49,641 nucleotides of DNA from a virus, in the IMG/VR virus record IMGVR_UViG_3300046734_000766, positions 1-49,641 of that record. One strand, written 5' to 3'. The notes under the pieces are model-generated. The model ran no database searches and was not told the origin of the DNA. It saw nothing but the letters and a program-made list of their open reading frames with translations. A program made the position numbers and the translations under genes. Positions 1 to 49,641 of this stretch are shown here, one piece after another (within the stretch, counting starts at the first letter, position 1; every line of letters starts with the position of its first letter).

Positions 1-694
1 CGAATTTCTCGTCGTGCTTCTTACCGCGAACAACTTTTGGTCCGTGGACAGCATTTCCACTAAACACTCTCTTCTGAGTGGTCAGGAGAAATGAGCCGTT
101 GCGAAGCCCGTTTCTGTAGTAGGTGCCGGCTGCTGTTAATATCGGTTTAGCCCCGCCTTCGTAGGCGGTCTTACGGATTCGCCACATAGCGATGGCATAA
201 TGATCCTTGCCGAAGTTATACGGGAACACATCCTCGCTATCACCCTTAATGCAGACCAAGGCGTCAGCCAATGGTTTCCAATCGGGCTGAACCCAGTTCT
301 CACCATCACGGTGACCCTGTGTCGTCCCCCCGATCTTCTTCTGCTCTGCCGGCGTTACGATTCTTGGGATTTCTCCAGATCCGAAGGGAATATTCTCCTC
401 GAAGAATTTACCGATCCTTAGAACGGTGAACTCGACTGGTGTTGTCCCGTCGCTGATTTCGTGCTCGGCATCAAGAACGATTGCTCCTTTCTTGAAGTTA
501 TCGCTAAGCGGTCCAACTCCCTGAGCTATTGCTAGCTTAGGAAATTCGATGTCGCTTGCATCGATGTCTCCGATTACACCCGCGCCGGACACCGCCAATG
601 CCCCCGATGTTGGTGATCCTTCTATGATATCTCCAGTAGCTTCTACTACTGCCGTTTCGTCTGTCTTTGACTCTGATAATGATGATTTAGCCAT
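1..694 (-). CDS. Unrecognised early protein, C-terminus cut by window edge
   Basis: An uninterrupted leftward frame starts with ATG at 694 and runs off the window, giving at least 231 residues. A good Shine-Dalgarno site (AGGAAGGA) lies about 7 nt upstream. The first 50 residues are Ser/Ala/Gly-rich and look like a flexible tail. A folded region follows, beginning near PKLAIAQGVG and containing GRDGENW-like loops and a basic end. I do not recognise the family. It is the last visible gene of the operon carrying the split PD-(D/E)XK nuclease, so a role in DNA recombination or single-strand binding is plausible, but this is inference from position only. It has its own putative promoter element at 741-754, so it may be made at a higher level than the upstream genes. 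Confidence 0.8.
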   Translation of the reverse strand, partial: MAKSSLSESKTDETAVVEATGDIIEGSPTSGALAVSGAGVIGDIDASDIEFPKLAIAQGVGPLSDNFKKGAIVLDAEHEISDGTTPVEFTVLRIGKFFEENIPFGSGEIPRIVTPAEQKKIGGTTQGHRDGENWVQPDWKPLADALVCIKGDSEDVFPYNFGKDHYAIAMWRIRKTAYEGGAKPILTAAGTYYRNGLRNGSFLLTTQKRVFSGNAVHGPKVVRGKKHDEKF

Positions 695-740
695 CTTGTA
701 TCCTTCCTGTCTATTGGTTATTGTTTTGCGAGCGTTAACA

Positions 741-754
741 AATGTTATACACTC
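741..754 (-). promoter_or_regulatory. Putative early promoter/operator element for the gene at 1-694
   Basis: The 14-mer AATGTTATACACTC (plus-strand reading) occurs here and identically at 6786-6799, both times upstream of a leftward gene. Read leftward it contains TATAAC, which could be a -10 box, about 47 nt before the ATG. No convincing -35 hexamer is visible 17 nt further upstream, so a phage-specific promoter or a repressor site is equally possible. Confidence 0.45.
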
Positions 755-1598
755 AAGATAAATTTTTTGATTTCCTAAGATAAGGAGTCAAACTCCGTTC
801 TTCTTCGGACAGGATTACTCCTGCATCCTCAAGGGCATTGTCGATCTTAGCCCTGGCGTCCTTCTTCTCACCCCGTGGAAGTTTTTCAGAATACGCTTTA
901 CCCAATGCAGAGGGGGTAACATTACACGCATTCATAAATTCTTCCGCACTTAGCAAATGCTCCACCGCATCGAAAGCAGCCTGACTATCATCAATCTTTG
1001 CAGTTGCTGTTCTGAAATGCAGATCGTATCCGGGTATCTCCAGACCTTCATCTGTTGCAAGCTTTGTCGCCTGCTTCTTCGCAGCCTCTGCCCACTTGTC
1101 TACCACGCTGGCTACATTAAGCATCTTACCAAGAACCTCAGGATCCTCGATCTCAGCAGGGGAGTAGCTGCCCCAAAGATTTAATTCAAAATCATCTACA
1201 GTCTTCGCATACTTCTTAGCAAGAGGTAGCATCTTATCATTCAGGGCAGGGCAGGATAGCTTGTGCTTACAGTATTTACAGCCCTCGGTATTGGGGATCC
1301 GCTCCGCATCAGAAAGCATAGCCTTACCAACAATAAGACCGATGCGAAGACGGATCCCCTCCATGTCAGCACGAGTGAAATCAGCAGTAAAAACCTCATC
1401 CCTTCTTGGAATGATAAAATGAACGGTAGCGGTCTCGAGCTCTGGAAACTTATCCATTACGCCAAGCAAATATGCCTGACCCTGAATATTAATTTCCGCA
1501 TCATCGATCTCACCGCGACCAAATTTAAAATCTACTACATCGACATGAGTTCCTCTTATGACGACCCGATCTACTGTTCCAAATATACTACTCTCCAT
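753..1598 (-). CDS. PD-(D/E)XK (RecB/Cas4-like, DUF2800-type) nuclease, C-terminal part
   Basis: 281 residues from ATG 1598, which has AGGAG 8 nt upstream; an in-frame GTG at 1607 is the other option. The N-terminus starts directly in the nuclease core: GTVD with Asp10, then VVDFKFG with Asp23-x-Lys25, the paired acid and D-x-K motifs of RecB-type nucleases. A Gln-rich helix (QGQAY) follows. Cys107-x2-Cys110-x5-Cys116 matches the C-terminal triad of the 4Fe-4S cluster seen in AddB/Cas4-type enzymes. Motif I (the E-x-G-x3-H helix) and the fourth Cys are missing here. They are present in the separate upstream ORF at 1805-2077, so this is one half of a split nuclease. The likely role is end resection for recombination or replication. 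Fold assignment is confident; activity is inferred. Confidence 0.85.
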   Translation of the reverse strand: MESSIFGTVDRVVIRGTHVDVVDFKFGRGEIDDAEINIQGQAYLLGVMDKFPELETATVHFIIPRRDEVFTADFTRADMEGIRLRIGLIVGKAMLSDAERIPNTEGCKYCKHKLSCPALNDKMLPLAKKYAKTVDDFELNLWGSYSPAEIEDPEVLGKMLNVASVVDKWAEAAKKQATKLATDEGLEIPGYDLHFRTATAKIDDSQAAFDAVEHLLSAEEFMNACNVTPSALGKAYSEKLPRGEKKDARAKIDNALEDAGVILSEEERSLTPYLRKSKNLS

Positions 1599-1818
1599 CC
1601 CACACACTCCTATGCTCGCGAAGAAAATTCATGAGATTCCCGTTCATTTTGAACGCATAGATAGGAACCTGCTCGAAGTTAGTCTCCACATAAATTGAGT
1701 CACCCCGCCTGATGACACTTCTTCCGACAACCTTATCTCCAGAGCCGAGCAGTTGAAGCTCGTGCCAAAGAGGGGCCTCGGTACTTTGTCGAATCTTTCC
1801 TTCTTTAATCTGATCCAT
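1588..1818 (-). CDS. Small unknown protein lying between the two nuclease halves
   Basis: 76 residues from ATG 1818, with GGAG 7 nt upstream; the ATG lies inside the last codons of the N-terminal nuclease ORF and the stop lies inside the start of the C-terminal ORF. I see no nuclease motif. The sequence is mixed beta-like (GDKVVGRSVIRRGDSIYVET) and ends in a hydrophobic/basic helix. It replaces the roughly ten residues expected between the two halves of a DUF2800-type nuclease, which suggests a gene inserted into the nuclease gene or a subunit that bridges the halves. Function unknown. Confidence 0.6.
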   Translation of the reverse strand: MDQIKEGKIRQSTEAPLWHELQLLGSGDKVVGRSVIRRGDSIYVETNFEQVPIYAFKMNGNLMNFLREHRSVWDGE

Positions 1819-2077
1819 ATCCAATCTCCACACGCAACTCTTTGAAAACTTGATCCGCCTGATCTTCCAAAGGTTTTAAATAATCTAAACACGATACGAC
1901 ATGTCGTAACTGCTCCTCGTTAAGCTCGGTGAGATCGCCAGTCTCAGCTGCTGAATGTAAAAGCGTACCCTCCTCCGCAAAGATGTTGGTCTCGTTGGAG
2001 GAGCGATACGATGGGCAAATTTCTACATACTTTAATGTGCTCGGCCCAAGCGCATGATGTTGTTCAGGACTACTCAT
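1805..2077 (-). CDS. PD-(D/E)XK (DUF2800-type) nuclease, N-terminal part
   Basis: 90 residues from ATG 2077, which overlaps the end of the preceding gene by 8 nt. It carries the signature of the N-terminus of DUF2800/RecB-type nucleases: LGPS...CP around Cys21, then AEEGTLLHSAAE with His41 (motif I). It stops at GYGSD just where the GTVD core would normally begin; that core sits in the ORF at 753-1598, in a different frame. Cys21 is in the place of the lone N-terminal 4Fe-4S ligand. The fragment would be inactive alone, so it probably pairs with the C-terminal protein. A sequencing frameshift is less likely because a complete small ORF with its own ribosome site lies between them. Confidence 0.75.
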   Translation of the reverse strand: MSSPEQHHALGPSTLKYVEICPSYRSSNETNIFAEEGTLLHSAAETGDLTELNEEQLRHVVSCLDYLKPLEDQADQVFKELRVEIGYGSD

Positions 2078-2261
2078 CGTCGCCAAATGGACTCTGCTCG
2101 AGATTCCATGTATCCGTTTTAATATGCCAATCTACTGTCGTAGGGTGAAAACCTACGGACACAAGCAATCCCTTGATTGCATCTAAACAGGTATCGAGAC
2201 TAGAGTCCTGCTCCAGCTCAACCGTAAAAGTTTTTCCAAAATTACTCAGTGATATCTTCAT
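2070..2261 (-). CDS. Small conserved-type phage protein, unknown
   Basis: 63 residues from ATG 2261, preceded by AGGAGGAG at good spacing; a TTG three bases upstream is in frame but unlikely. It overlaps the upstream gene by 20 nt and the next gene by 8 nt. The middle (LDAIKGLLVSVGFHPTTVDWHI) looks like a short helical domain and the C-terminus is acidic. No family recognised. Confidence 0.75.
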   Translation of the reverse strand: MKISLSNFGKTFTVELEQDSSLDTCLDAIKGLLVSVGFHPTTVDWHIKTDTWNLEQSPFGDDE

Positions 2262-2472
2262 CAATCTCCTCCTTGCTTTCTACAAAGGCTTTTAATCCTT
2301 CGCGGACTGCTATGTTTACAAAATCCTCATCGGTCGCACCCTCCTTACCCCACTTAACAAGCATGGCATGGGTATCATCCTCCATCTCAAGATCCCATTC
2401 GACATAGGGAACCTCGCGCTCCTTGAGGATTCGAATAGTTGGTAGATCTTTAATCTCTTCCGGGCTACTCAT
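2242..2472 (-). CDS. Small acidic hypothetical protein
   Basis: 76 residues, start ATG 2472 inside the stop region of the preceding gene (an overlap reading ATGAGTAG). The same overlap and the same first five residues, MSSPE, recur at the start of the nuclease N-terminal ORF at 2077. The protein is rich in Glu/Asp and has no recognisable motif. It belongs to the leftward operon from 2767 to 753. Confidence 0.75.
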   Translation of the reverse strand: MSSPEEIKDLPTIRILKEREVPYVEWDLEMEDDTHAMLVKWGKEGATDEDFVNIAVREGLKAFVESKEEIDEDITE

Positions 2473-2767
2473 TAGAAAGATCGTCTATTTTTCCTGCTAG
2501 CAATACCGCTATCTTCTGAGCCTTCACTAACGATTTCTGTAAAGCATTAATCTGCATAGCTTGAAACCCTAAGTAGTATGCCATAGGATCCTCTACATCC
2601 TTGGGTGCTGTTGCAATCATGTGGCTAACTTGCTCACCGTATTGATATATTTCGGATTGTGTCTCTGCAGGTAATGATGAAAACTTAGTAATCTCCTGTA
2701 TTGCGTCATCAAGTTGGCTCTCTGGATCGCTTTCAGGATCCTCGAAAAAATCGGGATTTAATCTCAT
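2465..2767 (-). CDS. Hypothetical helical protein heading an operon segment
   Basis: 100 residues, ATG 2767. The N-terminus is acidic (FFEDPESDPESQ) and the rest predicts as helix, ending in a Leu/Ala/Lys helix. There is no Shine-Dalgarno site; the leader instead holds ACCACACACC at 2791-2800, 23 nt before the ATG, and a putative promoter element at 2808-2823. Not recognised. As the first gene after a 180-nt spacer it probably starts a transcript covering 2767 to 753. Confidence 0.75.
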   Translation of the reverse strand: MRLNPDFFEDPESDPESQLDDAIQEITKFSSLPAETQSEIYQYGEQVSHMIATAPKDVEDPMAYYLGFQAMQINALQKSLVKAQKIAVLLAGKIDDLSNE

Positions 2768-2790
2768 AATAATATTGGGTTATGTGGGTT

Positions 2791-2800
2791 GGTGTGTGGT
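2791..2800 (-). promoter_or_regulatory. ACCACACACC leader motif
   Basis: One of eight exact copies in the window. It sits 23 nt before the ATG at 2767, in a leader without a Shine-Dalgarno site, in the same sense as the gene. Confidence 0.6.
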
Positions 2801-2807
2801 GTTATGC

Positions 2808-2823
2808 AAATGTATAACACTTG
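2808..2823 (-). promoter_or_regulatory. Putative early promoter/operator element
   Basis: Read leftward this is CAAGTGTTATACATTT, close to the element upstream of the divergent gene at 7869 (AAGTGTTATACTTG) and to the leftward elements at 741 and 6786. It lies about 41 nt before the ATG at 2767. TTATAC/TATACA could be a -10 box; the partly palindromic form also fits an operator. Confidence 0.45.
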
Positions 2824-2847
2824 CGTACGAAAAAGAAAAGTAAAAAA

Positions 2848-2952
2848 TCAAAGAAAAGGTCTTTTCGGCTCAAACTTCTCTTCACGCTTCTTGGTCAAAA
2901 GTCTTTGGATTAAGATCAAAGGTCGTAGGATGTAAGGTATTAGTTTTCTCAT
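2848..2952 (-). CDS. 34-residue basic, hydrophobic micropeptide
   Basis: ATG 2952 overlaps the TGA of the helicase gene (ATGA), the commonest junction in this operon, and the frame runs 34 codons to TGA. The peptide starts MRKLIPYILRPLILIQ, a short hydrophobic helix, and continues with a strongly basic tail (TKKREEKFEPKR). It could be a membrane-associated peptide or a basic helicase partner. The coupling and composition support translation; the function is unknown. Confidence 0.5.
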   Translation of the reverse strand: MRKLIPYILRPLILIQRLLTKKREEKFEPKRPFL

Positions 2953-4268
2953 AATAATGGATTCATCTCATCATCATTGATAAGATCGATGTTGTTCAGT
3001 TTCTTGCGGACAAGACGGCAGACACGCATCTCCACAGTCCCCTCCGCGAATATAATTTTTTGGACGGCAGGGCTCTGGGCTCCCGCCCTGTGAATCCGTC
3101 CAAGTGCTTGTTTCAGGTCAATTGCGCTAAAGCTCGGTGAAATCAGGGACACCCGAGGATGCTTGCCGTTGACATCATGAAGGCTCAAACCTGTGCCTCC
3201 CGCTTGTGTCGTGACCAGACATATCCGGGACTCATCTCTCTGAAATCTTTTAACTTCAAGGTCTCTAGCCACCCCAGACTGAGAACCTTCAATTACACTG
3301 ATTTCATGAGTTCCAGACAGCCTACGAAGCAGAGCCTCGAGCGTCTCCCTAAAATTTACAAATATTACTACGGAGTTATCAGCCTCCAATGCATCACGGG
3401 CGAGCTCTTCAAGGACAGGAACTTTTAATAGCTCCACCTCCTGCCGAGCCCGAAGCTGAAGAGTTAGAGGGTTATCATTATCTGATTTCTTATGTTCAAT
3501 CTCCTCAAGCTTAACCCATAGATCGTGATAAATTTTCTCAATCTCGTTTGTCGATCCGACATCGTAGCCCTCAGGGATAACAACCCCATCAGGGAAGGAG
3601 CCGGGGGGCAGATCGGTGATCTTTAATCTGCTCCCCCGTCCTTCTTTGTAGATGTGATCGTGAATCCTTTTCAAGGCCGACTTATTCCCCGTGAAAGTCA
3701 ATCCGCCAAAGGTTCCACGCTTACACCCGTTTTTGAGACACCAATTCCACCAACCTCTATCATCATGCATCTCTAACAGATAACCTAGAGCACGCATTTC
3801 GATAGGGGAGTTGCAACTGGTCGCACCTAAAGACAGGGTGATTAAGCCTCTGCTCTTAGCCGCGATCATCATCTTTGCGTTTTCGCTCTTCGCGCCCTTG
3901 CACCGATGATCTTCGTCAAAAATTAAAAGTACACGCTCGGGGTGCAGAGTCCATAATCTCTGCGACCCCTTGCGCTTGTAGTACTCTGTCTTGCCACGAA
4001 CCAGACTTTCGTAGTTCAAGACATAGTTAGTGGAGGATGGGTAAAATTTCTGTATCCACTCTTTCCACGATGGGACAACGGACTTAGGGCAAACGACAAA
4101 GGGTGTAAGTCCCAGGTCTTTGGCCACAGACAGAGCGACAACCGTTTTACCGGTGCCCGTATCCGAGCCATCCTTCGCATATCCAAATACAGTAAGCGCA
4201 TCCGAGAGTCTCCTCGCATGAGCCTCCTGCCAATCAAATAGCTTAGGGCATGTAGACTGTTGCTTCAT
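2949..4268 (-). CDS. SF2/SNF2-type DNA helicase (DEAD-like ATPase)
   Basis: 439 residues from ATG 4268, which has AGGTGG five bases upstream; an in-frame GTG at 4277 is possible. Walker A is GSDTGTGKT (about 34-42), motif II is DEDH (118-121) with LLIF before it, and motif VI is QALGRIHRAG near residue 390. The second RecA-like half carries the TTQAGGTGLSLHD and ISPSFSAIDLKQ segments typical of SNF2-type helicases. Length is close to that of short phage SNF2-like helicases and there is no added nuclease domain. It probably remodels replication or recombination intermediates along with the resolvase and split nuclease in this operon. Family confident, exact role inferred. Confidence 0.92.
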   Translation of the reverse strand: MKQQSTCPKLFDWQEAHARRLSDALTVFGYAKDGSDTGTGKTVVALSVAKDLGLTPFVVCPKSVVPSWKEWIQKFYPSSTNYVLNYESLVRGKTEYYKRKGSQRLWTLHPERVLLIFDEDHRCKGAKSENAKMMIAAKSRGLITLSLGATSCNSPIEMRALGYLLEMHDDRGWWNWCLKNGCKRGTFGGLTFTGNKSALKRIHDHIYKEGRGSRLKITDLPPGSFPDGVVIPEGYDVGSTNEIEKIYHDLWVKLEEIEHKKSDNDNPLTLQLRARQEVELLKVPVLEELARDALEADNSVVIFVNFRETLEALLRRLSGTHEISVIEGSQSGVARDLEVKRFQRDESRICLVTTQAGGTGLSLHDVNGKHPRVSLISPSFSAIDLKQALGRIHRAGAQSPAVQKIIFAEGTVEMRVCRLVRKKLNNIDLINDDEMNPLL

Positions 4269-4737
4269 CGTTTCCACCTAATAACATCCCCATAAATTCT
4301 TCTTTAGTGACTCCCTCGCGCTTGCACATGATGTCAAAAGCACGCCACATTTTCCGTATACCTGTTTCCTCAATCTGACGGACACGCTCCCGAGTGACTC
4401 CCATAATGGTGCCAACCTCCTCAAGCGTATAAGTCCGCATACCTTCCGAATCATAGACATGCTCTTCGCCATTAAACAGCACAGTACGCTCACCACGCAT
4501 AAACTCAGATAAACGTACATCGGCATTGGTCTGATCTTCCTTCGTGTTGTTAGGAAACGGTAAGGGCGGTTCCAAGTATTTTTCGCTTAAAGCTTTCGAG
4601 TCCTCGGATTTTGGCACGCGCTTCGAGGAGCTCTTCTTTGACGAAGAGGAGCTCTTTGAATTTTTCCTGCGAGCATTCTTTCGTTGTGAAGCGGTGTCCG
4701 CAACTAGGGCATTCGCGTCTTCTTTTGACCGCGTCAT
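4243..4737 (-). CDS. Sigma-70 region 4-like DNA-binding protein
   Basis: The C-terminal half holds TYTLEEVGTIMGVTRERVRQIEE (split here: TLEEVG, GVTRERVRQIE), a clear sigma-70 region 4.2 helix-turn-helix at about residues 101-135. No regions 1-3 are present. The start is uncertain. ATG 4737 overlaps the stop of the coiled-coil gene (ATGA), giving 164 residues with a Ser/Lys-rich N-terminus that overprints the zinc-ribbon gene by 188 nt. TTG 4575 or ATG 4500 would give 110 or 85 residues without that overlap, but neither has a good ribosome site. It may redirect host RNA polymerase to phage -35 elements or act as a co-sigma together with the region 3-like protein at 5407-5706. HTH call strong; role inferred. 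Confidence 0.75.
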   Translation of the reverse strand: MTRSKEDANALVADTASQRKNARRKNSKSSSSSKKSSSKRVPKSEDSKALSEKYLEPPLPFPNNTKEDQTNADVRLSEFMRGERTVLFNGEEHVYDSEGMRTYTLEEVGTIMGVTRERVRQIEETGIRKMWRAFDIMCKREGVTKEEFMGMLLGGNDEATVYMP

Positions 4738-4798
4738 AATACACCGTCTTCCGTGTTTCCAATACCTCGGTCTTGCTCTCGCATTTTGGACAATTCAT
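4550..4798 (-). CDS. NrdR-type zinc-ribbon protein with coiled-coil tail
   Basis: 82 residues from ATG 4798. The first 45 residues match the NrdR zinc ribbon: Cys3-x2-Cys6, then RRRECPSCGHRFTT with Cys30-x2-Cys33. The ATP-cone that follows in true NrdR is absent; instead there is a Leu/Glu/Lys helix (KELLFVKEELLEARAKI) likely to form a coiled coil. Known NrdR represses ribonucleotide reductase genes, but this short form probably binds DNA or a protein partner without nucleotide sensing. It overlaps the preceding gene by 65 nt and the long version of the sigma-like ORF by 188 nt. Confidence 0.8.
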   Translation of the reverse strand: MNCPKCESKTEVLETRKTVYYDAVKRRRECPSCGHRFTTKECSQEKFKELLFVKEELLEARAKIRGLESFKRKILGTALTVS

Positions 4799-4997
4799 TT
4801 TCCGCCACCTTCCTGGCTATAAAGCGAATGTCCGCGTCCTCCGAGCTCAGCAGGGCTGTTTGCTCGTCTATGTAAACCGAGGGCTTCCTCGATTGTTTTA
4901 GGGCTACTAAAGCCCCTTCTAACTTTGCTAGCCTCTCTAGCATCCCATCCATTGTCGTTTGCATTTGTTCTATTATGTTGCCAATCTTCTGCGTCAT
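4734..4997 (-). CDS. Coiled-coil hypothetical protein
   Basis: 87 residues from ATG 4997, which has GGAGGA at 9 nt; longer upstream starts are unlikely because the extension overlaps the lipoprotein signal region. Residues 5-35 (IGNIIEQM...MLERLAKLEGALVAL) show heptad spacing. The frame overprints the second half of the lipoprotein ORF (4795-5145). Function unknown. Confidence 0.7.
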   Translation of the reverse strand: MTQKIGNIIEQMQTTMDGMLERLAKLEGALVALKQSRKPSVYIDEQTALLSSEDADIRFIARKVAENELSKMREQDRGIGNTEDGVL

Positions 4998-5145
4998 AGG
5001 GGCAGTCCTCCATATTTTGATAATGATACATTTTGTTGTACCGTGCAGTGCCCCCTTCAACCGGGGGCTTGCTGCACGCACACAACACCAGAAATGACAC
5101 AACGGTCATAACTAATATAAAGCTAGCTAGAGTCGCGTTCCGCAT
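4795..5145 (-). CDS. Putative phage lipoprotein
   Basis: 116 residues from ATG 5145, with GAGGAGG upstream. The N-terminus is a convincing signal: short Arg-containing n-region, hydrophobic ATLASFILVMTVVSFLV, and the lipobox LCAC followed by Ser. The mature part is polar with no known domain. From 4997 on it shares DNA with a coiled-coil ORF in another frame, so its C-terminal half may be the less constrained partner. In an early operon a lipoprotein could serve in superinfection exclusion, which is a known role for phage lipoproteins, but that is inference. Signal peptide clear, full length less certain. Confidence 0.6.
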   Translation of the reverse strand: MRNATLASFILVMTVVSFLVLCACSKPPVEGGTARYNKMYHYQNMEDCPYDAEDWQHNRTNANDNGWDAREASKVRRGFSSPKTIEEALGLHRRANSPAELGGRGHSLYSQEGGGK

Positions 5146-5407
5146 CGTTGACCCATACCTCCTCAACCAATCTATCTAGCACTAAAATCATATGCTCGCG
5201 GACAAGCTCACCCGCCAAACGGCGATCGTCAGCACAGTCATGCAATGCACTATGATGCAATTGATCCAACCCCGCAGATATTAAACTGTCTATAACAATA
5301 TCTTGCGAGACCCTTCCCCGCATCTCCTTGAGCAAAATCTCTAAGCCATCGTGAAAAAGCTTCGCCTCTTCAGTGACTTCCATCACCGGATCCATCTCTA
5401 CAGCCAT
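5123..5407 (-). CDS. Hypothetical helical protein
   Basis: 94 residues, start ATG 5407 in a TGATG overlap with the previous stop; a GTG at 5410 is also in frame. Mostly amphipathic helix with a His-rich middle (LDQLHHSALHDCADD). No family recognised. Confidence 0.75.
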   Translation of the reverse strand: MAVEMDPVMEVTEEAKLFHDGLEILLKEMRGRVSQDIVIDSLISAGLDQLHHSALHDCADDRRLAGELVREHMILVLDRLVEEVWVNDAERDSS

Positions 5408-5706
5408 CACAATGATAAAACAGTTCTGACGGTGCTGACACCGCCGGGTAAATTCATCTCACTCGCAAGGACTTCATCTGTCGGCTCCTCGCCAAGCTCT
5501 TTAGTTAATTGCTTTCTGACCTGAAGCAGTTTCTCCTTAAGCGATAGGGCAGGGAGTCTTGGCTCAAGCTCATCGGCGTAAACCTTTACCTCATCGTACA
5601 TACCCCCCATGACATCGTCCACAGCCTTTGGGCCACGGGTCGCAAGGGTTTCAGCCCAAAGCTCAAGGTTAGTAAGTAACTGTTCGTACTTTGTATTAAT
5701 ATCCAT
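5407..5706 (-). CDS. Small protein with sigma-70 region 3-like C-terminus
   Basis: 99 residues from ATG 5706, with AGGAGG at good spacing. The last 40 residues (QVRKQLTKELGEEPTDEVLA then SEMNLP...VSTVR) closely resemble the LTKELGREPTDEELA-type helix pair of sigma-70 region 3. The first 55 residues are helical and not recognised. The region 4-like protein lies four genes downstream in the same operon, so the two might complement each other as a split sigma or bind host polymerase separately. The resemblance is by eye to a short motif, and the helices may serve another purpose. Confidence 0.6.
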   Translation of the reverse strand: MDINTKYEQLLTNLELWAETLATRGPKAVDDVMGGMYDEVKVYADELEPRLPALSLKEKLLQVRKQLTKELGEEPTDEVLASEMNLPGGVSTVRTVLSL

Positions 5707-5719
5707 TGTTGGTATCCTC

Positions 5720-6214
5720 CTATCTTATATCACGCACAGCATCCCAGTACTCGTCTTCGATTAAACGGTACAGCTCCTTGTGATTTTGTTTTTGTTTGTC
5801 TGTTAAAGGTATTGGTAAGCAGTCAAAGAATGCCAGTAGCTCAAAGAATGAACCTCTCGCATAACTAAGAAACTGAATCTTTTGCTTGGGCGTGTTCCGT
5901 CCGACACCCTCAGCTATATTAGCTGCAATCGAAGTCGAATTGCGCTGAATCTGACTGAGAACATCCCCGTACTCCTTGAGCAGGTGCCGGGCATTGTTGG
6001 GCGCATAGAGCAATTTGAAAACATCTCGTGCAACCTCAACAGCAAGCTCATAAACCCGGGTTTTAAAAGCACCTCCTGTTACTCCGTGACGGCAGAAGCT
6101 ACCTTCTTCCCATTCGCGGAAACCATCAGGATCACCAAGCTGTTCTTCGACTTGAGATTTAAAGGTCTCCTCAAGCTGAACTTCAGCCCACTCCTCTTTT
6201 GTCATGTTGTACAT
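5720..6214 (-). CDS. Four-helix bundle protein (23S-rRNA intervening-sequence/Avd-like family)
   Basis: 164 residues, ATG 6214 in a TGATG overlap; Met4 is an alternative. From about residue 54 the sequence fits the TIGR02436-type four-helix bundle: VYELAVEVARDVFKLL, then QIQRNSTSIAANIAEGVGR, then FLSYARGSFFELLAF. These bundles form homopentameric barrels and include the Avd accessory of diversity-generating retroelements. No reverse transcriptase or template repeat was seen in the window, so a retroelement role is not supported. The N-terminal 50 residues, with acidic clusters, are extra relative to the family. A nucleic-acid-binding role is plausible. Confidence 0.8.
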   Translation of the reverse strand: MYNMTKEEWAEVQLEETFKSQVEEQLGDPDGFREWEEGSFCRHGVTGGAFKTRVYELAVEVARDVFKLLYAPNNARHLLKEYGDVLSQIQRNSTSIAANIAEGVGRNTPKQKIQFLSYARGSFFELLAFFDCLPIPLTDKQKQNHKELYRLIEDEYWDAVRDIR

Positions 6215-6402
6215 CAGATGAATCGGGTTACGCGGTCCTCATTCGAATCCGCAGTTGTTTGTGGTCTCTGGTATTTAAGCTTCTCGTCCGTATGATCGAG
6301 ACGGCTGTCGAGCCTACCGATCAATCCACGCAGGACCTTGACGGTACTCTCCAAATGGATTACCCGATCCTTTAGCTGTTCAATAATTTGACTTTCTTTC
6401 AT
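6214..6402 (-). CDS. Small coiled-coil protein
   Basis: 62 residues, ATG 6402 in an ATGA overlap with the preceding gene and ending in TGATG with the next. Residues 4-42 form an uninterrupted heptad-like helix (EQLKDRVIHLESTVKVLRG). It may be an oligomerisation partner for a neighbour. No family recognised. Confidence 0.75.
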   Translation of the reverse strand: MKESQIIEQLKDRVIHLESTVKVLRGLIGRLDSRLDHTDEKLKYQRPQTTADSNEDRVTRFI

Positions 6403-6677
6403 ACCGCGGCCTCCTCAGGTTTCTTAGCCCATACGGATTCCTCAAGCTCTTCATAGCTGTCAAAGCCAAGAAGCTGGAGCGCTCTGTACGCCTCGCCGTC
6501 CAGCGCTACATGAAAATCGCAGAGCTCTTGGTTTTTAGTCGGCTCGGAATCATCCAACGGCATATCCCAATCAGACTCGGGAATGTCAGCCTCCTCGAAT
6601 TTAGTCTGAAAGCTCCAGATCTCTAATAATAATTTCCGAAGCGCGGCCTCGGCATCAGGATTTAATTTATCTTTCAT
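6399..6677 (-). CDS. Acidic hypothetical protein
   Basis: 92 residues from ATG 6677, rich in Glu/Asp, with Trp-containing segments. Two ACCACACACC motifs lie just upstream (6688-6697 and 6700-6709) and a putative promoter element further up (6786-6799). It heads the segment 6677 to 2949. No Shine-Dalgarno consensus is visible. Not recognised. Confidence 0.75.
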   Translation of the reverse strand: MKDKLNPDAEAALRKLLLEIWSFQTKFEEADIPESDWDMPLDDSEPTKNQELCDFHVALDGEAYRALQLLGFDSYEELEESVWAKKPEEAAV

Positions 6678-6687
6678 AATCTCTAGT

Positions 6688-6709
6688 GGTGTGTGGTTTG
6701 GTGTGTGGT
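6688..6709 (-). promoter_or_regulatory. Tandem pair of ACCACACACC leader motifs
   Basis: Two exact copies (6688-6697 and 6700-6709) separated by 2 nt, both in the sense of the leftward gene starting at 6677, the closer one 10 nt before its ATG. This is the only tandem pair in the window. Confidence 0.65.
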
Positions 6710-6715
6710 TTTTAA

Positions 6716-6753
6716 ATCCCTCCCCCTAGTGTTAGCGCACCGGAAGGAGGGAT
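6716..6753 (-). terminator. Possible hairpin between early gene groups
   Basis: ATCCCTCC at 6716-6723 pairs perfectly with GGAGGGAT at 6746-6753 around a 22-nt loop. Read leftward it is followed by TTTAAAAA, a weak T tract. It could attenuate transcripts from the 7722 promoter before the 6677 gene. The loop contains GTGCGCTAACAC, which also appears in the hairpin at 8777-8800. Confidence 0.35.
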
Positions 6754-6785
6754 GATTAAATGAAACTAAGTCTTCAATGAATCAC

Positions 6786-6799
6786 AATGTTATACACTC
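6786..6799 (-). promoter_or_regulatory. Putative early promoter/operator element
   Basis: Identical 14-mer to 741-754 (AATGTTATACACTC in plus-strand reading); leftward it offers TATAAC as a -10. It lies 109 nt before the ATG at 6677 with the hairpin and the ACCACACACC pair in between. Confidence 0.45.
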
Positions 6800-6823
6800 G
6801 TCAAACATTTTTCGAAAAAAGTT

Positions 6824-7063
6824 TTAATTTTCTTCTTTTTCCCTCGCAAGCCGCTCTAACAAAGCTCCTCTGAGCCCCGCCTGCAAAAGATCAAGCTGCC
6901 CAAAAACCTCTGATCCGAACTTTACGATCTCATCAAGGAGCGAATCCTCGATGACTAATTCCAAATGGTAGGGGCGATCGGCTCCGTCATCATGCTCAAT
7001 CTTCACTACATCTATGGTGCCGATTACCTCATGCCCCTCATCATTATATACCTGTACTTTCAT
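6824..7063 (-). CDS. Hypothetical protein
   Basis: 79 residues from ATG 7063, or 80 from ATG 7066, which overlaps the preceding micropeptide stop as ATGA. The N-terminal half looks like beta strands (MKVQVYNDEGHEVIGTIDVV) and the C-terminal half like a Leu-rich helix. Not recognised. Confidence 0.7.
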   Translation of the reverse strand: MKVQVYNDEGHEVIGTIDVVKIEHDDGADRPYHLELVIEDSLLDEIVKFGSEVFGQLDLLQAGLRGALLERLAREKEEN

Positions 7064-7137
7064 CATCTATTTAGAAGCGTCTCCAACGCCATTGCTATTA
7101 TAGTAATTACGAAGAGCCATACGAATAGCTCTATCAT
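7063..7137 (-). CDS. 24-residue single-span membrane micropeptide
   Basis: ATG 7137 overlaps the TGA of the resolvase gene (TGATG), and its own TGA overlaps the ATG of the next gene (ATGA). Between them is a 24-codon frame, MIELFVWLFVITIIAMALE plus LLNR: one hydrophobic span with an acidic residue at each side. Precise coupling at both ends makes it likely to be translated. It is too short to classify; it might be an early membrane-active peptide. Confidence 0.6.
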   Translation of the reverse strand: MIELFVWLFVITIIAMALETLLNR

Positions 7138-7583
7138 CAAAGGTTTTTATAGTAGTTCATGATCAGGACCGCATCCGCAGTCGCATTCGTGATCTTTAGA
7201 TCAGGATACAGCCGAATGGCATTGTCCTTAAGCTGACGCTTCCGGGCTGTATACCCCATCTTAGGCTTCAACCCCACCAATCCCTTCTGCCAAATCTGAG
7301 GCTTCACCAGGTGGAGCGGAAACTTTAATGCCCGAAGGCTTCCGGTAATGACACCAAAATTTTGGCCTAACTTAAAAGAGCTAGCATTCGATGTCATTGC
7401 GCTAACGAATGCGGGTACATCTTCAACCACTGCCTCGTAATCCTCAGGATCAAGGCTACGGAGCATATCTATATGCTCATGGTCTACGGTCCAAGGCTTT
7501 AGGCTGATGGTCTTAGCATCTGGTCGGAGGATGCAGGCTCCGCCACCTTTACCTGGATCAAAGGCTATTATTCCCTGAGGCAT
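7137..7583 (-). CDS. RuvC-like Holliday-junction resolvase
   Basis: 148 residues, ATG 7583. The RNase H-type fold is indicated by IIAFDPGKGGG with Asp9, VVEDVPAF with Glu54, KLGQNFGVITG, the LVKPQIWQKG segment and TADAVLI with Asp137, which together give the acidic active-site set of phage RuvC-like resolvases. Length is typical of small phage forms. It would cut branched DNA during recombination or before packaging. It overlaps the upstream ribbon-helix-helix gene by 26 nt and has no clear ribosome site, so translation is probably coupled. Confidence 0.88.
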   Translation of the reverse strand: MPQGIIAFDPGKGGGACILRPDAKTISLKPWTVDHEHIDMLRSLDPEDYEAVVEDVPAFVSAMTSNASSFKLGQNFGVITGSLRALKFPLHLVKPQIWQKGLVGLKPKMGYTARKRQLKDNAIRLYPDLKITNATADAVLIMNYYKNL

Positions 7584-7722
7584 CCGCGAATTTCTTAAGG
7601 TACATTGTAACCGCCTTACGGACTAGCTGAGAGGTCGTTGTCACTTCCTCTAAGGCCTGAGCCTTCAGGGTAGACAGAAGGTCATCGTCGAGCCTTATGT
7701 TGATCTGTGTATTCTTACGCAT
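7558..7722 (-). CDS. Ribbon-helix-helix DNA-binding protein (54 aa)
   Basis: ATG 7722 to TGA at 7558-7560. The sequence TQINIRLDDDLLSTLKAQAL is a classic ribbon-helix-helix start (beta strand then helix), followed by TTTSQLVRKAVTMYLKKF. Such CopG/Arc-like proteins bind as dimers to short palindromes, often their own promoter. It is the first gene of the leftward early operon, divergent from a second such gene at 7869. AATGTTCTACATT at 7726-7738, directly before the ATG, is a likely operator for one of them. Confidence 0.8.
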   Translation of the reverse strand: MRKNTQINIRLDDDLLSTLKAQALEEVTTTSQLVRKAVTMYLKKFADASGNNSL

Positions 7723-7725
7723 AAC

Positions 7726-7738
7726 AATGTTCTACATT
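7726..7738 (-). promoter_or_regulatory. Operator/promoter-like site in the divergent control region
   Basis: AATGTTCTACATT resembles the AATGTTATACACTC elements at 741 and 6786 and lies 3 nt upstream of the leftward start at 7722. Its closeness to the ATG suits a repressor site overlapping the transcript start. Confidence 0.35.
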
Positions 7739-7810
7739 ATCTAGCACCGGTATGCAAGGGATTGGGAGTAAGAATTACTGTCAAGCAGAAAAAGTTTGCA
7801 AATGTATATA

Positions 7811-7824
7811 AAGTGTTATACTTG
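7811..7824 (+). promoter_or_regulatory. Putative promoter/operator for the rightward gene at 7869
   Basis: AAGTGTTATACTTG has inverted AAGT/ACTT arms around GTTAT. It lies 44 nt before the ATG and matches the leftward element at 2808-2823. TATACT can be read as a -10, with TTGCAA (15-nt spacing) as a poor -35. Confidence 0.45.
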
Positions 7825-7842
7825 TCTCGTAAACAACTCCTA

Positions 7843-7852
7843 ACCACACACC
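7843..7852 (+). promoter_or_regulatory. ACCACACACC leader motif
   Basis: Exact copy 16 nt before the ATG at 7869; no Shine-Dalgarno site is present in the leader. Confidence 0.6.
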
Positions 7853-7868
7853 AAAAATAAACGTTAAA

Positions 7869-8132
7869 ATGAGTAAAAATAAACCTCTCAAACTACCTAG
7901 GAAGAATCTTGCCCTGAATCGTGAACACAAAGATATCACATGTGCAGTTCGTCTTCCAAAAACCATGTACGAGCAGCTTTGCGAAGTAGCGAAAGTAGAG
8001 AATTCGTCAATTTCTGATGTGATTCGTACAGCTTTAGTCGGAAAAATCGAGGAGTTTGCCGATAAGCAAATGGAGCGTGAGCTCAAAGCTGCTAAGCTGG
8101 AGGCCGAACTCCGTAGGCTCAGAGGAGCTTAA
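7869..8132 (+). CDS. Ribbon-helix-helix-type DNA-binding protein (87 aa)
   Basis: ATG 7869. The segment ITCAVRLPKTMYEQLCEVAK followed by SISDVIRTAL fits the ribbon-helix-helix pattern (strand, helix, turn with NSS, helix). An N-terminal basic arm and a C-terminal Glu/Lys-rich helix (ERELKAAKLEAELRRL) that may oligomerise are extra. It faces away from a 54-residue protein of the same fold across a 146-nt control region, suggesting mutual or auto-regulation of the early genes. It has no close rightward partner. Confidence 0.8.
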   Translation: MSKNKPLKLPRKNLALNREHKDITCAVRLPKTMYEQLCEVAKVENSSISDVIRTALVGKIEEFADKQMERELKAAKLEAELRRLRGA

Positions 8133-8341
8133 GGAGAAACCATAAAACCAGGAGATCAACCCTATTTCAGAAGTCCTTGATTATCAAGGGGAGCTGAGAC
8201 TCTATATGGTTTATGGTTTTATTTATTAAAAGTATAGATATTAAGTATATTATATAGGGGCTACGCCCTGTACCCCCCAGAGTGCGTTCCCCAGGATATG
8301 GGTTAGCAACCATAAACCATATAACCATGAGAATGTTATTA
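8133..8341. other. Gene-free convergent spacer containing an inverted repeat
   Basis: Between the rightward gene ending at 8132 and the leftward ORF ending at 8342. No supported gene is present; a leftward frame at 8167-8397 has poor composition and contains the repeat. It contains the 16-bp inverted repeat (8203/8308) and a short GGGGC-TAC-GCCC hairpin near 8257. Confidence 0.6.
8203..8323. repeat. Perfect 16-bp inverted repeat around an 89-nt interior
   Basis: TATATGGTTTATGGTT at 8203-8218 is the exact reverse complement of 8308-8323. The interior is AT-rich with a small GC hairpin and a run of C. It sits where convergent transcripts meet. It may be a long-stem bidirectional terminator, a structured RNA or an origin-type element. 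Confidence 0.7.
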
Positions 8342-8461
8342 TTATTCATCATTTTGTGATAAATATACCAAAATAGGACTCCAGTCGAGATTTTCATCTT
8401 CGGATTCGACCGAAATTATTAGCCCATCATCCGCATCGAGCAAGATATGGGTGTGTTTCAC
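8342..8461 (-). CDS. 39-residue acidic protein coupled to the HNH gene
   Basis: GTG 8461 overlaps the HNH stop (GTGA) and the frame runs 39 codons to TAA at 8342-8344. The sequence (THILLDADDGLIISVESEDE, then LDWSPILVYL) has the alternating hydrophobic/acidic look of a real small beta-containing protein. AAAGG just upstream is a usable ribosome site. Its acidity beside the very basic HNH protein suggests a partner or inhibitor; this is inference. Confidence 0.5.
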   Translation of the reverse strand: MKHTHILLDADDGLIISVESEDENLDWSPILVYLSQNDE

Positions 8462-8700
8462 CTTTTCTTTTTGCGGGAAAAGCTACGATTTTTGGACTTT
8501 GAGACAACCCTAAGGTTTTTCCTTCTATTGTCGGCTGTATTTCGGTTCTTGTGATCGACATCCTTGCCGTCACCTTTCCGAACTAAACCTGCCTTTGTCA
8601 TCTTTCTCCGGGCAGCATTTCGTTGAGCCCTTCTTTTCTTTTGAACAGGTTTCTTGTGGTATGACTTATATTCGTTTTTGTAGTTTCTTGGTTTACTCAC
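8458..8700 (-). CDS. HNH-type endonuclease-like protein
   Basis: 80 residues from GTG 8700, chosen because the protein then starts at SKPRNYKNEY, the usual start pattern of this phage family; a TTG at 8736 would add 12 residues. After a strongly basic stretch (QKKRRAQRNAARRKMTKAG) comes KDVDHKNRNTADNRRKNLRV, the compact HNH motif with His50 and the downstream Asn residues. Such proteins occur singly in many podovirus genomes and may nick DNA at packaging or act as free-standing homing endonucleases. It lies between the control region and the middle cassette, opposite to both neighbours. Confidence 0.75.
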   Translation of the reverse strand: MSKPRNYKNEYKSYHKKPVQKKRRAQRNAARRKMTKAGLVRKGDGKDVDHKNRNTADNRRKNLRVVSKSKNRSFSRKKKR

Positions 8701-8769
8701 GTAAATAAGTATCTGGCAATCGTAGTTGACCTGCAATCAGATGTATTACATTGGTTGTCACTCGTTCAC

Positions 8770-8800
8770 AAAAAAAAGGACTGTGCGCTAACACAGTCCT
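8770..8800 (-). terminator. Rho-independent terminator reading leftward
   Basis: AGGACTGTG (8777-8785) pairs perfectly with CACAGTCCT (8792-8800) around CGCTAA. On the minus strand the stem is followed by a run of about seven T; on the plus strand there is no T tract. It would stop leftward transcription coming out of the cassette before the HNH gene. Confidence 0.75.
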
Positions 8801-8813
8801 AAAATAGAAAATA

Positions 8814-8849
8814 ACCACACACCATATGAGATTATCAACTAATATTTAG
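8814..8849 (+). other. Leader motif joined to a truncated copy of the rIIA-like gene start
   Basis: ACCACACACCATATG is followed by a seven-codon frame, MRLSTNI then TAG (8826-8849). The first 19 nt from this ATG match the start of the rIIA-like gene at 14025 with one mismatch, and the leader matches 13960-13973. It looks like a fused remnant of the region upstream and at the start of rIIA, or a leader peptide. Confidence 0.5.
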
Positions 8850-8888
8850 ACTTTTACTTAAAGGCTTAGCCTTTGTCAATACGGATCA

Positions 8889-8948
8889 TCCGCTAGCTAC
8901 TATCATTAAAGGTTAGTTGCTCTATATTTTTTCCCCATTCCATCAGGT
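8889..8948 (+). promoter_or_regulatory. Promoter-like 60-nt direct repeat, copy 1
   Basis: Imperfect copy of 16575-16635, sharing TCCGCTAGCT, ACTATCATTAA, ATATT and TTTCCCCATT-CAT-AGGT blocks in order. It lies upstream of the first cassette gene (9009), after a hairpin. No other copy was noticed in the window. It is likely the start signal for the middle transcript. Confidence 0.6.
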
Positions 8949-9008
8949 GTAATAGGTGTAAATATATCCCTGTTACATACTACAAATCACTAACAACTAC
9001 ATACAGCT

Positions 9009-9437
9009 ATGAACGAACAAATCACTATCACATCAGAGCAACAACTAGGCAACCTACTACAAATATATAACGAAGTAGATTTAATCGTGCCAAAACCGCT
9101 AACGAAAGAGCAACGGCTCACACTCAATGAACTAAACCATAAACCACTATGGGAACGCGTAGGTGTAGACGAATTCAATGCGTACAAACAACAGACCATT
9201 GAGTTCCAATCCAAGATCATGTCTCACACGCTTGAAGTAGTCATGAGTCAAATGAAACACATGTTCGATAACATGTCAGAATTTGATGAACGCATTCTAC
9301 GCGAAAACTTCTACATCAAGACACCAGAGTACAAAATGCTTGGTAAAGGTATGCAGCAAGCATTCTTCCTAATCAATGGTATGACCGGTGCAATGGCTCG
9401 TCCTAATGCCAACGAATACAAACCCGCGGCCAACTAA
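9009..9437 (+). CDS. Hypothetical protein, first gene of middle cassette
   Basis: 142 residues from ATG 9009. No Shine-Dalgarno site; leader is A/C-rich. The sequence is helical with a Met-rich middle (SHTLEVVMSQMKHMFDNM) and a C-terminal GMQQAFFLINGMTGAMA segment. No family recognised. Its position directly after the repeated promoter-like sequence suggests high expression. Confidence 0.75.
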   Translation: MNEQITITSEQQLGNLLQIYNEVDLIVPKPLTKEQRLTLNELNHKPLWERVGVDEFNAYKQQTIEFQSKIMSHTLEVVMSQMKHMFDNMSEFDERILRENFYIKTPEYKMLGKGMQQAFFLINGMTGAMARPNANEYKPAAN

Positions 9438-9441
9438 TCCA

Positions 9442-9451
9442 ACCACACACC
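9442..9451 (+). promoter_or_regulatory. ACCACACACC leader motif
   Basis: Exact copy ending 3 nt before the ATG at 9455, in a 17-nt intergenic gap too short to hold both a promoter and a leader. This favours a role in translation or RNA binding over promoter function. Confidence 0.6.
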
Positions 9452-9454
9452 ATC

Positions 9455-10021
9455 ATGCAAATCGACTACAACAACATAACCAAAGAAAAACGGTCGCTTG
9501 AAGAGCTACTGCTATTCCTTCTGTGGTGTACTGTAACTCCAGGTAAAAAGTCTCAGACTATTACACCTGCATTCAACAGTATATTCACATCAATCAAACC
9601 ATCTGATCTACTCAACAAAGACGGTCGCACTATCACTGCTGCACTTCGGAATGCACGCATTGGTCAGTACAAAAGACTGTCAGCTTGTTGGCGTAAAATC
9701 AGTCAATACAAACCGTATGGTCAGTTCTTCAAAGTACATCGCGATGAGCTAATGCAAAACATACCAGGTATCGGTCCCAAAACTGCATCCTTCTTTGTTC
9801 TGCATAGCCGTCCATACGAAGACATTGCAGTACTTGATGTACACATTTTGCGATACTTACAGCAACAGTTCCCTAAGTATCCAATACCAGAACAAACACC
9901 GCAAGATCTCGATGAATACAAACGCCTCGAAGCTATGTTCATTGGGCTTGCTGCACAACAAGACAAATCTGTCAGCAGTCTCGATACTGAAATCTGGCAA
10001 AAGTTCTCAACCTCAAACTAA
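9455..10021 (+). CDS. HhH-GPD DNA glycosylase-like protein (Ogg/AGOG-like)
   Basis: 188 residues. The helix-hairpin-helix is IPGIGPKTASFF with Lys109, followed by IAVLDVHILRYL with Asp128. These match the catalytic Lys and Asp of bifunctional Ogg-type glycosylase/AP lyases. Length is shorter than cellular Ogg1, resembling archaeal-type minimal forms. It may remove oxidised or modified bases from phage or host DNA. A base-modifying use of the fold is possible. It is separated by three genes from a second glycosylase-like gene (12369-13007). Confidence 0.82.
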   Translation: MQIDYNNITKEKRSLEELLLFLLWCTVTPGKKSQTITPAFNSIFTSIKPSDLLNKDGRTITAALRNARIGQYKRLSACWRKISQYKPYGQFFKVHRDELMQNIPGIGPKTASFFVLHSRPYEDIAVLDVHILRYLQQQFPKYPIPEQTPQDLDEYKRLEAMFIGLAAQQDKSVSSLDTEIWQKFSTSN

Positions 10022-10031
10022 TACACACTAC

Positions 10032-10418
10032 ATGGACAAACCAATAATTATACACCGTTCAAAACTTGAACAATTGCTACTTACTACGCGTGGCAAAATA
10101 TTCAATGTATGTTGGACTAAAAAAGATGGAACAGAACGCTGCGCAAATGCACGACTTGGAGTAACCAAGCACCTCAAAGGTACTGGCATGCCTCCGAGTC
10201 TAAAACATTCATATATATCAATATATCTAATGTGGACCATGGATGGACACACCTTCGAAGCTGAACGCGGCTACCGTAATCTCAACCTCGACACTATCAC
10301 TTCAGTGCGTCTGCATGGTGTCGAATGCGTTGTTACACCTATACCAATCGCTCAACACATCGACCTGACAACAACAACTCAACCCATACCAAACAATGTC
10401 ATCGCTATGTCGGCCTAG
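10032..10418 (+). CDS. SH3-barrel, DUF2693-like phage protein
   Basis: 128 residues from ATG 10032, chosen because the family pattern begins soon after it: GKIFNVCWTKKDGTERCANARLGVTKHLKGTG, then MWTMDGHTFEAERGYRNLNLDTI (shortened: the GVTKHLKG and GYRNLNLDTI blocks are diagnostic). DUF2693-like proteins are small SH3-type barrels of unknown role common in phages. A Thr/Pro-rich tail follows. No ribosome site is seen. Confidence 0.7.
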   Translation: MDKPIIIHRSKLEQLLLTTRGKIFNVCWTKKDGTERCANARLGVTKHLKGTGMPPSLKHSYISIYLMWTMDGHTFEAERGYRNLNLDTITSVRLHGVECVVTPIPIAQHIDLTTTTQPIPNNVIAMSA

Positions 10419-10629
10419 CAGCAATCATCGTCGGTTCTTCTTTCACTACAACAAACAACACAAGTGCCTGTCGTTGCACTACAAAAACAAATGTCTACTA
10501 ACGACAAACATCAAATGCGATGTGCCTATCGAATCGCATCATAACAAGTCACAACCACACATCGTAATGCGTGGCTGGGCTGAAACAATATACCACACAC
10601 CAACCAAAACAGTAATAGCATAACAGATT
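10419..10629 (+). other. 211-nt spacer with leader motif; no convincing gene
   Basis: An open frame from 10396 to 10623 exists, but its His/Asn/Lys/Cys-rich product resembles translated A/C-rich noncoding DNA and it contains the ACCACACACC motif at 10592-10601, which is otherwise only in leaders. Shorter frames of 17-18 codons are also present. I treat this as an untranslated leader for the DUF932 gene. Confidence 0.5.
10592..10601 (+). promoter_or_regulatory. ACCACACACC leader motif
   Basis: Exact copy 28 nt before the ATG at 10630; no Shine-Dalgarno site is present. Confidence 0.55.
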
Positions 10630-11415
10630 ATGAAACTAAATAACTCACGCACCGTTGACTTCAACGGATTAACACAAATATCAACGCCAGCACCTACTGC
10701 TACTTGGCAACCAATGCCGCATCATGAGGTTATGACAACTGTCATTGAGCAAGCAGAAAAACGCGATCTTCATATTGATGAACTCAAGTATCAAATTGTT
10801 GATGTAGTAGAAAATAAAGTACGCCAACCACATCCTGACATGTTTGCTACCATGTATATGGAAAGCGAAAACGGTGTCTATCGTAACATGCTCGGCATTC
10901 GTAACAGTCACAACAAACGCTTCGGCGCATCCGCATGTTCAGGTGGCCAAGTGCTTGTATGTTCAAATGGTTACTTCACTGGTGATCACATAATCTCCAG
11001 CAAACATACCAAACATGTACACACTAACTTCAACAATCGTGTATCAAACATGCTCGATCAAGTAGTACAGACATGGTCAAACAACGAGACCCGCTTCAAC
11101 AAGTATATGGAAACAGAACTATCTATGAATAACTTCTACCAAATACTAGGTGACGCTATCATCAACGGTGCACTACCTCAAAGCAAAGCTGAAAAAGTAC
11201 ATACTGAATACCTTGATCCACGACACGATGCATTTGCTGATCGCAATGCCTGGTCTGCATTCAATGCATTCACTGAAATTCACAAAGAATGTAGAACCTC
11301 AATCGCTAACTCAGCACAACGCGGTATCGCATTGCACAAAGTGTTCGATCGTTTCTGCAATGTACAACTAACTAACCCAGCTGATACAATTCAATCACAG
11401 CTTCAACTCAACTAA
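10630..11415 (+). CDS. DUF932 family protein
   Basis: 261 residues. The family blocks appear in order: MPHHEVMTTVIEQAEKRDLH near 29-48, YRNMLGIRNSHNKRFGASAC (84-103), GGQVLVCSNGYFTGDH (105-120), the KHTKHVH segment, and AFNAFTEI in the last third. DUF932 proteins are widespread on phages and plasmids and their function is not settled. Length is normal. The gene follows a 211-nt leader and is followed immediately by a small zinc-ribbon ORF. Confidence 0.85.
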   Translation: MKLNNSRTVDFNGLTQISTPAPTATWQPMPHHEVMTTVIEQAEKRDLHIDELKYQIVDVVENKVRQPHPDMFATMYMESENGVYRNMLGIRNSHNKRFGASACSGGQVLVCSNGYFTGDHIISSKHTKHVHTNFNNRVSNMLDQVVQTWSNNETRFNKYMETELSMNNFYQILGDAIINGALPQSKAEKVHTEYLDPRHDAFADRNAWSAFNAFTEIHKECRTSIANSAQRGIALHKVFDRFCNVQLTNPADTIQSQLQLN

Positions 11416-11628
11416 TTGAGTTATGCTCGTGCTCTAAAAATTCTTGGCAACCGTGCTAAATACACACCTGCAGAGATACGAGAAGCAACAGCAACTTACT
11501 ACAAAATAAACAGCTTAAGTCGCTGTCCTATATGTAACAAACAAAAGTCTACATATGGTACAACGCCCTGTTTACAATGTAGCACGCTATACTCACCTAA
11601 AATAAATAAATACTATGACATCAGCTAA
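11416..11628 (+). CDS. Small zinc-ribbon protein (TTG start)
   Basis: 70 residues from TTG 11416, directly after the DUF932 stop; no ATG is available. It carries CPIC at residues 37-40 and CLQC near 52-55, a treble-clef or ribbon spacing, after a basic helix. It overlaps the following gene by 14 nt. The unusual start lowers confidence, but the Cys pairs and tight packing support it. Confidence 0.5.
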   Translation: MSYARALKILGNRAKYTPAEIREATATYYKINSLSRCPICNKQKSTYGTTPCLQCSTLYSPKINKYYDIS

Positions 11629-12379
11629 CACAACGTTACGCTGGTCAGCTAGTAACGCAAAGTTACCAGACAGAATCAAACATCTCAGTCTGCCGTCAGG
11701 ACACTCGTGCCCGGCGGCAGACGAATGTCTGTCAAAAGCTGACCAAACAACCGGTAAAATCACAGATGGCGACTCAACCAAGTTCAGATGCTATGCAGCA
11801 ACTATGGAAGCTCGTCACTCAGCTATACGCAAACAACGATGGAACAACTTCCTTCTATTACGAAAGAAAAGTAGGAAACAAATGTTCAAGCTATTGTTCA
11901 ACAGTCTACGACCGCTGCACGATAACTATCACCGTAACCATCAACAACGACCTATTGTACGCGCACACATAGGTGGCGACTTCTTCAACCAATCCTACTT
12001 CTTGGCTTGGTGTGATCTAGCTCGTGCCTTTGCACCAACTTGGTTCTACAGCTACACTAAACGCATTGATCTATGGGTTGCTAACATGGAACACATTCCA
12101 TCCAACTTCGAACTCAATGCATCATGGGGCGGTAAACATGACCACCTCATCACAACCCATAATCTAAAATCTGCTCAAGTTGTATACTCAAAACAAGAAG
12201 CTAACAAAAAAGGACTAGAAATCGACAATGACGACTCACACGCATACAAACGCGGACCAGACTTCGCTCAACTTATTCACGGCACCCAACCAGCGGGCAG
12301 CGAAGCCAGCAAAGCGCTTACGCTTCTCAAGCTATCGGGGTGGACAGGGTATCGTGCAAATACCTCGTGTGCATCGTAA
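11615..12379 (+). CDS. Gene product 88-like family protein
   Basis: 254 residues. Diagnostic blocks: LSLPSGHSCPAADECLSKAD with Cys32 and Cys38, TKFRCYAATMEA with Cys59, VRAHIGGDFFNQSYFLAW, then YSYTKRIDLW and the C-terminal HGTQPAGSEASKAL segment. This matches the mycobacteriophage Gp88-type family, whose biochemical role is unknown; the conserved Cys and GGDFF motifs suggest a metal or nucleotide site. The leader holds ATAAATACTATGA, shared with the rIIA start at 14025. The end overlaps the next gene. Confidence 0.75.
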   Translation: MTSANTTLRWSASNAKLPDRIKHLSLPSGHSCPAADECLSKADQTTGKITDGDSTKFRCYAATMEARHSAIRKQRWNNFLLLRKKSRKQMFKLLFNSLRPLHDNYHRNHQQRPIVRAHIGGDFFNQSYFLAWCDLARAFAPTWFYSYTKRIDLWVANMEHIPSNFELNASWGGKHDHLITTHNLKSAQVVYSKQEANKKGLEIDNDDSHAYKRGPDFAQLIHGTQPAGSEASKALTLLKLSGWTGYRANTSCAS

Positions 12380-13007
12380 GCGTATAACAAAGTTCTTCGC
12401 TAGTATTACACCGTATACTAAAGCACGCTATATCAATCAATGGATTGACTTGCGTCCTCGGTCTGATCACGAAGAAATCAATCGCTTCCGCTTTGCATAC
12501 TGCACAGTACACACAAGCTGGCTCAACAGTTGTATTCAGTATGATGCTATTCGTAATCTATACGATAATGTATCGCTGAACCAACTGTCTAGTATACTCA
12601 AAGATACACCTGGCGGTATGTACAATATCAAAGCTGTCGGTATCGACAAGCTACACGAACTATGGGACTCCAACATATTCGTAAAACAAAACAGTGTTCA
12701 ATGGCAACGCTTCCGCAATGTCATTACAGATAACCTGCCCAAGCTTGGTCTAGCTAAAACCAGCTTCGCACTCGAGATGATCTACCCATTGACTGCTCAA
12801 GTCATATGCATCGATCGTCACATGTGGAAAGCATTCGGTTGGCTCGACCCTGACAAATCAGGTTCACCAGCACAATACCACTACTACGAGAACTACTGGC
12901 TTATGCTATCCAAAGCATACGATGTCCCACCAGTAATTGCTCGCAACATATTCTGGGACCAAATCCAAAATCAACCAAACAGCCTATATTGGGCAAAATA
13001 TCTATGA
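12369..13007 (+). CDS. Second HhH glycosylase-like protein
   Basis: 212 residues from GTG 12369; an ATG at 12228 would add 47 residues but overprint the conserved end of the gene-88 protein. The hairpin region LPKLGLAKTSFALEMI with Lys130 and VICIDRHMWKAF with Asp149 keep the Lys/Asp pair of HhH-GPD glycosylase-lyases, though the hairpin has one residue more than Ogg. The sequence differs strongly from the 9455 protein, so this is not a recent duplicate. Start uncertain; fold moderately sure. Confidence 0.7.
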   Translation: MHRKRITKFFASITPYTKARYINQWIDLRPRSDHEEINRFRFAYCTVHTSWLNSCIQYDAIRNLYDNVSLNQLSSILKDTPGGMYNIKAVGIDKLHELWDSNIFVKQNSVQWQRFRNVITDNLPKLGLAKTSFALEMIYPLTAQVICIDRHMWKAFGWLDPDKSGSPAQYHYYENYWLMLSKAYDVPPVIARNIFWDQIQNQPNSLYWAKYL

Positions 13008-13960
13008 ATAATATAGCATACTCATACCAAGATGAATCTGTATTCGTACACGATCTCATAAACCATAACGCCGTCACTATCACCAGTGACCGAATGAACT
13101 ACCGTCCATTAATTGATGCAATCAAAAAAGGTGATGAAGAAACCGTTCGCGATCTACTTGATGAATCAAATGTTCTCAAGTCTGTATCTAACGGACGCGT
13201 TACTGTTCGCGGTAACAAAGTATTCCTTGATGGCAACAAGCTTCATTCAGCAGAAGCACAAAAACTAATCGACCTTGTATCAGAAGGTGCAAGCGACATT
13301 GATCGCTGGTTTCGCTTCATCGAAAAGTTGCACGACAATCCATCGTACAACTGTCGTCAGCAAGCATACAACTTCATCAAACACAGCGGTATGCCCATGA
13401 ATAAAACAGGTAATCTCATCGGTTACAAAGGTGTGCGTGATGACTACAAAGATAAATACTCTGGCAAGTTCGACAACAGCGTCGGCCAAGTACTATCAAT
13501 GCCTCGGTCTGGTGTTGACGACAACCCAGATCACGGCTGCTCATCAGGCTTCCATGTAGGTTCACATGACTATGCTGACTCATGGGCTGGTGACGATGGC
13601 AAACTAATGACTGTCGAATATAGTCCAGCAGACATCGTATCTGTACCTAACGAATGTGATTACGGTAAACTGCGTGTATGCAAATATACAGTCATCGCAG
13701 AAAATACCAGCCGCGCTAAACTCAACAACGGTGGCTACGGTGTTTCATCAGTTGACAGCAATGCATTGTTTGACTGGCTTGATGCTCGTGTCCATAATGA
13801 TGTACCTGTTTACTTCCGAGAAGTACAACATGCATTCCCAAATGTAGGTATGTCTGATATCCGTGACTGCATAATAAATCAAAGTCACTACCACGCCGAC
13901 TTCGGCTTCGATAATCACATGAATGATTTCACAATCAGATTCATGGAACTTCCATCCTAA
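13004..13960 (+). CDS. rIIB-like: rIIB-like protein
   Basis: 318 residues from ATG 13004, which overlaps the preceding stop as ATGA. The sequence follows the rIIB-like family throughout: INHNAVTITSDRMNYRPLID at the start, a GRVTVRGNKVFLDG strand, RFIEKLHDNPSYNCR, GNLIGYKGVRDDYKDKYSG, CSSGFHVGSHDYADSW and EYSPADIVSVPNECDYG. T4 rIIA/rIIB form a membrane-associated pair that blocks rex-type exclusion and affects lysis. Here rIIB precedes rIIA, the reverse of T4, with a 64-nt gap and the leader motif between them. Confidence 0.88.
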   Translation: MNNIAYSYQDESVFVHDLINHNAVTITSDRMNYRPLIDAIKKGDEETVRDLLDESNVLKSVSNGRVTVRGNKVFLDGNKLHSAEAQKLIDLVSEGASDIDRWFRFIEKLHDNPSYNCRQQAYNFIKHSGMPMNKTGNLIGYKGVRDDYKDKYSGKFDNSVGQVLSMPRSGVDDNPDHGCSSGFHVGSHDYADSWAGDDGKLMTVEYSPADIVSVPNECDYGKLRVCKYTVIAENTSRAKLNNGGYGVSSVDSNALFDWLDARVHNDVPVYFREVQHAFPNVGMSDIRDCIINQSHYHADFGFDNHMNDFTIRFMELPS

Positions 13961-13969
13961 CCACACACC
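13960..13969 (+). promoter_or_regulatory. ACCACACACC leader motif
   Basis: Exact copy starting in the stop codon of the rIIB-like gene, 55 nt before the rIIA ATG at 14025; an ATG in frame with rIIA lies 13 nt away at 13983. Confidence 0.55.
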
Positions 13970-14024
13970 ATATGACCTGAGCATGTCAACAAACTGCTCA
14001 ACTCACACAACAACTATAAATACT

Positions 14025-16154
14025 ATGAAATTATCAACTAATACATCTAACTACAGCACTAACATAACAAAAGCCGCTGACTTCGGCATCGAAGAATCTG
14101 ACTTATCTCACATCATGGGTATTCTTCGTTCACAAATATACTCCGACAAACTACTCGCTGTCATTCGTGAATACAGCACCAATGCAGCTGACGCCAACAT
14201 CGAAGCAGGCAACGACAATCCAATTGATGTACAACTACCAACCATTGCAAAACCAGAACTATCATTCCGTGACTTCGGCAAGGGTTTATCTGATGACGAT
14301 GTTTGCAATCTGTATGTCAAATACGGTGCATCAACTAAGCGATCATCAAACGATTACACAGGTTGCCTTGGTATCGGTTGCAAAGCTGGCTTCGCATACG
14401 GTGATGACTTCCAAGTCGTCAGCTTTACCCGATCACACATCACAACATGGCATGCACGGATTGATGAATCCAAACGCGGTACAATATCAATGATCAGCAA
14501 AATTGATAACATCAACAGACCAACAGGTACTGAAGTTATCGTAGCTATACGCAAAGATGACATCAACTCATGCATCAGCAAAGCACATCAGTTCTTCAAA
14601 TACTGGCGTGTCAAACCTACATCGAATGAAAAACTAATTGATATAAATATTGTTGAATCAACCGATGACTGGGCACTGCAATCATTCGAAGATTCAAACC
14701 AATACCGTCACGGTCGTCACTACGGCGGTGCGAGTCTTGTCATGGGTAACATATGCTATCCGATTGATTACAATCAACTAAACATTAACAGCGATGCCGG
14801 ATCGTTAGCTCAAGCCAACAGTGTTATTCTATACGCACCACTTGGTGCTGTCGACATAGCTGCCAATCGTGAATCTCTCGAGTACACCGATCGTACACGC
14901 AATGCACTTGTCGCAATGACAAATAACATGCTACTTGATCTTGTAAACCGCACTAACAAAAGCGTTAAAGCAGCAACTTCTCGTGTTCAAGCATCCATCA
15001 CAGCAGATAAATACGCTGCCTTGATACCTGGCGGCATACATAAATCTATTGTATCAAAATGCACATGGCGCGGCCTTCCACTCATATCATCAATAAAGTT
15101 CGGTACAACCAGCATCAGAATGCATGAGCAACAGAAATCATGGCGATCTTCTGACAATGTATGGCGCAACAAATCAGGTGATGCAGTGTCTACATCACTA
15201 ACCAAATACACCAAACTTTGTGTATATTCAGATGACAAGATTGCTAACAACAATGCCACTCGACGCATACGCACGCTTCAGCATGAATCTAAGAATCCAC
15301 AAATGGAAAGATACTATGTCATTCCTCGTAGCCGTCTTGATTATGTTGAACCTAAACTGATACCAGGTGATTACATAGATCTCGATAATATCGAACCACT
15401 CAAAGCTAACCGTACAGCCAGCACTATCACCAACGGCAATACACAAAAACCTGTTCGTGTAAATGTATGTACACTTAGCCCTAACACACTCAAGTCTGCT
15501 AGATTATCTAAAGAAGCTCCAACTACAGCAATGGCTGACGGACGCTTTGTATATGTCCCACTCGATCGCTTCGATTGGCAAGGCCACGAAGACTGGCTCG
15601 ATTATCTTGAGCAAATACAAAAAGCTATACGCTTCCTGTCTGATATGTCTAATTTAAGCACGCTTACTCCTGTCATTCACGGTGTCAAAAAACATCATGT
15701 CAAAAAACTTGATAACAAATGGATTACACTTGATGCATATATCGCAGAATTGTTTGCAACATGGGAAAAAGCTAATCCTGATCAATCTAAATTGTATGCA
15801 CAAGTTACATCAAAAGACACTCACTCCAACTATGACCGAGAGTTAGCTGACATAATTGTAAATTGTGACAATCAAGACATCGCGAATTACGGTCGTGTAT
15901 TAGTACACTACCACAAAAATTCAAGTTACTATCACGGGCAAACTCAACTATCTGACAGATACAACCTCACCAATCTGTTCTCTGTTTTATACAGACTAAA
16001 ACTAGTTGAGCGTTCTGAATACCTCAAAGATATGTCGGAATACATGACGCGAAACTATCCATTGCTTGACACTGTCACCATCAGAACCTGGGCAGAAAAC
16101 AAAAACGATATCGCCAATCACATCCATAAATACATCAACGCAGTAACCATCTAA
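14025..16154 (+). CDS. rIIA-like: rIIA-like GHKL ATPase
   Basis: 709 residues from ATG 14025; ATG 13983 would add 14 low-complexity Thr-rich residues. GHKL motifs are clear: REYSTNAADAN (about 48-58, Bergerat N-box Glu/Asn), FRDFGKGLSDDD (about 81-92, G1 box) and GCLGIGCKAGFAYGD (about 113-127, ATP lid). The C-terminal two thirds are not recognised but length matches T4 rIIA (725 residues). It probably works with the rIIB-like product, possibly against host exclusion or in membrane or chromosome control. ATPase fold confident; role by analogy. Confidence 0.9.
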   Translation: MKLSTNTSNYSTNITKAADFGIEESDLSHIMGILRSQIYSDKLLAVIREYSTNAADANIEAGNDNPIDVQLPTIAKPELSFRDFGKGLSDDDVCNLYVKYGASTKRSSNDYTGCLGIGCKAGFAYGDDFQVVSFTRSHITTWHARIDESKRGTISMISKIDNINRPTGTEVIVAIRKDDINSCISKAHQFFKYWRVKPTSNEKLIDINIVESTDDWALQSFEDSNQYRHGRHYGGASLVMGNICYPIDYNQLNINSDAGSLAQANSVILYAPLGAVDIAANRESLEYTDRTRNALVAMTNNMLLDLVNRTNKSVKAATSRVQASITADKYAALIPGGIHKSIVSKCTWRGLPLISSIKFGTTSIRMHEQQKSWRSSDNVWRNKSGDAVSTSLTKYTKLCVYSDDKIANNNATRRIRTLQHESKNPQMERYYVIPRSRLDYVEPKLIPGDYIDLDNIEPLKANRTASTITNGNTQKPVRVNVCTLSPNTLKSARLSKEAPTTAMADGRFVYVPLDRFDWQGHEDWLDYLEQIQKAIRFLSDMSNLSTLTPVIHGVKKHHVKKLDNKWITLDAYIAELFATWEKANPDQSKLYAQVTSKDTHSNYDRELADIIVNCDNQDIANYGRVLVHYHKNSSYYHGQTQLSDRYNLTNLFSVLYRLKLVERSEYLKDMSEYMTRNYPLLDTVTIRTWAENKNDIANHIHKYINAVTI

Positions 16155-16158
16155 TATC

Positions 16159-16512
16159 ATGCAACACACACCATTACCTTACAGCTTTGCCACTAATCGT
16201 GGCACTGCTGCCAAACTAAAGTTCAACGACATTGAAGCACCTATGCACAGTGCAAGTTGTAACAAACCAGAACTACCACGCGATACTGTATGTATATCTA
16301 AAAGTGCATACAATGTTCACTACCGTGTACAATGGGGACACAATAACTGGAGCTATACTCAAATTGATGTTCCTAGTACAAGCTATTCTCTGGTTCACGA
16401 CCAAGGATCTGTCTGGTTAACAGGTGGTTCACCATCGTTCGCAAAACACAATGAGTTCATGGACACTATAAAATATTTGCATCCTATGGTTATGCAGTTG
16501 TTCAGTTCGTAG
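16159..16512 (+). CDS. Hypothetical protein, last of middle cassette
   Basis: 117 residues, ATG 16159. Beta-rich look (VHYRVQWGHNNWSYTQIDV). It shares the C/A-rich codon style of the cassette and ends just before a strong terminator. Not recognised. Confidence 0.7.
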   Translation: MQHTPLPYSFATNRGTAAKLKFNDIEAPMHSASCNKPELPRDTVCISKSAYNVHYRVQWGHNNWSYTQIDVPSTSYSLVHDQGSVWLTGGSPSFAKHNEFMDTIKYLHPMVMQLFSS

Positions 16513-16526
16513 TATATATAAACACT

Positions 16527-16563
16527 AAGCCCTGTCAGTCTTGTCCGCTGGCAGGGCTTTTCT
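16527..16563 (+). terminator. Rho-independent terminator of the middle cassette
   Basis: AAGCCCTGTCAG (16527-16538) pairs with CTGGCAGGGCTT (16548-16559) with one mismatch, then TTTCTT. It ends the 9009-16512 transcript just before the second promoter-like repeat. Confidence 0.85.
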
Positions 16564-16574
16564 TATACTCCGAG

Positions 16575-16635
16575 TCCGCTAGCTTACTATCATTAAGGTG
16601 ACTGTTACTAATATTGTTTCCCCATTTCATGAGGT
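16575..16635 (+). promoter_or_regulatory. Promoter-like 60-nt direct repeat, copy 2
   Basis: Second copy of the 8889-8948 sequence. Here it runs right up to the ATG at 16636, so its final ATGAGGT may serve as a ribosome site, and the transcript start must lie inside the repeat. It follows a terminator and drives one short gene closed by another terminator. Confidence 0.6.
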
Positions 16636-16986
16636 ATGTCTATTAAGAAAATACACAAAGGAACCGCGCCAGCAGGTGGCGGTAGTTCAAATTCTGTTAA
16701 TCCTAGTATCTTCGATCCTAAAGATCCACAGCATTCAGCTGTCATCACTGCCGTGGTGAAGATGAAACGTAAAGACGGTGAAGGCAAGTTCACCGCTGTT
16801 ACTTGTGAAATCGATCATGGCCCGTTGAGTGGTAAAACCATCAACACTTATGACGATCGAATCTTTGGCAAGATACGTAAAGTTAAGAAAGATTCCTTAC
16901 AGGAATGCGTTCTTACTCTCTTTGTTGATGACGATGGTTACATCGCCGTCAAAAAAGGTAAGTCTAAGAGCTGGGTTATTAACTAA
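16636..16986 (+). CDS. Small beta-rich hypothetical protein in its own transcription unit
   Basis: 116 residues. After a Gly/Ser-rich N-terminus the middle looks like a small beta barrel: SAVITAVVKMKRKDGEGKF, TAVTCEIDHGPLSGK, CVLTLFVDDDGYIAV. It could be an OB- or SH3-like nucleic-acid-binding protein. It is enclosed between the second promoter-like repeat and a strong terminator, so it is probably made in large amounts. Not recognised. Confidence 0.75.
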   Translation: MSIKKIHKGTAPAGGGSSNSVNPSIFDPKDPQHSAVITAVVKMKRKDGEGKFTAVTCEIDHGPLSGKTINTYDDRIFGKIRKVKKDSLQECVLTLFVDDDGYIAVKKGKSKSWVIN

Positions 16987-17011
16987 CCATCACTCAAACT
17001 TGTATACAAAA

Positions 17012-17045
17012 GCGTCACAGCCTCGCGGCTGTGGCGTCTTTTTTT
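17012..17045 (+). terminator. Strong Rho-independent terminator
   Basis: An 11-bp stem (17012-17022 with 17027-17037, two G-T pairs) around TCGC, followed by about seven T. It ends the single-gene unit starting at 16575. Confidence 0.9.
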
Positions 17046-17513
17046 GTTCCGAGTCAAGTTGACCTGACCTCCACTGACACACAAAATTCAGCACACGGAC
17101 TTCCAGGGATCAAGGGACAAAACAGCCTCCCTCGACCTCCTGTTCGTTAACCGAATACTTAATTCTGTGCGTCCTCGAGCCCAAGTCGTTGACTCTTAGT
17201 CGCTTACGAGAAAGCCTTGCGGCATGGACGCTTAATTGGTGCCCAATAGCCTGCGTTGACTAGCAAAGCTACCCCCCACATCCCACCGGGTACCAACTAT
17301 CACTACCACTCGCACTCGACTATCAATCACAAAAAATAAAACAATCTTTTGGAAGGCCGTCTTCTGCCTGGTATATCCTGCAAAACAGTGGTTATGGGGT
17401 AGAAATCGAGTAGTTTGAGACTCAAACCGCGTAAATGCCTTTTTTACCATGCACCCCAACCGGTGGTACGGGGGGTACCAAAATAGTAGTCTTACTTAAA
17501 TTGAGGACTCCTT
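17046..17513. other. 468-nt gene-free region before the terminase genes
   Basis: No supported ORF on either strand; a leftward frame at 17232-17459 has Arg/Phe/Val-rich noise composition. The sequence is relatively GC-rich with several C and G runs and two GGTACC sites (near 17289 and 17475). A packaging (pac/cos) site, late promoter or noncoding RNA would fit the position next to the small terminase. GAGG at 17502 serves the gene at 17514. Confidence 0.5.
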
Positions 17514-17906
17514 ATGCCAAGTAAGCAAATTACACAGTTAAGAGAAGATATTCACCGGTTTATCCAGGATGATGACTTTGAAGCCGCTATGAATGCACTA
17601 CGAGATGGCCTAAAAGCCAATCATACAGTGCGTCAAAACCGTGCAGATGGGCAGCGAGGGGTCGAATATATTGAAAGACCCAACCATACGACCCGATTAA
17701 CCGCTGCAAAGCTCATGTTGGAGTACGGATTTGGTAAACCGGCCACCAGGGCAGAGATTACTGTTAATGATAACAGTTCAAAAGTCATATCACCGGCCGA
17801 AATTATGTCCAGATTCCGTCAATCAGGTGTTGATTTGAACGAAATCGTCGATGTTTACTCGGAATCGGTGCAGGAAGCACCTGTAGAATTAGAAAATGGC
17901 GGATAA
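17514..17906 (+). CDS. terS: Probable terminase small subunit
   Basis: 130 residues, ATG 17514 with GAGG upstream. An N-terminal helical segment is followed by HTTRLTAAKLMLEYGFGKPA, a block often seen in small terminase-like phage proteins, and an acidic C-terminal tail. It precedes the large terminase by seven genes, and its product would bind the packaging site, perhaps in the gene-free stretch just upstream. Family assignment rests on the short block and position. Confidence 0.65.
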   Translation: MPSKQITQLREDIHRFIQDDDFEAAMNALRDGLKANHTVRQNRADGQRGVEYIERPNHTTRLTAAKLMLEYGFGKPATRAEITVNDNSSKVISPAEIMSRFRQSGVDLNEIVDVYSESVQEAPVELENGG

Positions 17907-18771
17907 AGAGTATTATCCCGTTGAACCTCTTTATAAGAGGAATCAGCAGCAGCTTGATCAGTTCCCAAAACCTGAAAAAACGGCTAATTTAGGGTATCGA
18001 GAGTATGTATCTGATTTTTACGAAGGTTATCCAGGAGGTGTAGACGCCGCTATTTCAGAAGCGAGACAAAATAGGTCTAAATATGGTGATTTTGACTCCA
18101 AAGAGGATAAAGCGATTGCTCCAAAACTCGACGATTGGACATTGAACCGTAAAAATCCTTCTTACGCGTTTAAAGAGAAGCCCAGTAGCCGCCCTGGACA
18201 TGTTATTGGTGGAAGAGCTTTTATAGATTCGATTAAAGATGATGCCGGTAGAACTTTTTCCGAGTTACATGTATACGGTTTGGATCATCTAAGGTCAGAT
18301 CCTTTAAATCGCTTTCAACAAAAATACCCATACAACCCCATGTCTGAAGAAATGGTTCATGGGGCACAGCCTTATGAGGGTGGTCAGTACTACGATATAG
18401 AAGGCGATTTTGGGGATCAAGGAGGTGAGCTTCCTTATGCAGCCCGAAATAAGGAAATGGGGGCTAAGCTCACTAATATGAAGCACGACTACATCCGCAG
18501 GAACTGGCCTAAGGACGGTAGCGGACGGACGGATAAATTTAACCGTAATGATGCTAAGGCTATCCTAGACAAAGTTCAAAAAGGGGGAGGGCATGTACAA
18601 GATTATGGCCTGAAACAGTTGCTTTACCAAAACCGTAACTCCAAGGGTGAATCACCTGGTCTTAAGTATATGAAAGAAAATGAAGAACATTTTAAAGACT
18701 TTCTTGAGAGTACCGTCCAAAACAAACGCCCAGCTGGTTTATTTACAGGCCGCGGGCCACTAAATGCTTAA
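17896..18771 (+). CDS. Hypothetical, probably virion-associated protein
   Basis: 291 residues from ATG 17896, overlapping the preceding gene by 11 nt. Very polar, rich in Tyr/Gly/Asp, with no membrane span; segments such as SSRPGHVIGGRAFIDSIKDD and LPYAARNKEMGAKLTNMKHD suggest an extended structural or internal protein. Not recognised. No peptidoglycan hydrolase motif was found. Confidence 0.7.
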   Translation: MADKEYYPVEPLYKRNQQQLDQFPKPEKTANLGYREYVSDFYEGYPGGVDAAISEARQNRSKYGDFDSKEDKAIAPKLDDWTLNRKNPSYAFKEKPSSRPGHVIGGRAFIDSIKDDAGRTFSELHVYGLDHLRSDPLNRFQQKYPYNPMSEEMVHGAQPYEGGQYYDIEGDFGDQGGELPYAARNKEMGAKLTNMKHDYIRRNWPKDGSGRTDKFNRNDAKAILDKVQKGGGHVQDYGLKQLLYQNRNSKGESPGLKYMKENEEHFKDFLESTVQNKRPAGLFTGRGPLNA

Positions 18772-18777
18772 TTTATT

Positions 18778-18963
18778 ATGCCAAGAAAAAAGAAACTACA
18801 ACCAATCGAGCAGTTCGAGAATGAGGTTAGCTCGTTATTTGTCCGCTGGTGGGAAGAATCCGACCTGGACGAAGAAGAAATGGCTCTAGCCGCTGTTAAT
18901 GTCATCGAACGCTTTTGCGATACGAGCGTAGAATTTGAAGCAGATTTTGATTTAGAAGACTGA
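18778..18963 (+). CDS. Small acidic phage protein
   Basis: 61 residues: a basic start (MPRKKK) then an acidic helical body (SLFVRWWEESDLDEEEMALA). Its TGA overlaps the next ATG (TGATG). Small proteins of this look are common next to terminase in aquatic phages; function unknown. Confidence 0.75.
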   Translation: MPRKKKLQPIEQFENEVSSLFVRWWEESDLDEEEMALAAVNVIERFCDTSVEFEADFDLED

Positions 18964-19076
18964 TGCACAGCCTCGAAGTCATAAAATTTATGAACACGCC
19001 TGGTGAAGTAAAGCGTCGTCAGGCTCTTGCAAGGAGAATGAATAATGCCAGCAAAAAAGAAAAAAAGCGGAGCTAA
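18963..19076 (+). CDS. 37-residue basic micro-protein
   Basis: ATG 18963 in a TGATG overlap; the frame MHSLEVIKFMNTPGEVKRRQ continues with an Arg/Lys-rich tail to TAA at 19074. It overlaps the next gene by 32 nt. Coupling and composition fit the cluster of basic small proteins here. Function unknown. Confidence 0.55.
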   Translation: MHSLEVIKFMNTPGEVKRRQALARRMNNASKKEKKRS

Positions 19077-19197
19077 AAAGACTAACAAAGACGCGTGCTA
19101 TCGTAAGGTAAAAGCATCGTATAAGGTATTCCCAAGTGCCTATGCGAGCGGGGCTATAGCCAAATGCCGTAAGCGTGGGGGCGCAAAGAAGAAGTAA
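19045..19197 (+). CDS. 50-residue lysine-rich protein with FPSAYASG motif
   Basis: ATG 19045, preceded by AAGGAG at good spacing. After a poly-Lys start comes DACYRKVKASYKVFPSAYAS and AKCRKRGG, a motif widespread in marine phages and virophages, often found inside or near DUF5872 proteins. The two Cys may bind metal. Likely a DNA- or virion-associated basic peptide. TAATG overlap with the next gene. Confidence 0.7.
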   Translation: MPAKKKKSGAKKTNKDACYRKVKASYKVFPSAYASGAIAKCRKRGGAKKK

Positions 19198-19451
19198 TGG
19201 CCGTAAGAAAGACGGCAAAGGGTGCAGCGCTCAAGCGTTGGTTTAAGGAAAAGTGGAAAGACGAAAAAGGGAACCCGTGTGGATCGTCGAAAAACAAGGG
19301 AGTCAAAAAGTGCCGTCCCAGCAAGAAAGTTTCTAGTAAAACCCCAGTCACATGGAAGGGTGTCGGTAAGCGTAAGGCTGCTGTCGTCGCCGAGAAAAAG
19401 CGTGTTGGCATGGGCAAACGAACATCATCAATCAGAAAGAGGAAGAAGTAA
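19197..19451 (+). CDS. DUF5872-like basic protein
   Basis: 84 residues. LKRWFKEKWKDEKGNPCGSS and KKCRPSKKVSSKTPVTW match the DUF5872 pattern (K-W-x-E-x-W, then two Cys blocks). The C-terminal third is almost all Lys/Arg. Probably packaged or bound to DNA; role unknown. Both ends are TAATG overlaps, so it is translated in step with its neighbours. Confidence 0.75.
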   Translation: MAVRKTAKGAALKRWFKEKWKDEKGNPCGSSKNKGVKKCRPSKKVSSKTPVTWKGVGKRKAAVVAEKKRVGMGKRTSSIRKRKK

Positions 19452-19522
19452 TGGCAAGTTGCGGATGCACTAAGTGCAAATCTAAAAAACGGAAGAAAGG
19501 TAAGAAGAAGTATGGCCGCTAA
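19451..19522 (+). CDS. 23-residue Cys/Lys micropeptide
   Basis: ATG 19451 overlaps the preceding stop (TAATG) and the frame is MASCGCTKCKSKKRKKGKKK then YGR. Three Cys in a CGCTKC cluster could bind metal. It contains AAGAAG near the next start. Too short to classify; overlap and shared composition support translation. Confidence 0.5.
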   Translation: MASCGCTKCKSKKRKKGKKKYGR

Positions 19523-19802
19523 GAAAGGAACCATGAAAGGCCACACGATCAAGGGAGGGCATAAGCGTCCGACCAAGAGTGGTGCTGGTATGACAAAAAA
19601 AGGTATTGCGAAATATCGTCGCGATAATCCTGGATCCAAGCTCAAAGGAGCTGTGACCGGCAAGGTAAAGAAGGGGAGTAAAGCGGCCAAGCGTCGTAAA
19701 TCCTATTGCTCCCGTTCCGCAGGTCAGATGAAAAAATTTCCAAAGGCAGCTAAAGACCCCAATAGCAGACTTCGGCAGGCGCGTAGACGCTGGAAGTGCT
19801 AA
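19512..19802 (+). CDS. DUF6321-like basic protein
   Basis: 96 residues, ATG 19512. The DUF6321 pattern is clear: GIAKYRRDNPGSKLKGAVTG, AAKRRKSYCSRSAGQMKKF, KDPNSRLRQARRRWKC. Such proteins occur in marine phages, giant viruses and virophages with unknown role; the strong positive charge suggests DNA contact in the virion. It ends where the large terminase starts (no gap). Confidence 0.75.
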   Translation: MAAKKGTMKGHTIKGGHKRPTKSGAGMTKKGIAKYRRDNPGSKLKGAVTGKVKKGSKAAKRRKSYCSRSAGQMKKFPKAAKDPNSRLRQARRRWKC

Positions 19803-21563
19803 GTGAGTGATTCAGAGCAGCTGGCAGACCTCATCCGCATTGATCCGGAGGTCTGGTTTTCAACATTTGCGGTAATCAAAGATAAGCGTGGTAAAGATAT
19901 CAAACCAAAAGCCAATACGCTGCAGAAGCGTATGTTCGCCCATTACAGAAAATGCCAAATTGAAGGTCTCCCATGCAAGATGATCATTCTGAAACCTCGT
20001 CAGAAGGGAGCGAGCACATGCGCGCAAGCCCTGACATATCATCATATGAGAAAGTACGAGAACTTAAGCGGGAGTCTGATGGGGGACATAAGCGGTACAT
20101 CGGACAAAGTTTTCGAGATATATCGAAGATACGCGGAAAACGATCTTTTTCCGTGGGACGGTACAGGAACAAACCTGGAGGACGGTGGCAATCTCGCGGA
20201 TCTGATAAAGCTAAAAACAAGAAGCCAATACGGAAAGGAAACTGCGGGTTCCAAAAACGCGGGAAGAAGCGGAACAATCCAGGTTGGTAACATGACGGAG
20301 GTTGCGTTCTGGCCTATGCAGGGCGAGCGTGACCCGGCTCTGGGTTATTTGCAGTCTTTATATGATGGGGATGCGGTATCCCTGGTTGTGGCTGATTCCA
20401 CACCGAACGGTCCGAATGGCTGGTTCTATAGGACATGGGTTCAGGACAATGAATGGGCCAAGATATTCGCCGCCTGGTTTGAATTTGAGGACTCCGTAGT
20501 ACCGTTTGCGAACGATGATATGAAGCAGGACTTCATTGATACGATGACCGAGGACGAGAAGCAGGAGATGGAACGGTTTGATGTTAACTATGAGCAGCTG
20601 CATTGGCGTCGTCGTGTCCTCCAGGACAAGTGCAACGGTGATTTAAGTAAGTTCCGGCAGGAGTATCCTTCGGATCCTGATGAATGTTTCCTTATGTCAT
20701 CCCGCCCTAGGTTTCATATGGCGAATGTTGAGTCTATGCACAGAGCGTGTAGCGGTCAGAAATGCCGTATTGGGAATTTAGCTGTTCAGGGTGACAGCAA
20801 AAACGCTTCATTTACGCCCGATAGGGCTGGTATGTGGAAGATTTATGATGAGCCTGAGTATGATTCCAAGTATTTAATATCTGCGGATACATGCACTGGC
20901 GAGGACCAGCAGACCCAGGGCTTGGCCGCCGATCCGGATTACCATTCTGTACAGGTCTGGAGAGCTCCTTTTGAGGATTGGCATGGCAATTGGCATGTTC
21001 CCCGATTGGTTGCATTGCACCATTCGCGCGTAGATATTGGCATATTAGCGCATGAGGTCGAAGCGGCTGCTAGATTTTATGGAAATGCGTTCGTAATCCC
21101 TGAAGTTAACAATTCTGGGCTGGCCTTATTAAAGTATCTACTGGAGATGGGCTTATCTGTTTATAGGAGGCGTAAATATAACGATTCTATGGGCATGGTT
21201 GAGAAGAGTTTTGGGTGGTCTACGGATAAAATTACACGAAAGACTGTTATAGACCATCTGGCTTCGGAAATTATCGAGGAAAATGTGGATATTCCTGATG
21301 CGGATGTATTAAAAGAGTTCAAGACCTTCGTCATCAATGATCGGGGTAAGCCTGAGGCTGCTCCGGGTCATCATGATGATCATGTCCTGGCCGCGGCCAT
21401 CGCCCTGTATAACATTGACAGTGCAACGACATTCAAGACCCCGAAAAAGAAAAAGATAAGCAATCGGATGTTACGCAAAAATCCATCCATGATGTGCCCC
21501 GACGGATTCATGCGGGCGCCTCTAGGATCGATTAAGAAGAATTACAAGCGGTTGATGCCTTAA
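19803..21563 (+). CDS. terL: Terminase large subunit
   Basis: 586 residues from GTG 19803. The ATPase half carries IILKPRQKGAST (about 61-72), the Walker A variant of large terminases, and VAFWPMQGERD further on. The nuclease half has LISADTCTGED near 352-365 and GHHDDHVLAAAIAL near 521-534, the acidic RNase H-type sites. Full length for a podovirus-like terminase. It packages DNA into the prohead through the portal encoded at 35208. Confidence 0.93.
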   Translation: MSDSEQLADLIRIDPEVWFSTFAVIKDKRGKDIKPKANTLQKRMFAHYRKCQIEGLPCKMIILKPRQKGASTCAQALTYHHMRKYENLSGSLMGDISGTSDKVFEIYRRYAENDLFPWDGTGTNLEDGGNLADLIKLKTRSQYGKETAGSKNAGRSGTIQVGNMTEVAFWPMQGERDPALGYLQSLYDGDAVSLVVADSTPNGPNGWFYRTWVQDNEWAKIFAAWFEFEDSVVPFANDDMKQDFIDTMTEDEKQEMERFDVNYEQLHWRRRVLQDKCNGDLSKFRQEYPSDPDECFLMSSRPRFHMANVESMHRACSGQKCRIGNLAVQGDSKNASFTPDRAGMWKIYDEPEYDSKYLISADTCTGEDQQTQGLAADPDYHSVQVWRAPFEDWHGNWHVPRLVALHHSRVDIGILAHEVEAAARFYGNAFVIPEVNNSGLALLKYLLEMGLSVYRRRKYNDSMGMVEKSFGWSTDKITRKTVIDHLASEIIEENVDIPDADVLKEFKTFVINDRGKPEAAPGHHDDHVLAAAIALYNIDSATTFKTPKKKKISNRMLRKNPSMMCPDGFMRAPLGSIKKNYKRLMP

Positions 21564-21586
21564 ATTAGGGGATATACATTTTTCCT

Positions 21587-23563
21587 ATGGCATTAACTCA
21601 GAGTCAAAAAAACATAGCCGCTGCTAAAAAGTATTTATTTGAGCCGGAGGATGATGATAACTGGTTTACTCGAGGCATGAAAGGTGGTGGGCAGTTTTTA
21701 TTTGGAGCTCCAATGGAAGTCGGCGGTATGATTAACGATGCTGTTAGGGGTGATTTAATGGGAGACCCTAACTACGATCGAGACTGGACCGGGGGCGATG
21801 CTATGGACGCTGCTCTGACTGCTGCTGAACTAATACCAGCTTTTAAAGCCGCAAAAAAAGGTAAAGAGGGATTTGATGCTGCGGTTAACTTAGGTAAGGA
21901 GTTTTTAACGCCAAAAAATTACATCAAACCTGGTTTGCAAGTAGGAGTAGGAGCTACCGCTCTCGGAGCGGGGATGGATGCACTAGATTTTCGCGAAGCT
22001 CCAAGCTCGAACGACGCTGGCTTTCCAGTACAACCTACAGGCCAAAGGTCTTTAGATGATCTTTTAGCGGATCCCGAATATCAGCAAAATGTAGAAGCAC
22101 GAGAGCCCGCGCCCCAAGGTAACAGCCCAGGAGTAAACTCTTTTAGGGCTGCAGATGCGATGGGTGGTTTCAGCGGAAAGCGTTCACATAACGAGCTTAT
22201 TAAAGAGGGTATTCAGAGGGATCAGTTAAACAGATCCAGAAGAGATATGAAGCGGGAGGATAGCCGTGACAATCGTAAAGCAAAGCAAGAAGCTCGAACC
22301 CGTGAGATAATGGAGGGTAGAGAAGCTGACATGCGAGAAGCTTGGAATAAGAGCCCTCACGGAGCCCTTGCCACTGGTAAATCGTTTGATGAGCTTGACG
22401 CTGATACGCAGGCTCAAATGCGGGAGCGTTATATAAAAAGTAAAACCGCGGGTGCTTATAACAGTGCGGATGATGCCAGGGAAAAGCGTAGAAACAAAAC
22501 TTTGCAGGAGATTGCCGCCTCAGGTAATATTTATGTGGATCCTAATGATCCTGAAAATAAAAACGGAGCTCCTGGACAGGTATCAAGAGAAGAGTATATG
22601 GCCAGAACAGGTATGGAGAATCCTGGTACTGCCATGTTCAAGCACGATGATGGCCGCATTGAGACTGTGGAGTTCGGGGATGCTTTTGAGCGTGCGGGAG
22701 GTATGGACACTGCGAAACAGGTTTTGGCACCGGCAGCCAGAGGAGGATCTCTGTCTATGGGGAGTGAGCCATATCGTCCGGAAAACGCTGGTGCTATGCT
22801 TGCTAATCTTCGTAATCAGGGAGCTGCTGACAACCGATTCACTTTTAAAGATGGTTCCAAGTTTAATGTAAATGTAAACAAAGGCACCCGGCGTATGACT
22901 AACGATATGCAGGATTACGGCGATGCGATGTTCACGAATGAACAGGATGCCCTGAACTATTTGAATCGCGGAAGTCTAAACGAGCCGTACCAGAAACCCT
23001 CCTTGGACGAGCCATCTCCAGCTCCACAAACAGACGAAGACGGTATGCCATTATGGCCTTTCCTTACAGCCGCTGGACTCGGGGCTGCGGAGGCGGGTAG
23101 AAGGTACTTGGATAGAAGACTACCAGGCTCAGGCAATCTAATTAAAAGAGGTGTTAACAAGCTTAAAGACAAATTTAATCCAAAGATGACTATGGGGCCA
23201 GATGGACCGATAAAACTTCAAAGAAATGCGTCTATCCCAACTCCTCAGGGGGTTCCTTTACATCCTGGCGGCATGCCTAAAAAGATAACACCCGAGCAGT
23301 TTAGAAGAGCTAAAGACGGCACTGATGTTTCTACTCAGAATATCATCAATCATCACAGAAGGCAGCAGCAGCTTGCTCTTCCAGAGAAAGGGGTAGCCCG
23401 CAAATTTGAGCCTAGACAGTTAACTCCTGAAGAGTATCGCAGATTACAATCAGGAGGCTTAGATCCTTCTGGACAAAGAATCGTTCAGGAAGCTAAAAAG
23501 AAAAGGTTTTTCGATAATTTCTCGGCTGAAGATCTAAATCCGGCAGACTTTTTCGGAAGATAG
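21587..23563 (+). CDS. Large virion-type protein of unknown function
   Basis: 658 residues. The N-terminus (about 1-140) contains small hydrophobic stretches (GGGQFLFGAPMEVGGMI, LQVGVGATALGAGMDAL) that may interact with membrane; the middle is Arg/Lys/Glu-rich coiled coil. A second hydrophobic stretch, PLWPFLTAAGLGAAEAG, lies near 485-505. The C-terminus repeats ITPEQFRRAKDGTD / LTPEEYRRLQSGGLD, two related motifs. Placed between terminase and the polyvalent protein, it may be an internal, injected protein. Not recognised. Confidence 0.75.
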   Translation: MALTQSQKNIAAAKKYLFEPEDDDNWFTRGMKGGGQFLFGAPMEVGGMINDAVRGDLMGDPNYDRDWTGGDAMDAALTAAELIPAFKAAKKGKEGFDAAVNLGKEFLTPKNYIKPGLQVGVGATALGAGMDALDFREAPSSNDAGFPVQPTGQRSLDDLLADPEYQQNVEAREPAPQGNSPGVNSFRAADAMGGFSGKRSHNELIKEGIQRDQLNRSRRDMKREDSRDNRKAKQEARTREIMEGREADMREAWNKSPHGALATGKSFDELDADTQAQMRERYIKSKTAGAYNSADDAREKRRNKTLQEIAASGNIYVDPNDPENKNGAPGQVSREEYMARTGMENPGTAMFKHDDGRIETVEFGDAFERAGGMDTAKQVLAPAARGGSLSMGSEPYRPENAGAMLANLRNQGAADNRFTFKDGSKFNVNVNKGTRRMTNDMQDYGDAMFTNEQDALNYLNRGSLNEPYQKPSLDEPSPAPQTDEDGMPLWPFLTAAGLGAAEAGRRYLDRRLPGSGNLIKRGVNKLKDKFNPKMTMGPDGPIKLQRNASIPTPQGVPLHPGGMPKKITPEQFRRAKDGTDVSTQNIINHHRRQQQLALPEKGVARKFEPRQLTPEEYRRLQSGGLDPSGQRIVQEAKKKRFFDNFSAEDLNPADFFGR

Positions 23564-23566
23564 TCC

Positions 23567-26500
23567 ATGTCAGATTTCGACCAGCTTGATTTGCTGTCGG
23601 ATTACGACAAAGAGAATGACCAGGATCTGTCGCAATTTTTAAGCAAGCCTACCCCCAGGAAGTATCAGCCCTTTGGAGGGCCGATGCCGGAAGCTCCCCA
23701 ACCAATGGCCCAGGAGATATCGTATGATACTCCAGCTCAGGAGCCTACGGGTTATAATGTATTTGGGGATGAGCTTGATGCGTACGGACAGGCAAAAAAG
23801 AATCTTTCTTACATATCCAGTTACGCGAGCAATCACAATCAGTCAGCCAGTCTGTATAATAAACGCTACGACGATTTCATAAATAACAAGCTTAAGCCTT
23901 TCTACGCTGGTTTTGATGAGTTTAACGAGTACGACGATCACGATGAGTATCTTAATAGTCTTGATAAGATGTATAAGTCTGATCTTAAGATTAGTAAGCA
24001 GCCCGATGGGTTTTTCGGTGAGCCTGAAGGTCGTGCCGCAGCAAGACAAAGACTAGGAAAGTTTGCTCAGTGGAATCAGCCAAATGGTCTTAAGTCGCAG
24101 TACCTAAAGCTAAAGGCCGAAAGAGATCAGCGTCAGGCTTTAGCCGATCAGTTTAACGCGCAAAAGATAGCGTTACAGGATCAACTTACGGCTATTCCGA
24201 TGTCTGTCCGCATGGAGATGGACAACCAGCTTAAATCTCGCGGCAGTTCTTCATCTTCTAGTAAAAAAGCTTTAAATGAATATTTAGACAGACAATCTTT
24301 TGAGAACCCTGTCGTTGATTATAAGACGGGGGAGGTTGTTAATCTCGAGGCAACCGATCCTAGAAGACCGATATCATCTTTTCCTGATTACAAAACAGGT
24401 CAGGTTTCAAAATCAGTAGGTGCTCAGCATGAGCGAGCAGCGGCAGCCGCCAGAGGTGATTTTGCCGGGGTATTTAAGAAAAGGGATTTAACATCCAGGG
24501 ATCGTCAATTGCGTGACCGTGGTGTAATGTTCTCCCTTAACGGTTTGCAGGATGGTAGGCCACGGGGCTTAAGCCGTAGGGATGTGGATGCGCTTGATCT
24601 GGATGAGATGCGCAGGGTCGGGATGACTGAATATAACGGTCGCCCATTGGAGGAAGCTTTAAATGAAATAGGCGGCGAGGAGCGTATAAACATGGCTAAG
24701 GTCATGCAGGCTGTCTACGCCGCTAAGAACGCATCCAGGGATGCTCAACTTGAGTTCCTGAAGAATGCGGGTGGACCTAAGAATGCCGAGTCTAAGAAGA
24801 AGATGGATGAGGCCAGGGAGTATGTAATGCAGACCTTGTCGTTAGCATCCGAGTTTGGTCTTGCTAATGAAATATTTGAGCAGGCGGATACGGTTGGATG
24901 GTTAGAGCATTTAGGTACGGCGGTGCAGCGTGGGATGATGACTTCTGAACTGGGTGATTATACGGATGAGATTCTTACAGGGACTTTGGATCTGGACGAT
25001 ATCCAGAACATGGTCGAACTATCATCACAAATTGAGAAGCTTCCTACAACTACCTCGATGGAGAGGTATAAAAAGATCAAGAGCGAGAATTTCCTTGATG
25101 CGTTAGGTAATATACTAATGAACCCGGGTGCTGCGACTACGATGTTTGTCGAGTCTATGGCATCTTTCCTACCGTCCACATTCAAAGCGGCAATGACAGC
25201 AGTTCCAGTTGCAGCTGCTGGAGGTGCTCTTTATCAAGGTCTTGGACCGGGTAAGTCTGGTCTAATAAAAGGCGTTCTACAAGGCACAGGAATTGGAGTA
25301 AGTGCTAGTTGGGGTCTTGCTTCATTTAATTTAGAAGCAGTGGGTAGTGTCATGGAGTCTCTCCGTGAGCTCGGTATTGATGACAAGGATCCTTTTGTTC
25401 TTGCTGCCGCTCTGGACTCTTCAACCAATCCTGTTCTTTTTAACAAAATCCGTGACAAAGCATTAAAACGAGGCATTCCTATTGCTTTAATGGACTCACT
25501 ATCTGCCGGTATGGCAGGTAAGATGAATGGATTGCGTGAGCTCGGTCTGAACGGTGGTAAAATGATCGATGGTGCGAGCTGGGCTCAGAACATAAAATAC
25601 GCTGAGAAGAACGCTCCGAGGTTTACTAAATTCCAGAAAGTAACTAACGCAGCTACAGAGCTTGGCGCAGATTCACTTTCAGGTATGTCAGGTGAGCTCC
25701 TTGCACAGATATGGGCTAATGAGGCGGGTGAGCCTTTGAACTACGATGATATTGCGGCTGAGGGTATTATTGGTACGGGTCCAGGTATCGTCGGTGCAAC
25801 TGTTTCTTCTCTTAGAAGCGCATCCAATGATTTCACTGAAACGGATATTCAATACCAGAATATGCAGGTTACGCCAGACGGCTCTACAGGTGTTATAAAT
25901 AGGGCAGGGTACACTGCACCGTATAACACCTACAACAGTGCTGACGGTATGACCAGCGGGCTTCTTGAGTTGTCTGGCATATCGGATGAAAATTTAAACG
26001 ACATTGACAACGGGCGCAAGGCTGCCGCTGTTCAGGATTGGGTGGCCAATCTATGGAGAGCTAACCCTGAGAAGATGAAAAATCTTCGGGTGATTGTTTC
26101 GGATCGTACACCAAGTTCCGATATGACAATGCCGGGTACTTTTGAAAGAGATCTTCTAGGGAACGGAGTAATATATTTAAACAGAACTCAATTCAACAAT
26201 GACCCAATAGGAGCTTTCTTCCATGAAGCTGGACACCTAGCCAGGGATTCAATGTTCAATGACGAGCAGCTACTCACCATATACGATGGGTTGAGCTATG
26301 AGGAGAAGCTGTCCGCTTTTGCCGAGCAGGAGGAGTACGGTGTTCGCGGAAAAATGTTCAGCGAATATTCCGAAGCGGAGCAAAAACAGATACAGAAACG
26401 CTATAAGCAGCTCCAAAAGAAAGGTCCTCTCCACGCGGCTGATGAATGGTTCAGTATGCAGTTCGTAAACATCCTTGCAGGAGGTAAGGTTGATAAGTCT

Positions 26501-29500
26501 GTTAAGACTGAAATGCAGAGCTGGCTTCGTAAGTATGCTTTCCCCTTTCTTAAAAAATACGCCGGTTCTGAAAAGCTTGGCGGATCCATGAAGGATCAGC
26601 TATCTGCAAAGATATTGGAGCATATGGGCAGGAGCCCAAGCGGTAAGAAGTTTAGCTTTAAGAATGTAGATTCCGCAGGTACTCGCACTAATTTTAATGC
26701 GGAGAATATGAGGGCTCCTGAAGGCTCATCCGCTATATCGGGGCTGAGTGATATGGAAGGTTTAAACTTCCTTGTTGGTAGAATTAAAGGCGAGTTTACT
26801 ACACCAAAGGAGCGTGCTAATTTCGCTAAAGATTTTAACACCTTTGTTGGTAAGAATGCTTTAGATACTAACACATCATTCTGGACTGATCGTGAGGTAG
26901 AAGTAGCCACGGCGGTTGAGAAGGATCGCGATTCTAGTTTAGATCAAACATACGGAGACCAGGAAATTGCTGACATGTCCCGCACAGCCCAGCTTCTTCC
27001 TAGAGGTCGGGTGCAGGAGATGAAGGAGGTTGATTTTGCCGAGCCCGAAATTAAAGAGACCGGAGAGGGTGCTAAGGAGCGAGCTCCCAAAGAGCCTGAG
27101 TTATTTGAGGTTGAAGTTGAAGATCCTGACAAGAGCTTACCTGATGTAGAAAAGGAGATTGAAGAGGTCGGTGCAGACGGGAGCGTGGTTAAGAAAAAGG
27201 TAAAAGGAAGACCCACTAAAAAAGTCAAAGGTAAGATCGTAAAAAAGACGATTAAACAAACCCTTGCAGGTGATGATAAGAAAACGGTCACTCAGATTGA
27301 ACTACCAGACGGCACCGTTAGAGATCTAACTCCAGGAGAATTAAATAAGTATAAAGAGAAACCCAAAGTTCCGGACATACCTAAAGATAAACCTCAGCCA
27401 GGTATTGTTGGTCGCAGTCCCTACGACACTAAGCGTGAAAAATCTGAGTGGGAAAAGGGCAATCGATTTAGGGTAACCTTATCGACACCTGGTCTTCGAG
27501 GTAAGGTGGAGACTAAGTATTTTAAGACTCGGGCAGAAGCTACCAAAGCAGCTAAAGAGTTTGAGAATGAGTTTGGTAGAAAAGCTTTGAAGAACACGCT
27601 TAAAAAGCAGGCTGCGATGAAAGCCACTTTAGCGGATCCAAAGAAATTTAAAGCCTTATACAACAAAACAAAGAAAGCACTTGGTGAGGGCGCATCGATA
27701 GCTCAAATTATTGAAAAAGCGTTTGGTCTAAAAGATCTAATGTCAAACTCGCTTTTTGGGGATTTGTACGCCGCGAGACATCTTGCGGAGGATAAAGTCC
27801 ACTCAGATCTGGGTGCTAAGGGTGAACGAGGCATTGTAAAGATGCCCAGTATTATTGAGATAGAGGAGGATTTATATCTTTCGCAGGCTGAGCATGATGA
27901 AGCTTTAAAGCTACTTCAAAATCGAGAAGCTGAACTTGTTCGTGGTCTTGAAGCTGATCGTAAAAACTACGCGACTCTGACTACAACTAAAGCCCCTAGC
28001 TTTGCAACTGATAAGGAGAAGGAGTTATGGACAAAAGCCTCTGAGAATGGAGATCAGAAAACTCTATCCAAGCTTGCAGACAAATGGATTAAGAAAGGCG
28101 ATTCCGACTACAAATTCGACACTGTTGAGGTGGTTAATATTTTAAAGGACAAAAAGACAAAACAGGAATTTGTCCAAAAGATTGTAGGAGGTAAGTTCAA
28201 AAACATTGGAAAGCTTACTAAGAAAAACCGAGCATATTTTAAGGAGACTACGCAGACCGACATGATTGATCCGGCTGCGATAAGCGATAAAAAGATTCAG
28301 GCACAGTTAAAGAAGTATAGAGCTAAGCTTGGTAAAAAAAGTTATCAGATTAGATTTAAGGTTTCTAAGAAAAAGCAGAAGAAAAAAGACTACACTAAGG
28401 TAGAAAGCTTTAGCCCTCTCCGTAAATTGGTAAACCTTGAGAAGGAGATCAAGGACGCTGAAAAGACGCTAAAATTTGTCCGAGAATACCGAGAGGCTCT
28501 GATACCCGAATCTAAAGCTTTCATGTGGAGCGAAATGCCGCACCCAAGTTATTATGTAGATGCAGGTGGTAAGCGTACGAATATGCGAATGAAGCTTGGA
28601 GCTTTGAATACAGGACCCAACAAAAACATTACATACTGGTCAAAGAATAAAGACGGTGAGTGGAAAAAGAACAATCTTAGTAATGGTCAAGCCACTCTGC
28701 TTCAGTTTATTGAAAATTTTAAACCTGGTGAGAGAAAAGACTGGGACTTTCTTGGTAGTGACATTTCTAAATCGGATTACATAGTAAATGTTAAGTCTAT
28801 AAGGGCAGGCATGCTCAATCCTACGGGTACTCGTAACGAGCCAATGACTTACATACCCAAGACAAAGGATGAGGACGGTGACTTAGTAGAAGGACCTAAC
28901 AAAGCTAGATCTATAGGAGGCTTTCAGAGCGAGAAAGGCACCACATACTTTGCATACGCTATTCAACAAGCCATCGATCTTGAGAGGAAGGCAAAGAATC
29001 GTATAGACCTGATGAACTCAGATCCTAGCCTTGATGAGCAGCATGTGATAAGTGTTGCACTTGGTAAGAACTTTGAGAGTCGCAACGAACTTTTTGAGAG
29101 CACCTGGCAGTACAGATACAAGGCATTGACCGATAGAATGTTCAAAGAAGCTGGTCGCAGAATTGAACAGTACAAAGAGGAGCTTAAAAAGTTAGATGCC
29201 GGTGATAAAGAAGCAGAGGCGATTGAGAAGTCTATTGAAAATTTAAAAAGGTATCAGAAGTCGTTAGTTCCTCGTCTTGATGACATATATAATTCCGAAG
29301 CGTTTAGTGCTAGAGGTGCTGAGGAGAACCCTTATTTTCCAAAAGTACAGGGAGGAAAACCTTTTTCAGGAGCGTTTGATGAGTGGGATTACTTTCATAA
29401 GCGAGAGGAAGCGATAGAAGACTATTTTAATTATGTCGAGTCGGACTTGGCGGAGAGATATAAAAATCTTATTGAGTATAAATCTGATAAGTTTCCTGAC

Positions 29501-32500
29501 TTTGAAGGAACTGACCCAGATGCAACGGATAAAGACCTAATCGAGAAAGCTTCCCAAACAAATAAGAAGCGCACAGCGTTTGAGGCTTACATAGCTAAAA
29601 CTTATAAGAACGAGCAAAACCCAGGAGCCGATTCTGTATTCGAGTGGCTTAAACAAAGACAGCTTGATTACATAGAACATCTAGAAGGTAAGCTTGATGA
29701 GAAGAAGGAAGACGCTAAGAAGAAGAGACCTCTGTTTCCTTTCTACCAAAGAGAAAATATTGATACTGGTCCTGATGTTGCAGAATCTAGTTTTAAGGGA
29801 GATGGTCCAGGGTGGCAGACTTATCTTAATCAAAGTATTGCACCAGATTCAAAAGGTCGTACTCAGTATGTAAAAAGCTTTGACGACAGCGGGTTTGATT
29901 ACCGCGAGATTGGAGAAGAGGCTGATGATAAGATTCCAGCTCGTGAACAGGTTCATGGAGGTTTTGTAAGAGGCAATGTAGACGAGGGCTTTGATGTAAT
30001 GGCCGCAGCCCGTAAGCTAGCCAAAGGCAACCCAGAGAAGAAGAAACAAAAGAAGATAATTAAAGAGCTTCAGAAAAGGGTTGCTAGATTGCTAAAGGGT
30101 GATGTCAGCAAAGAAAACATAAGCACCAAAGGTAAAGACGGGGAGGTTCGCACCAAAGAAGAAATTACCCGTATGGCTAAGGAACAAGCCAAAAGGTTAC
30201 AGCAGGATCTTGAAACAGCAGTGAGACGCTTTGAAGCTGCTGAGGCTACAAAAGAAGATCCGAATGTTGTAAATATACCTTCGAGACTTGATCTTGATAT
30301 GGTTAGTGATTTCGTAGCGCCTGAAAGTGGGTACGAGGTAACTTACACAAGATCTAACGGGGACGACATGACCGTTGTCTGGAAGTTGAATGAAGAGGGA
30401 GATGGTGACTGGTATTTAAAAACTAATAAGGACAAAACTTTCAGACAGGTAATCGCACAAAGAATAAGCGAGCTGCGAGCTAAACAAATACCTCTGGTGC
30501 TGCAGCTGAAAAAAGACGAAAAGGTTGAGGCTGAAATAGCTGATTTGGACAGACAGATAACCGTCTGGAATAACGACATGCAGTATCTAAACGATACTTA
30601 CATGGAAGAGGTTGATCAACGGTTACTCTCTGCTGATAAGAGGCTCGATCTTGTATCAGCAGCAGATGTAGCAAAATTCTTCTGGAACGGGCAAGGTGTT
30701 TTGAGTGACCTTACACGACTCGAACAAATGCCTTCATCTAAAAAGCCGAAAGGTTCTACTCTTGTACAGTCAATGCCTGGAGCTCCCGGGGGAGGCTTCT
30801 TACTTTTTGTGTGGGATGACTTTATCAAAAGCATGTACAAGAAGCTTAATATAAAAAACTTCAAAGTAGACTACCTTGAGAAAAAGAAAGACACTGTAGA
30901 TCCACTTGGTGAAGCATCAAAAGATACTTTATGGGAAGGTAAATCTGTAAGGATAACTGTTGATGCTAATGGTCGTGCTGTGCTTTACGATTCAACTAAT
31001 AAATCGATTAACCTCAAAGACGATCAGCTTGCATCTATTGTCCAGAATGCTTTCGGTAAAGACCGTAAGGCAGTGGCCAAAGATTTAGAGAAGCTTAATA
31101 CTAAAAAAGGTAAGAAGAAAGCTGCTAAGAAAGCTAAGAAAAAGCAGCAAAGAAAAGAGGCGTATGCTGACAGTTTCGAGAAGAAGCAGTTTAGATATGA
31201 GGCGGATAATCAGTACTTCTATGTTAACGGAAAGCTCCGCGATGATTCTTTGTTTAATCGTGAAGTACCTAGTTATGAATATGTACAGGCAACCTTAGCC
31301 CCTATATTCCAGGCAGTCGTAGACGCCCGTCGTGTAGACATCTTCGGCACCTCCAAACGCAAAGATAAAACTATCATGGATCGCGATATGCAAAAGCATA
31401 CCAGCGATCAGGAGAAGCAGGGGGATGCTAATGACGATACACCTGAAGGATTTGACGCAGATTTCGAAGAAGAGACCCGTACCGATAAGGATATGGGTAA
31501 AACTAAGGACAGCGATTTTGAGGAATCCGAAGGGGAGGGTATTAAGGACAAGCTTGATCCGAGTATTAACGCGGACGATATTGTTACTAAAAATCTTAAC
31601 AAGAATGAAAAGACTGCCGCAACGATAAGACAGCTTCTATTTAATCTTAAATCCGGAGGCCGTAAGGTTTCCGTAGGCGATGTGGTTAAGCAGTTTCAAG
31701 GTGCTGATGAACAGGTTGAGTTTGATTTCTGGAAAGCGTTTGGCATGGATGTACCTCCCAAGAACATGAAGCTTTACGGCTATGCTTGGCAGAAGAAGAT
31801 TAAGGAGAGTAAGCTATTCCCAGTATTTAAAGCTAGAGTACTTGATTCAAAAAGCCCATTCCTAGGGGCAAGACTTGAAGAACAAACATTTTCGTTAAAA
31901 GAGAAAATTAAAAGCGTTGACCAATACAATGACGCTCTATCTCTCATGGATCGCCTGTTCAAAAAAACAGGTAGTAATGCTAAGAGCCGTCAAGAGTTAG
32001 GGGTTCGTTTGAACGCTTTAAATGGAGGTAAACCGATAACTAAACATGGGTTTATGAACTCCCTTGTAGACAACTCGAGAGCTGCTACAAAACCTTTGGA
32101 GGATATATTAAAGGATCTCGGTGCGTCCAAAGCATTAAAAGAAAATTTAGATATCCACGCACTATGGCATCAGTATTTTGGTAAGACTGACGAAGTGGTA
32201 AAGCAATCGGAGCTTATCTACATTGAGCCTATAAAAGAAGCACTCCGTAATCATAATGTGACTAACCGCGAGTTTGGTGAGTATTTAATCGCCCGCATAG
32301 CTCCAAGTAAAAACATACACCTTAAAGAGCTTTATAAAGAGTTAATGGCTGAAGCGAAAGGTGAGACCAAGAAGAACATTCAGAAAACTATTAAAAAGCA
32401 TGGAGATGCCTTGAGCGGAGTAAAAACTGCAACCGCTATAAAGGTTGTTCAGAGCATGGAGAAAGATCCAAACTTCAAAGCATTTTTGGATGACCCCAGC

Positions 32501-35206
32501 AATCCGCTGCAGACATTTTACGACATGAACATGAGCAGTCTGAATCTGCGTAATGATGGCGGTTTGATTCAGAGTGGTGCAGATATCAATGAGCGTACAG
32601 CCATGATCAATGCTAGCTCCTATTTTAATTGGAAGAAGCAGGGCGGGTCTAAATATATGTACAAGTCAGACGGTAAAGAGAGTGCCTACTCTTACGCACC
32701 GATGCAGGGTTTTGACGGTCAGACTGAGAGGTTAAATGATTTAGAAGAGGTTTATCAAATAGCAGGTAAGTCTTCTTCCAGTTCTGGGCGTGCATGGGAT
32801 CAACCCAAACAGCAGTTCCTCTTTGAAGCGTCATATGGCCGCGATGCGAAGTCCGTAGGTCCAGATCCCGAAATGGTATTTTCTGTGGCTCAGAGCCAGT
32901 ATTTTGACGGTGCGCTACGAGCCCACAAAAACGAAGTGGCACAGGCATACGGCAGAGCGTTTGAGCTGATGAGAGCCGTTGCTTTTTACGGACAGAAAAA
33001 TGTCACAGGTTTACCTATACCTAAACTCGACTCATTTGAGGGAGGTAAAGATCTAGAGGCAAAAATCAAACAAGATCCTACTATAAGTGAGAACTTGCGT
33101 GAGCGAGTGTTCGGCGTAGATGGAATCTTTGAGAAGGACTTTCAAGAGCTCACTATGAAGAATGGCTACGAGGTAAAAGAGCAGAAAATAGAGTTCTACG
33201 ATGAGGACGGTAAAAAGAGGGAGAAAACTGTTGATGGATTGAAGTTCTACCGCCGTGAGATGAGCGAGAAACTTAGGAACGATCCTTTAACATTTGTGTA
33301 CCGTAAAAACGGTGTGCCTATGTACATTAAATTCAAACAAAACAAAGCAGGTATGCAGTCAGCTGCCTCGCTGAAGAATTTAAATTTCGAAGCTTTGCCT
33401 GGGCCTCTGCAAACCTTTGCTTGGTTTACTCGTAACATGGCTCAGCTATTTACTTCGAAGAACCCTGCATTCCTTTTCCCTAACTTTGCGAGAGATTTAC
33501 TTACAGCCGCTATTCATTTATCCGAAGATGACAAAGTTACATTAATGGGTAAGGCACTCGACCCTAAGCGAATAGCTTTAATGATGAAGGATATCGCTAA
33601 AGTTGAGGTCGATACAGGTAATAAGATTGCAACTAAACTTGATAACCTTCCAAAAGATCCTAAGGAGTTAGCCGAGTACGGAAAGAATCTTTCTGTCTCC
33701 GGAGACTATAAAAGATTGTATCAGTTTTATAAGCAGTCTGGAGGTAAGGTCGGATACTTCCGAAGCAAGCCGTTGACTGAGCTGATTGCCGATGTTCAAG
33801 AGCTAACCGGTAAGCCTGGAAAGGCGAAAGAAGCCTGGATGGCTACATTGAATTATTTAGATGCCGGAAATACTGCCATCGAAAACTCTATAAGGCTTGC
33901 ATCTTTTTCAGCTGCTTTAGAGCAAGGCAGATCCGCCCAAGAAGCCGCAAAGATAGCCCGTAACATAACAGTTGATTTCAATCAGAAGGGTACTTTTACG
34001 CAGACTCTTGGATCAATGTTTGTTTTCTTCGGAGCATCAGTTAACTCAACGCACCGTCTGTTTAAAACCTTACATACGCGTGGTCTCAAAAAATCTATAG
34101 CTTTAATAAGTTCTATCGCGGGAGCCTCTGCTTTACACGCAATTTTACAGAGAATGTTGAACTATGATGAGGATGAAGAGGCCGAACCCAAGTATGATAA
34201 AATCAACAGTTTTCTTAGAGATACAAATGTCACATTTGCTTTTGAAGACGGAAGTAATGCAAGGATTCCTCTACCTCTCGGGTACAATATCTTCTGGGCA
34301 TTAGGTCAAACAGTAGGAGATATATTCTCACGCTGGAACGGTAAAGGTGGGGGAGGTCCTGTTGAGTGGATGGAGAGAAATGCTCAGGCTATTGTAAACG
34401 CTACAAATCCATTAGCTTCTGGTAGCTGGGGTACCTTTATGGTTCCCACTCCGATTGTACCAATAGTAGAGCTTGCTAATAACCGAAATTTCATGGGTGC
34501 GGAAATACGAAAAGAGGATCGAGACTTTGAACCATCTTTAGCTGCATACATGAATGATCCTAAAAGGACAGAGCAGTATTGGACAGAAATATCGAAGTGG
34601 GTTAATACGATGTTGGGTGGAAGTGAAGCGGTAAAAGGTAGTTTTAGCAGCTTTTTTGGATACCACCCCTTAGAAGGATTTGAAGACTCGGTAGTCTCAT
34701 GGAATGTGTCTGGTAGTCAGCTTGAGCATTTAATGACAGCGTACCTAGGCGGTCCAGGTCAGATTCTTAACTCATTTATAGGTTCAGCTATTGCTCCTAT
34801 GATTTCAGATAAAATCGATTATAAAGCACCAGAGATAAATAACATTCCAATAATAAACAGATTTTATAGAAGCTCGGTGTCTAACTCTAGCCTTAAGAAT
34901 ATGTACTACCAGCTTAGAGATAAAAAACTAGCAGCTGAGAAACAGTTACGAATTTCTAAAGCAGTGAGCTCAAAAGAGTATAACCAGCATAAGAATGCTT
35001 TAAAAGATTTTATAGCTCTGGACAGCTATGTAAAACGGGCTGATTCACTCCGCAAGAAGATTAGAGACAGTATTCTGAAGGTAGAACAGAACGACTCCCT
35101 AAGCAGATTACAAAAAAGCCAACGCATTGCAGAGCTAGAGAAAAAGGAAAATAATGCCTACATAGCTACAATTAAAAAGGCCAGAGCTTTGGGCATAGTA
35201 AATTAG
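23567..35206 (+). CDS. Giant polyvalent virion protein with HEAGH metallopeptidase motif
   Basis: 3879 residues in one frame, 23 percent of the window. Visible parts: acidic N-terminus; Ala/Gly-rich hydrophobic segments around 540-620; an FFHEAGHLARD motif (His886, Glu887, His890) typical of zinc metallopeptidases; a long Lys/Glu-rich coiled region from about 1150 to 3000; and a C-terminal part near 3200-3620 that includes RIPLPLGYNIFWALGQTVGD, resembling the LPD38 domain of large polyvalent proteins. Such proteins are packaged in the capsid and injected with DNA, where their domains counter host defences or process virion proteins. No polymerase signature was seen, so it is not an N4-type virion RNA polymerase on this evidence. 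It is followed after 1 nt by the portal gene. Confidence 0.85.
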   Translation: MSDFDQLDLLSDYDKENDQDLSQFLSKPTPRKYQPFGGPMPEAPQPMAQEISYDTPAQEPTGYNVFGDELDAYGQAKKNLSYISSYASNHNQSASLYNKRYDDFINNKLKPFYAGFDEFNEYDDHDEYLNSLDKMYKSDLKISKQPDGFFGEPEGRAAARQRLGKFAQWNQPNGLKSQYLKLKAERDQRQALADQFNAQKIALQDQLTAIPMSVRMEMDNQLKSRGSSSSSSKKALNEYLDRQSFENPVVDYKTGEVVNLEATDPRRPISSFPDYKTGQVSKSVGAQHERAAAAARGDFAGVFKKRDLTSRDRQLRDRGVMFSLNGLQDGRPRGLSRRDVDALDLDEMRRVGMTEYNGRPLEEALNEIGGEERINMAKVMQAVYAAKNASRDAQLEFLKNAGGPKNAESKKKMDEAREYVMQTLSLASEFGLANEIFEQADTVGWLEHLGTAVQRGMMTSELGDYTDEILTGTLDLDDIQNMVELSSQIEKLPTTTSMERYKKIKSENFLDALGNILMNPGAATTMFVESMASFLPSTFKAAMTAVPVAAAGGALYQGLGPGKSGLIKGVLQGTGIGVSASWGLASFNLEAVGSVMESLRELGIDDKDPFVLAAALDSSTNPVLFNKIRDKALKRGIPIALMDSLSAGMAGKMNGLRELGLNGGKMIDGASWAQNIKYAEKNAPRFTKFQKVTNAATELGADSLSGMSGELLAQIWANEAGEPLNYDDIAAEGIIGTGPGIVGATVSSLRSASNDFTETDIQYQNMQVTPDGSTGVINRAGYTAPYNTYNSADGMTSGLLELSGISDENLNDIDNGRKAAAVQDWVANLWRANPEKMKNLRVIVSDRTPSSDMTMPGTFERDLLGNGVIYLNRTQFNNDPIGAFFHEAGHLARDSMFNDEQLLTIYDGLSYEEKLSAFAEQEEYGVRGKMFSEYSEAEQKQIQKRYKQLQKKGPLHAADEWFSMQFVNILAGGKVDKSVKTEMQSWLRKYAFPFLKKYAGSEKLGGSMKDQLSAKILEHMGRSPSGKKFSFKNVDSAGTRTNFNAENMRAPEGSSAISGLSDMEGLNFLVGRIKGEFTTPKERANFAKDFNTFVGKNALDTNTSFWTDREVEVATAVEKDRDSSLDQTYGDQEIADMSRTAQLLPRGRVQEMKEVDFAEPEIKETGEGAKERAPKEPELFEVEVEDPDKSLPDVEKEIEEVGADGSVVKKKVKGRPTKKVKGKIVKKTIKQTLAGDDKKTVTQIELPDGTVRDLTPGELNKYKEKPKVPDIPKDKPQPGIVGRSPYDTKREKSEWEKGNRFRVTLSTPGLRGKVETKYFKTRAEATKAAKEFENEFGRKALKNTLKKQAAMKATLADPKKFKALYNKTKKALGEGASIAQIIEKAFGLKDLMSNSLFGDLYAARHLAEDKVHSDLGAKGERGIVKMPSIIEIEEDLYLSQAEHDEALKLLQNREAELVRGLEADRKNYATLTTTKAPSFATDKEKELWTKASENGDQKTLSKLADKWIKKGDSDYKFDTVEVVNILKDKKTKQEFVQKIVGGKFKNIGKLTKKNRAYFKETTQTDMIDPAAISDKKIQAQLKKYRAKLGKKSYQIRFKVSKKKQKKKDYTKVESFSPLRKLVNLEKEIKDAEKTLKFVREYREALIPESKAFMWSEMPHPSYYVDAGGKRTNMRMKLGALNTGPNKNITYWSKNKDGEWKKNNLSNGQATLLQFIENFKPGERKDWDFLGSDISKSDYIVNVKSIRAGMLNPTGTRNEPMTYIPKTKDEDGDLVEGPNKARSIGGFQSEKGTTYFAYAIQQAIDLERKAKNRIDLMNSDPSLDEQHVISVALGKNFESRNELFESTWQYRYKALTDRMFKEAGRRIEQYKEELKKLDAGDKEAEAIEKSIENLKRYQKSLVPRLDDIYNSEAFSARGAEENPYFPKVQGGKPFSGAFDEWDYFHKREEAIEDYFNYVESDLAERYKNLIEYKSDKFPDFEGTDPDATDKDLIEKASQTNKKRTAFEAYIAKTYKNEQNPGADSVFEWLKQRQLDYIEHLEGKLDEKKEDAKKKRPLFPFYQRENIDTGPDVAESSFKGDGPGWQTYLNQSIAPDSKGRTQYVKSFDDSGFDYREIGEEADDKIPAREQVHGGFVRGNVDEGFDVMAAARKLAKGNPEKKKQKKIIKELQKRVARLLKGDVSKENISTKGKDGEVRTKEEITRMAKEQAKRLQQDLETAVRRFEAAEATKEDPNVVNIPSRLDLDMVSDFVAPESGYEVTYTRSNGDDMTVVWKLNEEGDGDWYLKTNKDKTFRQVIAQRISELRAKQIPLVLQLKKDEKVEAEIADLDRQITVWNNDMQYLNDTYMEEVDQRLLSADKRLDLVSAADVAKFFWNGQGVLSDLTRLEQMPSSKKPKGSTLVQSMPGAPGGGFLLFVWDDFIKSMYKKLNIKNFKVDYLEKKKDTVDPLGEASKDTLWEGKSVRITVDANGRAVLYDSTNKSINLKDDQLASIVQNAFGKDRKAVAKDLEKLNTKKGKKKAAKKAKKKQQRKEAYADSFEKKQFRYEADNQYFYVNGKLRDDSLFNREVPSYEYVQATLAPIFQAVVDARRVDIFGTSKRKDKTIMDRDMQKHTSDQEKQGDANDDTPEGFDADFEEETRTDKDMGKTKDSDFEESEGEGIKDKLDPSINADDIVTKNLNKNEKTAATIRQLLFNLKSGGRKVSVGDVVKQFQGADEQVEFDFWKAFGMDVPPKNMKLYGYAWQKKIKESKLFPVFKARVLDSKSPFLGARLEEQTFSLKEKIKSVDQYNDALSLMDRLFKKTGSNAKSRQELGVRLNALNGGKPITKHGFMNSLVDNSRAATKPLEDILKDLGASKALKENLDIHALWHQYFGKTDEVVKQSELIYIEPIKEALRNHNVTNREFGEYLIARIAPSKNIHLKELYKELMAEAKGETKKNIQKTIKKHGDALSGVKTATAIKVVQSMEKDPNFKAFLDDPSNPLQTFYDMNMSSLNLRNDGGLIQSGADINERTAMINASSYFNWKKQGGSKYMYKSDGKESAYSYAPMQGFDGQTERLNDLEEVYQIAGKSSSSSGRAWDQPKQQFLFEASYGRDAKSVGPDPEMVFSVAQSQYFDGALRAHKNEVAQAYGRAFELMRAVAFYGQKNVTGLPIPKLDSFEGGKDLEAKIKQDPTISENLRERVFGVDGIFEKDFQELTMKNGYEVKEQKIEFYDEDGKKREKTVDGLKFYRREMSEKLRNDPLTFVYRKNGVPMYIKFKQNKAGMQSAASLKNLNFEALPGPLQTFAWFTRNMAQLFTSKNPAFLFPNFARDLLTAAIHLSEDDKVTLMGKALDPKRIALMMKDIAKVEVDTGNKIATKLDNLPKDPKELAEYGKNLSVSGDYKRLYQFYKQSGGKVGYFRSKPLTELIADVQELTGKPGKAKEAWMATLNYLDAGNTAIENSIRLASFSAALEQGRSAQEAAKIARNITVDFNQKGTFTQTLGSMFVFFGASVNSTHRLFKTLHTRGLKKSIALISSIAGASALHAILQRMLNYDEDEEAEPKYDKINSFLRDTNVTFAFEDGSNARIPLPLGYNIFWALGQTVGDIFSRWNGKGGGGPVEWMERNAQAIVNATNPLASGSWGTFMVPTPIVPIVELANNRNFMGAEIRKEDRDFEPSLAAYMNDPKRTEQYWTEISKWVNTMLGGSEAVKGSFSSFFGYHPLEGFEDSVVSWNVSGSQLEHLMTAYLGGPGQILNSFIGSAIAPMISDKIDYKAPEINNIPIINRFYRSSVSNSSLKNMYYQLRDKKLAAEKQLRISKAVSSKEYNQHKNALKDFIALDSYVKRADSLRKKIRDSILKVEQNDSLSRLQKSQRIAELEKKENNAYIATIKKARALGIVN

Positions 35207-35207
35207 T

Positions 35208-37226
35208 ATGGAAACCAATCTAAAGATAACTAAGAAACAGGAGGATAAACTCCTAAAATACTTACTCGATCGAGTAGAGCAGCTCAAGGAGGACAACCGT
35301 GAGCGTATTGAGCATGATAAAATTTCTTGGAAGATGTACCATAATGATCGAACTGATCGGGTAGGGTACGACAGTATTTTTAGTAATTCTAATTTATCCA
35401 TCCCCATGACCAGCCTTGTGGTCGATCACTTTATGGCTAGGGCTGAGGATGAGATTACAGGCACAAGCCCATACTTTAAATTTGAGGCCCAGGGAGCAGG
35501 AGATCAGGAATCAGCCGAAGCCTACGACAAATATTTTAACTGGAAGCTTGAGGACAAAGGCCAAACCCGTGAGCGTTTGGAAGAATCCTATCTCCATTTG
35601 TTTATCCAACGGGCTTTGGTCTTAAAATCCACCTATAAGGAAGAGGTGTCCACTTGGTACGATTATGAGAGAAACGGATTATTCAACAACGAACGAGGCG
35701 AGTTTGAGGAGATTCCTGGTGAAGGTCCGATTATTGAAGGTGAGGCACAGTTTATCCCAGAGATGAATCCAATGACCGGTGAGTCAGAGCTTCGGCTTGC
35801 ATCTGATCCTAGCTTTCAGATGATACCCGGTGTCCATGAATTTCAACCTTTACCTCAGGGTGTTCCAACCCAGCAGGTTAAGTACAAAGGTCCTAGGTCA
35901 GAGGTCATAGACTCTGATCGTTTCCTATGCCCGACAACCGCAGAGTCTCTTGAGGACGCCGATATCGTAGTAGAGCTTTACGATAAAGATATGCGCTGGG
36001 CTCAGAAGATGTTCCTCGAGCGTGAATGGATGAATTTTGGTGACTATTTCAATTTGGTTAACAAAGACGCCAACCCCAGAAGTCCGATCGAGAAGAACGA
36101 AGATAGAATCGAGAACTTAGATTTTGATAATGAAGAAAATCCAAGTATTCAGATTCTTGAATGCTGGGTTAAGCGTGATGTTCTTGGTACCGGTGATCCT
36201 CAAGAGTTCTGTGTGTTTGTAGACCCTGAGGCCAAAAAGATTTTATATTACGAATTTGTAGCAAAGCTTACCCCAGATAACCGCATTCCGTACACCGCTG
36301 TTTCTATTGGAAAAGATAGAAACAAGTGGTGCGGAAAAAGCCTTCCTGAAAGGATCAGATCTTTTCAGGAGTATGTCGATAAGCAGTTTAATTCTCAGAG
36401 CTATCGTAATGAACTCGCAGCCAATCCGGTCATAGGTGTTAACCCGCAGGCCGTAGAGGATGAGCCTGAGGATGTTGAATTGCACGCTGGTAAGATCTTT
36501 GAATTGAAGGATCAATATAACATTGATGACTTCCTCCAGTTCTCTGCGATTCCTAATGTTGATATTAAGACCCAGGAGTTAATTGATTTTGTGTTTGGTA
36601 TTGTTCAGCTCTGGCTGGGTGTTTCCAACATGGCTCAGGGTGACTACCAAGCGTTGGCTCCTGCCAATACAGCAACCGGAGTTGAAGCAACATTAAGAGA
36701 AGCTTCTAAGATTGGTCGTCGTTGGATGCGTAGAATCGTTCGTGGATTCGAGGAGCATTTGACCAAGCTCGTCCAGGTATCCATGGCAACTATGGATGAG
36801 GAAGAAGTATTTGAATACATGGAAGGTGATGTCCGAGCCTTCGGTGTTATGACTCCTGAAGCGATCCGTAATATTGGTATCAATACCAAAGTCATCTTGT
36901 CTCAGGACCAAGGCCAGAGGGCTATCGAGAAAGCAAATCTCGCACTGCAAACACAGGACAGATATTTTCAATCACCTCCCGAAATGCGTCCGTTCATTCG
37001 TCCTATGCTCAAGCGTATTCTTGATGCCATGGGCTTTGAAAGAACGGATGAATTATTACCTCAGGAAGCACCGCCCGATCCAAAGAGCGAAGCAGAAATT
37101 GCCAAGATGCTTGGCGATAATGCAGCGGCTCAGGGCAATGCCAATGAGCCAAAGGATGGAGTTTCCGCAGCAACCGCCGGTATGGGTAATAGCAACCCAC
37201 AAGGCATGAACCAATACCAACAATAA
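35208..37226 (+). CDS. Portal protein
   Basis: 672 residues from ATG 35208. Features of podovirus-type portals: charged N-terminal helix, LSIPMTSLVVDHFMARAEDE, a long beta region, FQEYVDKQFNSQSYRNELAANP, and the clip/crown region with NTATGVEATLREASKIGRRWMRRIVRGFEE. The C-terminus is Gln/Asn-rich. It forms the dodecameric ring through which the terminase packages DNA. It lies after, not before, the polyvalent gene, which is unusual compared with T7-like order. Confidence 0.9.
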   Translation: METNLKITKKQEDKLLKYLLDRVEQLKEDNRERIEHDKISWKMYHNDRTDRVGYDSIFSNSNLSIPMTSLVVDHFMARAEDEITGTSPYFKFEAQGAGDQESAEAYDKYFNWKLEDKGQTRERLEESYLHLFIQRALVLKSTYKEEVSTWYDYERNGLFNNERGEFEEIPGEGPIIEGEAQFIPEMNPMTGESELRLASDPSFQMIPGVHEFQPLPQGVPTQQVKYKGPRSEVIDSDRFLCPTTAESLEDADIVVELYDKDMRWAQKMFLEREWMNFGDYFNLVNKDANPRSPIEKNEDRIENLDFDNEENPSIQILECWVKRDVLGTGDPQEFCVFVDPEAKKILYYEFVAKLTPDNRIPYTAVSIGKDRNKWCGKSLPERIRSFQEYVDKQFNSQSYRNELAANPVIGVNPQAVEDEPEDVELHAGKIFELKDQYNIDDFLQFSAIPNVDIKTQELIDFVFGIVQLWLGVSNMAQGDYQALAPANTATGVEATLREASKIGRRWMRRIVRGFEEHLTKLVQVSMATMDEEEVFEYMEGDVRAFGVMTPEAIRNIGINTKVILSQDQGQRAIEKANLALQTQDRYFQSPPEMRPFIRPMLKRILDAMGFERTDELLPQEAPPDPKSEAEIAKMLGDNAAAQGNANEPKDGVSAATAGMGNSNPQGMNQYQQ

Positions 37227-37229
37227 ATT

Positions 37230-37460
37230 ATGAGCGCATCAGGATCAGCACCAGCAACAGTTAAATATAAACACAGCAAACCAGCTAATAACTACAAAGC
37301 AGCCGAGAGGAAAAAATCTTTCCGTAAAGCTTCTAATCATAAATCTGTAGAAAATATCTATGGAGCTAAATACCCAAGAATGGGTGGTTCATTAGGTGTA
37401 GCATATATTCAAGCTACAGGAGAGATTTCAAAAGCACACAGGGCTGACAGCGTTGCTTAA
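37230..37460 (+). CDS. Small basic hypothetical protein
   Basis: 76 residues. Ser/Lys/Asn-rich, with a C-terminal hydrophobic strand (GGSLGVAYIQATGEI). TAATG overlap with the tail gene downstream suggests linked translation. Not recognised. Confidence 0.7.
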   Translation: MSASGSAPATVKYKHSKPANNYKAAERKKSFRKASNHKSVENIYGAKYPRMGGSLGVAYIQATGEISKAHRADSVA

Positions 37461-39637
37461 TGCGAGAACTCCCGCACATATACCGTCAGAAAAAACTAAC
37501 TAATATTTCACAAAGAAGATACAAAAGGAAATATAATCCTGAGTATCTTGAAAAGAAAGCATCTCAGGGTGCTTCTATTAAACTGGGATTTGGTGATTTT
37601 GACAGAGATGGTGATTTGGATGGTTTATATCCAAAGCAGCGTGCGGGTGTGGCGGAAAAGCCCGGTCTTCATGTAGATCCTCCAAGAGGACCTTTTAGTA
37701 CAACAAGGTTGGCATTCGCGGAACCTTTTTTCGGCCCTACCTTAATGGAGGCTGCAACTGTGGCGCCGCAAGCTGGCCCCGTATCTCTTGGCTCATCTAT
37801 AGTTATTCCTGTTGCTGGTCCGATAGAACTCGAACCTGGCGTAGTAGCTCCTGTAGCAGGTCCGCAGAGTGTAACCTCGGTTACAGTAATCCCTGAAGCA
37901 GGACCTTCGGATATTAGCTCGATTACAGTAGTCCCAGAAGTAGGACCTTCCAGTATTAACTCGACTACAATAATCCCTGAAGTAGGACCTTCGAATATTA
38001 ACTCGACTACACTAACTCCTCAAGTAGGACCTTCTAGTGTAAATTCAGTTGTAGCGGTTCCACAATCAGGTCCGTCTAATGTTAATACCGCCGCAGTAGT
38101 TCCTGAAGCAGGACCTTCTAGCCTTAATTCATCCGTAGTAGCCCCTCAATTAGGACCGAGTTCTGTAGAGACAGCAGATCTTGCTCCTGATGTTGGACCG
38201 ATAAACTTAAGTTCGACTGTAGTTGTACCAGCTAGTGGCCCAAGTCAATTAAGTGGAATAGCTACCCCCGCAGCCGGGCCCTTGAATTTAACTTCGGGTG
38301 TAGCAGTTCCAATAACTGGTATTACTGGTCTAACCTCAGACACAGTTAAACCAGGCTTAGGAGTTTCAGATTTTGGTGCTGAAATTCAAAGCTTTTTCGC
38401 CAGTGAGTCTTCAATCAATGTATCTATTGCCTACAATATATCTCTCAGCACTGATGGAAACACTATCGCATTTGTGCATAACGCTAAGGGTTATGTGTAT
38501 GAGCGCAGTGACAGCAGTAGTGCTTGGTCTCAAAAAGGAGCAGTCTTAGAAAATCGAGGTAAAGGATGGAGTACTAGCACAGTAGGGACTACTGACAAAT
38601 TACATATGAGCGGTGACGGGAGTGTAGTAGCTATCGCAGCTCCCTGGTTTGACGGCGGTGCAACATATTATCAAGAAATCAAAAACAACGGATGTGTTGA
38701 AATATTCCGGTGGAATGCTTCCAAGTCAAGATGGGATCAAGATACTATACAGGATGAAAATGATAATACTGCTGTTGAAGACATTTTTATAATGGGAGAT
38801 GACGAGTATCAACACATGGGAACGGGTATCTGGCTAAGTAGAGACGGTACCTACATTGCAGCTGGAGCTCAGCCACAAAATGCGAATGCACAAAATCCCG
38901 GGTATTTTAAAGTATTTAAATACAATGGCTCAAAGTGGGTTCATAGAAATTCGGTACACGGAACCTCAGATAATTTGTTAGAAACGGAAAGTATTTCTAT
39001 AACGGAAGACGGTTCTAGGGTGTTACACACTGGTAATAACTTTCAAACGAACTCGGTGTGGGAATGGGATGAAAGTAACTCCGAATATACTCATGTAGAG
39101 AATATACTCAATGCTTTCGGTTATGAAGCAGGCAGCTCCCTGCGTACATATGAAGATAGTAATGAGATTAGTATCGACGGGAATATAGTAGCATCATGTG
39201 TGAATAGTCTTAGTGAAGATTATGGTCAACGAACTGTAATTGAGAAATGGAACGAAGGTCTGGGGCAATACAGGCCGCATGGAGATTTTGATTTTGGTGC
39301 CGGCCTTGGAATGAGCGACGATGGTTCGCTTATGATTGTTATGAACCCAACTTACGGAAGCTCTAATGTTAATTCGGATGGTAGTTTAAAAGGTCTCGAC
39401 GGCAGCGGATATAGCCAAAATGACGCAGGAGGGCAGGCTGTCATATACAGAGATAAAGGTTTTGGGGTAGATCCTTGGGAGGTTGTAACTGAAATTACTG
39501 GAGTAAGAAGAACAGGATCAGAACCGACTAAAAACGATGTTGGAAAATCAATTGCGATTAGTGGAGATGGAACGACCGTCGCAGTTGCAAGAGACAGAGC
39601 AGGGAGAATAGATGTGTTTCAGATGCCAGAAGAGTAA
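37460..39637 (+). CDS. Tail protein with GP repeats and beta-propeller-like C-terminus
   Basis: 725 residues. The first 100 are basic and include DFDRDGDLDG, a calcium-loop-like stretch. Residues 103-297 are 14 copies of a 14-residue unit, consensus P-E-x-G-P-S-x-x-N-S-x-x-V-V. The rest shows repeated blocks of the form DGxxxAxA followed by a V/F-E-R-W strand (DGNTIAFVHN, DGSVVAIAAP, DGTYIAAGAQ, DGSRVLHTGN, DGNIVASCVN, DGSLMIVMNP, DGTTVAVARD), consistent with a seven-bladed propeller. Probably an exposed fibre with a glycan- or protein-binding head. The paralog at 39652 shares the N-terminal and repeat parts. Confidence 0.8.
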   Translation: MRELPHIYRQKKLTNISQRRYKRKYNPEYLEKKASQGASIKLGFGDFDRDGDLDGLYPKQRAGVAEKPGLHVDPPRGPFSTTRLAFAEPFFGPTLMEAATVAPQAGPVSLGSSIVIPVAGPIELEPGVVAPVAGPQSVTSVTVIPEAGPSDISSITVVPEVGPSSINSTTIIPEVGPSNINSTTLTPQVGPSSVNSVVAVPQSGPSNVNTAAVVPEAGPSSLNSSVVAPQLGPSSVETADLAPDVGPINLSSTVVVPASGPSQLSGIATPAAGPLNLTSGVAVPITGITGLTSDTVKPGLGVSDFGAEIQSFFASESSINVSIAYNISLSTDGNTIAFVHNAKGYVYERSDSSSAWSQKGAVLENRGKGWSTSTVGTTDKLHMSGDGSVVAIAAPWFDGGATYYQEIKNNGCVEIFRWNASKSRWDQDTIQDENDNTAVEDIFIMGDDEYQHMGTGIWLSRDGTYIAAGAQPQNANAQNPGYFKVFKYNGSKWVHRNSVHGTSDNLLETESISITEDGSRVLHTGNNFQTNSVWEWDESNSEYTHVENILNAFGYEAGSSLRTYEDSNEISIDGNIVASCVNSLSEDYGQRTVIEKWNEGLGQYRPHGDFDFGAGLGMSDDGSLMIVMNPTYGSSNVNSDGSLKGLDGSGYSQNDAGGQAVIYRDKGFGVDPWEVVTEITGVRRTGSEPTKNDVGKSIAISGDGTTVAVARDRAGRIDVFQMPEE
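37766..38350 (+). repeat. Fourteen tandem 42-bp coding repeats
   Basis: 585 bp, thirteen 14-codon units and one 13-codon unit, each starting at a Pro codon and containing GGxCC for Gly-Pro. Units 4-6 (about 37892-38017) are nearly identical at DNA level, indicating recent expansion by slippage or unequal recombination; outer units have diverged. Confidence 0.9.
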
Positions 39638-39651
39638 TGTGAATTTTTAAT

Positions 39652-40731
39652 ATGAGCCGAGCATATAAAAATAAGAAGTATAATAAGGATAATTACATCA
39701 AATTCGGTGTAAGTCCTAAATATTTCGGCCTACAGGCAAAAAGGTTTCCGGGCTCGGTTAAAAAAGCATACTGCGACATAGATAGGGATGAGGAGGCCGA
39801 GGTAACTTTTACAAAAAGACGAAGCCCGGCTGTACGGAAAAATTATGAGTGTTTAACTATCGGAGATTTTGCTCCTGCCTTCGGGCCGCAAGATCTTTCC
39901 CAAGCAGTTCCAGAGCTTGGTCCTGCAGATCTTGAATCTGTTGAGTTTCCGGTTCCAGTTTCCGGTCCGTCAAATTTATCAGTTGTAGCTCCTGCGGTAG
40001 GTCCACAGAATTTAAGCAGTTCCTTATTAGCTTCATCTAGTGGCCCACAAAATTTAACTTCTTCAATCATAATTCCTGCTGCAGGCCCGCAATCTTTGGA
40101 AGTATCATCCAACCCAACTTCTGGCCCACAAGATTTAGCTACCAGCATAGTTAACCCAACTTCTGGCCCCGGCAGTCTAATTTCCGATGTTGTTCTGCCA
40201 TCACAAGGACCATCGGAGTTAATCTCCACGGCAGCCATTCCGATAAGTGGACCGCAAAATCTTGATGGAACTGTTGAGCCTATGCTCACACCTGAACTGA
40301 TTGGTTCAGTAGTTTTGGAGGTTCAAGGTTTGTTTCAAGGAATACTACTAGACGGGTACTACCGACAAGTAGAGGGACTTAAAGGGTATTTTAATCCCGA
40401 AGGTGATTGGTTAACAGACACCGTTTTTGACGGTTTTGTATACGAAAGGGTGATTGACGAAGATTGTGTTCCTACTGTGTACACCTTGTGGTTATATAAA
40501 GCTCGGTATCCAAATACGCGTGGCGAACTCCTTGAAGCTTGGGAATTCGGTAATGTTCAGCCTGCACAAGGCAGCCGCAGCACCCGAAAGCAGGTTAACA
40601 CCGGGCCCGCTTCTACGACCGGTGTTCACGCACAATATAGCAACAATCATGAATCGCCATTCAGGGTAGCAGGCGACCTTAGTTATATATTTAGTAGGTT
40701 TTATCGCAGAGACGGAGCTCCTTGCGAATAA
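39652..40731 (+). CDS. Paralogous tail protein with GP repeats
   Basis: 359 residues. Like the preceding protein it starts with Tyr/Lys-rich YKNKKYNK, has a DIDRDEEAE acidic loop, and continues with about ten GP repeats (residues 75-209, consensus P-x-x-GPQNL-x-S). The C-terminal 150 residues are different: a compact domain with GYYRQVEGLKGYFNPEGDW and an Arg/Ser-rich end, perhaps the receptor-contact or capping part. Probably assembles beside the 37460 protein. Confidence 0.78.
   Translation: MSRAYKNKKYNKDNYIKFGVSPKYFGLQAKRFPGSVKKAYCDIDRDEEAEVTFTKRRSPAVRKNYECLTIGDFAPAFGPQDLSQAVPELGPADLESVEFPVPVSGPSNLSVVAPAVGPQNLSSSLLASSSGPQNLTSSIIIPAAGPQSLEVSSNPTSGPQDLATSIVNPTSGPGSLISDVVLPSQGPSELISTAAIPISGPQNLDGTVEPMLTPELIGSVVLEVQGLFQGILLDGYYRQVEGLKGYFNPEGDWLTDTVFDGFVYERVIDEDCVPTVYTLWLYKARYPNTRGELLEAWEFGNVQPAQGSRSTRKQVNTGPASTTGVHAQYSNNHESPFRVAGDLSYIFSRFYRRDGAPCE
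39874..40278 (+). repeat. Ten divergent GP repeats in the second tail gene
   Basis: 135 codons in units of 12-15 residues, each with a Gly-Pro pair followed by a polar residue and Leu. More diverged from each other than the repeats at 37766. Confidence 0.8.
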
Positions 40732-40743
40732 TATCAATTCAAA

Positions 40744-41025
40744 ATGACCGACATAGTAATATTCGACAAACTAGCAGACTTAAAACGATTAACGACTGAT
40801 GAAGCTTTTATCCATCTTGAGAAACGCTTTCAGAAAGAAAGAAGTAGATACCTCGCCAAACTCCTCGATCCGGACACCAGTGCCGACGAAACACTTGCAC
40901 TCAAAGCGGTCGTCAACGCGCTGGAGACGCTCTCGCCGTTATCGCTCGCAGAGAAAACTCTGAAGATTGAAGTGAAAAACTCGAAGGTTAAAAACCCCGA
41001 AACATGGAAGATTAAAAAGATATGA
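40744..41025 (+). CDS. Hypothetical helical protein
   Basis: 93 residues. Charged helical protein (HLEKRFQKERSRYLAKLLDP) with a Lys-rich C-terminus. Its stop overlaps the next ATG (ATGA). GC-rich codons in the middle differ from its neighbours. Not recognised; could be a tail-assembly chaperone. Confidence 0.7.
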   Translation: MTDIVIFDKLADLKRLTTDEAFIHLEKRFQKERSRYLAKLLDPDTSADETLALKAVVNALETLSPLSLAEKTLKIEVKNSKVKNPETWKIKKI

Positions 41026-41153
41026 AGACTGTAAAGACTGTCGACAAACATCCAGGCAATATAATCCTGCCGAACAGACCCGAGGCATTGAAAAACTCAA
41101 AGGTTTCACCTGTCGTTCTACCTAGCAAGCCTGCCCCCGTTAAAAACAGCTAG
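41022..41153 (+). CDS. 43-residue Pro/Lys-rich peptide
   Basis: ATG 41022 overlaps the preceding TGA (ATGA); 43 codons to TAG at 41151. MKTVKTVDKHPGNIILPNRP and a VVLPSKPAPVK tail form an extended Pro-rich peptide. Coupled start supports it; function unknown. Confidence 0.5.
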   Translation: MKTVKTVDKHPGNIILPNRPEALKNSKVSPVVLPSKPAPVKNS

Positions 41154-41222
41154 GTAAAAAGCCAACCGATTGATAACTTTAACATCCCGATACAAACTAA
41201 AACCGTAATCTAATTTAACACT

Positions 41223-41510
41223 ATGGCTAAAAATATAAAATTAACTTGGACAAACCCCGCAACCGTATCCGACATAGATACTATTGAAGTGTACCGTAAG
41301 AGCGGAGATCATACATCAGAATCCAGCATGGACGCTTTCAGAACTGACGCAAGTTTAGTGGCTTCTGAATCTGTTGGTTCTGCTAACGCTTCTCAAGAGT
41401 ACATAGAAACGGATGTACCTACTGGTGAATATACTTACGGTGCTTTCTCCAAAAACTCTGGCGGTTTCGGTCCTGGCGACTTAACAGACTCCACAATCAC
41501 GGTCACATAA
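41223..41510 (+). CDS. Fibronectin type III-like small tail protein
   Basis: 95 residues. IKLTWTNPATVSDIDTIEVY and TGEYTYGAFSKNSGG resemble the B and F strands of a single FN3/Ig-like module. Phage FN3-like domains are usually on the virion surface and bind carbohydrate loosely. It sits within the tail-fibre block. Confidence 0.65.
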   Translation: MAKNIKLTWTNPATVSDIDTIEVYRKSGDHTSESSMDAFRTDASLVASESVGSANASQEYIETDVPTGEYTYGAFSKNSGGFGPGDLTDSTITVT

Positions 41511-41526
41511 GCCTAGAGACTCTAGG

Positions 41527-41940
41527 ATGACTGGTGATATATCCATTCAGAGTGGGAGCTATTCTGGTGATATATCTATTCAGAATATTGCCAAGCCTGA
41601 GGACGATGCTGTCTCGCTAGCAGCAGCGGGGACTTTAGTTGGAAGATCTGTAGATATTTTTGTCCTTAAGTCGACCTACGAAGCCGGCTTTGCCGAGCTT
41701 TCTTCGTTAGCCAGCGCGGGGGTTCAATCAAAGACTGCGGAGGAGTGGACCGATTTAAATCCCGCTCTGCAACAGGGTAGCATAGGGTACGATATCACAA
41801 ACAAAAGATTGAAGGTCGGCGACGGTTTTAACAGTTGGAACGATTTAGAATACATTGAAGAACCCGCAATGAATGAGATTCGCATTGAGTACGGAAATTA
41901 TGAATCTTTCAGAACAAACCTAGAAACAACTATTATTTAA
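41527..41940 (+). CDS. Tail-fibre module with Mtd-type N-terminal motif
   Basis: 137 residues. The start contains a short duplication, SGDISIQ repeated (codons 1-20). The middle, ALQQGSIGYDITNKRLKVGD followed by GFNSWNDLEYI, is the G-x-IGYD...LK-IGDG...W-x-DL pattern found in phage fibre and hyaluronidase-type proteins. Probably a trimeric fibre segment or adaptor. Confidence 0.7.
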   Translation: MTGDISIQSGSYSGDISIQNIAKPEDDAVSLAAAGTLVGRSVDIFVLKSTYEAGFAELSSLASAGVQSKTAEEWTDLNPALQQGSIGYDITNKRLKVGDGFNSWNDLEYIEEPAMNEIRIEYGNYESFRTNLETTII

Positions 41941-41944
41941 AACC

Positions 41945-44449
41945 ATGTCCACAGCAACAGATATCCTCGGTAAAATCGGCGAAAAAGTCGGCTCAGAAAT
42001 TAAAAACATTAAAGACAACTACGCGACTAAGGTCAGCTTAGGGAATGTCTCAAGCACAATTGATTTTAGTCCTTACGCCACGGTGGTTTCCCTTGGCGTC
42101 GTTGATCAGAAAATAGAGAATTTAGATCTTTCCCCATACTCCACTAAAGCTAGCTTAGCGGCATATGCTAATGGTTCGAGCACCTTCTCAAACCTAAAAG
42201 CTTCAAGGGCTGAAGTAGATGAGCTCATCGTCAGAGGAGATACCACAATTGTTAATACTCAGACTGTTGAGGTCTCTGATAACATGATTGAGGTTAACCT
42301 TGCGGCCGATGGTAACATAACTACGAATACTGGTGGTATTGCTGTAAATCGTGGAATACAAGCCGGGACTTATGTACAGGATACAGATATTGTCACAAGT
42401 CTTACTGCAGCCACTTCGCAGTCAATAGGAGGGGGTGAGTACGCTATAACAGAACTGGGAACATCATACAAACCGACCGCTCAGCTCCCTGGGTCAGAAT
42501 TTATTAAAAATTATATCGCGGGCAGTGATTTTAGTCTTACGCAGGTATACAACGCTCCAAATAATGTGGATTACAATCTCGGTCCTTCGAATATACCAAG
42601 CTGGACAGATTATCGTTTCGCACCAACAGGTGCGTTTTCGAACTACACTGGCGATTCTAAATATGACGGTAGGTACTACCGTGGGGACTATGTTATAGAG
42701 CCGTGGGTGTTTGATGCGTCTGCATATCAATTTAGTCAAAACACAGAGGATGGATCAATTTTTAGTAATATGACTGACGCCACTCGCTATTGGCCGAAGT
42801 ATTTAAAAAGAGGAAGCTCCATGACCGCTGTGTCTGAACATGTAACATACGAGATCTCTTTTAAGAAATTTGATGGAGAAACAGCTGGCACCATCTATTA
42901 CAAAAGAATGGACGACGCGACAGGGGCTGGTGGCGAGTATTACAAGCCTAGTACTGGTGGTGACTACGATGGATGGTGGTCGTTTAGGTACTACAATGAT
43001 TCATCAAATGAATATTTTACCGGCAATTCAAGTATGTTCACTAGTGAAAATTCTTTGGTGCCTGTTAATTTCGCAGACCAAAAGACCTACATATCATCAT
43101 TTGGATCAGGCGATTCTAAGGTGCTCGAGAGTGAAGGTGGTGGCGGACTGCTACCGGAATCGCCGACGGACATAACAAAATTTTTACTACATAGCCCATA
43201 CAAGTTTAGTTATCAAGGTAGCGAGAGCAATTCAAGTGTGAGTGTTTCTGTAAACGGTAGTCCCGGTTATTTTCACACATACTACGAAGCGCCTAATCAA
43301 CTGCATGTATTTGACGAGCCAAACGACACCACTTATCTGGTAAGACTTACAGTTTCTTCGAGTGGTGCAATCACTGCCACCTCCTATTCTGTAAAGGATG
43401 GTGCTTACGCTGCAATTCCAAACTCAGGAGTACGGGTCGGAACTTGGAACGATAGCGGTACGAATCCATCTTACACTCCTATAAGCAGCGACGTTTCTAG
43501 TCTTAGTGGCCTGCACTCCGGTAATGTACTCAGTATAAGTATAAAATACGTCGGTGATAAACCTTCAGTCGCATCTGCTCCTCCTGACACAACAGGTAAT
43601 CTTACTGAAAATCCGTCTACCCCCAAAAGTTACACCATAGAAACAACTGTCTATAACGGTCTAATACAAAGTAGGGTCAAAACAGCCTGGAACGACAGGG
43701 GTGCCGGCGCTGGTAACCAGCTGAATATGGGATACGCGACTATCGCTACATACACAGAAGCGGGAGCTGTGCTTCCCGATGCTGAGCTTGTTTGGAATCA
43801 GGACTTAGATGCTTGGTCTTTCTCCAAAGACGGCAATGGTTCAAAAATATTTTACTCTAATGTCTTCCCCACCGCGAGCGATCTTCCAAGCGCTTCTACA
43901 TATCACGGTATGTTTGCGCATGTCCATGATACGGGTAGAGGATACTTCGCTCATGGAGGGGTGTGGAAAGAGTTGTTTGACACATCCGCCGGGCAGACAG
44001 TAACGGGTAATATTGATGTTAGTGCAGGTAGTGCCCTTAAGGTAGCAGACTCCAGCGGTATTAAGATTAACAATATTGACCTTGGTAATTACTCAAGTTT
44101 CGAAGCAGCTTTAAATGAGCAAATTGTCGAGCCTACACCGTCCGTGTATGGTAACGGCACGACATTAAGTCAAGACGGCTACTTCTCAACAAGGAACTAC
44201 AGGATTGACTTCACTGGTATTTACGGCGAAGGGACAACACTCTCTATAAATACATCCCAAGCTTCAAACGATATATCAATAGCTGGGACATCTATTACAA
44301 TAAATCTCGCAAATAATAAATACTCCGATCTTGTTTCCTTCGCTTCAATTACGGAAGGTGTGTCGGTTAGCGTAGACGGATTATCTTCGCCCTCTGATCC
44401 TGCTGATCTGCTCATTAGTTTGAACAATGCATCGCTAACTTCAGCTTAA
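41945..44449 (+). CDS. Tail fibre protein
   Basis: 834 residues. N-terminal DILGKIGEKVGSEIKNIKDN is shared with the 44462 protein and is probably the attachment module. A fibre-type segment follows (LKASRAEVDELIVRGDTTIV, VEVSDNMIEVN), then a large Ser/Gly/Tyr-rich region (200-560) with beta character, and a C-terminal beta-rich end. No enzymatic motif seen. Likely a long fibre or spike. Confidence 0.78.
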   Translation: MSTATDILGKIGEKVGSEIKNIKDNYATKVSLGNVSSTIDFSPYATVVSLGVVDQKIENLDLSPYSTKASLAAYANGSSTFSNLKASRAEVDELIVRGDTTIVNTQTVEVSDNMIEVNLAADGNITTNTGGIAVNRGIQAGTYVQDTDIVTSLTAATSQSIGGGEYAITELGTSYKPTAQLPGSEFIKNYIAGSDFSLTQVYNAPNNVDYNLGPSNIPSWTDYRFAPTGAFSNYTGDSKYDGRYYRGDYVIEPWVFDASAYQFSQNTEDGSIFSNMTDATRYWPKYLKRGSSMTAVSEHVTYEISFKKFDGETAGTIYYKRMDDATGAGGEYYKPSTGGDYDGWWSFRYYNDSSNEYFTGNSSMFTSENSLVPVNFADQKTYISSFGSGDSKVLESEGGGGLLPESPTDITKFLLHSPYKFSYQGSESNSSVSVSVNGSPGYFHTYYEAPNQLHVFDEPNDTTYLVRLTVSSSGAITATSYSVKDGAYAAIPNSGVRVGTWNDSGTNPSYTPISSDVSSLSGLHSGNVLSISIKYVGDKPSVASAPPDTTGNLTENPSTPKSYTIETTVYNGLIQSRVKTAWNDRGAGAGNQLNMGYATIATYTEAGAVLPDAELVWNQDLDAWSFSKDGNGSKIFYSNVFPTASDLPSASTYHGMFAHVHDTGRGYFAHGGVWKELFDTSAGQTVTGNIDVSAGSALKVADSSGIKINNIDLGNYSSFEAALNEQIVEPTPSVYGNGTTLSQDGYFSTRNYRIDFTGIYGEGTTLSINTSQASNDISIAGTSITINLANNKYSDLVSFASITEGVSVSVDGLSSPSDPADLLISLNNASLTSA

Positions 44450-44461
44450 CTAGTTTAGTGC

Positions 44462-44773
44462 GTGGCTGACATCTTTTCACAGATCGGTACGAAGGTAGGG
44501 ACTGAGTTAAAGTCCCTATCTGATCGTATCGATGGAGCGTCCCCATCCGATAATTATTCGGAGCCTACATTCACAGCCGGTCTGCTTACAGCGCAGACGA
44601 CATGGACGGACAGCGGGAAGGGAACAAAAGTGGGAAGTAAGACATTTACATATACAAGCGGTAATCTAACTAGCGTAGTAGAAAAAGACGGCTCCGATAC
44701 TACCACGCTCACCAAGACCTTAACTTACGATGGGGATGGTAATCTTGCATCAATTACAAAGGATTACGCATGA
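44462..44773 (+). CDS. Short fibre adaptor protein
   Basis: 103 residues from GTG 44462. MADIFSQIGTKVGTELKSLS matches the N-terminus of the 41945 fibre; the C-terminus (TYTSGNLTSVVEKDGSDTTT, LTYDGDGNLASI) resembles an RHS/YD-type strand pair. Its stop overlaps the next ATG (ATGA). It could attach the following receptor-binding protein to the virion. Confidence 0.7.
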   Translation: MADIFSQIGTKVGTELKSLSDRIDGASPSDNYSEPTFTAGLLTAQTTWTDSGKGTKVGSKTFTYTSGNLTSVVEKDGSDTTTLTKTLTYDGDGNLASITKDYA

Positions 44774-47031
44774 GTTTTTCTGAAGCAAGTAACAAGATTA
44801 CGCAAACAGGTACAGACATTGATCTTAGTGAGCTGAATGGAGTGCCAGGAGTGACTACTACAGTTCGTGGAAATCACACTACTTATACAATTGCATCAAC
44901 TCATTTCTTAGAGGTTCAAGGAACACTAAGCATTGATCCTGCCTATGAGACCTTGCAAGTGATGAAGCAAGCGATCGATGCAGGTAGTGGGCATCCACTC
45001 ACAGTAACAGGCACATTAAATTTAGGTGTGAAAACTACTGCCAATGGAAAAGATAAATACTCAGTCGGAGTGGGTATTGATTTACCCAATGAGAATACGA
45101 GTGGGCGGATGTATAATTTCTTTGGAATTTCATTTAGTGGTAGTTCTACATTCTTATGGAATGGTGGAATAATTCGTACTACTGCAACTTTGCGAACTGC
45201 AGGTGGGGCAACAGTCACAATCAATAATGGGATTTTTTACAACCTTGCAGAGGAACCAAATAACACATCTCAGTTCAGGATTGAGTCCACTAGCTCTGAA
45301 GGTGACGCAAAAATAAACATTTACGATTTAACTTTTGATGGTGAGACTTTAGAGTCGAGAATTTTCACAAAGAGTGGATGGAATACTGGAATCTTTAAAT
45401 TTAAAAAAGGAGGATTCCAGAGTTATAATTCACCATTCCCACCACTGACTTTTGAGAATTTTGACACTAGTCCGAATCTACACGATTCCGATGTTATTAA
45501 TGTTACTAGAACTCAATCAAGTGGAGAGACAATTACCATCAAAGGTTTTTCTGACAGACTAAGAGTCGCACTCGATGCAGTAAGAAACAATTTCATGTAT
45601 CTAAAATGCGTCAGACCTATAAGTTTAGTGGTGGAAGATTTGGATGGTAACCCATTAACCTATTCGTATTACGCTAAAGATTTAGACAGTGGCAACAGAG
45701 CATTTGGGCCAAAAAATCAAGATGATAGATCTGATAAGATTTACAATGGAGTCAACCAGACTAGCAATCTAGATGAAGATGTTTTGGTCGAGGTAATCAA
45801 TTATATCGATAAGACCATCACCACTGATTCTCGCACAAATTCAAATTCAGAAATTCCATTCTCTATTATTGCATACAACCAAACTATCACTGGATTTGCA
45901 GAGGATTTAGTTGGACTCGACACTTTGCAAAGCACAGTTAAAATGACACCAGATTTTATAATTACAGAAAATAGTAAAACCACAGTTGATGCTTATACTT
46001 CAATAGACACTCCACAGAAATTTTACGACATAGCAAAATCATATTTAGTCGATAACTATGCAGGAGAACTGTCACCATTGGTGTCGAAAGATGGTAACAC
46101 AATTGATGCGGGCTCTTATGATGTGGTGGTGGACAAAAATGCAGGTTCTGCATTTGCGATTAGCGGTAATACTTTAACAATCAAAGCCACCACTTTTATA
46201 GGTAATATACTTACTGATGGTACTGCCACACTTTTAAATGATGCAGAAGTAATAGGAAGATTTAAGGACACCACAACACTTCCTTGGGAAATAAAAAATG
46301 TGGAAGCCACCTCTCGCATACAGCTTGTAAATGTAACTAAGAGTAATGCACTCGTTCACACAGAAAAGCTAAGTGGTAGTGCAGGCGACTTTATAGATGT
46401 CACGGGCTCCTACAATGGAAGTCAAATTTCAGTCGGGGATGTCATAAGACTTAGAGTTTCATGCGTGGTTGATGCTGAAGCAATGCTTCCCGTCGAGAAG
46501 ACCGGAGTGGCTACTGCGGCGGGCATAACCTTCCAGGTAGACCAGCAAGCAGATGAAATTTACAATTTAAATGCGATAAACGGTAGCGAAGTATCAAAGA
46601 CTCTTAACTCGTCGGATGGTACTCTTATTTCAGACTACGGGGATCCAATGGGAATCGATATCGATGATTCAGATGGTACCGCAAGTGTTAAAGATATTTA
46701 TGCATTTTTCACATACTCAACGACTACAGAAGATGGGGTCGAGCAGTGGTTCAATGGTATGACCGCTATTAATCAAAACAACTACCAGATAAATGTAGGA
46801 AACGCTGACATTAAAATACAAAATGTAGGGTCTAATGCTGTGGTAGTAGGAGGTGGTAGGTTGTACAGAGATGACGACAGGTCTGTCCTGGTAGCCGGTA
46901 ACGGACCTATAACCATGGACTCAGGAGCTATGGCTATAAATGTTCAGCCACAGCTTGAAGAAACTCTAAACGCAAACGCGAAGCTTTCATCAGTAAATAA
47001 CAACGCAAAACTAATACCCTCATTGCTATGA
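44770..47031 (+). CDS. Probable receptor-binding/tailspike protein
   Basis: 753 residues. Mostly beta-strand-like with many Thr/Ser/Asn; residues 50-330 have a parallel beta-helix look (LTVTGTLNLGVKTTANGKDK, ATVTINNGIFYNLAEE). The C-terminal 190 residues (after about 46440) change style and may be a separate domain. DNA composition and codon choice in 44.9-46.4 kb differ from flanks, suggesting a swapped-in receptor-binding domain. No catalytic motif recognised. Confidence 0.72.
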   Translation: MSFSEASNKITQTGTDIDLSELNGVPGVTTTVRGNHTTYTIASTHFLEVQGTLSIDPAYETLQVMKQAIDAGSGHPLTVTGTLNLGVKTTANGKDKYSVGVGIDLPNENTSGRMYNFFGISFSGSSTFLWNGGIIRTTATLRTAGGATVTINNGIFYNLAEEPNNTSQFRIESTSSEGDAKINIYDLTFDGETLESRIFTKSGWNTGIFKFKKGGFQSYNSPFPPLTFENFDTSPNLHDSDVINVTRTQSSGETITIKGFSDRLRVALDAVRNNFMYLKCVRPISLVVEDLDGNPLTYSYYAKDLDSGNRAFGPKNQDDRSDKIYNGVNQTSNLDEDVLVEVINYIDKTITTDSRTNSNSEIPFSIIAYNQTITGFAEDLVGLDTLQSTVKMTPDFIITENSKTTVDAYTSIDTPQKFYDIAKSYLVDNYAGELSPLVSKDGNTIDAGSYDVVVDKNAGSAFAISGNTLTIKATTFIGNILTDGTATLLNDAEVIGRFKDTTTLPWEIKNVEATSRIQLVNVTKSNALVHTEKLSGSAGDFIDVTGSYNGSQISVGDVIRLRVSCVVDAEAMLPVEKTGVATAAGITFQVDQQADEIYNLNAINGSEVSKTLNSSDGTLISDYGDPMGIDIDDSDGTASVKDIYAFFTYSTTTEDGVEQWFNGMTAINQNNYQINVGNADIKIQNVGSNAVVVGGGRLYRDDDRSVLVAGNGPITMDSGAMAINVQPQLEETLNANAKLSSVNNNAKLIPSLL

Positions 47032-47351
47032 CCCAAGAAGAAATAGGTGAGGCAAAGCAGGTTAAAACCAACCTCGGTTTTATAGCCAAAGTTTTTGGGA
47101 CCGCCATTTTTATCGTTTACTCGGGAGCTATGATCTACGCCAGACTTAACACCCTAGAGATGGAGATCCTTCGATTGCAGCATGATGTGGAAATGAACGC
47201 GGAGTTCAGAATTAAGTGGCCGAGAGGTGAGCTCGGAGCATTACCTGACGATGCAGAGCAGAACATGAGGCTTATTTTTCTTGAGAAGCAAATGAACAAG
47301 CATGAAGAGCAGCTTGACAAAATAAGATACCAGGAAACCGCCAAACACTAA
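47028..47351 (+). CDS. Membrane protein with coiled coil (lysis cluster)
   Basis: 107 residues. One membrane span at about 16-40 (LGFIAKVFGTAIFIVYSGAM), then a coiled-coil region with LNTLEMEILRLQHDVEMNAE and RLIFLEKQMNKHEEQLDKI. The N-in, single-span plus periplasmic coil plan resembles an inner-membrane spanin, but no matching lipoprotein lies beside it. ATGA overlap upstream, TAATG downstream. Confidence 0.65.
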   Translation: MTQEEIGEAKQVKTNLGFIAKVFGTAIFIVYSGAMIYARLNTLEMEILRLQHDVEMNAEFRIKWPRGELGALPDDAEQNMRLIFLEKQMNKHEEQLDKIRYQETAKH

Positions 47352-47569
47352 TGGAACTATCATCATATATGTTTGCCGGTATCGGCGTAGGCCTTTCGGT
47401 TTTAGCTTTTTTTCTTAAGAAGAATAAGGTGGAGATTGATTTAATGAAAGAGCATGTTCGCGAGCTTCAGATTTCCGATGCTCGTAAAACAGAAAGAATC
47501 GCAATTCTTAATAAGGTCGTCGAAGACCGCAGAAGAGATATTCAAAAACTTTTTGAGAAAAGCCGGTAA
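47351..47569 (+). CDS. Small membrane protein with coiled coil
   Basis: 72 residues. One span at about 6-22 (YMFAGIGVGLSVLAFFL), then KKNK and a charged helix to the end. TAATG overlaps at both ends. It could be an antiholin or a spanin-like partner of the preceding protein. Confidence 0.6.
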   Translation: MELSSYMFAGIGVGLSVLAFFLKKNKVEIDLMKEHVRELQISDARKTERIAILNKVVEDRRRDIQKLFEKSR

Positions 47570-48033
47570 TGTTTGAACTACTAACTTTATTCCTGACGGG
47601 CGGCGGTTCAGCCGCAATGGGTAGCATACTTAAAGGTGTATTTGGTATGCTTACGGATGCTCGGCAACAAAAGTATGAAATTGAAATGGCAAGAGAAGCT
47701 CGGAATAACGAGTTTGCTATTAAATTCCAGGAAAGTCTTAACAGTGGTGATGGGGGTGCTTTCACTAGGGCTACACGCCGGATGCTCGCACTCATCGGAA
47801 TGGGCTCCATCGCCTTCGTCACTTGCATCACAGCGATTTATCCGTCAGTCCCAATACTCAGTTCAACAAACATTACGGGGGAAGGACGAACAGAAATTCT
47901 TTTCGGGCTCCTCAGTTTTCCAGCAGAGCAAACCCATATGGTCATTACAAGCGGACACCTATGCCTCTTCCAAACATCCGTCGTGTTGCCGATGATTGTC
48001 GGATTTTATTTCACACCTGGAGGAAGACGATGA
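47569..48033 (+). CDS. Probable holin (3TM holin-like family)
   Basis: 154 residues. LTGGGSAAMGSILKGVFGML at the start and ARNNEFAIKFQESLNSGDGG followed by RATRRMLALIGMGSIAF fit the 3TM-holin plan: an N-terminal Gly-rich hydrophobic segment, an amphipathic linker and a hairpin of two spans (about 71-96 and 132-148). It would open the inner membrane at lysis. Its stop overlaps the next ATG. Confidence 0.7.
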   Translation: MFELLTLFLTGGGSAAMGSILKGVFGMLTDARQQKYEIEMAREARNNEFAIKFQESLNSGDGGAFTRATRRMLALIGMGSIAFVTCITAIYPSVPILSSTNITGEGRTEILFGLLSFPAEQTHMVITSGHLCLFQTSVVLPMIVGFYFTPGGRR

Positions 48034-48188
48034 ATGACCCAACACCAACTATAGGATTCTTAGGTACAACTCTTTCTTTCACCCTTGGCCAGTGGAATGA
48101 TCTCTTCGGAGCTATGGCTGGAGCACTAACCTGTGTCTATTTAATTTGGAAACTAATCAAAATCAAAAGAGATGAACAAAAAAACTAG
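48030..48188 (+). CDS. 52-residue single-span membrane protein
   Basis: ATG 48030 overlaps the holin-like gene stop (ATGA). One span at about 25-45 (LFGAMAGALTCVYLIWKLIK) and a basic tail. Probably a pinholin-type or antiholin component. It overlaps the next ORF by 17 nt. Confidence 0.65.
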   Translation: MNDPTPTIGFLGTTLSFTLGQWNDLFGAMAGALTCVYLIWKLIKIKRDEQKN

Positions 48189-48303
48189 TAAAGTACCCTG
48201 TGGTAAAGACTGTCTCGCTCCATCCATATGTGCAAAGTTTGGATGCCAGGCTAAGCTTGACAGCAAACCAGGAACTAAGTCCTACAAACCTAAAGGAAAA
48301 TAA
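48172..48303 (+). CDS. 43-residue Cys/Lys-rich peptide
   Basis: ATG 48172 to TAA 48301. Four Cys in CGKDC and C-x4-GC arrangement with Lys-rich flanks (PGTKSYKPKGK). Resembles the other small Cys/Lys peptides near the terminase. Function unknown; the 17-nt overlap and Cys pattern support it. Confidence 0.5.
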   Translation: MNKKTSKVPCGKDCLAPSICAKFGCQAKLDSKPGTKSYKPKGK

Positions 48304-48330
48304 TTTTTCCAACCGGTTACTTTTTTGTAG

Positions 48331-48349
48331 TGCGAAGTATATCTTCGCA
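48331..48349 (+). promoter_or_regulatory. Hairpin directly before the scaffold start codon
   Basis: TGCGAAG (48331-48337) pairs with CTTCGCA (48343-48349) around TATAT, ending 2 nt before the ATG at 48352. There is no T tract after it, so it is not a terminator. It may control translation of the scaffold or mark a processing site. Confidence 0.45.
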
Positions 48350-48351
48350 TT

Positions 48352-49401
48352 ATGGATACAGAAACTGCGGAGGTTGAATCCCCGCAAACCGAATCAGAGT
48401 TTAGTATTGAGAATGCGTCAACCGACGATCTTCGCAATGCTTTAGGTATAACGCAGACTGCCGAAGTCAATCAAGAGGTTCCGACCCAAGAAGTTCAGCC
48501 TGAGGAGCAAATCCCAGAGCCAGAAGCCGAAGTCCAAGAGCCGCAGGCTGAAGGCCAAGAGCCAGAGGAAACTGAGACTGAAGAGGAAAAGCTCGCAAAG
48601 CGAAGGATTCGTCCCCGCAACGAGATGGACCAACAAGTCATTGATCTCTATAGATCTGAAGGATTCCAAGGATCATTCGCCGATGCTTCGAGAATTATCT
48701 ACGGTCAGGAAGCGCAACAACCAGCTCAACAAAATTTACAACCTAATCAGGATCAAGTCGAGGCGTCCGAGCCCGATCCCATCCAAGGTATCGATAAACA
48801 AGCTGATGATATCCGAGCAAGCATTCTAGAGCTTGAAGGAAAAGTCGAGAAAGCAGCAGAAGAACTTGAGACTACTCAAGCGCTAAAAATACAGCGTGAG
48901 ATTATGAAGCAAGAACTTGAGTTGCAAAACTTGACTCTCCGTAAAGAGCAAATGCAACGCGAGCAGGAACAGCATGTTTATCAAACCCATCGCAGCAAAG
49001 CGATGGAAAGCCGTGATCGAGTTTACGAGCGTTATCCAGATCTGCAGAACAAAGACAATGTCCTTCGCAAGCAGTTCGATGATTATGTCTCACAGGCTCA
49101 GAACGACCCCGATTACGCCGCAGTTTTTGACTCACCTCGTTGGCCGGAATTATTAGCCAATGAGTTCGCAGCCGCAAATATTCCTCAGCAGCAGCCGGCA
49201 CCGGTAGAACAACCGGTCGCTCCCGCTCCTCAGGCACCGCAGATGGGAACTCAAACGAAGGTATTGACGACTGGGACTACGGCACAACCTGTAAATCAAC
49301 CCGCTACTCGCGATGGTTTAATTCAGTCACTTCCCGGTATAAGTAATGATGATCTTTACAAATTGCTGGGAGCCCCTGGAGGAGCCACTCCGCTTAGGTA
49401 G
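48352..49401 (+). CDS. Capsid scaffolding protein
   Basis: 349 residues. Typical scaffold composition: Glu/Gln/Pro-rich N-terminus, a RRIRPRNEMDQQVIDLYRSE segment followed by GSFADASRIIYG, a long coiled coil (about 150-225) and a Pro/Gln-rich C-terminus ending in a short helix. It lies directly before the probable major capsid gene. It would guide prohead assembly and be lost or cleaved afterward. Confidence 0.82.
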   Translation: MDTETAEVESPQTESEFSIENASTDDLRNALGITQTAEVNQEVPTQEVQPEEQIPEPEAEVQEPQAEGQEPEETETEEEKLAKRRIRPRNEMDQQVIDLYRSEGFQGSFADASRIIYGQEAQQPAQQNLQPNQDQVEASEPDPIQGIDKQADDIRASILELEGKVEKAAEELETTQALKIQREIMKQELELQNLTLRKEQMQREQEQHVYQTHRSKAMESRDRVYERYPDLQNKDNVLRKQFDDYVSQAQNDPDYAAVFDSPRWPELLANEFAAANIPQQQPAPVEQPVAPAPQAPQMGTQTKVLTTGTTAQPVNQPATRDGLIQSLPGISNDDLYKLLGAPGGATPLR

Positions 49402-49437
49402 CGTATAAATCTAACCTAATCAAAATTATATAATACA

Positions 49438-49641
49438 ATGGCTATTAAAAACATACCTGGAAACATTGGCAATGGTGCTTTAGCAAACGCACAAGCCGCC
49501 GGAATCGACGGCAACAATGTCGATCTAAAATCTAACACAACCTCATACGCAAACCTCTTACAAGGTCAGGAAAACTCCGATTTGCGTTCAAGACTTTGGT
49601 CTGAGCTCGTATCCCGTGACGCTAGAGAAAAGAATGTATTC
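49438..49641 (+). CDS. Probable major capsid protein, N-terminus only
   Basis: 68 codons from ATG 49438 to the window edge. The start (MAIKNIPGNIGNGALANAQA) is Asn/Gly/Ala-rich and is followed by NLLQGQENSDLRSRLWSELV, which could be an N-arm helix. Identification rests mainly on position immediately after the scaffold gene. Incomplete. Confidence 0.65.
   Translation, partial: MAIKNIPGNIGNGALANAQAAGIDGNNVDLKSNTTSYANLLQGQENSDLRSRLWSELVSRDAREKNVF

Follow-up and report, generated by a model that had tools for sequence, protein, structure and literature searches.

A predicted phage small RNA and its complementary tag in the leaders of the phage's own genes

A 12-nt tag repeated in front of many early genes of a bacterial virus is the complement of a small RNA that the same virus appears to encode, which suggests that one RNA switches a whole set of the virus's own genes. 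The tag was found in a 49,641-nt stretch of viral DNA (IMG/VR record IMGVR_UViG_3300046734_000766, positions 1 to 49,641; hereafter the window), which probably comes from a temperate phage of Opitutales (Verrucomicrobiota). An initial annotation, made from the sequence alone, had reported eight exact copies of ACCACACACC, all in leaders and in the sense of the gene that follows, with none seen in the late arm, and had proposed an RNA site for a phage or host translation factor that replaces Shine-Dalgarno (SD). We find that the repeat is real and placed as described, apart from one copy that is not a leader. The proposed function is only partly supported; the partner with the best evidence is an RNA encoded at one of the eight copies themselves.

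Results

All eight exact copies were confirmed in position and strand. ACCACACACC and its overlapping shift CCACACACCA are the most frequent 10-mers of the window (with their complements), with 8 copies each. In 300 local dinucleotide shuffles the mean counts were 0.007 for 1-7800 on the minus strand (3 seen), 0 for 7800-9000 on the plus strand (2 seen) and 0.03 for 9000-16520 on the plus strand (3 seen), which rejects chance or local composition. A count on both strands had been proposed in advance as a check, and it gave no copy on either strand in 16520-49641. Across the family the unit is 12 nt, A-ACCACACACC-A: position -1 is A in 71 of 84 and position +11 is A in 80 of 84 distinct contexts (3 of 87 contexts were merged as repeats), and outside it no position exceeds 0.53 bits.

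Seven of the copies lie in gene leaders. On the minus strand, 2791-2800 lies 23 nt before the ATG of gene 2465-2767, and 6700-6709 and 6688-6697 share one leader, 22 and 10 nt before the ATG of gene 6399-6677. On the plus strand, 7843-7852 lies 16 nt before the ATG of the CopG/Arc-like gene 7869-8132, downstream of a sigma-70-like promoter (7795-7822); 9442-9451 lies in a 17-nt gap, 3 nt before the ATG of gene 9455-10021 (Ogg-HhH-like); and 10592-10601 lies 28 nt before the ATG of the DUF932 gene 10630-11415. The copy at 13960-13969 (plus) is followed at 2 nt by a two-codon ATG frame; by likeness to relatives the probable start of the rIIA-like gene (14025-16154) is 14025, 55 nt away, although an in-frame ATG lies at 13983. 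Two near copies on the plus strand are possible weak sites, at 10554-10563 (C to T, which would keep a G-U pair) and at 16163-16172 (C to A), just inside the start of gene 16159-16512; their role was not examined. The eighth copy, at 8814, was wrongly taken for a leader: its ATG opens a 7-codon frame, the next gene starts at 9009, and the antisense strand is a predicted small RNA gene.

The predicted RNA (about 8846 to 8770, minus strand, about 75 nt) has an inferred 5' end and a 3' end at the T run. Its first hairpin holds the seed UGGUGUGUGGUU (8813-8824, minus), complementary to the leader motif, and its second is an intrinsic terminator (8777-8800, minus) followed by the T run towards 8770. 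The seed core is invariant in an alignment of nine except for a change in one relative, G021. TTGACA at 8873-8878 (minus) is the probable -35 box. A consensus promoter scan did not list this promoter and the -10 box is weak (TAAAAG at 17 nt) and variable among relatives, but TTGAC lies 55-57 nt before GGTGTGT in 12 of 12 loci examined. Beside the RNA gene, a GCTAGCTACTATCATT element (8892-8907, plus) is the probable promoter of the rightward middle operon.

The layout is found in 15 contigs counting the window, several of them near copies. In 12 of these, one motif copy, and that one alone, has a strong terminator on the antisense strand (-15.5 to -21.6 kcal/mol); three weaker antisense hits (-8.8, -8.9, -11.0) and one on the sense side (-11.8) were the only others among 163 core copies. 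The remaining three contigs were found after the model was built: the CM recovered them outside its training set at 52-84 bits, each with 3-7 further motif copies in the stretch examined. However, these contigs had been retrieved with the seed itself as the pattern, and the contig L219 is close to the relatives G015 and G016. The window matches at 85 bits but belongs to the training set. The CM found no RNA at high score beyond the training contigs and their close kin in 66 and 50 sources, and none in 12 loci around motif copies in other genomes of the order. A first scan of genome contigs (with A2) found nothing, and a second (with A4) gave 15 loci.

The antisense RNA folds into two hairpins in 6 of 6 cases tested, with z-scores of -4.3 to -7.5, and the seed hairpin is weaker on the sense strand in 9 of 9. 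In the window the minus strand folds at -24.3 kcal/mol (z -5.2); the plus strand folds at -15.0 without the seed hairpin, but has as low a z-score (-5.2), owing to the terminator stem. The terminator stems covary in relatives. Of the cells, 95.1% are paired against 80.2% in shuffled data, and 10 of 11 terminator pairs show double changes, whereas none of the 8 counted pairs of the seed hairpin does. Support for the seed hairpin rests on its outer arms, which pair better with their own partner than when swapped (0 of 20,000 permutations as good), although own arms rank first in only 5 of 12. RNAalifold on A5 chose another register of the first hairpin. By sequence, then, the candidate has a separate gene with a terminator, a probable -35 box and a weak -10 box, conserved structure on the transcribed strand, and complementarity to leaders encoded elsewhere.

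Seed and leaders vary together in G021, in which they carry the same changed letter, G to U in the seed and C to A in the leader, and both read AACAACACACCA, with 5 exact copies outside the small RNA plus 3 further CAACACACCA; a leader like that of gene 2465-2767 carries the variant site. Mean duplex energy with the own seed is -23.2 to -33.7 in eight phages, against a mean of -13.9 for 300 random stretches of the window. However, the lowest random stretch reached -30.4, and the G021 leaders pair as well or better with two foreign seeds (those of G018, -24.5, and G010, -23.2, against -23.2 for their own). Of 16 contigs covering the region, 12 have motif and RNA, 3 have neither and 1, G020, has tagged leaders but no such RNA in the expected place; its contig (54 kb, against 68-69 kb for G002, G016 and G019) may be incomplete. 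A G020 leader copy (minus, 22883) was considered as its small RNA and rejected by eye, because it follows a promoter-like sequence and has only a weak antisense terminator. At the integrase start G002, a near copy of the window, and G017 both keep the motif although its reading frame and peptide differ.

Absence from relatives, or many copies in coding or antisense positions, had been named beforehand as grounds for doubt. The motif is conserved in relatives and lies mostly in the sense of the next gene, with a few antisense or in-frame exceptions (G016 27019, G020 15686, G021 15457). Of 83 deduplicated copies outside the small RNA, 66 have an ATG of an ORF of at least 40 aa within 30 nt, against 22% of nearby random positions; 13 have none within 60 nt. 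These counts, the context analysis and the SD counts left out G002, G004, G007, G012 and G024 as near copies or fragments of others, and G023 because its two copies lie in a CA-rich repeat and are no leaders; G023 (L067) was also labelled as having none in a tree that carried a warning of long branches meeting. None of 68 starts behind the motif has an SD core, as the initial annotation had suggested for most leaders. This set is not deduplicated and may include small-RNA copies whose first ATG opens a frame. The support is weak in any case, given that only 13-22% of starts without the motif have an SD core, by crude gene calls that include false frames, and that the motif itself often fills the SD slot.

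A host translation factor or a general replacement for SD is not supported. In 51 genomes of the host's order the 12-mer is near background, with 20 copies against 10 for a backward control; the 4 copies in the partial Opitutales genome G029 all lie inside one integrated element. The control, also used in other counts of the motif, overlaps the motif itself and is not fully independent, and the position of the copies in the 51 genomes was not examined. E. coli 16S, 23S and 5S rRNA hold no GGTGTGTGG, the longest exact complement being 7 nt. No Opitutales 16S was tested: none was found in G029, a partial one in 1 of 11 genomes was not taken further, and a region of G033 showed no 16S landmark and no GGTGTGT. 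Among isolates, GP88, terminase and RIIA gave only hits below 60% identity, and the DNA of 9000-20000 gave none in near mode.

Discussion

We propose, with a probability of roughly 70%, that the motif is the mRNA half of an RNA-RNA pairing system, in which a temperate phage encodes between its left and middle operons a trans-acting small RNA. Its 12-nt complement, AACCACACACCA, stands in leaders of the phage's own early, replication, middle and integrase genes (7 sites in the window, 8 in G002, up to 10 in G018), mostly 0-29 nt before a start codon. The sequences themselves show the repeat, its position, the antisense copy with conserved hairpins, terminator and TTGAC box, and the joint variation. 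That the RNA is made, that it pairs with the leaders in trans, that pairing blocks 30S binding and lowers expression of these genes (possibly helped by Rho on untranslated C-rich message) and that this serves lysogeny or timing are inferences, for which no transcript or target-expression data were at hand. Hfq was not found in G029.

The main rival, although unlikely, is that the leader copies are DNA sites for a phage repressor that blocks transcription elongation, like the asymmetric stoperators of cluster A mycobacteriophages, and that the antisense RNA at 8814 merely overlaps one such site. The phage group looks temperate, with integrase homologues and attP-like sequence; 21 of 83 copies abut a stop codon; and the joint change in G021 fits a repressor with changed specificity as well. 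A CopG/Arc-like gene exists, but its product was not assayed for binding. However, the motif follows start codons rather than gaps: of 66 copies with an ATG within 40 nt, 31 have the previous stop more than 40 nt away. Nor does this reading explain why one copy per phage sits in a conserved antisense hairpin with terminator and TTGAC. It is also unlikely that the motif is a translation-initiation enhancer replacing SD, read by a phage protein or phage-modified ribosome, with the small RNA, if made, as an antagonist that covers it. The absence of SD cores and the proximity to the ATG would fit, and middle genes without the motif and the motif-free relative G003 also have, by eye, A/C-rich leaders without clear SD. 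Against it, the motif is not a host element, no long complement exists in E. coli rRNA, spacing to the ATG is loose, G003, G005 and G019 do without the motif, and SD cores are uncommon behind untagged starts too. A promoter or operator for a phage RNA polymerase (T7-like or other) or sigma factor is very improbable. A phage protein with a sigma-70 region 4 is encoded at 4243-4737 and some early copies lie, by eye, just after a -10-like box, but only 12 nt are conserved with sharp edges, another element, GGCTAGCNACTATCAT, stands at the operon heads, and copies recur inside operons in short gaps.

A further possibility, which we regard as doubtful although not excluded, is an RNA-based immunity system. 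A prophage, or even a stripped remnant such as the 14.3-kb element in G029 that still holds the RNA gene, would make the RNA and silence the tagged leaders of its own and of related incoming phages. Tag and seed would then evolve together as an immunity type, as the G021 variant suggests.

The phage small RNAs in the review literature that we consulted are mostly described with one or a few targets. Here, a family of phages known only from sequence, probably infecting Opitutales, seems to run a regulon of its own genes through one RNA with a repeated target tag. This gives a sequence rule for finding such regulons in viral metagenomes (find the tag, then its antisense copy beside a terminator), and a directly testable case of seed and target changing together. 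Literature searches with the motif strings listed no paper with a phage title, and searches for phage small RNAs listed no such case.

The closest systems differ in their arrangement. The CI RNA of satellite phage P4 pairs with the complementary sequences seqA and seqC and causes premature termination in lysogeny (PMC4825925); c4 RNA of P1/P7 is likewise a small phage RNA that controls phage genes by pairing. CI RNA is processed from the transcript that it controls and has two nearby targets, whereas the RNA predicted here comes from a separate gene with its own box and terminator, lies on the other strand from the middle operon and faces many leaders across the genome. A relation was sought in Rfam only, which gave 0 matches at gathering scores in the window and in L030, L031 and L011. 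VpdS, PreS, 24B_1, sar and OOP are small RNAs of temperate phages that act on phage or host messages (PMC12197685). VpdS and PreS work with Hfq, and PreS, sar and OOP are described there with single targets; in the text we consulted, none is described with one seed matched by a repeated 12-nt site in many of the phage's own leaders. The stoperators of cluster A mycobacteriophages are, like the tag, short asymmetric repeats, mostly of one orientation to transcription, with a consensus that differs by genome (PMC6550527), but they are bound as DNA by a repressor protein, whereas here one copy is antisense within a structured RNA gene.

Distribution of the motif

All eight copies described in the initial annotation are real, and the 10-mer shares first place among the 10-mers of the window with its own overlapping shift. 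Local shuffles give 0.03 copies or fewer where two or three are seen per region, and the late arm has none. The genes of this 49,641-base IMG/VR virus record include a helicase, a sigma-70 region 4 protein, GP88, DUF932, and RIIB- and RIIA-like genes, together with a phage gene at 5720-6214 (-) matching Pfam 23S_rRNA_IVP (PF05635, E 1.1e-15) and a single frame of 3879 codons at 23567-35206 (+). The strand of the middle operon, 9000-16520 (+), is C-rich and G-poor (C 24.8%, G 17.5%). Beside the CopG/Arc-like gene, at 8136-8340, we noticed by eye ACCATAAACCATA-like repeats that are possible operators or partition sites, and AAAACCATA repeats are also present in two relatives, G003 and G005.

Using the HhH and GP88 proteins, we found a near copy of the window (G002, 68 kb) and further relatives. 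Of 24 further records searched, 18 had the motif. In the GP88 tree the 17 rows labelled with the motif and the one with its variant fall in one supported clade of 20 rows (100/99), which also holds G003 and G019, two relatives without it, although the program warns of long branches. In 84 distinct contexts the conserved unit is A-ACCACACACC-A. Copies stand before different genes, and in one relative (G001) a copy precedes a gene not seen at that place in the window. Of 83 non-sRNA copies, 66 have an ATG of an ORF of at least 40 aa within 30 nt, against 22% of nearby random positions. None of 68 such starts has a Shine-Dalgarno (SD) core, while 7 of 16 called left-arm starts of the window do; in the family at large, however, crude gene calls give SD cores at only 13-22% of untagged starts. 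Hence, the motif belongs to gene starts and often occupies the SD slot.

A second conserved element, GACCTGAGCATGTC-N6 to N9-ACTGCTCA, begins at 13974 (+) in the window and often lies right after the motif in the rIIA leader. It gave 27 pattern hits in 20 contigs counting the window, among them the motif-free G003 and G019 and five hits in G020, a motif-bearing relative, one of which is poor. The element could form TGAGCA/TGCTCA with a GAC/GTC pseudoknot, but has no Rfam match at gathering score.

A predicted small RNA antisense to one copy

The copy at 8814 was initially taken as a gene leader, but it has no real gene behind it. On its antisense strand, and on that of one copy in each of 12 contigs, a strong intrinsic terminator follows. 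The antisense RNA folds into a seed hairpin and a terminator hairpin in 6 of 6 cases tested. The plus strand keeps only the terminator stem or weak folds, although in the window its z-score is as low, and the seed hairpin is weaker on the sense strand in 9 of 9. An alignment of nine such RNAs shows that the seed core is invariant but for one relative, G021. TTGAC stands 55-57 nt before GGTGTGT in nine loci and in three loci found later, whereas its distance to the rightward GCTAGC element varies from about 14 to 36 nt (read by eye), so it goes with the RNA. A GGCTAGCNACTATCAT-type element at 8892 (+), at the head of the middle operon, and at 16578 (+), before the late genes, is also found in many relatives and is a probable phage promoter.

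To test the prediction out of sample, we built a covariance model, which in the sources first searched gave high scores only to training contigs and their close kin. A scan of viral contigs with the seed pattern then gave 38 stretches, of which the model scored 12 at 52-93 bits. Nine of these belong to contigs already in the set and three (L219, L199 and L231) are new. Each of the three has the TTGAC box, both hairpins and 3-7 further motif copies in the stretch examined; L219 is about 83% like the relatives G015 and G016, and the other two are 65-70% like their nearest contigs in the set. Of the 12 high scorers, 10 hold further copies of motif or variant, and the two that do not are short stretches of the family contigs G012 and G024. 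Of the 26 low scorers, 22 hold only the match itself, and the other four are pieces of G002 and of two further relatives, G017 and G022, and one new family contig, L200.

With 12 RNAs, 10 of 11 terminator pairs show double changes, and the covariation score is 0.537 against 0.239 shuffled. However, the alignment was fitted to the model, so these counts lean towards it, and none of the 8 seed-hairpin pairs shows a double change. Seed-hairpin arms with their outer stems pair better with their own partners than with swapped ones (mean -12.7 against -9.8 kcal/mol), with 0 of 20000 permutations as good; given that three of the twelve rows share one 3' arm, this is not a strict probability, and the own arm ranks first in 5 of 12.

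Joint change and co-occurrence of seed and leaders

In G021 the seed and its leaders read AACAACACACCA instead of AACCACACACCA. There are 5 exact non-sRNA copies and 3 further CAACACACCA, one of these near the start of the rIIA-like gene, and the one ACCACACACC left there is inside a coding frame. The leader before a gene whose start resembles that of window gene 2465-2767 is among them. The G021 RNA pairs less well with the leaders of other phages (-18.7 to -22.1) than those do with their own (-26.5 to -33.7), but the G021 leaders pair as well with two foreign seeds, so this is moderate support. At the integrase start the DNA motif is kept in G002 and G017 even though the reading frame and peptide differ.

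Sixteen contigs have the HNH-like gene beside the region (one at a contig end). Twelve have motif and RNA, three (G003, G005 and G019) have neither, and one (G020) has the motif but no RNA found. In the window this gene, at 8458-8736 (-), encodes a small basic protein that is 75-90% identical in relatives outside the near copy (one match cut by a contig end is 60%), even in G003, in which the HhH protein is 55%.

Probable host

A genome record titled Opitutales bacterium isolate AH-709-J17 (G029), which from the isolate name we take to be a single-cell genome, holds a relative. Opitutales belongs to Verrucomicrobiota. The contig carries a 14.3-kb integrated element (contig 27, L182, 2259-16565) between 42-bp direct repeats that match the start of a tRNA-Leu(CAA) gene, with an integrase-like gene beside one repeat (no Pfam match; named by homology and place) and malate dehydrogenase-, MotA- and MutS-like genes outside. 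The element keeps the integrase-like gene, the small RNA gene and a few middle genes, which suggests a cryptic prophage or satellite. The same att sequence lies in G012 and G016, with one change in G017 and two in G002, near the homologous integrase, whereas the window itself ends before that region. All four 12-mers of the 2.1-Mb genome lie in this element. In 51 other genomes of the order there are 20 copies, against 10 for the backward control.

Interpretation and relation to known systems

Most likely, the RNA pairs with the leaders over the region that a 30S subunit must reach and so blocks initiation. The seed sits in a weak hairpin (-6.3 to -10.3 kcal/mol), which the duplex (-23.2 to -33.7) would outweigh. 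Although the repeats, the conserved antisense layout and the joint change are seen in the sequences themselves, repression, lysogeny control and any role of Rho are inferred, and activation is not excluded. Hfq was not found in the partial host genome.

A review of phage sRNAs (PMC12197685), in the parts we saw, names none with this design, and we found no such case in print, a statement that rests only on the listings of our literature searches. The system works like P4 CI RNA in setting a small RNA against phage leaders (PMC4825925) and resembles stoperators in layout (PMC6550527), but we do not assign it to either.
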